This document shows, piece after piece, positions 1-36,872 of a stretch of DNA of 36,872 bases. Both the position numbers and the translations under genes were made by a program. The stretch's first letter is position 1; each line of letters begins with the position of its first letter. Under the pieces are notes generated by a model. That model was not told the origin of the DNA. It searched no databases and saw only the letters and a list, made by a program, of their open reading frames with translations. Source of the DNA: an uncultured Pseudomonadota bacterium (GTDB lineage Bacteria > Pseudomonadota > Gammaproteobacteria > Ga0077536); the NCBI GenBank assembly GCA_902551695.1, contig CACDEI010000010.1, positions 1 through 36,872 on the forward strand, read 5' to 3'.

Positions 1-2
1 AT

Positions 3-626
3 TTAACTGATGAATGGGTCGATATAGTCGAACAACTTACTTCTTCTAGGTTTAGCCGTGTTCCTTGCTATTCTGGCAATATCGATAATATCGAAGGCGT
101 TCTACATATGAGAAGGATTCGTCAATCTCTTCTAGCTCGCGATGATTTTTCGCTAGATGTTCTCAAATCTCTCATATCCGATGTTTACTTTGTACCATTG
201 ACAACTGACTTATATGTGCAATTGATTAACTTTCAATCAAAACGCGAAAGAATGGCCTTTGTGGTGAACGAATACGGAGACATAGAGGGGCTGGTTACTT
301 TGGAAGACCTGCTAGAAGAAATCCTTGGCGACTTATCGATGGAAACTTCATTAAATTCTCAGGATGTGTTTCCCCAAGACGATGGAACTTTCCTAGTAGA
401 CGGCGCGGCAAACATACGGGAAATAAATCGCATCTTTAATTTTGGACTACCAACCAATGGTCCTAAAACTATCAACGGTCTGATCACGGAAACGATGGAA
501 GACATTCCTGATGTTGGCACTACTTTTTTGATTAACGGAATGAAAATTGAAATAGTAAAGACTTTGGAACGGACCGTCAAAATCGCTCGATTAAGCGCAG
601 ATAATAGCAAACGAAGGGTTAGCTAG
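3..626 (+). CDS. CorC/HlyC-type CBS-domain + transporter-associated domain protein (5' truncated by window)
   Basis: Frame is open from nt 3 (LTDEWVDIVEQLTSSRFSRVPCYSGNIDNIEGVLHM...), a CBS-type motif, followed by VVNEYGDIEGLVTLEDLLEEILGD (CBS) and a CorC_HlyC C-terminal domain (DGTFLVDGAANIREINR). Confidence 0.9.
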   Translation, partial: LTDEWVDIVEQLTSSRFSRVPCYSGNIDNIEGVLHMRRIRQSLLARDDFSLDVLKSLISDVYFVPLTTDLYVQLINFQSKRERMAFVVNEYGDIEGLVTLEDLLEEILGDLSMETSLNSQDVFPQDDGTFLVDGAANIREINRIFNFGLPTNGPKTINGLITETMEDIPDVGTTFLINGMKIEIVKTLERTVKIARLSADNSKRRVS

Positions 627-634
627 GGATTAGA

Positions 635-1996
635 TTAGCCATCAACAAAAAGGGCTAACACCTCAGACAAGCGACTCACCACAAAAATCTCCATGTTGTC
701 TGGTGAATTCTTGGGCGCGTTGCCTTTTGGCACGATGGCTTTTTCAAAACCTTGCTTATGAGCTTCCTTTATTCTCAAGACTCCTCCACTAACAGGTCTT
801 ACCTCTCCTGCTAAACCGAGCTCTCCGAAACAAACGGTATCAGATGGAAAAGGTCTATTGCGTAGACTAGATAGAATAGCTAATAGAATGGGTAAATCAG
901 CGCCGGTTTCTGTTAAACGCATGCCTCCCACAATATTGGCGAATACGTCATACGCGCTGGTCGACACATCTCCATGCCGACTAAGAATAGCAAGCAACAT
1001 TGCAACCCTGTTTTGTTCTATGCCTACAGTCAGCCGCCTCGGTACCCCAGAGGAACTTTTATCTAATAACGACTGCACCTCTACCAGTATTGGTCTGGTT
1101 CCCTCTATACTAGCCGCAACGACGCTCCCACTGACTGGTTTTTCATGTCGTGATAGCAAAATAGAACTCGGGTTAGAAACCTCTCGAAGTCCTCCGTCAG
1201 TCATAAAGAAGACACCAATCTCATTTACAGTCCCAAACCTGTTCTTAATTGCCCTCACTATTCGATACCTACCATCTGAGTGTCCTTCAAAATAAAGGGT
1301 AACATCAACCATATGTTCCAAAATCCTTGGTCCAGCTATGGCTCCTTCTTTGGTAACATGCCCTATTAAAAAAAAAGCAATGTTCTTCTGCTTGGCTAAT
1401 TTGACAAATCTAGCTGCACTCTCTTTCACCTGGCTAACAGAACCTGGAGATGATTGAGATTCCTCATTTACCATAGTCTGTATAGAATCGATTACTATCA
1501 CATCTGGCTTCAATCGCTCGATTTCAAGTAATATAAGATTGACGGAGGTTTCTGCTAAGACTTTAAAGTTCAAATCTCTAAGGTTCAGGCGATCAGCCCG
1601 TATTTTTATCTGGCTCGGAGATTCTTCACCAGTGACATAAATCGTTTTGAGTCTTTGATCTGAGCTCATCATGCCGATACTTTGCATTAGTATAGTTGTT
1701 TTACCAATTCCCGGATCGCCTCCCAGCAAAACGACTGAACCAGGAACTAATCCACCGCCTAAGACACGGTTAAATTCTCCTATCCCAGTATCTACTCTAA
1801 CGACTTTTTCGGTCGATACCTCTGAAAGATCTTGTGCTTCTGAGGTTTTTCCGAGGAAACCTATATTTTTAGGTTGAGATAAAGAGGTCACCTCCTCAAG
1901 ACAATTCCAGCTTTGACAATCCGGGCATTGTCCTACCCATTTACTATGAACGCTTCCACATACAGAGCAGACATACTTTTTATTCGCCGCTTTCAT
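635..1996 (-). CDS. radA: DNA repair protein RadA
   Basis: N-terminal zinc finger CSVCGSVHSKWVGQCPDCQSWN, Walker A GGDPGIGKTT, KNRFG motif, Lon-like C-terminus. Confidence 0.97.
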   Translation of the reverse strand: MKAANKKYVCSVCGSVHSKWVGQCPDCQSWNCLEEVTSLSQPKNIGFLGKTSEAQDLSEVSTEKVVRVDTGIGEFNRVLGGGLVPGSVVLLGGDPGIGKTTILMQSIGMMSSDQRLKTIYVTGEESPSQIKIRADRLNLRDLNFKVLAETSVNLILLEIERLKPDVIVIDSIQTMVNEESQSSPGSVSQVKESAARFVKLAKQKNIAFFLIGHVTKEGAIAGPRILEHMVDVTLYFEGHSDGRYRIVRAIKNRFGTVNEIGVFFMTDGGLREVSNPSSILLSRHEKPVSGSVVAASIEGTRPILVEVQSLLDKSSSGVPRRLTVGIEQNRVAMLLAILSRHGDVSTSAYDVFANIVGGMRLTETGADLPILLAILSSLRNRPFPSDTVCFGELGLAGEVRPVSGGVLRIKEAHKQGFEKAIVPKGNAPKNSPDNMEIFVVSRLSEVLALFVDG

Positions 1997-3060
1997 ACCA
2001 TGATTTCTCTATGACGAGAACGCCTACGAACACTACAGAGCAACTCATAGGGGATAGTGTCCAGTGCGGTAGACACCTCCTCAACTGGCAGGTTTTTTCC
2101 CCATAACGTTACTTCGTCACCAACATTTGGATTTTCCACCCCTCTTAAGTCTAGTATCATCATATCCATCGAAGAGCTAACGATCTTTGCCCTGGCATTC
2201 CGCACCAAGACTGGTGGTCCAGTCTCTAGCCTCCTCGGGTAACCGTCCGCATAACCATAGGCGGCTACACCAATTGTCATATCTTCAGGACAAACGTAAT
2301 CACCTCCATAGCCGACAGGCTCCCCCGCTTTAACATGTCGCACGCTTATTAGGTTTGAAAGAACTCTCATGACAGGTTTAAGACCCAAGCTTTCTGCCGC
2401 AACTCCGGGAAAGGGAGAAACACCATACAAGATCAGACCCGGTCGTACCCAATCAAAATAAGAAGAACGCCACTTCAACACACCCCCAGAATTCGCTAAA
2501 GACTTTTCATCAGAGTATTCGAGGGTAACATCACCAAACTTTTTTATTTGCTCCTCCACACTCAAATTATTTGGCAAATTCGCATTTGCTAAATGACTCA
2601 TTAAAATAATATTATCGGATAACGGCCTAAGTTTTTTATAGGCATCGTCTAGCGCAGCGGCATCAAAGCCCAGACGATTCATTCCGGTATCAATTTTTAG
2701 CCAGATGGCAGAAAGGGTCAGTCTGGACTCTCTCAATATTTCAATCTGGGCATGACTGTGAACAACTGGCTCTAAACGCAATTCTCTAATTATTTCTAAC
2801 TCCCTTTTATCAAAAAACCCTTCGAGAAGGACTATTCTATGAGGTATGTTTAACTCTCGTAGTACAATTGCCTCTTCGGTTGACACCACACCAAAAGCAT
2901 CTGCATTGCCAAAACCCTTTGCGATTAGGCCTAATCCATGTCCGTAGGCATCAGCCTTTACTACTGCTAAAATCTTAGAAGAACCTATTAGGGATTGAAC
3001 AGTTGATAAATTGTGCGTTGCTGCGGAAACGTCTATCTCAACTCTCGCTGGACGACTCAT
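1993..3060 (-). CDS. alr: Alanine racemase
   Basis: PLP motif AVVKADAYGHG; RPGLILYGVSP; 4-bp overlap with radA. Confidence 0.96.
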   Translation of the reverse strand: MSRPARVEIDVSAATHNLSTVQSLIGSSKILAVVKADAYGHGLGLIAKGFGNADAFGVVSTEEAIVLRELNIPHRIVLLEGFFDKRELEIIRELRLEPVVHSHAQIEILRESRLTLSAIWLKIDTGMNRLGFDAAALDDAYKKLRPLSDNIILMSHLANANLPNNLSVEEQIKKFGDVTLEYSDEKSLANSGGVLKWRSSYFDWVRPGLILYGVSPFPGVAAESLGLKPVMRVLSNLISVRHVKAGEPVGYGGDYVCPEDMTIGVAAYGYADGYPRRLETGPPVLVRNARAKIVSSSMDMMILDLRGVENPNVGDEVTLWGKNLPVEEVSTALDTIPYELLCSVRRRSRHREIMV

Positions 3061-4421
3061 TCGCTTTCGCCTTCCCTATATTCGGGTGCTTTGTTCTCGA
3101 AATTTGTATGCTCGCCTCTAAACCTAAGCTGAACCTTTCCGGTCGGGCCATTTCGATGCTTTCCTATAATTATGTCTGCGAGACCTTTCTTTTCAGTTTC
3201 TTCATCATAAACTTCTTCTCTATATATAAACATGATTAAATCGGCATCTTGCTCTATGGCCCCGGATTCTCTTAAATCTGACATCAAAGGAGTTTTATCT
3301 TGTCGGAGCTCGAGCGCTCTATTTAATTGTGATAGTGCAATGATTGGGCACCCGATTTCTCGTGCTAGCGCTTTCAGGCTACGCGAGATCTCTGCAATTT
3401 CTGTCGCTCTATTTTCTGTCGCCCTAGACACCTGCATTAATTGCAAATAGTCGATTACGACCAATCCTAAACCTTGATCTCTCTTTAACCTCCTGCAACG
3501 AGACCTTATTTCATTTGGATTTAGAGCGGGAGTATCATCAATAAATAAATTAACGTTTTCATCAAGCAACTGGACAGCAGAAGTTAAGCGCGGCCAGTCA
3601 GCCGCGGCAACTTTACCTGTGCTGATTTTTTTTTGGTCGACACGAGCGAGGGAGGCAAGCATCCTCATAGCAATCTGCTCTTTGGGCATTTCCATGCTGA
3701 AGATAACAACTGGAACATGTTGTTTTATGGCTGCAGAGCGAGCAATATTCATAGCGAAAGCGGTCTTTCCCATCGAAGGTCGGCCAGCCACAATCACCAG
3801 GTCTGAGGGTTGTAAGCCATTTATCATATCATCTAATTTATGGAAGCCAGTTTGTACGCCTGTTGGCTTACCTCCGTTCGCGAAAAGCTCTTGGACCCGA
3901 TGAAGGGCGGAGTCCAAGAGACCTTTCATGCCTTCGTAAGTCTTCGTCCCCCTTTCTTCTCTCTCGGCAATTTTGAAGACAAGAGATTCAGCTTCCCCTA
4001 AAAGCTCCTCCTGAGAACGCCCTTCAGTTCGAAAAGCACTCTCAGTGATGGTACTGGCAGCATTTATCAACTCTCTTAGTACTGACTTCTGCCTCACTAC
4101 TCTTGCATAAGCGCCTATATTTGCTGCACTTGGAGTGTTCTGAACTAAATTCGAGAGATACCCCATACCTCCCACCTTCTCTAGTTCTTGTCGATTATCC
4201 AACCACTCTCCTAACGTAATAACATCGAAAGGATTATCTTCTAATGAAAGATTCTGTATAGCCGAATAAATTTTTGAATGGGCAGCTCTGTAGAAATCGG
4301 TAGAGTCTATGATGTCGGAAACAGTTTCCCAAGCCTCGTTTTGAAGCATTAGCCCACCTAATACCGACTGCTCAGCATCGATAGAATGAGGTGGGATTTT
4401 CAGTTCATCTTCAGCGGCCAC
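3057..4421 (-). CDS. dnaB: Replicative DNA helicase DnaB
   Basis: PHSIDAEQSVLGGLML N-terminus, Walker A GRPSMGKTAFAMN, SDLRESGAIEQDADLIMFIYR. Confidence 0.98.
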   Translation of the reverse strand: MAAEDELKIPPHSIDAEQSVLGGLMLQNEAWETVSDIIDSTDFYRAAHSKIYSAIQNLSLEDNPFDVITLGEWLDNRQELEKVGGMGYLSNLVQNTPSAANIGAYARVVRQKSVLRELINAASTITESAFRTEGRSQEELLGEAESLVFKIAEREERGTKTYEGMKGLLDSALHRVQELFANGGKPTGVQTGFHKLDDMINGLQPSDLVIVAGRPSMGKTAFAMNIARSAAIKQHVPVVIFSMEMPKEQIAMRMLASLARVDQKKISTGKVAAADWPRLTSAVQLLDENVNLFIDDTPALNPNEIRSRCRRLKRDQGLGLVVIDYLQLMQVSRATENRATEIAEISRSLKALAREIGCPIIALSQLNRALELRQDKTPLMSDLRESGAIEQDADLIMFIYREEVYDEETEKKGLADIIIGKHRNGPTGKVQLRFRGEHTNFENKAPEYREGESE

Positions 4422-4459
4422 GCTACTTCTGTTTTTTTGTATCTGTTGCTTCTAGAACC

Positions 4460-4921
4460 TTAGGCAGATGAAGAATCTTCAGGGCTAATGGTTAGATTAA
4501 TCTTAACAGTAATGTCGGGATGAAGCCTTACATCTACTTCGTGAGTACCAGCTTCTCGCAACGCTCCGTTTGGTAACAAAATTTCCTTTTTTTCTACGGC
4601 TACTCCAGCTTTAACAATAGCTTCCGCTATCTCTTGCGTCCCAACCGACCCGTACAATTTGTTCTCCTCTCCAACTCTAGCGGAGATATTTAATTCAATC
4701 GGCGCCAAGGCCTCAGCCTTACCCTGAGCAGCCTCTAACACCTCTTTCTGACCTTTTTCTAATTCTATTCGTCTACTTTCGACTTTTTCAAGATTTTCGG
4801 CATTTGCTATAACAGCCTTTCCGGTCGGCAATAGAAAGTTTCTACCATATCCTGAGCGAACGCTTACTTTATCCCCAAGTTCTCCCAACCCCCCTATTTT
4901 TTCTAATAAAATAACGTCCAT
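4460..4921 (-). CDS. rplI: 50S ribosomal protein L9
   Basis: MDVILLEKIGGLGELGDKVSVRSGYGRNFLLPTGKA is the L9 signature; synteny with dnaB and rpsR. Confidence 0.97.
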   Translation of the reverse strand: MDVILLEKIGGLGELGDKVSVRSGYGRNFLLPTGKAVIANAENLEKVESRRIELEKGQKEVLEAAQGKAEALAPIELNISARVGEENKLYGSVGTQEIAEAIVKAGVAVEKKEILLPNGALREAGTHEVDVRLHPDITVKINLTISPEDSSSA

Positions 4922-5015
4922 ACGATACTCCGTCTAATCAATTTATATACGTGATATTGTCTGGGAAGAATGTAACATAAATTAGCATATCCATCTGCCC
5001 TTTTGTTACCAATCT

Positions 5016-5933
5016 TCATTCATCTTTCTTATTAGCGGTCTGCCTTAAAGCACGAAAATCTGTCAGGGTATCGAAGATGCCAGTAACCGCTAGGATGAAC
5101 CCCACAACCTGAGGAACTAAAAATAAGAAAACATACACTCCTACTAACCAACCAACAGATAAACCCTGCATGTGGTTGCGGAAGTGCACCACTGACAAAC
5201 CTTGGAAGCTGAAAAAAACTAATAATATGGCAAGCAAATCTCCCGTTAGAGGCAGTTCAGAGCCACCTGCCCGCTGAAAGACATTGAGTATAATCACTAC
5301 CAGTAAAAGCCAAAGCCAAAACGTCGACAATTGGATTTTTTTGAACTCTTCGGCAAAACCACCTGGATTGTAAAGCTTAGATTGTAAATATCTGGCATAA
5401 AATAGGGTTACAATCAAGGCGCACTCTAAAAATATGAGCCACCAGATATGGATTTGTCCGCTCAAGTGTCGAACCTGTGCAGCAGAAAAGTCTAGTGCCG
5501 CTTCAGCAGAAATTATGTCAACGACCGCCTGTATTTTATTTGTCCAGAATCCCTGCAGATCACCCACAACAACACGAAAAAGGAGCGAATAGCCCGCAAT
5601 CAGCAATGCGATTAAAACGAAACTAAACTGATAATTCTGGCTCTGCCTTAATGGATAAGCCAGCATAATCAATGGCAACCACATCATTAGGGGAAAGACT
5701 ATTCCAATTAGGCTCTGATTGAACGCCAATATACTAAAGCCACAATAGAGGACAGAGGCACTGATCGTTATCTTCAGTCCTTCAGTATACCCCTGTCTAA
5801 GCGTGACCAGAGCAATAATTGCAGAACTAATCACGAAAAAAGGTGCAAATAAAAGGCCGAGCAATAGAAAGAGGAGCACGACCGAAATTGCCGCTAGAGG
5901 CCCACTCATCGCAAACCGAGCGACCCGTTCCAT
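5016..5933 (-). CDS. DUF2232/YybS-like polytopic membrane protein
   Basis: Hydrophobic multi-TM protein at the conserved position between rpsR and rplI. Confidence 0.75.
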   Translation of the reverse strand: MERVARFAMSGPLAAISVVLLFLLLGLLFAPFFVISSAIIALVTLRQGYTEGLKITISASVLYCGFSILAFNQSLIGIVFPLMMWLPLIMLAYPLRQSQNYQFSFVLIALLIAGYSLLFRVVVGDLQGFWTNKIQAVVDIISAEAALDFSAAQVRHLSGQIHIWWLIFLECALIVTLFYARYLQSKLYNPGGFAEEFKKIQLSTFWLWLLLVVIILNVFQRAGGSELPLTGDLLAILLVFFSFQGLSVVHFRNHMQGLSVGWLVGVYVFLFLVPQVVGFILAVTGIFDTLTDFRALRQTANKKDE

Positions 5934-5973
5934 TAACTTCGCTCCAAATCCCTAAAAAGGTTTCCGGAACTAC

Positions 5974-6201
5974 TTAGTGTCCATCGCAATAAGGCAAAAG
6001 AGCAAGATATCTCGCTCGTTTCACAGCGACAGATAATTGACGTTGATAGTGCGGCTTTGTCCCTGATATCCGGCTCGGAACAATCTTTCCACTTTCAGTC
6101 AGAGAGCCCTTTAACAAGGCTAGATCCTTGTAATCTATTTCACTAATTCCCTCAGCGGTGAATTTACAGTATCTTCTTCTTCTCTGGAATTTAGCCATCA
6201 T
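5974..6201 (-). CDS. rpsR: 30S ribosomal protein S18
   Basis: [53 protein letters not shown]. Start may be the second Met; overlaps rpsF. Confidence 0.96.
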
Positions 6202-6652
6202 GGTTCTCCTTGACTTCTTCAGCGTCTGCTAGGGCATCTGCTTCTACTGGTTCTGCCTTGGGCTCATCAGCACCATTAGTCCTATCACTGGCTTGTCGAG
6301 GACTACTTTCGCTTTCTTTAGGCGTTTGTTCATCCTTACTTTGAAATATAGGTGAGGCATCGGTTATTTTTCCAGGCCTTCGCACTACTAAATGTCTTAA
6401 AACAGCATCGTTAAAGCGGAATGCGCTGGTAAGCTCATCTAACGCCTGACTTCCGCACTCTATATTCATCAAGAAATAATGCGCTTTATGTATTTTATCG
6501 ATTGGATATGCCAAGAGCCGGCGTCCCCAATCCTCGGTTCTATGAACAGAGCCGCCTGAAGCCTCTATCATCGACTGATATCTCTCGGCCATCGCGCTCG
6601 CTTGATCGCTCTGATCGGGATGGACCAAGAACACTATTTCGTAATGCCTCAT
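6191..6652 (-). CDS. rpsF: 30S ribosomal protein S6 with acidic C-terminal extension
   Basis: [43 protein letters not shown]. Confidence 0.96.
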
Positions 6653-6777
6653 ATTTTCTCCCCTAGGTTTTTTTAGCTTCCCGACAAAATTTTGCGGTGA
6701 AGCAAGGAGTTGTAGATGTTTTTTAAGGAGAGTATTTTATTTTATAAACAATATTAATGCAAAGTTTTCCTGCCACC

Positions 6778-7539
6778 TTAACTCATCTCTGATGAGCTTA
6801 TCCGCTGTCTTAACGCCTCATAAATTAAAACAGTCGCCGCGTTAGATACATTCAAGGATGATAACTCCCCCCCAGAAGGTAGCGACACCACAATGTCACA
6901 AAGGTTTCTAGTCAACTCTCTTATTCCTGAGCCCTCGTTTCCCACGATTATTGCAGTCGATAACGAAAAATCAACATCATAAAGACTTCGATCACCCGCT
7001 TCTGCGCTTCCTATTAGCCAAATACCTATTTTTGATAACTCACGAAGAGCATTTGCCACATTCGGAACTCTAACCAGTTTAAGAACATCCAAAGCCCCAC
7101 TGGCGGCCTGAGCAACGGCACTCGTTATTTGCGCGCTATTGTTATTAGGATATATGACTGCGTCGGCACCTGCGCATGCCGCCACTCTAAGACATGCCCC
7201 AAAGTTTCCTGGATCTTGAATTCTGTCTAAGACCAAAATTAATGGATTCTTTCGCTTTTTATCCCCCAGGTTATTGAGAAACTCTTTAAGGGGCGTCAAG
7301 TTTGGCAGTTTTCTCTTTAGAACGACGCCGTGATGGCCATCTCCCCCATAAATTTTAGTTAAAGTTTTCCTATCGACAAATTGGGGCCTTAAGCCTGCCG
7401 TCGCTATCACCGCTTCGCGCTCGATAAAGCTACTTCTATTCTCTTTGGAAAGTAGCCAGATTTCTCTGCAAAGGTGAGGGTTTCGCTCCAATGCCATCAA
7501 AGCTGAGTGCCAACCACCGACCAAGATATCCTCTGTCAT
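6778..7539 (-). CDS. rlmB: 23S rRNA (guanosine-2'-O-)-methyltransferase RlmB (TrmH/SpoU family)
   Basis: VLDRIQDPGNFGACLRVAACAGADAVI, IIVGNEGSGIRELT, SLPSGGELSSLNVSNAATVLIYEALRQR; adjacent to rnr. Confidence 0.93.
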   Translation of the reverse strand: MTEDILVGGWHSALMALERNPHLCREIWLLSKENRSSFIEREAVIATAGLRPQFVDRKTLTKIYGGDGHHGVVLKRKLPNLTPLKEFLNNLGDKKRKNPLILVLDRIQDPGNFGACLRVAACAGADAVIYPNNNSAQITSAVAQAASGALDVLKLVRVPNVANALRELSKIGIWLIGSAEAGDRSLYDVDFSLSTAIIVGNEGSGIRELTRNLCDIVVSLPSGGELSSLNVSNAATVLIYEALRQRISSSEMS

Positions 7540-9674
7540 CTTTGTTCCTTTTTAGCAATGGGTTTACTTGAAGCAAGTTTGAAAAATATTTTACGGGCTA
7601 AAACATCAACTTCTTCTACCTCAATCAGAATATGTTGCCCAAGGCTATAAATATCCGGTAACTTCTTCATGTTTGCATCGTTCGTAAATTGTCTTTCTAA
7701 TGGAATAAAACCTTCTATCGCATTGGACAAAATTTGTGCATACACTCCTGAATCCAGGACGGACACAACAATTGCACTGTGGGAGCGCCCTATCTGCCTA
7801 CTCATGAACTCACACTTTAAGTAAGCCATCTCCTCTCGGGTTGCCTCCTCAGCCCTTCTCTCACAAGAGGAACATTGAACAGCTACTGATTCCGTGCTTA
7901 GACCGACTTCATCATATGACCTCAAATTTCTAAGCTTTTTCTTTATCAAGCGATGAACGATCAAGTCAGAATACCTTCGAATAGGAGAAGTAAAATGAGT
8001 GTAGTGGGACAGAGACAGTCCAAAATGGCTTTTTTCAGAACTTGAATAGCTCGCTAATTTTTGGGCTCGCATCACCATGGACTCTATTAAGAGCCTTTCT
8101 TTGCTCTTACCCGCTAGTTCAAGAAGACGATTGCATAAAGTTAGTGAATCATCTAAGGCTGGAGAGGTGATGAATCCGATTCTTTTTGCTTCCTGCCTTA
8201 ATTCCTCTATCTTCTCTGGCTCTGGCTCTGGGTGGTGTCGGTAAAGCGTCTCGGATTCATTGAAGAATTTAGCTGCCGCAACGTTCGCAGCAATCATACA
8301 CTCCTCTATTACTTTTTGAGAATCCTTCCTAGGCACTAGTTGAATCGAGGTGATCCGGCCTCCCTTATCAAAATCATATCTGATTTCAGGTCCGTCCAGA
8401 CTCAAGCCTTTCCGTTCACTACGAGCATGAGCAAGAGCATCATAGACTTCCTTCAGATGGATAAGGTTCTCCAACACAACATTTGGAATATTAGCCGTAT
8501 TAAGTCCGTCATCATATATGGACTGAACCTCATCATAGGTGAAACGTTTTTTGGAATTGATTACCGCCTCGCTGAATTCAAATTCTTGCAACCGCCCTGT
8601 ATTACTAATCTCCAATCTCACGACTAGGACAAACCTATCTTCATCAGGTAAGAGAGAACATAATTCATTTGATAGTATTTCGGGCAGCATTGGTATTACT
8701 GACTGAGAGAAATAAACAGAGTTACCTCGTTCAAAAGCTTCTCTATCAAGACTACCTCCCGCTTTCACATAGAAAGAGACATCAGCTATTGCTACAGAAA
8801 GAGAGTATCCGGCCTCACTTTTTTCAGCATATACTGCGTCATCAAAATCCTTCGCATCTTTACCATCTATTGTTATAAATGGTAAAGAACGTAGATCTTT
8901 ACGGCCACGACCTATCTCTTTTTCATTCCGCCGATGGAGCTCTAGTGCCTCTTTCTTAATCTCCTCACTCCACCCATCACGAATACCATTGTTCACGATC
9001 GCAATTTTTTGTGGCACCCCCTTTGAAGACAAGTCACCAAGCTTTTCCTGAATTTCTGCTATGGAACTAACCAGCCCATTGGAGTCCCGATGCACTTTCA
9101 CGGACAATAGCTGCCCACTATCTACCGACTTCTTTTGCTGTGGGCGCCTTAGCCTTATAGGGCCTTTACCGCCCCCTGCTGGGACAAATAGTAGTCGGCC
9201 AAACTCATCAGTCTTGTAGCGACCAATAATCACCTTATGGCGAATTTTTAGAACTTTGACAATGCGGCCATAAACCTTGTTATTTTTCCTTTGATTGATA
9301 AAACGAATTAAAGCCCTGTCTCCATTTAGAACCTTCCTAGCCTCTCGAGGTGGTAAGAAAACATCGGGCACACCCTCTTCTGTCACCAAGAATGCAAAAC
9401 CTCGCGGATGTGTAGAAACTTTTCCCTCTAAAAACTCACCCCCCTTCTGAATCAAATATATCTTATTCCCCTCGACTTGAACTAGGCCTTTACTCTCAAG
9501 CGAGGAAATCTTCTTTTCGCATTCTTTTCGCTCTTTCCTTTCTGAGAGACCAAACTGCTTCACAATTTCCACTTTGTCACAACACCCACCTTTCTTGCTC
9601 AAAAAGTCTAAGATCGACTTTTTGGTGGGCAACTTAGTATTGATTTTTGCAGTGGGTTTTTTCCTTCTGGGCAT
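7536..9674 (-). CDS. rnr: Ribonuclease R
   Basis: FITIDGKDAKDFDDAVYAEK, HYTHFTSPIRRYSDLIVHRL, C-terminal S1 domain. Start set to MPRRKKPTAK (9674) because the longer ORF runs through the tRNA gene. Confidence 0.95.
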   Translation of the reverse strand: MPRRKKPTAKINTKLPTKKSILDFLSKKGGCCDKVEIVKQFGLSERKERKECEKKISSLESKGLVQVEGNKIYLIQKGGEFLEGKVSTHPRGFAFLVTEEGVPDVFLPPREARKVLNGDRALIRFINQRKNNKVYGRIVKVLKIRHKVIIGRYKTDEFGRLLFVPAGGGKGPIRLRRPQQKKSVDSGQLLSVKVHRDSNGLVSSIAEIQEKLGDLSSKGVPQKIAIVNNGIRDGWSEEIKKEALELHRRNEKEIGRGRKDLRSLPFITIDGKDAKDFDDAVYAEKSEAGYSLSVAIADVSFYVKAGGSLDREAFERGNSVYFSQSVIPMLPEILSNELCSLLPDEDRFVLVVRLEISNTGRLQEFEFSEAVINSKKRFTYDEVQSIYDDGLNTANIPNVVLENLIHLKEVYDALAHARSERKGLSLDGPEIRYDFDKGGRITSIQLVPRKDSQKVIEECMIAANVAAAKFFNESETLYRHHPEPEPEKIEELRQEAKRIGFITSPALDDSLTLCNRLLELAGKSKERLLIESMVMRAQKLASYSSSEKSHFGLSLSHYTHFTSPIRRYSDLIVHRLIKKKLRNLRSYDEVGLSTESVAVQCSSCERRAEEATREEMAYLKCEFMSRQIGRSHSAIVVSVLDSGVYAQILSNAIEGFIPLERQFTNDANMKKLPDIYSLGQHILIEVEEVDVLARKIFFKLASSKPIAKKEQR

Positions 9675-9738
9675 AAACTTTATTCCCATGGCAATTTGAC
9701 TATAAGTCGAATAGGCGTTAGTCTCGCGAATTTCCCAT

Positions 9739-9825
<87 letters not shown>

Positions 9826-9885
9826 GTCTAAACTCGCATTATAAAAAAAGTGATAGAATAACTTGTTATAAGCTTTCGGCGCTTT

Positions 9886-10803
9886 TCACTTATCGTGATT
9901 AGCTTCACCTAAAAACTCTTCAAGACTAGCCGCACGAATCTCCTTTACAATCTCAGCAGCAATCTTAAATGTGCCTTTTTTATCAGTCCTCCTGACAAAG
10001 TAACTCGCCTCAGGATCTGGTGTCGACATAGTTGTAACCTGACCGAAAGAACCGTCCTCGTTTTCATATTTGAATAACTTTTCAAAACCGGAACCATCCG
10101 TACTAAGCTCTTCTCCCTGGACAAAGTGGGATAGTTGAAGGTCTGTTAAAGTTTCAAGGAATTTATCAACTTTACTTTGATCGTAGTTTTCCGCCTCTAA
10201 TCTAAACAGGTTATCTTTCTTCTTAAATGTCATGTCATCTAAAATAATAGCGGAGACGTTTTCTGGAGAGATTCTCAAATAGCCTTTGTCTAGCCAATTA
10301 TCACGCGAAGTATCTAGTTCCCACGACTCTACATCTACTATATATACAGAATCTTCTCCAGCAAGCCTTACGTAACTTTGCCTGATCGTTGCCGGCTTAC
10401 CAAAAAACAAAACAAGAGAAGCGCCGTCTGTTTTCTTGAATCTAACTTTTAGCTTATAGTCTTCTTCGGCGACTTCGAAGCGCTCATGGGAGCCTTCACT
10501 AAAGGATACAGGCAAGCCTCTTTTTAAATCAGTAATTTTTGATAGAAATTCAGCCAGCTTGTACTGATTAACTGGAAAATTTTCTAAATCTGCATCCTGC
10601 CACCGCTGATCTTCGATAAAAAAACTTAGCGAACCATCTTCACCACTCAGTTCTACTGCTTTCACTGTTCGTGCCTCAGTTTCCAGCAGGCTTCGCGTTT
10701 TTTCCTCACGGATACTTCGCTCGGGCTTGGTAAACTCCAAACCTCCCCAAAGGAGAAGTTGGGCCACCAATAAAGTTATTAAAAAAATGCTAAGCCGATT
10801 CAA
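9886..10803 (-). CDS. DUF4340 domain-containing protein (partner of Gld-type ABC transporter)
   Basis: N-terminal TM followed by a repeat-like extracytoplasmic protein (TVKAVELSGEDGSLSFFIEDQRWQ...); 4-bp overlap with the upstream GldFG-like gene. Confidence 0.75.
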   Translation of the reverse strand: MNRLSIFLITLLVAQLLLWGGLEFTKPERSIREEKTRSLLETEARTVKAVELSGEDGSLSFFIEDQRWQDADLENFPVNQYKLAEFLSKITDLKRGLPVSFSEGSHERFEVAEEDYKLKVRFKKTDGASLVLFFGKPATIRQSYVRLAGEDSVYIVDVESWELDTSRDNWLDKGYLRISPENVSAIILDDMTFKKKDNLFRLEAENYDQSKVDKFLETLTDLQLSHFVQGEELSTDGSGFEKLFKYENEDGSFGQVTTMSTPDPEASYFVRRTDKKGTFKIAAEIVKEIRAASLEEFLGEANHDK

Positions 10804-13664
10804 AGGGAACGCTCCTTAACACTCCTGGAGGTTAGCTCTTCTGCAATTATTCTTCCTCTTTTTCCCACAGCGATCCTTAGCAGATACCAACTAAAAATAA
10901 GGAGCATAAAGGCGGAAAAATAGTTGAAGTATTCCAAGAATATCTTGCCGCGCGTACTTAAGGATGGCAAAGTTCTAATAAACTGCCCCCGCCCCCTTAT
11001 AGTCAGAAGACCCACATCTTCCAAAGACCAATCCACGGCGTTATATATCAAATTCGCTGGGGTTTCATATCTGGTCCCCATGGCAGATGAGGCTAAATCT
11101 AACATCACGTCGGATACGAAAGTATTAGAACTGAAGAACATAATCTTCGCGTTTTCTGGCGACTTTAGAATTTTTTTGAAAACAACCTCAGCCTGATCTT
11201 CTCCCGTTGAATCTTCAGCCTTTTCTGAAACACCGTCTTCAAAGGGGTTAGATCTATCTTTGAAATAACTCTCAAAGCTTCCCTCGATACTTACTCCCAG
11301 CAGACTTTTTTTCATTTCATCAGGAACCTCGAACCCAAAATCACCATAGTTGTCATAATCAGGCTGCAGAGCTAGAGACGTAGATACCCATGACTCACTA
11401 GAGCTCTCCAATATTTTCTCTATTTTTTTATCGCCTTTAGGGTCCTCTTCCAGTTTTATTGGGGAACCCCAAGACAAAGTAACTTGTTCAAGCCCGCTGA
11501 ACACCCCAGCTTTGCTATTCCTCTCGTCTCGTATATCAATAAAATAAGGGTAATCTATGAGTTGTGTTTCCTGAATAACGAAACCGCCGATATTACGATC
11601 AACAGGCACGGGGAAGGGCATATTTTTTTTATCTAACACCAACGCTTTTTCAACCGTTATTCCATTGGCCAAAAGCCAATTTTCTAATCCTGTCTGAGAC
11701 TCTTGTACAGTTATCGCATCTCCAGTGGATATATCAAAAGGCGATGAAGCAATGACAATCGTTCCTCCACGCATCAAAAATTGATCGATAGCAAATAAAG
11801 ATTTTTCGTCTAGGTTTTTAGGCGATATCACTACCAAAAGGTCTATGTTGGCTGGCACAGTAGAATCCGAAAGTGTTAAATCCTCCACTAAGTAGGATTC
11901 CAGTAACTTAGTCCTCAAGGCAGATATACCCGAACTACCAATAAGTCCTGATCTTTCTGAAATAGATGCTGCAATTCCGACAGTTTTCATAAAACCAGTA
12001 CCGAGCTTTTTTATCGCTTCGTTTATATTTTTCTCCAAGGATGACGGTGTTAAATCCTCGGGCAAATCAATCTGCACCTTTTTTTCCCCACTCTCCAAAA
12101 CCAAATAAAACCAAAAGTGACTGGTACTAAAATAACTTGTCGTCATTGGTTGAAAGCCAAACTCTTCTTCTAACTCCAACCGAACCTTCCCATTGTCAGC
12201 CTCGGGATCAAAATATTGATAAGAGAATTTTCCTTTGTTCTCGCCTGACATTTTTTTCAGCAAGCTATCTAAGTTGACTCTCAGAGGAACAATCGACTCA
12301 GGCAAGACATCTTCCGGAGACACGTATGCTTTCAGTTTCACTTGCTCCTGAAGGTTTTCGAACAAAGAACTTTTGCTTGCGTAATTTTTGAGAACCTTTT
12401 TAATCGCCTGAGTGACATCGTATTCAGGATTTCTCAAATCTATCCGGATATCTGTTTCGGCCTCCGCCTTCACACTTATTAGATCTCTAAAATCCAAAAT
12501 CTCATACTCATCAACGTATGACACTAGAATATTAAAGTAAGAATTGACCACCGAAGATTGATATTTGCTAGCAAACTGAAAAGGAATTGGCTTAATGCCA
12601 TACCGTTCATTAGCTTCTCTCTCTAACTCAGGATGGTTCGCTGGATCTATAAACTCTATAGTGAGCTGTCGCCCTCCAGCGATTTTATATTCCTCTAATA
12701 TGTCTCGAATTCTAGGCACAAGTGGCGACAAAAGGGGATGAGTTTCTGAACTAAAATAGCCTCTGATGAGCAGCGGCTCTGTCGCTTGTTGAATATAGTC
12801 TTTGGTTACATCAGAAACGCTATAAATGTTATCTTTAGTTAAATCGACCCTCAAACCACTTAGGTAGGCTAGCCATAGATTCCCAACACAAAGATTGGCC
12901 AACACCAAAAATAGTACAAAGTGCAACCCCGTCCAGTTTTCAGTTACACCACGAACTCGCTCCACTCGAAAAACGTTCAAGCAAAGAAAAACACCCGCGA
13001 AGCTGAAGTAATAGAAAATGTCTCTAAAATCTACAACTCCTCTCATAATGGATTCAAAATGGACTTGCGGCGCTAGGAATTTAAAAATATCTTTTAGCTC
13101 AGCGCCAAAAAAACTAGTCACAGCGTCTGTACCTAATATGTAGAAAAACCCACAAATTAAGCTACTTAATATGAGGCTCTCTATTTGACTCTCGGACCTA
13201 GAGCTAACATACAATCCAACTGCAAGATATCCAGCAGCCAAAAACAATGTGGCGACATATCCACCCATCACCGGGCCCCAATCTAATTCCGCAACAAAAT
13301 TAACAGTGAACGGCAGAATCATCGTAAACGCTAATGCTAGCCCGATAATAACCAGGCATGCAAAAAATTTGCCCAGAACCAATTCCCAAATTTCGACGGA
13401 AGAAGTCATGAGCAACTCTATCGTGCCAGTACGCCTTTCCTCTGACCACATTCTCATCGTGATCGCAGAGGCCAAGAAAATCATAATAACTGGCATCCAC
13501 TCAAATAAAGGTCGCACATCAGCCAAGTTCCTGGAAAAAAATTTCTCTACCCAGAAAAAACTAAATAAAGTCGCTAGGAGATAGGCTCCGAAAAATACCA
13601 GAGCAACGGGACTGCAAAGAAAAGTTTTTATCTCTTTTTTAAAAACCGCAACCAACTTCAGCAC
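10800..13664 (-). CDS. ABC-2 permease fused to GldG-like auxiliary protein (GldF-GldG fusion)
   Basis: N-terminal about 240 aa is an ABC-2 type permease (KKEIKTFLCSPVALVFFGAYLL; MRMWSEERRTGTIELLMTSSV). Then a TM plus GldG-type periplasmic domain and a C-terminal TM. Confidence 0.88.
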   Translation of the reverse strand: MLKLVAVFKKEIKTFLCSPVALVFFGAYLLATLFSFFWVEKFFSRNLADVRPLFEWMPVIMIFLASAITMRMWSEERRTGTIELLMTSSVEIWELVLGKFFACLVIIGLALAFTMILPFTVNFVAELDWGPVMGGYVATLFLAAGYLAVGLYVSSRSESQIESLILSSLICGFFYILGTDAVTSFFGAELKDIFKFLAPQVHFESIMRGVVDFRDIFYYFSFAGVFLCLNVFRVERVRGVTENWTGLHFVLFLVLANLCVGNLWLAYLSGLRVDLTKDNIYSVSDVTKDYIQQATEPLLIRGYFSSETHPLLSPLVPRIRDILEEYKIAGGRQLTIEFIDPANHPELEREANERYGIKPIPFQFASKYQSSVVNSYFNILVSYVDEYEILDFRDLISVKAEAETDIRIDLRNPEYDVTQAIKKVLKNYASKSSLFENLQEQVKLKAYVSPEDVLPESIVPLRVNLDSLLKKMSGENKGKFSYQYFDPEADNGKVRLELEEEFGFQPMTTSYFSTSHFWFYLVLESGEKKVQIDLPEDLTPSSLEKNINEAIKKLGTGFMKTVGIAASISERSGLIGSSGISALRTKLLESYLVEDLTLSDSTVPANIDLLVVISPKNLDEKSLFAIDQFLMRGGTIVIASSPFDISTGDAITVQESQTGLENWLLANGITVEKALVLDKKNMPFPVPVDRNIGGFVIQETQLIDYPYFIDIRDERNSKAGVFSGLEQVTLSWGSPIKLEEDPKGDKKIEKILESSSESWVSTSLALQPDYDNYGDFGFEVPDEMKKSLLGVSIEGSFESYFKDRSNPFEDGVSEKAEDSTGEDQAEVVFKKILKSPENAKIMFFSSNTFVSDVMLDLASSAMGTRYETPANLIYNAVDWSLEDVGLLTIRGRGQFIRTLPSLSTRGKIFLEYFNYFSAFMLLIFSWYLLRIAVGKRGRIIAEELTSRSVKERSL

Positions 13665-13676
13665 AAAAAATAGCCT

Positions 13677-14585
13677 CTAAATTTCATTAAATATGGTTTC
13701 CAAATCACGTTTTTCTTTTGAGAGCTCTGATAAACCGAAACCCGCTTCCACTACCAACCGAGCAACTTCTGAAACAACGGCCTCATTTTTCAAGGTTAGA
13801 GTGTATTGAAAGCCCGTTTCGTTTTTCTCAATGAAGTTAAGCGTCGCAAATTTTGCTAGTGGTCCTACAGCCGTACCAAAATCTTCTAGCTCCTTATCGA
13901 CAGTAACAGTAAATCTTCCTTGAGCACTGAGATCAACGAGTTTTGAGTCTAATGCCTTTCTACCTTCCTTTATCACGATAACCCTATCACAGACTGACTC
14001 CACCTCTTTCAATATATGCGTCGACAAAATCACAGTTGTATTATTATCCGAAAGTCCTTTTATCGTCCTTCGCATTTGCTGAACCTGGACAGGATCCAAA
14101 CCATTTGTAGGTTCATCCAAAATGAGCACCTTAGGCTGATGCAAGATAGCTTGAGCCACACCCACACGTTGCCTAAAACCTTTGGAAAGAGTTCCAATGG
14201 TATGATTTGACTTGGCCGCTAAATCTGTTTTTTTTAGCGCATTTTCTATAGCGAACGGCAAAAGGCTCTCTTGTACACCTCGTAGAATAGCGGTATACCC
14301 AAGATAATCTAAAACCGTCATCTCTTCGTAAAGAACGTTATTTTCGGGGAGATACCCTATTTTAGCCTGTGAGGCCGATATCCGAGACCAGATATTCTGC
14401 CCTTCGAGTTCCACCCACCCCTCAAGAGGACGAAGAAAGCCCGTCAAGATTTTCATAATTGTACTTTTCCCGGCACCGTTGGGTCCAAGTAAACCGACTA
14501 TCTCTCCCGAGTTTATCTCGAATGAGACCTCGTCCACTGCCAGTGTGTCGCCGTAACGGTGTGAGAGAGAACTAACCTTAATCAT
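13677..14585 (-). CDS. ABC transporter ATP-binding protein (GldA-like)
   Basis: Walker A GLLGPNGAGKST, signature LSKGFRQRVGVAQAI, Walker B KVLILDEPTNGLDP. Confidence 0.95.
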   Translation of the reverse strand: MIKVSSLSHRYGDTLAVDEVSFEINSGEIVGLLGPNGAGKSTIMKILTGFLRPLEGWVELEGQNIWSRISASQAKIGYLPENNVLYEEMTVLDYLGYTAILRGVQESLLPFAIENALKKTDLAAKSNHTIGTLSKGFRQRVGVAQAILHQPKVLILDEPTNGLDPVQVQQMRRTIKGLSDNNTTVILSTHILKEVESVCDRVIVIKEGRKALDSKLVDLSAQGRFTVTVDKELEDFGTAVGPLAKFATLNFIEKNETGFQYTLTLKNEAVVSEVARLVVEAGFGLSELSKEKRDLETIFNEI

Positions 14586-14688
14586 CAGAAATTAGTCTTG
14601 GAATAATACATTATAATTGTCCCATATTATAAGGCACCTATGAAAAATCTATCAAATCTTTTTCATATAAAACCTCACGAAATTTCGG

Positions 14689-15129
14689 CTATGCGTTCTG
14701 AGAGCTCCACAGAGCATCAGCTTGTTCCCACCCTACGACGGCCTTTGGGCTTCCATCATCGTTAACAAATTGCAAGGGGCCGATAAAAGTCATATAGAAC
14801 TCACTATCGACCGGAAAAAAGGTCTTATCATGAAAAGCATTACATGATTCGTATCCGTAACCCAAAGCGTTCGCAGTTGATCCGCCATCATCCTTTCCTC
14901 CTCGAACCTCCATTTTACCTTTTGTCAAAAGATACTCCCCAGGCCCTACATGAATGTGACTTGCAAATGAGGAATTCTTCGGACAATCAAAGATCGCTGT
15001 CCATGAACCCAACTCTGGAGACACGTGTAAAAGTTTCCACCGAATACCTCCATCTGAGAAATCCTCCGGAAAAGGTTGCCAATCTACACTATCTATTTGA
15101 ACGTATTCCTCTTCGATTCTATTCTTCAT
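14689..15129 (-). CDS. ChrR-like cupin domain protein
   Basis: HVSPELGSWTAIFDCPKNSSFASHIHVGPGEYLLTKGKMEVRGG cupin-like pattern. Confidence 0.7.
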   Translation of the reverse strand: MKNRIEEEYVQIDSVDWQPFPEDFSDGGIRWKLLHVSPELGSWTAIFDCPKNSSFASHIHVGPGEYLLTKGKMEVRGGKDDGGSTANALGYGYESCNAFHDKTFFPVDSEFYMTFIGPLQFVNDDGSPKAVVGWEQADALWSSQNA

Positions 15130-15308
15130 TTCTCGCTCCTCTTTTTTAAGGTTTGCCCTGCTACAAACCTATATTAGCTCTTTGAAAAACTAGTTAAAAC
15201 AAGACATTTCTTCTACCCGGCCGTGCTATTATTAAGGCTAAATAACTAAGGCTAGACTGGATTTTATCAGGTTTTTCCATTAACACTGAAATAACAAGAG
15301 AGCTCAAC

Positions 15309-16442
15309 ATGCCGGAAAAAGGTGTTTTTATAGAAAAAGTAGCTAATAAAAGATCCTTACGCGATTTTATAGGGGTTCCATGGAACGTTTATGGTGAGAC
15401 AGATAATTGGGTGCCTCCTCTAAAGATTGAACGTCAAATGGCTTTATCACCTTCGCAAGGAGTATTTCAACACCTGAGTTGGTCAGGATGGGTGGCCTAT
15501 GAAAATGGGGTCCCTGTTGGAAGAATATCCGCACAAATAGATCAATCTCACCTGTCGAAACGAGGAGACAAAACTGGCTTTTTCGGTTTTCTAGAGGCAG
15601 TGAATAAACAGAGTATTTTCAGCGAGCTGTTCGAACGAGCAGAAACTTGGCTAAAAGAGAGAGGGATTTCCCAAGTCATGGGGCCCTTTAGTCTTAATAT
15701 TAACCAAGAGGTCGGCTTGCTAGTTGATGGCTTTGATACAGATCCCTATTTTATGATGCCAAATGGTCTACATTATTACGCCTCCCACCTAGAGAACCTC
15801 GCCTACAAGAAAGAAATGGATTTATACGCGTATATGATTAAGGCAAGTTTTCAACCACCTAAGGTGATGTGCAAATTGATAGGAAGCATGCCTAAAAGCA
15901 TGACAATCCGCTCGATCAATAAAAAAGATCTCACAAATGAACTAGAAATAATCAGAAATATTTTCAATGATGCTTGGAGTGAAAATTGGGGCTTTATACC
16001 CTTCGGGAAAACTGAATTTCAAACAATTGGCAGAGAAATGTTGATGCTCATACCAGATAGTTTTATACAGATCGCAAGTATAGAAGGCGAACCGGCGGCT
16101 TTTATAGTTCTGCTCCCTAACGTTAACGAAGCCGTGAAAGATCTTAACGGCAAACTTTGGCCAACCGGTTGGATAAAATTACTTTACCGATTAAAAATAA
16201 CCTACCCAAAAAGCGCCAGAATACCTTTAATGGGAGTAAGAAAAAAGTACCATGACACCAAGCTGGGACCGGGTTTAGCTTTGTCCGTCGTGAACGCTTT
16301 GAGGAAGCCAGCCACCTTAAATTTGATAGACGATGTTGAAATGTCATGGATTCTAGAAAATAACAGCGCCATGAGCAACATAATCAAAATTCTAGGCGGC
16401 TATCGATCCAAGACGTATCGCGTCTATAAAAAGAATCTATAA
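15309..16442 (+). CDS. GNAT-fold acyltransferase, candidate bacterial ceramide synthase (YghO/bCerS-like)
   Basis: VMGPFSLNINQEVGLLVDGFDTDPYFMMPNGLHYYASHLENLAYKKEMDLYAYM resembles the YghO/CCNA_01212-type family. Located in the same cluster as Spt, ACP, CerR-like and acyl ligase genes. Confidence 0.75.
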   Translation: MPEKGVFIEKVANKRSLRDFIGVPWNVYGETDNWVPPLKIERQMALSPSQGVFQHLSWSGWVAYENGVPVGRISAQIDQSHLSKRGDKTGFFGFLEAVNKQSIFSELFERAETWLKERGISQVMGPFSLNINQEVGLLVDGFDTDPYFMMPNGLHYYASHLENLAYKKEMDLYAYMIKASFQPPKVMCKLIGSMPKSMTIRSINKKDLTNELEIIRNIFNDAWSENWGFIPFGKTEFQTIGREMLMLIPDSFIQIASIEGEPAAFIVLLPNVNEAVKDLNGKLWPTGWIKLLYRLKITYPKSARIPLMGVRKKYHDTKLGPGLALSVVNALRKPATLNLIDDVEMSWILENNSAMSNIIKILGGYRSKTYRVYKKNL

Positions 16443-16463
16443 AGAGTCGAGGACAAGCACGGA

Positions 16464-17249
16464 ATGGAAAACTTATCGGTCGTTGTCCTCGCGGGAGAAA
16501 GGCCTATCGAACAGGATCACCAAACTACAAACCCCAACATTTTCACTTTGATTGCAGGAGTACCGACAATCGAAAGAGTGATCAGCACCCTTTCATCTAG
16601 CCAAAAATTTTCTCACATTTTAGTTGTTGGGCCCGAAAGGGCAAAAAAAGATGACTCTGAGATTATGAAAAGAATTCTAGCACAAAGAAAAGTAGAGTAT
16701 GTTGAACCTTCGTCCGGACCTAGTGAAAGTGCTGCCAAAGCATTTATGATGTCCGATAATCCAGTACTTCTTACTACAGCCGATCACCCTCTTCTTAACG
16801 TCAGGATAATTGAAAACTTTGTGCAAGCTAGCGTCGAGAATCGGGCTGATTTTATTGTGGGTTTGGTACCCTATGAAGTTATAAAAAATTCATTTCCAGA
16901 GAGTCGAAGAACGAAGCTGCAGTTTAGTGATAAAACTCTTTGTGGAAGCAATCTCTTTTTTCTGAAAAGCAAGAAATGCTCCAACATCTTAAATCTCTGG
17001 ACTAAATTAGAAGCGTTGCGAAAAAGTCCGTGGAAACTTGCGAGCCAATTCGGCCTACTATATCTGATAAGGTATAAACTTGGGATGCTCACTACTCAAG
17101 ACGCATTTAATGTTTTGAGTAGACAAACGGATTGCAGGGCAAGCTATGTTATAATAGACCAACCAAGAGCTGCCATCGATGTAGATTCATGGGAAGACCT
17201 ATCTTTGGCAGAGCGAATTATCGGAGCAGATTCAGAAAGCAATGATTAA
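16464..17249 (+). CDS. MobA-like nucleotidyltransferase family protein
   Basis: SVVVLAGERPIEQDH, PTIERVISTL, VLLTTADHPLLN: NTP-transferase-like fold with a variant N-terminal glycine motif. Confidence 0.75.
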   Translation: MENLSVVVLAGERPIEQDHQTTNPNIFTLIAGVPTIERVISTLSSSQKFSHILVVGPERAKKDDSEIMKRILAQRKVEYVEPSSGPSESAAKAFMMSDNPVLLTTADHPLLNVRIIENFVQASVENRADFIVGLVPYEVIKNSFPESRRTKLQFSDKTLCGSNLFFLKSKKCSNILNLWTKLEALRKSPWKLASQFGLLYLIRYKLGMLTTQDAFNVLSRQTDCRASYVIIDQPRAAIDVDSWEDLSLAERIIGADSESND

Positions 17250-17988
17250 ACCATTTTTGAGAAGCCTAATTCACTCTGGTGGAAAAAAGCTATTGCGAGC
17301 GGTTGGTGCATTTCAAGCACGACATTCTAGTGTAAAAACAACCCCATTTTTACCTAACAATTCTTTTTCATGTACTAATCTGTTGGAAGAAAGTTGGGAG
17401 GACATTCGTGAGGAATTAGATTCAGTTTGGGAGAGCCCAGAAGACATTCCTTCCTTCCATCAAATCAGCCCCGATCAAGCGAGAATTTCAAAGGGCAACA
17501 ATTGGAAAACATTCGCGTTCTATATATTTAAATCTCCCGTATCAGAAAATTGCAAGAAATGCCCAAAGACAAGTCGAATTCTAGCCAGCATCGATGGTTT
17601 ACAAAATGCTTGGTTTTCCATTCTGGCACCCGGCTATAGAATACCCCCCCATAGGGGACCCACGAAAGCTCTAGTAAGATGCCATTTAGGACTTCAGATA
17701 CCTGATGCTTCGAGGAATTGTTGGATAAGAGTAGGCAACCAAAAACAGTACTGGTCGGAAGGTAAGTGCATGCTATTCGACGACACCTACGAGCATGAAG
17801 TAGAAAATGGTACTGATGAGTATCGAGCAGTACTTTTCATAGACTTAGACAGGCCAATGGATAAAATCGGAACTATTTTTAATAAGGCACTCCTATCAAT
17901 AGTGAAGGCCAGTCATTACGTCAAAGATCCTCTAGCGAACCTAGCCAAATGGAATAAAATGCTAAATAGAAGACAGAGAGAAAAATAG
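17242..17988 (+). CDS. Aspartyl/asparaginyl beta-hydroxylase family dioxygenase (LpxO-like)
   Basis: ILAPGYRIPPHRGPTKALVRCHLGLQIP ... CMLFDDTYEHEVENGTDEYRAVLFIDLDRPM (metal ligand His, Arg for 2-oxoglutarate); 8-bp overlap with the upstream gene. Confidence 0.88.
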   Translation: MIKPFLRSLIHSGGKKLLRAVGAFQARHSSVKTTPFLPNNSFSCTNLLEESWEDIREELDSVWESPEDIPSFHQISPDQARISKGNNWKTFAFYIFKSPVSENCKKCPKTSRILASIDGLQNAWFSILAPGYRIPPHRGPTKALVRCHLGLQIPDASRNCWIRVGNQKQYWSEGKCMLFDDTYEHEVENGTDEYRAVLFIDLDRPMDKIGTIFNKALLSIVKASHYVKDPLANLAKWNKMLNRRQREK

Positions 17989-18054
17989 TTATGATCTGCA
18001 GCAGCAAGATGACATGTTATCCTTAACAACTCAACGTAAAACCGTACAGAAAAA

Positions 18055-18795
18055 ATGAAAGCCATAATTTTAAGCGCCGGGCAAGGCAAGCGACTACTCC
18101 CCTTAACAAAGGACACCCCAAAAGCCGCGTTAAAGATTGGCACTCAGTCTCTGTTAGGCTGGCAACTACAGGAAATAAGTAAAACTAGCATTGAGGAAGT
18201 AGTTGTAATAACTGGATTCGGCGCAGATAAAATCGAAGACATAGTAGAAAAAAGTTCCTTCCATGGGGTAAGAACATTCTTCAATCCCTTTTATCAAAAT
18301 TGTGACAATCTAGGAACCTGTTGGGTTGCCAGGGGGGAAATGACCCGCCCTTTCGTCATTATCAATGGCGACACTATCTTTCAAGCTGGAGTTCTCAAGA
18401 AGCTTTTAGAGGACGAATCGAAATGCCCAATAACTATTGCATGCGACCAAAAACCTTCATACGACAGCGATGATATGAAAATCATAGAGAGAGAGGGAGA
18501 GATCCAAAGGGTCAGTAAAACGCTTCCCACCAACGAGGTAACCGGCGAATCCATTGGAATGATACGATTTAACTCAGTTGGGGCGAAGATATTTACTGAA
18601 CAACTAGAAACCATAATGAGGAAAAATAGTGGTCTTGGGAAATGGTACCTCTCGGCAATTGACTCACTCGCCGGCAATGGAACGGTTAGTTCTTGCTTTG
18701 TAGGCGATTTTAGCTGGTGTGAAGTGGACGACAAGGCTGACTTAGTCGCGGCAACTCAAAGCGTAAAACAATGGAACTTGGAAGCATTAAAATGA
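18055..18795 (+). CDS. LicC/phosphocholine-cytidylyltransferase-like or sugar/polyol-phosphate nucleotidyltransferase
   Basis: AIILSAGQGKRLLPLTKDTPKAALKIG signature; DNLGTCWVARGEM; FVIINGDTIF; WCEVDDKADL. Confidence 0.85.
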   Translation: MKAIILSAGQGKRLLPLTKDTPKAALKIGTQSLLGWQLQEISKTSIEEVVVITGFGADKIEDIVEKSSFHGVRTFFNPFYQNCDNLGTCWVARGEMTRPFVIINGDTIFQAGVLKKLLEDESKCPITIACDQKPSYDSDDMKIIEREGEIQRVSKTLPTNEVTGESIGMIRFNSVGAKIFTEQLETIMRKNSGLGKWYLSAIDSLAGNGTVSSCFVGDFSWCEVDDKADLVAATQSVKQWNLEALK

Positions 18796-19223
18796 ACTCT
18801 ACTATCACCAACTTCGGATATCCGGTAAATATTATTGAAGAATATACTAACTGGGTTGTAATGCTCAGGCCGGTACAATTAACTCTGGGGAGTCTGATAT
18901 TAGCTTGCAAGGAAGACGTCAAATCCTTTAGTGCACTCTCGAACTCATCCCAAAGAGAGTTATCAAAAGTGGTACTAGACATTGAGACAACGTTAAAATT
19001 TTGTTTCGACTATAGCAAGATAAACTATTTAATGTTGATGATGGTTGACCCTCACGTTCATTTCCATGTTTTTCCAAGATATGACGGGCAGCGCGTATTT
19101 GCTGGAACAATTTTCGAAGACTCTGATTGGCCCGGCCCTCCAGAAGTTTTGAGAAAGACAGAAATAAAACACGAGCTCTTCATAACTTTAAAAGATGAAA
19201 TTGCTAAGAACTGGGGTTCATAA
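18792..19223 (+). CDS. HIT family protein
   Basis: Histidine-triad motif HVHFHVFPRY. ATG at 18792 overlaps the upstream stop (ATGA). Confidence 0.85.
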   Translation: MNSTITNFGYPVNIIEEYTNWVVMLRPVQLTLGSLILACKEDVKSFSALSNSSQRELSKVVLDIETTLKFCFDYSKINYLMLMMVDPHVHFHVFPRYDGQRVFAGTIFEDSDWPGPPEVLRKTEIKHELFITLKDEIAKNWGS

Positions 19224-19240
19224 ACAAGTCTTTTGCACAT

Positions 19241-19783
19241 CTATTTTTTTGAGTGAAATTTCACCCTCCCCTCCCCGCTCGAACTAAGTTTTCCACTCTC
19301 ATATGAATAGACTAAAGAAGGGCCTGCAAAATGCTGCGAATCAGTTGTTATATAGGCATCTCCGATTGCGAATATCCTATTACTTAAAAAATCAAACTTA
19401 ACTGTTTTTCCAACAGCCTTCAGAGAATCATTTTCGCTCACATTCGTACTTTGTATGGTTGCAAGATTGCCGTCTACGATAATCACATCGGGACTGCTTA
19501 ACTGACCGCTGATTTTCATTTTCTCGCCAGTTATTTTCCAATCCACGCTTTCGAATACAACATCACCCTCGAGAGAGAGGGTTTGCGCGTCAAGCAGTTT
19601 GTATCCACTTTTGGCCTTTATCTTCACCACCTCATCTCCTTTGATTTCTGCAAATATCGAGTTATCTTCTCCAACTTCCATGGATAGTAAAGGCGGACTT
19701 AAAAAGCAAAAAATAAAGCAAAAAATAAGGTTTTTATGCTCGTCCCAAAACAGATAAAATGTAGTTGTTAGTTTCATTGTCAT
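19241..19783 (-). CDS. LptA/OstA-like periplasmic beta-jellyroll protein
   Basis: Hydrophobic N-terminus followed by repeated short beta-strands typical of OstA (LSLEGDVVFESVDWKITGEKMKISG... AVGKTVKFDFLSNRIFAIGDAYITTDSQHFAGPSLVYSYESGKLSSSGEGRVKF). Divergent from lptF. Confidence 0.72.
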   Translation of the reverse strand: MTMKLTTTFYLFWDEHKNLIFCFIFCFLSPPLLSMEVGEDNSIFAEIKGDEVVKIKAKSGYKLLDAQTLSLEGDVVFESVDWKITGEKMKISGQLSSPDVIIVDGNLATIQSTNVSENDSLKAVGKTVKFDFLSNRIFAIGDAYITTDSQHFAGPSLVYSYESGKLSSSGEGRVKFHSKK

Positions 19784-19801
19784 TTTAATTAAAGTACACC
19801 A

Positions 19802-20851
19802 ATGCTCATTGACCGCTATATTATTAAAGAAATTCTACTTAGCTTTTTTGTCACATTTTGTGTTCTAGCTATGATCTTCTTAATGTACAGCTTAACAATC
19901 TTTCTCGGAGAAGCGGTTGACGGTTCGCTATCCGGCAAGGAAATTATCGTGCTCACTCTTTTAAAAACGCTAATTGCATTCGGTGTTCTACTCCCACTAT
20001 CCTACTTTTTGAGTACTGTCATCGCATTTGGCAGGTTAAACCTTAACAGTGAACTTATCGCAATAAAAGTAAGCGGGACCAGTTCCAAGAGAATTACTGG
20101 CAACATTCTAATAGGCTGCGTACTGATCGGTGTATTATCAGCGGGCGCCTCTCTGTTTTGTCGCCCTTGGGCCTACCAAGAAATTTATACACTTAAAGAT
20201 GAAATAGCCAGTAAATGGGAATTTCAAAAGGTCAAGTCGAAACGCTTTTATCTCTCAGAGAACGAGGAACAGATAATCTACTTGGGTAAAAATGACTTTT
20301 CATCTGGGAAGCTAGAGGAAGTGTTCATAAAGAACCAACAGGAAGATGGGTTCGAAATCATAACCGCTCCGATTGGAACTATAAAATCTTTCATCACCCC
20401 CAAAACTCATCAACTTTCTCTTGAAGGCGCAGAGATATACAAAATCAGCTCTGAAGATAAGTTTTTTGTGCAGTTGGAAAATCTAACCCTTCAAATAAAC
20501 GCCTTTAAGACTATCGAACAAAATCAACGGGCCAAGAAGAAACCAAACATTATACTGGCCAGTTCTACAAACCCTGTAGAGAAAGCGGAACTCCAATGGA
20601 GGCTCTCCGCTCCAATATCCTGCTTCATCCTTACACTGACAGCATTGCCCTTAATTTCGATAAGCCCAAGACAAAGTAGGCTCGCAAAAATTCCAATTGC
20701 TATTGCTATTTATGCGACATATTACATCTTTCTAGGATTCTCTCGCACTTTGGTCGAACAGCAAGTTTGGCCACATCTTTGGTTTGGCCCGATAATATTC
20801 CTATCCGTTCTATTAATTTTTTTAAGGCTCAAAAGGATCAGAGAAAATTGA
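19802..20851 (+). CDS. LptF/LptG family (YjgP/YjgQ) permease, LptF position
   Basis: MLIDRYIIKEILLSFFVTFCVLAMIFLMYSL N-terminus; RPWAYQEIYTLKDEI; C-terminal WRLSAPISCFILTLTALPLISISPRQSR. Confidence 0.92.
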   Translation: MLIDRYIIKEILLSFFVTFCVLAMIFLMYSLTIFLGEAVDGSLSGKEIIVLTLLKTLIAFGVLLPLSYFLSTVIAFGRLNLNSELIAIKVSGTSSKRITGNILIGCVLIGVLSAGASLFCRPWAYQEIYTLKDEIASKWEFQKVKSKRFYLSENEEQIIYLGKNDFSSGKLEEVFIKNQQEDGFEIITAPIGTIKSFITPKTHQLSLEGAEIYKISSEDKFFVQLENLTLQINAFKTIEQNQRAKKKPNIILASSTNPVEKAELQWRLSAPISCFILTLTALPLISISPRQSRLAKIPIAIAIYATYYIFLGFSRTLVEQQVWPHLWFGPIIFLSVLLIFLRLKRIREN

Positions 20852-21912
20852 ATTTGCTTATATTAAAATACATAGCTCGACTTTTTTTTTGGAACTGCTT
20901 ACTCGTAGCTTTTGGTCTTATGTCCCTATTTTCTTTTTTAGACCTCCTAGAAACTTTGGATGATGTGGGCAAGGGCGACTTCACTCTAATTCATTCAATA
21001 CAAGTTGTTCTTCTAGGCTCTGGTTCTCGACTAGTAGAACTCCTACCAGTAACTGTCACTCTGTGTTCCTTGCTCACAATTGGAGGGCTAGCAAATAATA
21101 AAGAACTAGTAATATTTCGAGCTGTCGGCGTATCAAAGAACTTATTAACTGCTCTTTTGGCCGCTCTAGGATTGCTGCTTTCTGTTGTTAGCATCGTCAT
21201 GTTGGAACTGCTTATTCCCAAATTGGAAAAAGCGGCTCACGAGCTTTCCACACTTAAAATCGAGAAAACTACGGTGCAGTCTGACGAACTCTGGACTCGG
21301 CAGGGTCTACAGACACTGAGGATTGGAAACCTAGAGTCTCGCCATGTGCCTAGGGAGATTGAAATTTATGAAACTGACTCCACTGGCTCTTTGGTGCGAT
21401 TTGTTGAAGCCAGTAAGGCATATTTTCAAGATGATGGAACTTGGCTTCTCTTCGACATAAAAGAAACCACCTTTCGAGACGACCAAGTAAAAGAGAGCAT
21501 AATAGAGACCCGGGTCTGGGACAGCTTTTTAACCAGAGAACAATTTGGGCGATTAGTATCGCCCCCGGCGACCTTGTCCATTACCGGCCTATTAAAACAC
21601 CTCAACCAAAATAAAATACTAGCAGTTGACTCCTCTGAATACTCCTCTCTTCTGTGGAAAAAAATCAGTTTGCCATTAACTTTAATGGCGATGTCTATTC
21701 TGAGTGTGCCTCTAGCAGGCGCCTCAATCAAAAATCGATCAAACGGCTTTTTGGCTGTGATGGGAGGCGTGATTGGAATATTATTTTATTTAATCGAACA
21801 AACGGCATCAAATCTCGACCAGCTACTTGATCTATCGCCAGCCCTTACTTCACTCACCCCTGCACTTATAATCATCGCAATTACCATACTCTTAAATCGA
21901 CACTCTACCTGA
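20848..21912 (+). CDS. LptF/LptG family permease, LptG position
   Basis: LLILKYIARLFFWNCLLV...LFSFLDLLETLDDVGKGDF, ELLPVTVTLCSLLTIGGLANNKELVIFRAVGVS, SLPLTLMAMSILSVPLAG. Start assigned to TTG (20848) overlapping the upstream TGA. Confidence 0.92.
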   Translation: MNLLILKYIARLFFWNCLLVAFGLMSLFSFLDLLETLDDVGKGDFTLIHSIQVVLLGSGSRLVELLPVTVTLCSLLTIGGLANNKELVIFRAVGVSKNLLTALLAALGLLLSVVSIVMLELLIPKLEKAAHELSTLKIEKTTVQSDELWTRQGLQTLRIGNLESRHVPREIEIYETDSTGSLVRFVEASKAYFQDDGTWLLFDIKETTFRDDQVKESIIETRVWDSFLTREQFGRLVSPPATLSITGLLKHLNQNKILAVDSSEYSSLLWKKISLPLTLMAMSILSVPLAGASIKNRSNGFLAVMGGVIGILFYLIEQTASNLDQLLDLSPALTSLTPALIIIAITILLNRHST

Positions 21913-22779
21913 ATCAGTCACAGCCAAATCGGAGCGCCATTTCATATTTTCTTTTTCATGTAACTCACCACTATCTAAATTCAAAGTTTTTAAGACAGAA
22001 GAAACGTCCACCCCCAATCTATCCTCACTAAAGTCTATAAGTCTGTAGGACGCGGGGCTTACACTCTCCATACTGGATGCAGAAGCCGTGCAAAAAACTT
22101 TTAATTCCGACCCTAAATTATACCGCTTGTTGACGTGTAAGTGGCCATGAAGTATCAGGTTTGTTTTAAGATTCAAGAAGTCCTTCTGCAAAACCTCTAG
22201 ATCTTTCAATTGCTTTCTAACAGATACTCCATCAGTTGTAATTGGATGATGAAGGAGGATGCAAACGAATTTATTTTCAAATTCTCGCATGATTCGTCGT
22301 AGTGTTTCTAATTGTTCAGAATTAATTCTTCCCTCCGCGGACCAAACAGGAGCAGGATACGCGGAAGACAGCCCAATCACTATGACTGAACCCATCCTAA
22401 CAAACCCCGGAAAAGAATTGCCCATTAAATGTAGATATGGACTCCAAAGTTCTCTGACTAATTTAATAGAGGATTTAACATAGATGTCATGGTTTCCTGG
22501 CACTACAAAAACCTTCGCCTTCTTAGATAGGTTGCGTAACCACGCTTTGGCCTCTCTAATTTCGCCTGGCAAGCCCAATTGCACTAAGTCTCCCGTAATA
22601 GTGATTAAATCGGGATCGTCAGATAGAACAGATTCAGTAATCAAATCTAGAACTTCTTTAGTATGGATAAAACGGCGGCGACGGCGCCAGGAAAAATATC
22701 CTAGGCTACGTTTCCCCCAAAATCGAGAAAAACCCAACGGCTCTGTCATATGAAGATCTGTTAAATGGACAAGTCGCAT
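21892..22779 (-). CDS. Calcineurin-like metallophosphoesterase
   Basis: RLVHLTDLHM, DLITITGDLV, VPGNHDIY, LILHGHLHVN. 3' end overlaps the 3' end of the lptG-like gene (convergent). Confidence 0.92.
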   Translation of the reverse strand: MRLVHLTDLHMTEPLGFSRFWGKRSLGYFSWRRRRRFIHTKEVLDLITESVLSDDPDLITITGDLVQLGLPGEIREAKAWLRNLSKKAKVFVVPGNHDIYVKSSIKLVRELWSPYLHLMGNSFPGFVRMGSVIVIGLSSAYPAPVWSAEGRINSEQLETLRRIMREFENKFVCILLHHPITTDGVSVRKQLKDLEVLQKDFLNLKTNLILHGHLHVNKRYNLGSELKVFCTASASSMESVSPASYRLIDFSEDRLGVDVSSVLKTLNLDSGELHEKENMKWRSDLAVTDSGRVSI

Positions 22780-22851
22780 TTATCTTAAAGCCACTCTTGT
22801 AATATAATCATGCCGATGGATTAAGGAGCACCCTATTTGGAAAGGTCCATT

Positions 22852-24042
22852 ATGACACATAAAGTACTCATTTCAGGACAAACTAACCTTTTATTATGGG
22901 GAGTTAGCCCCCGCTCGCGTCTTGAACGTCAATTACGAGCGTTAAATATATACGACATCTCGCTAGATTCCCCAACAATCGCTCACAACAACTACGACAT
23001 AATATTTAACGGAGAATATGTTTTTGACTCCCAATCACTGAAATTTTTCCTAGAGCAAATGAGACCATGTGCCTTGGTATACAACGAGGTTGTTATCGGA
23101 TTGAGTGCAGGAGATAAAAGCGATGCGAATTTATTAAGTTATTTGGGACAAAATATCTCACAGTTGCCCCAATCAGTTAAAAAGATCAATACTTCTGATT
23201 TACTCACTTACAATGATCACCTAAGAAGATCAGAACCGCCTCTGGTAATGCCCATCTCAGCAGACAATTTGAAAATAATTGAAGACCGTTTGTATGGTAA
23301 CTCTTATAAAGGCATAACAGACTTCGTCACAAAATGGATTTGGCCCAGGCCTGCAAAAAAGGTGGTAAGAATTTTTGCAAACTTTCAGATTACACCTAAT
23401 ATGGTTACTCTGGTAAGCCTGATTCTGGTGGTCATTAGCTCTCTTCTGTTTTTGAATGGACATTTTATTTTTGGTTTATTACTTGGATGGATTATGACTT
23501 TTCTAGATACCGTTGACGGAAAGCTAGCCAGAGTGACCGTTACAAGTAGCCGCATTGGTCATATACTCGATCACGGAATGGACATCATTCATCCTCCAAT
23601 CTGGTATGCTTGCTGGGCAAGTGGACTCCTTTTTAATTCAAAAATAACGTCTGAGGCAGCGGATCTAATTACCTGGTGGATAGTGGGTGGTTATATTCTT
23701 GGGAGGATTATAGAGGGTTTATTCCATGCTTTGGGAAGTTGTAGTATCTTTGCGTGGAAACCATTTGACGCAATCTGCAGGTTATTTACGGCACGACGAA
23801 ATCCTTGTCTGATACTGCTGTCTGTATTTACTTTTGCAGGTTTACCCCATATTGGATTATTTGCTGTATGTGTCTGGACCCTGTTCAGCTCTGCTTTGAT
23901 GGCCCTTCGCTTTTTACAGGCGATTTTTGTAAGATTGAGCACTGGACCACTGAACTCTTGGCTGAAAAACGAAAAAGAGGCTATGGAGCATAATCCACGT
24001 TTATACAAAGCATTTTCTAGTACGCGAAAAGCTTATGAGTGA
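22852..24042 (+). CDS. CDP-alcohol phosphatidyltransferase with degenerate nucleotidyltransferase-like N-terminal domain
   Basis: Perfect CDP-AP motif DTVDGKLARVTVTSSRIGHILDHGMD (DxxDGxxARx8GxxxDxxxD) at 23506..23583. An alternative TTG start at 22837 is possible (GGAG 8 nt upstream). Confidence 0.9.
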   Translation: MTHKVLISGQTNLLLWGVSPRSRLERQLRALNIYDISLDSPTIAHNNYDIIFNGEYVFDSQSLKFFLEQMRPCALVYNEVVIGLSAGDKSDANLLSYLGQNISQLPQSVKKINTSDLLTYNDHLRRSEPPLVMPISADNLKIIEDRLYGNSYKGITDFVTKWIWPRPAKKVVRIFANFQITPNMVTLVSLILVVISSLLFLNGHFIFGLLLGWIMTFLDTVDGKLARVTVTSSRIGHILDHGMDIIHPPIWYACWASGLLFNSKITSEAADLITWWIVGGYILGRIIEGLFHALGSCSIFAWKPFDAICRLFTARRNPCLILLSVFTFAGLPHIGLFAVCVWTLFSSALMALRFLQAIFVRLSTGPLNSWLKNEKEAMEHNPRLYKAFSSTRKAYE

Positions 24043-24913
24043 AAAAAACACCGCTGCGAATGATGATAGCCCCTTAACTTTCGTTGAAATCTTCAAGGAA
24101 AAGTATGGGAAGGAATTGCGAGCGGTGATTCTTTATGGTTCTTGGATCCGAGGACGGCGGGATACAGTAATCGACTTTTATGTAGTTCTAGACTCATATA
24201 AGCCCTTGAATTCGAGGCTAGAGGCTAGTTTAAATCACTTGTTAGCTCCTAATGTTTACAATATGACTGTCCTACAGGGGGAGGAAACAATAGCCACCAA
24301 ATATGCCACGGTGTCAGCGGAAGTTTTTGAAAAAAGTATTTGCCATGATTTCCATCCCTACTTTTGGGCTCGCTTCGCTCAACCAAGTGAAATCTTATAT
24401 GCGAGAAACGAACACATTCGCACTGAATTAGCTGAGCTATTCAATATCGCTACCAAAAGACTAATTACCAAGGTTCTACCTCTACTGCCCAAAGCCTTCT
24501 CAATAAATGAACTATGGGAGAAAGCTTTTGAACTAACCTACAGATGCGAATTACGTAGCGAATCGGAAAATACTCCGAAAATACTAGCGGAGAACATGCA
24601 TCAAATATCAAACTTCTTAGCAAAAGGTTGTGGTCTAGAGTTTTCCGATAATGTAATTTATCGAGCGGGGAATGATTCCAGCCGATCCACCGAAATCCTC
24701 TGGATTTTTAGAACATTGGTGGGTAAATCATTAAGTGCGCTTCGACTTTTTAAAGCCCTCTTCACCTTTGAAAAGCCACTTGACTATCTTGTTTGGAAAA
24801 TAGAGAGACACACCGGAATCAGAGAGACACCTACTGACCTGCAACGTAAGTATCCGATACTATTTTCATGGACTTTGCTGTGGAAAATTTTTAAACGCGG
24901 CGGGTTTCGTTGA
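24035..24913 (+). CDS. Pol-beta-like nucleotidyltransferase-fold protein
   Basis: AVILYGSWIRGRRDTVIDFYVVLD resembles the GS...DxD motif, but with V at one of the two Asp positions. 8-bp overlap with the upstream gene. Confidence 0.6.
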   Translation: MSEKNTAANDDSPLTFVEIFKEKYGKELRAVILYGSWIRGRRDTVIDFYVVLDSYKPLNSRLEASLNHLLAPNVYNMTVLQGEETIATKYATVSAEVFEKSICHDFHPYFWARFAQPSEILYARNEHIRTELAELFNIATKRLITKVLPLLPKAFSINELWEKAFELTYRCELRSESENTPKILAENMHQISNFLAKGCGLEFSDNVIYRAGNDSSRSTEILWIFRTLVGKSLSALRLFKALFTFEKPLDYLVWKIERHTGIRETPTDLQRKYPILFSWTLLWKIFKRGGFR

Positions 24914-26241
24914 AAAAATTTTTCAACGAGCCCAATAGCTCCTTCACCAGGGTTTTAAAAAACTTATTCATACTACTGAGTGGCAGAGCGACAGCGGGAA
25001 TCTTGTTTTTCATTTCGATAATTATCTCCGCAAGACTTCTGGAACCAAGCGACCTTGGATTGATAGTCATGCTTCACGCTTATGTTATGACCATACGTGG
25101 CGTTATAACCGTGAAGCCCTTCGAAGCCATCGTGAAATACGGAACAATCGCCGCTGATAATGCTGATTTTGACCGTCTAGGCAAGTTACTTGTCTCGTGC
25201 ATGAAACTTGACGTCCTTACAGCCCTTCTAGGTTTTACCATCGCCTCATTTGGGATAAGTATATTGATCGATCTTCAATATCTCGAACCAAAAGCGGAAA
25301 AGATTGGTTGGATTTACTGCCTTTTACTCCTTATAGCAAATGATGGAACGGCTGTCGGCTCACTCAGAATATGGAACAAGTTCAATTACATAAGCTATTG
25401 TCTAATTGGAGGAGCACTCTCTCGGCTATTAGGTATAGTCACTTTATATATCTACGAGTCCCTAACCCTAACAAACGTTGCGTATGTTTGGTTTTTTTCC
25501 TCATGCGTTCAATATTTGCTACTACAAGCTACAGGCTGGTTTCTGATTTTAGATACGCTACCTAAACCGCTTCGCCACTACCTAACGCCTTTTAATTTAT
25601 GCGAACTAGAGAACCACGGAATCTGGCGTTTTTTGCATCTGGTTTACTGGCAAGGTGTGCTGGATACTATACCCAAACGAGGGGGAATTTTGTTAAGCGG
25701 CTTTTTCTTAGGACCTGAGATTGCAGCATTATACCGAATTACAAACGACCTGGCCGGGGTGATCGCCAAACCCGCGCTTTTGGTGAGGCAGGTAATTTTC
25801 CCGGACCTTGCCCGTCTAAAAAATGAAAGTTCCAAAAACCTACCGTTAACATTAAAAGTTTCGCTTATAGTAAGTCTACCTGCTGCATTACTGGCGATTG
25901 CGTCATTTTGGTTTGGAGAGGATCTCTTATCTTTCACTGTCGGAGAAGACTATACGATAGCCAGTGTTTTACTTACTATCTTGATCCTTTCAGCCACCTT
26001 GGAACTTGCATCATCTCCCCTGAGACCATTTTTATACGTTGCAGATTCCGCTGGAATATCGCTTGCAATTCAGATCTTTGGGACCATAGCTTACATTGGA
26101 ATATTTTATGTAGGAGTTGAAAGCCTCAACTTGCTTACACCTGGAATAGCATCCCTCACCTTAAATATCAGCACTTTGGTTCTGGCAGCTACGGCAATCT
26201 TCATGTCTCGCATAAAGCGGGAGAATCGAGCCTCATCTTAA
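24910..26241 (+). CDS. Polysaccharide/lipid flippase (Wzx-like, MVF/MATE superfamily)
   Basis: About 12-TM profile; LFILLSGRATAGILFFISIIISARLLEPSDLGLIVM N-terminal flippase pattern. TTG start overlapping the upstream TGA. Confidence 0.88.
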   Translation: MKKFFNEPNSSFTRVLKNLFILLSGRATAGILFFISIIISARLLEPSDLGLIVMLHAYVMTIRGVITVKPFEAIVKYGTIAADNADFDRLGKLLVSCMKLDVLTALLGFTIASFGISILIDLQYLEPKAEKIGWIYCLLLLIANDGTAVGSLRIWNKFNYISYCLIGGALSRLLGIVTLYIYESLTLTNVAYVWFFSSCVQYLLLQATGWFLILDTLPKPLRHYLTPFNLCELENHGIWRFLHLVYWQGVLDTIPKRGGILLSGFFLGPEIAALYRITNDLAGVIAKPALLVRQVIFPDLARLKNESSKNLPLTLKVSLIVSLPAALLAIASFWFGEDLLSFTVGEDYTIASVLLTILILSATLELASSPLRPFLYVADSAGISLAIQIFGTIAYIGIFYVGVESLNLLTPGIASLTLNISTLVLAATAIFMSRIKRENRASS

Positions 26242-26246
26242 AAGAC

Positions 26247-27446
26247 TTAGGCTGCTTTTCCTAGACCTAGACTCTCTGCAACTCTAGCAAACGCATCTCC
26301 TATAGAGCCTATTTGTGCTCGACTGTGAGCGGCCGTAACACTACATCTGATCACACTTCCCCCGTCGGGTGCCGCAGGGGGGAGAATTAAATTGGTGTAG
26401 ACTCCCAGCTCTAAAAGCTTACTCCAGAAACTATAGCCTAAATTATCATCACTGAAAGAGGCTCCGACAATTGGACTAATCACCTCCCCAATATTCAGCC
26501 CAACAGCGGAGAGTCGTCCATGGAGATCATTAGCATTCTCCCAGGCTTTTTTTCTCAAGTGAGTTCCCTGCTTCATAAGCTGAAGCGCTGCTCGAGTAGT
26601 CGCTACTACTGATGGAGACGGCGAGGCTGTAAAAATATAAGGTCGACTTGAGTACTTGAAAATACCAGCCTCCTTGTGGTTACTAACACAAAAACCACCT
26701 ATTGAACCTAAGCTTTTACTGAAAGTACCGACTATAAAGTCAGTAGAATCGATTACGCCCCTCTCAAAGGCCAGACCTGCACCAGTTTCCCCAAACAACC
26801 CCAGTGAATGGGCCTCATCCACAAGAATATAGCATCCATATCTGTTCTTTAACTCTATGAATTCTTCAAGTGGAGCACAATCTCCTCTTATACTATACAA
26901 ACCCTCAACAATCACTAACGTTGACTTAGCTCGCTCACCAAGCCGCTTGAGCCGCTTTTCTAAACTTTCTGGATCATTATGCTTGAAACGCAACACATCT
27001 GCTCCTGACAGACGACAACCGTCATACAAACTCGCATGAGCTTCAGAATCTACAAGCGCCACATCATCCTTACCAAGCAAGGCAACGAGAGTGCCTAAAT
27101 TGGCTGAATAACCTGTGCTAAACACCATCGCGTGATTCATCTTAAATAACTCAGCTATCTCGGTTTCTAAACACAAGTGACCTCTATAGCTGCCGTTAGC
27201 CATTCTGGAACCGGTCGTGCCAGTCCCCTCTACTTCAAGGGCTTGATGCCCTGCAGAAATACACTCAGGAGAAAAAGTAAGGCCCAGGTAATTATTGGTT
27301 CCCGCTAAAATAACTTTATTATTAGATACAATTGCCTCGGTTGGAGATAGTATTTTATCTATTATAATTTGCGTAGGATTAATGGGTAGATTGTCCAGCG
27401 TTTCTTTTTTTATCGCAGCATCATTCAAATTATCTAAAAGTCCCAA
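26247..27446 (-). CDS. spt: Serine palmitoyltransferase-like alpha-oxoamine synthase
   Basis: GTNNYLGLTFSPECI, GTGTTGSRMANGSYRGHLCLETEIAELF, VDSEAHASLYDGCRLSGADV, VDEAHSLGLFGETGAGL, PLP lysine GTFSKSLGSIGGF. Next to a dedicated ACP, acyl ligase and epimerase. Confidence 0.88.
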   Translation of the reverse strand: MGLLDNLNDAAIKKETLDNLPINPTQIIIDKILSPTEAIVSNNKVILAGTNNYLGLTFSPECISAGHQALEVEGTGTTGSRMANGSYRGHLCLETEIAELFKMNHAMVFSTGYSANLGTLVALLGKDDVALVDSEAHASLYDGCRLSGADVLRFKHNDPESLEKRLKRLGERAKSTLVIVEGLYSIRGDCAPLEEFIELKNRYGCYILVDEAHSLGLFGETGAGLAFERGVIDSTDFIVGTFSKSLGSIGGFCVSNHKEAGIFKYSSRPYIFTASPSPSVVATTRAALQLMKQGTHLRKKAWENANDLHGRLSAVGLNIGEVISPIVGASFSDDNLGYSFWSKLLELGVYTNLILPPAAPDGGSVIRCSVTAAHSRAQIGSIGDAFARVAESLGLGKAA

Positions 27447-27461
27447 TGAAGCACTCCCTAA

Positions 27462-27701
27462 TTATCGTAAATTTTTTTCTACAACAGCACTCAAATCCGC
27501 TACGGTAACAACATCGGAAAGCTCGCTTTCGCCTATCACCAATTCAAATGCGTCCTCTATTTCACATAGCATCTCAATAATTTGAATGGATTCAAGACCC
27601 AAGTCCTTCACAAGTGCCGTGTCGTGCTCAACCTTGCGGCTGGGATCGGCAAATTGCTGCACCACTTCCTTAACCCGTTCCAATAACTCGTTCTCTTTCA
27701 T
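27462..27701 (-). CDS. Acyl carrier protein (dedicated, sphingolipid type)
   Basis: DLGLESIQIIEMLCEIEDAFELVI phosphopantetheine site (Ser codon at 27588..27590); ATG at 27701. Confidence 0.88.
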   Translation of the reverse strand: MKENELLERVKEVVQQFADPSRKVEHDTALVKDLGLESIQIIEMLCEIEDAFELVIGESELSDVVTVADLSAVVEKNLR

Positions 27702-27722
27702 AAAAGCAATCAACCTCTTGTG

Positions 27723-28655
27723 CTAGGTGGAGTCCTTCACTCCTTCCTGTAGATCTTTCGACGGCTTCCAGGTGGTACGAGATACAATATCCGAGTTGTC
27801 ACAAACCCACCTATCATGTCGGATCTCGTTTACCTTACCAGATGTCAACATGGGAGCATATCGAAATATTCTCGCCCCCAACATATTGATTCTAGATAAT
27901 AACCGAAGCACAAACAGTGGGATGGGTAAAAGTACCCAAGGTTTCCGGCCTCGGGAGCTTTGCCAAATTTCATCCCATGTATAGCCGCCCACTTTACCAT
28001 CATGACAAGTAAAAGTCTGTCCTTTACAGGCATCAAAATTATTACTTAAAGCGGTTATAGCTCGAACACAATCATCGACGTGGATAAAGGTTAGTCTTTG
28101 TCCTAACGGTCCTAAAGAAAGGCCTATTCCCAGTTTCATCAGTTTTAACAATGGCAAAAGCTCTTTGTCCCCACGTCCATAAACCGCGGTAGGCCTCAAG
28201 ATAATCCAATCCAATCCCGTTGAGTTTCTAAGCACACTTTCTCCCCGTCTTTTTGACTCAGAGTAGGCGGAAAGATGAGGCTGAGAGGCTGCCAGGGACG
28301 AGACATATATGACTCGGGGAGTTTTCATAACATCAAGTGCCACATTCACTACATTTTCTAAGGAACTTACGTTAGCCTCCTCGAAATCTTGTAGTTTCAA
28401 CCCTTTGACCGTGCCGGCACAATAGATTATCAGATCTGCATTTGTTAAGGCTTCCCGCACCACATCGTTTTTTTCTAGTGGAGTTTCGAGGATTGCGAGG
28501 TTGCTTTCCAAACCCGAACTCTTAGATCTATTGGCGTGCGGTCTTTGAAGCGACGTAATGGAGTGCCCCTCTCTTATCAATTCAGAGATTAGGTGCGTCC
28601 CTATGAATCCAGTGCCGCCCGTAAGGACGACGTTCTTCTTATCTTTTATCGGAAT
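27723..28655 (-). CDS. NAD-dependent epimerase/dehydratase (SDR), CerR-like
   Basis: Translation from 28655 gives IPIKDKKNVVLTGGTGFIGTHLISELIREGHS, an intact Rossmann GxxGxxG. Downstream: VIYVSSLAASQP, YSESKRRGE, GLDWIILRPTAVYGRGDKE. The start codon is unclear: no ATG/GTG/TTG upstream of the Rossmann motif. Confidence 0.85.
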   Translation of the reverse strand: MPIKDKKNVVLTGGTGFIGTHLISELIREGHSITSLQRPHANRSKSSGLESNLAILETPLEKNDVVREALTNADLIIYCAGTVKGLKLQDFEEANVSSLENVVNVALDVMKTPRVIYVSSLAASQPHLSAYSESKRRGESVLRNSTGLDWIILRPTAVYGRGDKELLPLLKLMKLGIGLSLGPLGQRLTFIHVDDCVRAITALSNNFDACKGQTFTCHDGKVGGYTWDEIWQSSRGRKPWVLLPIPLFVLRLLSRINMLGARIFRYAPMLTSGKVNEIRHDRWVCDNSDIVSRTTWKPSKDLQEGVKDST

Positions 28656-30395
28656 CTACTCCGACGCCGCTGATGCCACCTTTTGACCTTGAGTCCGCGC
28701 TAGGAAATCCTGTTTTGCTTTGGAGCGGGACAGTTTCCCGGATGATGTTCTAGGCAGTGTTTTAGGAGGAACCAAATCGATCTGACAAGAAACACCAAAA
28801 TGTAAAGAAACCAGTTCACAGAGATTTTTAATCAATTCGTTACGCTTAGCTGGATTACTCTCTCGAGACTCTACAACCATCACTACCCTATCGGTACCGT
28901 GATCATCCGAGAAAGAAAAAGCGGAGACATTACCAAAGCGTACACCTGGCAGGCTTTCAGCAAGATACTCTAAATCATGCGGCCAGATATTACGTCCATT
29001 CACAATTATAACGTCCTTACGACGTGCAGTGACCACCACATTATCGCCGTTTCTAAAACCAATATCTCCAGTATCCAACCACCCATCCGCACTAAGAACC
29101 TCATTGGTCGCATCTTTGTTATGAAAATAACCAGTCATCACGCTTTCGCCTCTTAAGCAAATTCGACCACACTGGAAATCATCTAGGTCATTTCCCTCAT
29201 CGTCACGAATAGCCAACTCGAAACTCGGGAGAATCTTACCGCAATCAACAAATGTAAGAATGTCCGATCCTTGGGTAGATTCTCTTATAATTACATCACC
29301 ACTGGTTGAGATCGACTGTTTATCTACGTTCATCACAGACATACCATCACCCAACTTAGCAAAACTAATAGCCAAGGCACATTCCGCCATTCCGTAACAC
29401 GGTACAAAAGAAGCAGGATTAAATTTTGCATCTTTTAAAACGTGGGCGAAACGCCGTAGCGGTTCCGGATGAATTCTCTCAGCACCGACACACGCAACCC
29501 TCCAGGAGCTAAGATCGTATTTATCTTGGTCTGTAAGCCGCAAACGTTTTGCGCATAAGGCATACCCAAATGGGGGGCTGGAGGAAATTGTGCCTCGATT
29601 CTCTGATATCAATTTCAACCAAAGCCTCGGCCTCATAGCAAAAGTTTTCGGGCTTAGATAATCTGCCGACAATTGATTGGCAAGCGGGAGAAGAACAAAT
29701 CCCACTAATCCCATGTCATGATAAAAAGGAAGCCAGGATACCATCCTATCATTTCCACCAATTTTTAGTCCGTGAACTGAAATATCTCTCAGATTGGACA
29801 TGACACATTTTTGAGTTATCTCAACGCCTCGAGGGAATCGGGTGCTCCCTGAGGTGTACTGTAGGTACGCGATGTCACCTGATTCTAAAGGCTTCAAAGG
29901 TTCCTCACTGGAAGGCAATATCTCGAACTCCTCTGGAGTTCCACATTTGATTGAATCTATTCGCTCAGCCGCTTGCCTCAAAAAGGCAATGTGAGAATCA
30001 GGCGCAATAGCCACATCAGCTCCACAGCTATCCAGCATCCTTTCTAGTTGCTCGACGTAAGCAGCTCTTGCTCCCACTTGTAATCCAGCTGGCAAAGCAA
30101 CTGGAATCAAACCAGCATATTGACAAGCAAAAAAGAATCTATGGAACATCGGATGAGTTTCTGCAACGAGCGCCACTCTGGCTCCTCGTTTCAACTTAAG
30201 ACTCATTAACTGGGAAGCAAGATATTTTGACTGCTCTTTTAATTCGGCGTAAGTCAAAGTGACATCAAGCTCACCTCTTCCATTATAAAAATTACATCCA
30301 GTCTCACCTGCTGCTGCATACTCTAATGCTTCAACTAATGTCCCGAATGTTGCGTTGATTAAGCTCAAAGACTTATTGAGTTTAGTAGGTTTCAT
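28656..30395 (-). CDS. Fatty acyl-AMP ligase / acyl-ACP synthetase (AasR-like)
   Basis: AMP-binding motifs YLQYTSGSTRFPRGVEIT, CYGMAECALAISF, WLDTGDIGF, RRKDVIIVNGRNIWPHDLE, TLPRTSSGKLSRSKAK. Confidence 0.92.
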   Translation of the reverse strand: MKPTKLNKSLSLINATFGTLVEALEYAAAGETGCNFYNGRGELDVTLTYAELKEQSKYLASQLMSLKLKRGARVALVAETHPMFHRFFFACQYAGLIPVALPAGLQVGARAAYVEQLERMLDSCGADVAIAPDSHIAFLRQAAERIDSIKCGTPEEFEILPSSEEPLKPLESGDIAYLQYTSGSTRFPRGVEITQKCVMSNLRDISVHGLKIGGNDRMVSWLPFYHDMGLVGFVLLPLANQLSADYLSPKTFAMRPRLWLKLISENRGTISSSPPFGYALCAKRLRLTDQDKYDLSSWRVACVGAERIHPEPLRRFAHVLKDAKFNPASFVPCYGMAECALAISFAKLGDGMSVMNVDKQSISTSGDVIIRESTQGSDILTFVDCGKILPSFELAIRDDEGNDLDDFQCGRICLRGESVMTGYFHNKDATNEVLSADGWLDTGDIGFRNGDNVVVTARRKDVIIVNGRNIWPHDLEYLAESLPGVRFGNVSAFSFSDDHGTDRVVMVVESRESNPAKRNELIKNLCELVSLHFGVSCQIDLVPPKTLPRTSSGKLSRSKAKQDFLARTQGQKVASAASE

Positions 30396-30482
30396 TAGGC
30401 CCCGGTTTTTCCTCGAAATTAACCCAAATGATGACGTTCTCGCAAAGCCGTAGAAGCGCCATTCCCTTGTCCATCCTATGAC

Positions 30483-30511
30483 AGTATAACCTTTTCGCTT
30501 CTTCTTAACAA
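30483..30511 (-). promoter_or_regulatory. Putative sigma70-type promoter for the acyl-ligase/cerR/acp/spt operon
   Basis: On the minus strand, TTGTTA (30511..30506), 17 nt, TATACT (30488..30483), about 90 nt upstream of the acyl-ligase ATG. Confidence 0.4.
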
Positions 30512-30814
30512 AGGTTAGATAGTTTTGTTAATTTTCTATTTCTGAAGGAAAATTTCTTAATTTCTTCTTCTTCCCGCCAAGCACCCAAAGCCCATAATGT
30601 TAAAGAAACCAACATGCCGCAATCTAGGGATGTTTTTGCCAACCATATAATCCTTAAGAAAGCTTTCACTTTTAATTATCCCATTGAAATTAATAGATAT
30701 TTACAATTCGGCCACTTGATCCAACAAAAGACGGAAAGTACTACCACTTGACCTAATGAATTACTTTTAATGCTCTGATAGAAAATAAATTAAAGCAAGA
30801 AAAATAACCATAAT

Positions 30815-32383
30815 TCATTCGAACAGCCCTTGGAAAAACCAGTTTTCTTTACTAACCAGCTCCCTATAAATCCATAAAATCATTCCAGAATAGCTTTCTG
30901 CAACGAAGTAATCTCGAGCGATTTCTGCGCCAGTCCACCAATCACTAACTATTCGTTCACGTCCAGATAAAATTAATGCGCGACCATCATAAAATGGCTT
31001 ATTCTTCTTAACAACAAGTCTCATAGGTGGATCAATAAACCAGACTGGTCTTTTTATTTTTGGTAGCACATTGCCCGGCAGACAAGTTGCATTCTGCTTT
31101 CCATCAAAAGAATAGCAGTATGCGAAAGAATGCTCCGGCACATGCTCCGGTTTTCTATTTAAAACATATAGCGACTCTTCTCCGTAGCGCGACCGAATTA
31201 GATCCACAAATTGATCACACAGTAAATTCGTATCAGTTTTATTTGCCTTATGAAAAATATTTAAATTTTCTTGCCTTGCATTTTCCACTTCATCTAAAGA
31301 AAGTCGAATACTGTCGAAGGGCTCTCTAAATCTTTTGTTTTTCAATTTTTCCTCTAAAATCCTAAGCACGACAGAAATATTATTAGTTCCTGATAAAAAA
31401 ATAGGTACTTTTACTTCGGAGGAATATCTACAAAAAAACCAAGTTAACTGGCGCGCCTTTAAAGCCTTGCATGAAAGATATTTGTTTGCCTTTTTTAACA
31501 ATTCTTCTATGTAAGGTTTCAGATCGAGCCAACCTTCAACCTCGCAATCTAACGTTATTGAAATGTTTTCCTTCTGAGGAACAATATAGAATCGCTGTGG
31601 ATCGGGTTCGTAACCATAAAGACGATCAAATTGCTGTAATGCATCTTTCCCAAAACGCTCTGCCAAACCTTTTCGAGGCAATTTTTTGTAATCGCCTAAG
31701 GTTCGGACGCCCATTTTCTTCAAAAGTTCTAATTGTTTCGGCAAGAAAGAAAACATACTAACCGGAACCGTATTTATTTCCTTGGAAGTAAATCGATTTG
31801 ATACAGCCTCCTTCCTTCTTTTTTTCGCACCAATCTCCGCTAAAAGCGGAGTCGCGCCAGTTGCAAAGGCAAACTTGTAACCCCAATCATCAAGGTCATC
31901 GGACATCATCTTAATTAGCTTTTTCTGTCCTCCAAATAATTTCAAACTACCTTTCACCTCAACTAATAATCCATCAGGAAATTTGTCAACAACCAAAGGG
32001 CTAAATTTACCAGCCCAAAGGAGCAAACTATCGGTTTCTTTTTTTTCTATTCCTTTATTTCTCTCTAAAATTGTTATACCCCCTAGTCTCTCAACCAATG
32101 CAAGGGGCATATCTTTACGAACCCCTAACGCCTTAGCACTGTCATTCATTTGTAGAACTAGCGGCTCACCTTTGCCATCATCTACCAAAACACAAGGGTT
32201 TGATGGAATTAGCTTTTTAATCAATGATTGCAAAAAAAAGTGCGGGAAATTAAAAAAAAACCAAACTTTTTCACCTAACAGGCGCGAGTCAATTTGATTC
32301 GTAAATGATGATTTATTTTCAGTCTCTACTACATATTGAGGACCTAAGCGCTTTTCAAAAACGCTCTTCATATATCGAAACAT
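30815..32383 (-). CDS. imuB: ImuB, Y-family DNA polymerase-like protein
   Basis: WFFFNFPHFFLQSLI N-terminus, FPDGLLVEVKGSLKLFGG, FAFATGATPLLAEIGAKK, C-terminus WFFQGLFE; in an operon with imuA and lexA. Confidence 0.9.
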   Translation of the reverse strand: MFRYMKSVFEKRLGPQYVVETENKSSFTNQIDSRLLGEKVWFFFNFPHFFLQSLIKKLIPSNPCVLVDDGKGEPLVLQMNDSAKALGVRKDMPLALVERLGGITILERNKGIEKKETDSLLLWAGKFSPLVVDKFPDGLLVEVKGSLKLFGGQKKLIKMMSDDLDDWGYKFAFATGATPLLAEIGAKKRRKEAVSNRFTSKEINTVPVSMFSFLPKQLELLKKMGVRTLGDYKKLPRKGLAERFGKDALQQFDRLYGYEPDPQRFYIVPQKENISITLDCEVEGWLDLKPYIEELLKKANKYLSCKALKARQLTWFFCRYSSEVKVPIFLSGTNNISVVLRILEEKLKNKRFREPFDSIRLSLDEVENARQENLNIFHKANKTDTNLLCDQFVDLIRSRYGEESLYVLNRKPEHVPEHSFAYCYSFDGKQNATCLPGNVLPKIKRPVWFIDPPMRLVVKKNKPFYDGRALILSGRERIVSDWWTGAEIARDYFVAESYSGMILWIYRELVSKENWFFQGLFE

Positions 32384-32399
32384 TTAATAGCAGAGACTG

Positions 32400-33032
32400 T
32401 TACAATTCTAAACATACGCTTTTCCCCTTAGCTTCCCCGCATGCTTTTAAAAGCGTAATTTTTAAGCCTCTCAAACCGGACGATGAAGATAAAATTTTCG
32501 AGCTTATTCTAAGCGTACTAGAAGACGAGTAATTAACCGCACTGAAAGGAAGAAAAGTGACACCCCAACTTTTTCCTGTCAAAGCGGCAAGACTCAGTTT
32601 CCTAGAATCCTTGAATAACACATTTGAAAGCCAAGCTAATACTATCGAGCAATCCTCAACCTTAAGTGCATCTTCGTAAATCCTTAAGATTTCTTGGCCT
32701 CTTGAAGCACTTTTACAAGGTGGATTGATTATTATCAAGTTTGATAACTCTAATCCTTCAAAAGATAAAGCGGACGGAAAAGGTATATAGGGAGGATTAA
32801 CAAATATGACTTTTTTCTGCGCTCTTGTCATACGAGCGATTAACGGTAACACAAGACGCAATGCCCCCATCCCAGCCTTTTCAGAAAATATTTCTGTAAG
32901 ACCGTGTTTCGGCCACCCACCGCCCGGCAAGATTTGATCTAAAGTTTTGTATCCTGTTTCTCTAAAACCAAGGTTGTAAGTGAAGGCATGATCTGTCCAT
33001 ACAAGGGATTTGTTTATTAATCCTTCAAGCAT
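32400..33032 (-). CDS. imuA: ImuA, RecA/SulA-like translesion accessory protein
   Basis: GYKTLDQILPGGGWPKHGLTEIFSEKAGMGALRLVLPLIARM, an ImuA pattern; between lexA and imuB. Confidence 0.88.
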   Translation of the reverse strand: MLEGLINKSLVWTDHAFTYNLGFRETGYKTLDQILPGGGWPKHGLTEIFSEKAGMGALRLVLPLIARMTRAQKKVIFVNPPYIPFPSALSFEGLELSNLIIINPPCKSASRGQEILRIYEDALKVEDCSIVLAWLSNVLFKDSRKLSLAALTGKSWGVTFLPFSAVNYSSSSTLRISSKILSSSSGLRGLKITLLKACGEAKGKSVCLEL

Positions 33033-33037
33033 AAGGG

Positions 33038-33658
33038 CTAAACCTTCGCTCTCAACACACCTACACCAATCCCTTCGATGATAAGTTCTTGTGAAGCCAA
33101 ATCAACTTCTAAAGTCTTAAAAGAAGCATTCTCAGGTAATAAACGAACTTTAGCTCCGCGCTTATAAAACCTCTTTACAGTAACCTCATTGTCTAATCGT
33201 GCCACCACTATCTGACCATTACGCGCTACATTATTAGAATGCACCACTAGCAAGTCTTGATCGAGAATACCGACACCGACCATGCTATCCCCCTTTACTC
33301 GGAGCAGATAACTTGGCTTCAAATCAAACATTGATGGATCTACAAAATAGCTATCCTCCATATGTTCAATCGCTAAAATAGGTTGTCCTGCTGCCACCTG
33401 ACCAATAACAGGCAATTCCAATTCTGAGGCCAAAGAGGCACTTTTCTTCATCAATCGAATTCCTCTCGATGTACCAGGTAAAAGATCGATATAGTTTTTT
33501 CTCGCCAATGCTCGCAAATGATCTTCGGCAGCATTGGCCGAACTAAATCCTAACGACTTAGCAATTTCCGCTCTTGTTGGAGGCATGCCCGTTTTCTCTA
33601 TGAAATTACATATCAACTCAAGTACTTCTGATTGCCTTTTAGTAAGACCGGTTGGCAT
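33038..33658 (-). CDS. lexA: LexA repressor
   Basis: [85 protein letters not shown]. Confidence 0.97.
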
Positions 33659-33678
33659 AGATAATTCCCCGTAATTAT

Positions 33679-33698
33679 TACTGTATATAAAAACAGTA
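33679..33698. promoter_or_regulatory. LexA-binding SOS box
   Basis: TACTGTATATAAAAACAGTA matches the CTGT-N8-ACAG consensus, about 20 bp upstream of the lexA start. Confidence 0.93.
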
Positions 33699-33802
33699 TT
33701 TTCCTGGATCTCGATATGAAATACAAGTCTTTAGCTCTCTATTAACGCTCAATTACGCTATAATCCTGCTATTAGCAGCGTTAACCAAGTAACAAATTAT
33801 CG

Positions 33803-34183
33803 ATGACGAACAAAAGAACGGGCTTTAAACGCCTAAGAAAGGCATTCGGCTATTCCGTAAAAGGGATAGAACAGGCTTGGCACAATGAAGAGGCTTTTCG
33901 ACTAGAAACCATTCTTTGTATTTGCCTATTCCCTCTGAGCTTTTTCGTAGGCAACAATATAACTGAATACATTCTTCTAATCGGAACTCTAGTCTTGCTA
34001 GTGATAACCGAGCTCTTTAATTCAGCCATCGAAGCGCTAACCGATCGTGTTGGATTAGATAACCATGAACTATCTGGACGGGCAAAAGATATAGCATCTG
34101 CTACAGTATTTATAGCATTAATCTATTTAGTATCGGTCTGGTTATCGCTCGCATGGAATAATATATTATCTTCAAATTTTTAA
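33803..34183 (+). CDS. dgkA: Diacylglycerol kinase DgkA
   Basis: GYSVKGIEQAWHNEEAFRLETILC; ELFNSAIEALTDRVGLDNHELSGRAKDIASATVF. Confidence 0.94.
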   Translation: MTNKRTGFKRLRKAFGYSVKGIEQAWHNEEAFRLETILCICLFPLSFFVGNNITEYILLIGTLVLLVITELFNSAIEALTDRVGLDNHELSGRAKDIASATVFIALIYLVSVWLSLAWNNILSSNF

Positions 34184-34202
34184 ACTCAATTATAATAGCC
34201 AA

Positions 34203-35879
34203 ATGAACGAAACCCTTCCCAGCTCTAAAAGAAATTTCATACAACATATAATAGATAAAGATGTAAAGTCATTCGAAAATCAAAAAAGTATTATGACCCG
34301 CTTTCCTCCGGAGCCAAACGGTCATCTACATATTGGCCACGCAAAATCAATGTGCTTAAATTTTGGTCTTGCTAAAGAGTATGGAGGCATATGCAACCTT
34401 CGATTCGATGACACTAATCCGACAACCGAAAACAAAGAATACGTAGAATCAATAAAAGATGATGTAAAATGGTTAGGCTTCGATATCTCCAACGAAACCT
34501 ACTACGCTTCGGATTACTTTTCTATATTGTTTGATTTTGCGGTTAAGCTAATAAAGGAAGGTAAAGCATTTGTAGACAGCCAACCACCAGAAACAATTCG
34601 ATCTCAACGTGGTTCCTTACAGAAACCAGGCTCCAACAGTCCATTCCGCGATAGAGATGTGAATACCAATTTGGATTTGTTCCATCGCATGCGGGAAGGA
34701 GAGTTTAAGGAAGGAGAACATATACTAAGAGCTAAAATAGATATGTCCTCTCCTAACATGAACATGAGAGACCCCGCCTTATACAGAATCCGCGAAAAGG
34801 ATCACTACCGAACTGGAAACCAGTGGAATATCTACCCGATGTACGACTTCACCCAGTGCCTGTCAGATGCTATAGAGGGAGTGACTCACTCCATTTGCAC
34901 CCTAGAGTTCGAAGATCACAGGCCGTTGTACGATTGGGTGATAGAAAACGTCGAGACCAGCAACCGCCCGAAACAAATAGAGTTCGCCAGGTTAGAGATA
35001 GATTATTCAATCACGAGCAAAAGGAAACTCTTGTCTTTAGTGGAAGAGGGAAATGTTAGCGGATGGGATGATCCCAGGCTTCAAACCATCAAAGGGATGC
35101 GAAGAAGAGGCTACCCCCCTGAAGCCATCAAAAATTTTTGCGAGTTAATTGGCATAACGAAAAAACAAGCAGTAATAGACCTTAGCACCCTGGAAAACTG
35201 TGTTAGAGAAGAGCTAGATAAGAAAGCACCTAGAATAATGGCAGTTTTGGATCCCCTTAAGGTTATAATCAAAAACTTTCCAGGAAATACCTCAGAACAA
35301 TTGAACGCTCCGAATCATCCCAAGGACAGTACTTTCGGCGAGAGAAAATTACCGATAACAAAGGAAATCTACATCGAAAGATCTGACTTCATGGAGGAAC
35401 CACCGAAAAAATTTCATAGGCTATCCCCAGGCAAAAAAGTCAGATTAAGATATGCTTTCGTAATTAGATGCGAAGAAATCGTAAAGGATGAAAACGGAAC
35501 CGTTCAAGAACTCCATTGTTCCTACGATTCTAGTACTTATAACGGAAAGAATCCCGAGGATGGCAAGGTCAAAGGTATAATTCACTGGGTCTCTGCCGAG
35601 AAAAATATACCTATACAGGCCAGGCTTTTCGATAGGCTTTTCACAGTGCCCAATCCAAATGGAGAAGAAGACTTCCGGAAATTCCTTAATCCCAAAAGCT
35701 TAGAAATAAAAAATCATGGCTTAGCTGAAATTAGCTTGAAATCGTCTAAACATAGTCAATTTCAATTTGAACGAACGGGATACTTCTCTCTCGACAAAAA
35801 AGAGTCTACGAATGATAAATTGGTATATAACCGGACTACTACTCTAAGAGATTCTTGGCTTAAAGAACAAAAGAAGTAA
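34203..35879 (+). CDS. glnS: Glutaminyl-tRNA synthetase
   Basis: TRFPPEPNGHLHIGHAKSMCLNFGLAKEYGGICNLRFDDTNPTTE; ITSKRKLL. Confidence 0.97.
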   Translation: MNETLPSSKRNFIQHIIDKDVKSFENQKSIMTRFPPEPNGHLHIGHAKSMCLNFGLAKEYGGICNLRFDDTNPTTENKEYVESIKDDVKWLGFDISNETYYASDYFSILFDFAVKLIKEGKAFVDSQPPETIRSQRGSLQKPGSNSPFRDRDVNTNLDLFHRMREGEFKEGEHILRAKIDMSSPNMNMRDPALYRIREKDHYRTGNQWNIYPMYDFTQCLSDAIEGVTHSICTLEFEDHRPLYDWVIENVETSNRPKQIEFARLEIDYSITSKRKLLSLVEEGNVSGWDDPRLQTIKGMRRRGYPPEAIKNFCELIGITKKQAVIDLSTLENCVREELDKKAPRIMAVLDPLKVIIKNFPGNTSEQLNAPNHPKDSTFGERKLPITKEIYIERSDFMEEPPKKFHRLSPGKKVRLRYAFVIRCEEIVKDENGTVQELHCSYDSSTYNGKNPEDGKVKGIIHWVSAEKNIPIQARLFDRLFTVPNPNGEEDFRKFLNPKSLEIKNHGLAEISLKSSKHSQFQFERTGYFSLDKKESTNDKLVYNRTTTLRDSWLKEQKK

Positions 35880-36043
35880 TAGTTCACTTTTTATTTTAAT
35901 CAAGGCTAGAAAATTTAGATTCTTACTAATTTACTCAGAATAAAGTGTCATCACCTTATATGACATCGAGGGAGCTGCATTTTAAGCTTAACTAAATTTC
36001 TTTATCATTTTTGCTACCCTGAGCTAGTTTTCGCTACACAGAG

Positions 36044-36868
36044 CTATGAGAAGAGCAATAATTCTTCTTGGGTTCCTGCTCTACCATGCAACACGTAACT
36101 CAGGTAGTCCTCATAAGTTTCCATCCACATACCTGCGCTTCTTTCTCTTCCTTTCTCTTGATCAGTTTTTGTAGTTTTTGTATACCAATTATTACACCTC
36201 AACCAAACTTTATTTCTAGATGAAGAATTGCAAAGCTCTGTCCAAGATGAGACCGCATCAGATTTTGGCTCTACCACAGAATATCCTGTTTGGTTCATGC
36301 TAGATATAAGTTCCGCAATATATTTCGCCTGTTGTTCACACAGGAGCGTTACATTGGTCACAGGGTTAAGGCTTTGTGGGCCTGCCATCATATAAAAATT
36401 AGGCATATCTTCAACATGAATACCCCAAAGAGATTCAGGTCTCGTCATTTGAAAGCGATTTGTTTGGTTGGCTCCAAATTTTTTTGCCAAAGAAGTTCCG
36501 TTTCGACCGTAGATGGGGAAAGGTATGAAATTGCTGTCAAATCCTGTCGCATAGATGATCACATCAAGATCAAAATGCTCTCCTCTAGCAATTTTTAAAC
36601 CTGATTTATCAACACCCACAACTCCTCCATCATCATGAACAAGAGTGACATTCTGTTTATTGAAAGTCGTGTAATAATCATCGATGAAAAGCACTCTCTT
36701 ACACCAAAAGGGGTAATCTGGAATAAGGAGTTCTGCTATCTTTGAGTCATGAACTACATCCCTTATGCCTTTAGCCAGTTCCTCACATATAGCAGCATTT
36801 TGCTTATCATCGTGCAACATATCAAAATCTATAAACTGCTCGCCGGGTGGGTATTCTCCTTTTCCCAT
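36044..36868 (-). CDS. Flavin-containing monooxygenase / Baeyer-Villiger-type monooxygenase (N-terminal part outside window)
   Basis: C-terminal half: CKRVLFIDDYYTTFNKQNVTLV, FDLDVIIYATGFDSNFIPFP, MPNFYMMAGPQSLNPVTNVT. The gene probably continues upstream of the window edge. Confidence 0.85.
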   Translation of the reverse strand: MGKGEYPPGEQFIDFDMLHDDKQNAAICEELAKGIRDVVHDSKIAELLIPDYPFWCKRVLFIDDYYTTFNKQNVTLVHDDGGVVGVDKSGLKIARGEHFDLDVIIYATGFDSNFIPFPIYGRNGTSLAKKFGANQTNRFQMTRPESLWGIHVEDMPNFYMMAGPQSLNPVTNVTLLCEQQAKYIAELISSMNQTGYSVVEPKSDAVSSWTELCNSSSRNKVWLRCNNWYTKTTKTDQEKGRERSAGMWMETYEDYLSYVLHGRAGTQEELLLFS

Positions 36869-36872
36869 AGCT

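Follow-up and report, generated by a model that had tools for sequence, protein, structure and literature searches.

The locus described here raises the question of whether a phosphoceramide can be made, tailored and exported by a gene cluster without the known ceramide kinase. Both the sphingolipid route to the outer membrane and the action of CpgC have been stated to be open (PMC11087976, PMC12275187, PMC11324152).

Within the window (the whole 36,872-nucleotide stretch analyzed, from a MAG that is 72% complete), ORF calls and profile searches delimited a 16-gene block at positions 15309 to 30395 with recognizable genes for sphingolipid synthesis, a phosphate-linked head group and outer membrane transport. 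The preliminary description had placed Spt, ACP, SDR, ligase and GNAT genes within 15 kb, interleaved with nucleotidyltransferases, a CDP-alcohol phosphotransferase, an LpxO-like hydroxylase, a flippase and LptA/F/G-like proteins. All were present as genuine full-length ORFs at the coordinates it gave, although it left unmentioned a Tam41-like cytidylyltransferase, a metallophosphoesterase, a HIT protein and the absence of a kinase. Its wording “apparently complete” held for the five ceramide genes, but measured against the Caulobacter route the locus is incomplete, lacking the ceramide kinase. The locus is a variant of known clusters (Caulobacter CC_1152-1168 and Escherichia coli yghO-spt) without the known ceramide kinase; judged from sequence, its variant features are the SPT-linked LptF/G clades, a second LptA without a second LptC, and the absence of that kinase.

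Position and conservation of the locus

The block is an old, resident chromosomal locus, although in one related genus nothing lies between rnr and imuB. About a dozen relatives have its gene set in the same order and at the same chromosomal site, which excludes chance; there it was flanked by cupin/rnr on one side and imuB-lexA on the other, with synteny spanning several genera of the family. Together with this synteny, the grouping of loci of this architecture as one clade in the SPT tree and an unremarkable G+C content indicate that the block is old and resident. The earlier suggestion of a unit transferable as a whole drew some support from the related genus (G011, G017 and G022), in which rnr and imuB adjoin without the block, and from 23 plasmid records in other taxa that carry SPT genes. 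Recent acquisition as a mobile island is nevertheless very improbable and is largely refuted already by synteny: site and order are kept across genera, the SPT tree sets these loci apart from the G011/G017/G022 copies, G+C is normal, and no assigned ORF of the block encodes an integrase or transposase.

Ceramide and putative head-group genes

Ceramide biosynthesis by the locus is strongly supported by the sequences of five genes, and the earlier identifications of Spt and the GNAT protein both stood. The serine palmitoyltransferase (SPT; 26247..27446, minus strand) scored 543 bits with the NCBIfam profile NF047599 (cutoff, 500) and 297 bits with the BioF profile (cutoff, 426), was 52% identical to E. 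coli spt, and fell inside the SPT clade (SH-aLRT, 99) rather than with BioF/Kbl. The putative ceramide synthase, a bCerS/YghO-like GNAT N-acyltransferase predicted to add the N-acyl chain (15309..16442, plus strand; Pfam GNAT), aligned with E. coli YghO along its full length (373 residues) at 48% identity and with the GNAT gene product of a Caulobacteraceae-type sphingolipid locus at 40% (genomes G412/G436, tentatively named for that family on the basis of their SPT scores and gene content). This gene was present in many of the SPT loci read, and its product had no significant match among PDB sequences. An AcpR-like acyl carrier protein (27462..27713, minus strand; PF00550) and an AasR-like fatty acyl-AMP ligase for ACP loading (28656..30395, minus strand; NF006624, 727.7 bits; cutoff, 600) were also encoded. 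The fifth gene encodes a CerR-like extended SDR, a putative ceramide reductase (27723..28655, minus strand; PF01370). Its listed ORF (27723-28580) was too short; the frame extends to 28655, beginning directly after the ligase stop without ATG, GTG or TTG, and thereby contains the NAD-binding GGTGFIG, with YxxxK in frame as YSESK. Lying near spt, with these extended-SDR features, it was 31-33% identical to the SDR of the Caulobacteraceae-type locus. CerR is periplasmic in Caulobacter (PMC11087976).

The Tam41-like protein, the CDP-alcohol phosphotransferase and the nucleotidyltransferases make the earlier proposal of a phosphate-linked head group on the ceramide plausible, but the kinase step of such a route has no gene in the block. 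The putative CpgC-like/Tam41-like CTP:phospholipid cytidylyltransferase (24035..24913, plus strand; PF09139, above cutoff) corresponded to CpgC of the Caulobacter-type CPG/CPG2 system by fold and by 31% identity to a gene adjoining spt in the Caulobacteraceae-type locus. A search of PDB sequences returned nothing significant, and the fold search did match: the AF2 model (pLDDT, 85) had Tam41 structures 7ecd, 6ig2 and 6ig4 as best Foldseek matches, and YGS, D, K and WxRFxQP residues were invariant among homologues. Compared with the mitochondrial/bacterial Tam41 CDP-DAG synthase, the predicted fold was alike over nearly the full length, whereas identity was about 15% and the TM-score only 0.5-0.6, and the expected substrate is ceramide phosphate rather than the phosphatidate of Tam41. 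A literature search on Tam41 with ceramide, or on a CDP-ceramide cytidylyltransferase, found no relevant report. The CpgA-like CDP-alcohol phosphotransferase (22837..24042, plus strand; PF01066), with an N-terminal extension, had the complete invariant motif DxxDGxxAR...GxxxDxxxD and, by AF2 (pLDDT, 86) and Foldseek, AF2299 and PIP synthases as best matches.

Two nucleotidyltransferases accompany these genes. NT1 (16464..17249, plus strand; PF12804) is of the MobA/CofC/IspD type, matched the CofC profile TIGR03552 weakly, and adjoined the GNAT gene in most loci; its domain-equivalent CC_1153 has been described as CofC-like (PMC11324152). NT2 (18055..18795, plus strand; PF00483) is a LicC/IMPCT/CpgD-type cytidylyltransferase whose best PDB match was the CTP:phosphocholine cytidylyltransferase 1jyk (55.6 bits). 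The G001 and G003 loci lack both NT2 and the CDP-alcohol phosphotransferase, so the head group would not be uniform among relatives; the Tam41-like gene was retained in loci without the two, which points to CDP-ceramide as a core step.

The remaining tailoring candidates also recur elsewhere. An OlsC/LpxO-type Fe(II)/2-oxoglutarate hydroxylase (17242..17988, plus strand; PF05118, 172 bits), predicted to 2-hydroxylate a ceramide acyl chain, is found again in sphingolipid loci; it scored below the equivalog cutoffs for OlsC (189 versus 450 bits) and LpxO (121 versus 500) and is a superfamily match only. A calcineurin-like (metallo)phosphoesterase (21892..22779, minus strand; PF00149, 55.6 bits), domain-equivalent of CC_1158, likewise recurs; its seeming mutual exclusion with the kinase suggested a stand-in, an idea rejected because both occur in L185 and L190. 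A HIT-family-like protein (18771..19223, plus strand; motif HVHFHVFPRY, no Pfam match at threshold) was conserved in several relatives, and a MOP/MATE-superfamily flippase candidate (24910..26241, plus strand; weak match to NF007773, 23 bits) was also present in other SPT loci.

No ceramide kinase CpgB (DAGK_cat) was found in the window or in the MAG, and DAGK_cat was likewise missing from all 13 genomes that have a locus of this type, of which several are more than 95% complete. The kinase-less loci kept CpgC- and CpgA-like genes; in other loci, these genes flank a kinase gene. The 72% completeness of the MAG would allow for a ceramide kinase in its unassembled part, or the kinase may be replaced by an unrelated one, other than DgkA, encoded elsewhere, but this explanation is unlikely: given the 13 genomes, the missing fraction of the MAG does not explain the absence. 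DgkA of E. coli acts on ceramide, and a DgkA encoded in the flank of the block (33803-34183) is the first candidate for ceramide phosphorylation. A kinase-free, Kennedy-like route has perhaps one chance in a few of being correct. NT2 would make a CDP-alcohol and the phosphotransferase would place the phospho-alcohol directly on ceramide, so that the route would bypass ceramide-1-phosphate and the Tam41-like enzyme would act on something else. Such a route would fit the lack of a ceramide kinase in locus and genomes, the resemblance of NT2 to LicC, the adjacency of NT2 and phosphotransferase genes in G011/G017, their joint absence from the G001 and G003 loci, and the finding of neither in the examined part of the MED768 locus. 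It fits poorly with the structural neighbors of the phosphotransferase (AF2299 and PIP synthases, several with a CDP-lipid donor, human choline phosphotransferase being a much weaker match) and with the retention of the Tam41-like enzyme in loci that have neither NT2 nor the phosphotransferase.

The second Lpt set

LptF2 (19802..20851, plus strand; TIGR04407) and LptG2 (20767..21912, plus strand, true start probably further in; TIGR04408) are sphingolipid-linked permeases that exceeded their equivalog cutoffs (254.8 versus 230 bits and 250.9 versus 240 bits, respectively) and fell inside SPT-linked LptF and LptG clades (SH-aLRT, 100 and 99) separate from canonical LptF/G. The link of these clades to spt held strictly in several phyla, and in Escherichia as well. 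Within the family, an extra LptF/G pair was present in 16/16 SPT-positive and 0/8 SPT-negative genomes (Fisher P = 1.4e-6, uncorrected for shared ancestry). LptA2 (19241..19783, minus strand) is a second, divergent LptA-like periplasmic bridge protein that passed the Pfam cutoff (PF03968, 31 bits) and scored below that of NCBIfam (TIGR03002, 41.7 versus 71.7 bits); each of the 13 loci with this gene arrangement had a second LptA, which was missing from all 11 other genomes of the family. The window contained no LptC, and no family genome in which LptC was found had more than one, apart from one split gene.

The phylogeny and co-occurrence with SPT support the earlier claim of export, here as putative dedicated sphingolipid export by LptF2/LptG2/LptA2. 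That these proteins are instead the cell's LPS transporter, lying beside sphingolipid genes by chance, is highly unlikely. The equivalog scores of LptF2 and LptG2 and the single other LptF/G gene in the MAG would suit such a transporter, but better-covered SPT-positive relatives carry two further canonical copies elsewhere, the SPT-linked copies form clades of their own, and E. coli lptG-lptF likewise adjoin spt. With canonical copies in relatives, we rejected LptF2/LptG2 as the only copies in the cell. The genus has LpxC and therefore makes LPS as well, and replacement of a lost LPS by sphingolipid was rejected. Relative to the canonical Lpt LPS machine, the LptF, LptG and LptA families are shared, whereas LptF2/LptG2 sit in separate clades, are SPT-linked and lack a second LptC.

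Proposed pathway and comparison with known systems

The locus shares with the Caulobacter crescentus CC_1152-CC_1168 ceramide/CPG2 cluster (PMC11324152) the five ceramide genes, domain-equivalents of CC_1161 (CpgC), CC_1159 (CpgA), CC_1158, CC_1153 and CC_1152 (CpgD), a second LptF and LptG, and a flippase. It differs in lacking the ceramide kinase CpgB, in having LptA2 where Caulobacter has LptC2, in holding the hydroxylase and HIT-like protein inside the block, and in gene order and chromosomal site. The Caulobacteraceae-like genomes G412/G436 stood in for C. crescentus itself, because the published cpgD primer matched nothing in the loci or in 30 genomes presumed to belong to its family. 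NT1, NT2, the CDP-alcohol phosphotransferase and the phosphoesterase were accordingly equated with CC_1153, CC_1152, CC_1159 and CC_1158 from the domains described for these in the literature; CpgD-like and CpgA-like proteins were recognized by family and fold. The E. coli yghO-spt cluster (strain S10) has YghO, acyl-AMP ligase, SDR, ACP, spt and a second lptG-lptF, with GNAT and SPT proteins 48% and 52% identical to those here; spt occurs in 4107/5426 complete E. coli genomes, and the ceramide genes are also present in the laboratory strain BL21 (PMC9386255). In place of head-group genes, S10 has YtfJ-family, YghS and YghT genes, and no annotated Tam41-like, CDP-alcohol phosphotransferase or nucleotidyltransferase gene adjoins its cluster.

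We consider it likely that the resident locus makes, tailors and exports an anionic phosphoceramide and is homologous to the Caulobacter CPG/CPG2 cluster, the Caulobacter genetics of the pathway being counted in support (PMC11324152, PMC10331486, PMC12275187). From the family membership and linkage documented here, we infer the head group, its chemistry, the sharing of LptB, the export route and the direction of transport as follows. The acyl-AMP ligase would load the dedicated ACP, SPT would condense acyl-ACP with serine, the YghO-like GNAT protein would add the second acyl chain, and the SDR would reduce the product to (dihydro)ceramide, an acyl chain of which the OlsC/LpxO-like oxygenase may 2-hydroxylate. 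The enzyme supplying ceramide-1-phosphate would be encoded outside the 16 genes, the neighboring DgkA being the first candidate, and the Tam41-like CpgC would convert this intermediate to CDP-ceramide; a head group of polyol or glycerate phosphate would then be assembled by the CpgA-like phosphotransferase together with the phosphoesterase and the two nucleotidyltransferases (CpgD-like and CofC-like). After the flippase has turned it over, the lipid would be passed toward the outer membrane via LptA2 by LptF2-LptG2, which would use the same LptB and LptC as the LPS machine.

Tentatively, and with slightly less than even confidence, we extend this to the whole lineage, which may make CDP-activated phosphoceramide without an LCB5-type kinase, via the ordinary membrane diacylglycerol kinase DgkA or the direct CDP-alcohol route, and export it through its own LptF2-LptG2-LptA2 branch on shared LptB/LptC. 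With the separate LptF/LptG clades strictly linked to spt, Escherichia included, the transporter question can be tested directly in a laboratory strain, and a lineage that naturally lacks the kinase yet keeps CpgC is a clean genetic contrast for head-group chemistry.

Locus layout and ceramide core

The sphingolipid locus is confirmed as a well-conserved version of a known kind of locus, and its surprising aspects are an absent ceramide kinase and a dedicated LptA2. The window is one entire contig (G000:C10) of its source MAG (G000; 1.43 Mb, 72% complete), and the block (15309-30395) contains 16 genes. In its left part, the genes for a GNAT protein, a nucleotidyltransferase (NT1), OlsC, a second nucleotidyltransferase (NT2) and HIT run rightward, followed by LptA2 leftward and LptF2-LptG2 rightward (a second set of LPS-transport proteins). 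The right part comprises a leftward phosphoesterase, a rightward run of CDP-alcohol phosphotransferase, Tam41-like gene and flippase, and a leftward run of ligase, SDR, ACP and serine palmitoyltransferase (SPT). The left flank has a cupin gene and an ABC/DUF4340 system, with rnr and housekeeping genes beyond them; the right flank has imuB, imuA, lexA, dgkA and glnS.

The DUF4340/ABC-2/ABC ATPase system (9886-14585, reverse strand) lies between rnr and the block and, among the family members read, was seen at the same site only in G001, a genome of the same family. The rnr ORF on the opposite strand, as listed, overlaps at its 5′ end with a tRNA-Leu(CAG) gene (9739-9825, forward strand), so the true rnr start is probably further inside the listed frame.

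The preliminary description would have been refuted by an oxoamine synthase that clusters with BioF or Kbl instead of SPT, and it withstood this check, since the protein scored above its curated SPT cut-off and far under the BioF cut-off and was placed within the SPT clade of the SPT tree. The closest named relatives were the MAGs MED768 and UBA4457 (67% and 62% SPT identity, respectively). The GNAT protein was 48% identical to E. coli YghO and 40% identical to its counterpart in a Caulobacteraceae-type locus.

The SDR frame (27723-28655, reverse strand) opens immediately behind the stop codon of the ligase gene, and none of ATG, GTG and TTG occurs ahead of the conserved GGTGFIG motif; ATT may serve as the start, or else the MAG may contain an error. 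No obvious start ahead of this motif was seen in some relatives too. OlsC/LpxO-like hydroxylases were also observed within sphingolipid loci of unrelated genera (L165, L167, L201, L207 and L140), which suggests that such enzymes were recruited repeatedly as a ceramide hydroxylase.

History of the block

Gene order and chromosomal site recur across the family, and the SPT tree puts the family loci of the window's type together. In three genomes of the same family (G011, G017 and G022), rnr adjoins imuB, with a gap of 287 bases in G017, and the sphingolipid genes lie at another location; the block thus entered or left the rnr/imuB junction in one piece at some earlier time and has been resident since.

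Outside the family, L140 is a sphingolipid locus in a MAG titled Klebsiella pneumoniae; its SPT groups with Nitrosomonadaceae, and the title is probably wrong. Rahnella, E. coli, Pseudomonas and Klebsiella plasmids also carry SPT homologues (hits H9, H10 and H13-H16), several with an annotated ACP alongside.

Predicted export genes

Counts of LptF/G genes, made after manual merging of split genes and weak fragments, came to four in SPT-positive family genomes (three for the source MAG, which is incomplete) and two in SPT-negative ones (one for G002, which is 72% complete). SPT-linked LptF formed one clade (33 rows; SH-aLRT, 100), as did SPT-linked LptG (33 rows; SH-aLRT, 99); the tree came from a quick search and has some long branches. 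Members of these clades come from Nitrospirota, Calditrichota and gammaproteobacteria, Escherichia whittamii among them. SPT-linked copies from alphaproteobacteria branched outside, in a tree whose canonical copies all came from other groups. LptC was single, and LptA2 was present as an additional LptA in all 13 genomes with the window's locus type and in no other family genome. Dedicated export as an idea goes back to the second LptC/F/G set proposed earlier for Caulobacter; what this analysis adds is the clades, the co-occurrence and LptA2.

Canonical lptF and lptG are apparently on separate contigs in this family; at L038 (G000:C45), canonical LptG was found alone, adjoining an apparent pepA.

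Predicted head-group genes and the absent ceramide kinase

In the Caulobacter route, the first step on ceramide is phosphorylation by CpgB (PMC10331486), a kinase of the DAGK_cat family. DAGK_cat kinases adjoin spt in other loci (L130, L171, L185, L188 and L190), where the gene often sits between those for the phosphotransferase and the Tam41-like protein; in the window nothing separates these two genes, which share an 8-base overlap. No such kinase turned up in the window, even by an unfiltered profile search, nor in any of the 13 family genomes that have the window's locus type. It was also absent for L131 and L132 (named relatives with the same locus) and from three further genomes, those behind L136, L152 and L210. 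A DAGK_cat kinase is carried by all three genomes of the G011/G017/G022 type, which have the locus elsewhere, and DAGK_cat proteins are encoded outside the locus portion read in the genomes behind L133, L135 and L146. In relatives whose contig extends that far, dgkA lies close to the block. Because E. coli DgkA phosphorylates ceramide in vitro, DgkA is a candidate substitute ceramide kinase.

The Tam41-like protein (24035-24913) is the counterpart of a gene adjoining spt in Caulobacteraceae-type loci. The best PDB matches to its AF2 model (pLDDT, 85) were Tam41 CDP-DAG synthases (7ecd; E value, 7e-10; TM-score, ~0.6), in agreement with a published InterPro-based suggestion that a CDP-DAG synthase may be encoded by CC_1161/CpgC (PMC11324152). 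In the CDP-alcohol phosphotransferase the motif is intact, and over the whole length of the protein the predicted fold matches AF2299 and PIP synthases; NT2 is LicC-like. No copy of the phosphotransferase was found anywhere in the G001 genome, and the G001 locus had no matches to NT2, HIT or the flippase; tailoring therefore varies inside the genus.

Follow-up and report, generated by a model that had tools for sequence, protein, structure and literature searches.

A paralogous LptF-LptG permease pair, probably dedicated to sphingolipid transport, in the ceramide locus of an uncultured gammaproteobacterium

We analysed a stretch of 36,872 nucleotides, hereafter the window, which is contig C10 of a 1.43 Mb assembly that is 71.6% complete. 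An lptF-lptG pair and an LptA-like gene lie embedded there in a complete ceramide/phosphosphingolipid cluster. The two permeases, here LptF2 and LptG2, are quite probably a paralogous Lpt permease pair dedicated to ceramide-based (phospho)sphingolipid. The comparison supports that the pair forms a distinct clade, inherited with the sphingolipid cluster, and has kept the signatures of LptB docking and of the jellyroll. It occurs in genomes that have LptB, LptC, and LptD in one copy each. From these lines, we infer the transport of sphingolipid itself.

The original prediction described an LptA-like gene divergent from a translationally coupled lptF-lptG pair, with sphingolipid genes on both flanks, and all of these elements were recovered (Table 1). 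The start codons of the LptA-like gene and of lptF are on opposite strands, 18 bases apart. The lptG gene most likely starts at the TTG at 20848; the start given by the ORF finder (20767) is just the first possible one. This TTG overlaps the lptF stop (TGA, 20849-20851), which makes translational coupling plausible. On the left, the trio is flanked by a ceramide synthase-like GNAT, nucleotidyltransferases, an OlsC/LpxO-like hydroxylase, and a HIT protein; on the right, by a phosphoesterase, a CDP-alcohol phosphotransferase, a nucleotidyltransferase, a candidate flippase, spt, acpR, cerR, and aasR. The yghO and CC_1154 genes, to which the GNAT gene is similar in type, were named as the ceramide acyltransferase 'aca' (PMC9386255). 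The arrangement of the locus is kept in at least 13 relatives and is thus not due to chance.

Table 1. Features of the sphingolipid locus in the window, with the match or observation on which each assignment is based.
Feature	Coordinates	Strand	Basis
Ceramide synthase-like GNAT, bacterial (YghO / CC_1154 type)	15309..16442	+	GNAT Pfam; phmmer 395 bits vs E. coli YghO
NTP/cytidylyltransferase-like head-group gene, conserved in cluster	16464..17249	+	MobA-like NTP transferase match
Asp/Asn hydroxylase family, OlsC/LpxO-like lipid hydroxylase	17242..17988	+	PF05118 1e-50; NF052565 OlsC 189 bits, below cut-off
Nucleotidyltransferase, phosphocholine-cytidylyltransferase-like in plasmid clusters	18055..18795	+	PF00483; kept in clusters
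HIT-domain protein, conserved cluster member	18771..19223	+	Cluster conservation
LptA2: single OstA/LptA domain, export-signal-like N-terminus, divergent from lptF2	19241..19783	-	PF03968 (LptA/LptD_N) 2.7e-7
LptF2 permease	19802..20851	+	NCBIfam LptF equivalog 254.8 bits, cut-off 230; spt-linked LptF clade
LptG2 permease, probable TTG start overlapping lptF stop	20848..21912	+	NCBIfam LptG equivalog 250.9 bits, cut-off 240; spt-linked LptG clade
Calcineurin-like phosphoesterase, conserved cluster member	21892..22779	-	PF00149 1.2e-14
CDP-alcohol phosphotransferase, probable head-group transferase	22837..24042	+	PF01066 2e-10
Nucleotidyltransferase-like, conserved cluster member	24035..24913	+	Weak PF09139
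Candidate lipid flippase, matches 'lipopolysaccharide biosynthesis protein' of other clusters	24910..26241	+	phmmer only, about 69-94 bits; no Pfam match
Serine palmitoyltransferase (spt)	26247..27446	-	NF047599 543 bits, over cut-off
Specialised acyl carrier protein (acpR)	27462..27713	-	PF00550
Ceramide reductase-like epimerase (cerR)	27723..28580	-	PF01370/PF13460; synteny
Fatty acyl-AMP ligase / acyl-AcpR synthetase (aasR)	28656..30395	-	NF006624 728 bits, over cut-off

Both permeases belong to the LptF/LptG family. They scored 200.1 and 186.1 bits against PF03739 (cut-off 27.9) and passed their respective NCBIfam equivalog cut-offs (TIGR04407/TIGR04408 set); their E. coli counterparts are about 19-22% identical to them.

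The window pair as the only LptFG of its genome was rejected, as a search of the rest of the assembly returned a third permease, a canonical LptG beside pepA-holC-valS on contig C45. Canonical lptF, lptA, lptB, and lptC were not found in the 71.6%-complete assembly, which is plausible because more than a quarter of the genome is missing. The window's family has its canonical lptF by metH and its canonical lptG by pepA, each as a singleton not linked to the other, and the members with spt add the tandem pair. The canonical lptF was read next to metH, away from lptG and pepA, at L061, L075, L077, L083, L100, and L102. The two kinds of permease differ in their neighbourhoods, as the prediction had held for pepA: 44 of 49 canonical LptG genes are beside pepA and none is with sphingolipid genes, whereas the spt-type genes lie beside sphingolipid genes in 21/24 (LptF) and 22/25 (LptG) cases, and pepA was present at none of these loci.

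The other Lpt parts do not follow this duplication. LptD is single in the window's own genome. Nearly all relatives have one copy each of LptB, LptC, and LptD whether or not they carry spt, and those that deviate are mostly incomplete, contaminated, or fragmented genomes. A search for further copies of LptB, LptC, or LptD linked to spt found none; duplication is thus limited to LptF, LptG, and, in the window's clade, LptA. The proposed sharing of LptB and LptD agrees with these counts. For LptB, we infer the sharing from the relatives, since LptB and LptC are missing from the window's assembly.

Phylogenies placed the pair apart from the canonical permeases. In the first trees (152 rows), the spt-linked LptF proteins of the window's class formed one clade (SH-aLRT 100) that includes those of E. 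coli, Klebsiella, Rahnella, and Pseudomonas clusters. The canonical LptG clade of these trees (support 99) excluded every spt-linked LptG. The canonical LptG of the window's genome and the permeases of its class fell with the E. coli- and Pseudomonas-type proteins, a placement that points to a probably gammaproteobacterial host. The window pair is therefore neither the sole copy in its genome nor grouped with the LPS exporters. The second trees also took in genomes of the alpha type and loci of Sphingomonas, Roseomonas, and Diaphorobacter from named records; in them, the window LptG fell in an spt-linked LptG clade (SH-aLRT 98), the LptF clade again had support 100, and the spt-linked proteins split into a gamma-type and an alpha-type group. 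The AU test rejected a single clade of all spt-linked proteins for LptF (p 0.013) and did not reject it for LptG (p 0.16), which suggests, short of proof, that LptFG was recruited twice to sphingolipid loci. The trees come from quick searches and contain some long branches; the contig scan for LptF2 returned only three poor matches, and the named references were drawn from plasmid records and E. coli.

The co-occurrence with spt was then counted, a genome being taken as spt-positive when a serine palmitoyltransferase exceeded the curated cut-off. An extra LptFG pair was present in 20/20 spt-positive and 0/37 spt-negative genomes among 57 relatives, which are mutually related, amount to fewer than 57 independent observations, and may owe this pattern to few gains or losses. 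For this reason, a Fisher p was rejected as a count of independent events.

Among 398 genomes sampled evenly across the phylum, 38 besides that of the window were spt-positive, and 36 of these have a spt-type pair. An LptFG pair lies within 10 kb of spt in 24 of the 38, against about 2% expected. Eight spt-positive genomes hold four to five permeases; in the six that were read, one pair is canonical, mostly beside pepA, and the other is with sphingolipid genes, while the pairs of G294 and G362 were classed from position only. In 28 spt-positive genomes, the spt-type pair is the only LptFG type, with no pepA nearby, and where spt is elsewhere, cerS or other cluster genes are still beside the pair. 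Some of these 28 genomes group with Sphingomonas parapaucimobilis in both trees, which is the meaning of Sphingomonadaceae-like here.

The association has exceptions. The gamma-type, spt-positive genome G365 has only a canonical pair, and the spt-positive G187 gave no LptF/LptG match, so sphingolipids can be made without a special pair. Four spt-negative genomes have four permeases. The extra pair of G344 lies in a cluster of sphingolipid type whose spt is divergent, that of G376 is spt-type by sequence, and those of G121 and G268 are beside distant spt-like genes. The G121 pair (L173:1997-12366) is a third, very divergent LptF-LptG pair in an inositol-sphingolipid-like locus, which encodes a spt-like enzyme, DUF4833, myo-inositol-1-phosphate synthase, a CTP transferase, a glycosyltransferase, an FGGY kinase, and a CDP-alcohol transferase; the G268 pair (L175) is related to it. 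G350 carries an orphan single LptF2-type permease (L163, G350:C1:1799115) besides two complete pairs.

Residue positions were taken from PMC6744409 and PMC5082905. The coupling-helix glutamates LptF E84 and LptG E88 mediate LptB docking in E. coli (PMC5082905), and both are present in the window, in 24/24 LptF2, and in 24/25 LptG2 (one gap). The jellyroll residues LptG W204 and L206 and the gene order lptF-lptG are the same as in the canonical system. Changes were seen at cationic positions. The LptF K30 position is Ser in 23/24 LptF2 and Arg in 35/47 canonical LptF, and at K322, a contact to the inner core of LPS in Shigella (PMC6744409), 36/47 canonical proteins have Lys/Arg against 0/24 LptF2 (mostly Q/N/T/H). 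LptG R301 is kept in 46/49 canonical LptG versus 9/25 LptG2. The remaining lipid A contact residues were uninformative, and some of them, such as LptG K34, vary equally in canonical and F2G2 proteins, so specificity is unreadable from sequence. Asp at K34 in the window was rejected as a mark of new specificity, since the canonical LptG of the relatives mostly has no Lys there.

That LptF2G2 still moves LPS, serving as a reserve or regulated exporter of an LPS form that suits sphingolipid-containing membranes and clustered for co-regulation only, appears improbable. The pair does share the family and docking signature of LptFG as well as a common LptD; the K317 position remains cationic in LptF2, and R33, a lipid A phosphate contact in Shigella, is Arg in 21/24 LptF2 (Ile in the window). 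Its presence, however, follows spt and not LPS, which nearly all other relatives should make, and the 28 genomes that hold only the spt-type pair include the Sphingomonadaceae-like ones, whose named relatives are reported to lack LPS. Sphingomonads, with S. koreensis named, are reported to have glycosphingolipid instead of LPS (PMC11324152), so the LptFG retained there should carry something else, and for this reason the pair of these genomes is the best comparative argument.

We regard it as somewhat less probable still that the cargo of LptF2G2 is a different cluster product or a mixture, such as glycerolipids bearing the same head group or an ornithine-like lipid that is hydroxylated. The several head-group genes and the OlsC/LpxO-like hydroxylase would fit such a cargo, but across divergent clusters the constant partner of the pair is ceramide synthesis (spt, cerS), with no fixed head group. 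Least likely, F2 and G2 would mix with canonical LptF or LptG or be non-functional hitchhikers of the cluster, as the lone canonical LptG of the assembly and the unlinked canonical singletons of the family might suggest, whereas F2 and G2 were duplicated jointly and form a tandem pair in every intact locus, their functional residues are conserved, and the canonical lptF occurs as the second singleton in more complete relatives, so its absence here fits the 71.6% completeness.

The LptA-like protein, LptA2, is a homologue and not a canonical LptA, as it scored 41.7 bits against the TIGR03002 LptA equivalog, under the cut-off of 71.7. PF03968 was matched in 13/13 family members, the family profile matched PDB LptA structures at 5e-15, and hhalign against E. 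coli LptA gave 97%. The N-terminus is hydrophobic and, judged by eye, signal-like, and a single-sequence AlphaFold model predicted an all-beta fold with low confidence (mean pLDDT 51.9). LptA2 evolves fast, the window copy being 16-22% identical to the other members, and it holds the same locus position in at least 13 relatives. The PF03968 copies rise from two (LptA and the LptD N-domain) to three in the spt-positive genomes of the LptA2 clade. LptA2 is absent from genus g10, from G048, and from the plasmid or E. coli clusters. The predicted module that included LptA was thus confirmed in part: the pairing of lptFG with spt is general, and the LptA-like partner belongs to only a part of the window's family. 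In enterobacterial clusters, a YtfJ-family protein (PF09695) precedes lptF2 (L140:16654-17214, L142, and L143), near the place of LptA2 in the window's family.

If the pair is dedicated to sphingolipid, AasR-AcpR-Spt, CerS, and CerR would produce ceramide, and the CDP-alcohol transferase and nucleotidyltransferases would add a phospho head group to it. The product would be flipped, perhaps by the protein encoded at 24910-26241, and extracted as phosphosphingolipid by a hybrid LptB2-F2G2. In the window's clade, LptA2, as a putative soluble jellyroll, may provide a dedicated periplasmic link that joins the common LptC/LptA chain, and the common LptD would deliver the lipid at the outer membrane.

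Caulobacter has its Spt and CerS in the cytoplasm and its CerR in the periplasm, and its sphingolipids reach the outer membrane by a transporter described as unknown (PMC11087976); the route of bacterial sphingolipids out of the inner membrane is stated as unknown (PMC11324152, PMC11087976). A dedicated pair has already been published as a proposal for Caulobacter: Padilla-Gomez et al. 2024 (PMC11324152) put forward, as a hypothesis, LptC2/F2/G2 for phosphosphingolipid transport, with orthologues in A. vinelandii, P. luteola, N. eutropha, Sphingomonas, and Zymomonas. In their fitness profiles, mutants of CC_1168 (LptC2) and CC_1156 (LptF2) match those of sphingolipid genes (PMC11324152). Experimental tests of sphingolipid transport by LptF2G2 were not found in the literature searched, which included few subscription journals or preprints. 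From the published description, the sequences being outside our comparison, the C. crescentus locus (CC_1168/CC_1156/CC_1155) resembles the window in having a second LptF/LptG in a ceramide locus and the same proposed cargo; it differs in the third element, which is LptC-type at the other cluster end in Caulobacter and LptA-type next to lptF2 in the window. Compared with the canonical LptB2FGC-A-DE system, whose E. coli lptFG is beside pepA, the window permeases agree in passing the equivalog cut-offs, in the coupling-helix Glu and LptG W204/L206, and in gene order, and they differ in their separate clades, in an spt cluster that is never with pepA, and in the loss of the cationic LptF K30 and K322 positions. 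The spt-yghO locus of E. coli B/BL21 also has complete ceramide genes with lptF-lptG inside, and in a near-identical E. coli locus both permeases fall in the same clades as those of the window; it differs in having no LptA2 and in the YtfJ-family gene before lptF. This spt locus was described by Padilla-Gomez 2022 (PMC9386255), whose text is silent on lpt genes. New here are the variant containing LptA2, the copy-number logic, the genomes free of a canonical pair, the hints that LptFG was recruited several times independently, and the finding of the pair in about 75% of complete E. coli genomes, with BL21 among them.

A dedicated LptFG with one common LptB and LptD, if true, would make a sphingolipid exit route testable at once, and the choice of Lpt cargo would lie in LptFG rather than in the ATPase or translocon. 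Beyond the window, there is about an even chance that Lpt serves as a general bridge for lipids on which an exchange of LptFG sets the cargo, that sphingolipid loci recruited LptFG several times independently, and that LPS-free sphingolipid bacteria run the whole bridge on the spt-type pair alone. The recruitments so proposed are those of the gamma-type pair, the alpha-type pair, and the third divergent pair of the inositol-sphingolipid-like locus. With a dedicated LptFG, drugs against Lpt could act on LPS-free sphingolipid bacteria, and they could hit a second export route that about three quarters of complete E. coli genomes possess, BL21 among them.

In E. coli, the lptF2G2 pair (at least 80% of length) was found in 4084 of 5426 complete genomes, about 75%, while 4037 of the 5426 contain 80% of the 11.4 kb cluster. 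Where it was read, the cluster lies between glc and pitB (L140, L181, and L182), the site at which spt, lptF, and lptG are annotated in BL21. MG1655 has lost the part from aasR to lptF, with an IS5 between a shortened yghO and yghQ. That the E. coli cluster of NZ_MG591698 is truly borne on a plasmid was rejected, as it is flanked by the chromosomal genes glc, pitB, and hyb and 4122/4123 of the E. coli matches are on chromosomes. In other genera, spt-lptFG clusters are carried by plasmids of Klebsiella (conjugative), Rahnella, Pseudomonas, Diaphorobacter (conjugative), and Roseomonas (L141-L146; L143 is Klebsiella michiganensis NZ_CP106839), so the trait may move between species.

To the left of the cluster and on the opposite strand, window positions 9886-14585 encode a gliding-type ABC-2 permease fusion (10800-13664), an ATPase (13677-14585), and a 305-aa companion (9886-10803), which are apparently unrelated to the sphingolipid cluster.
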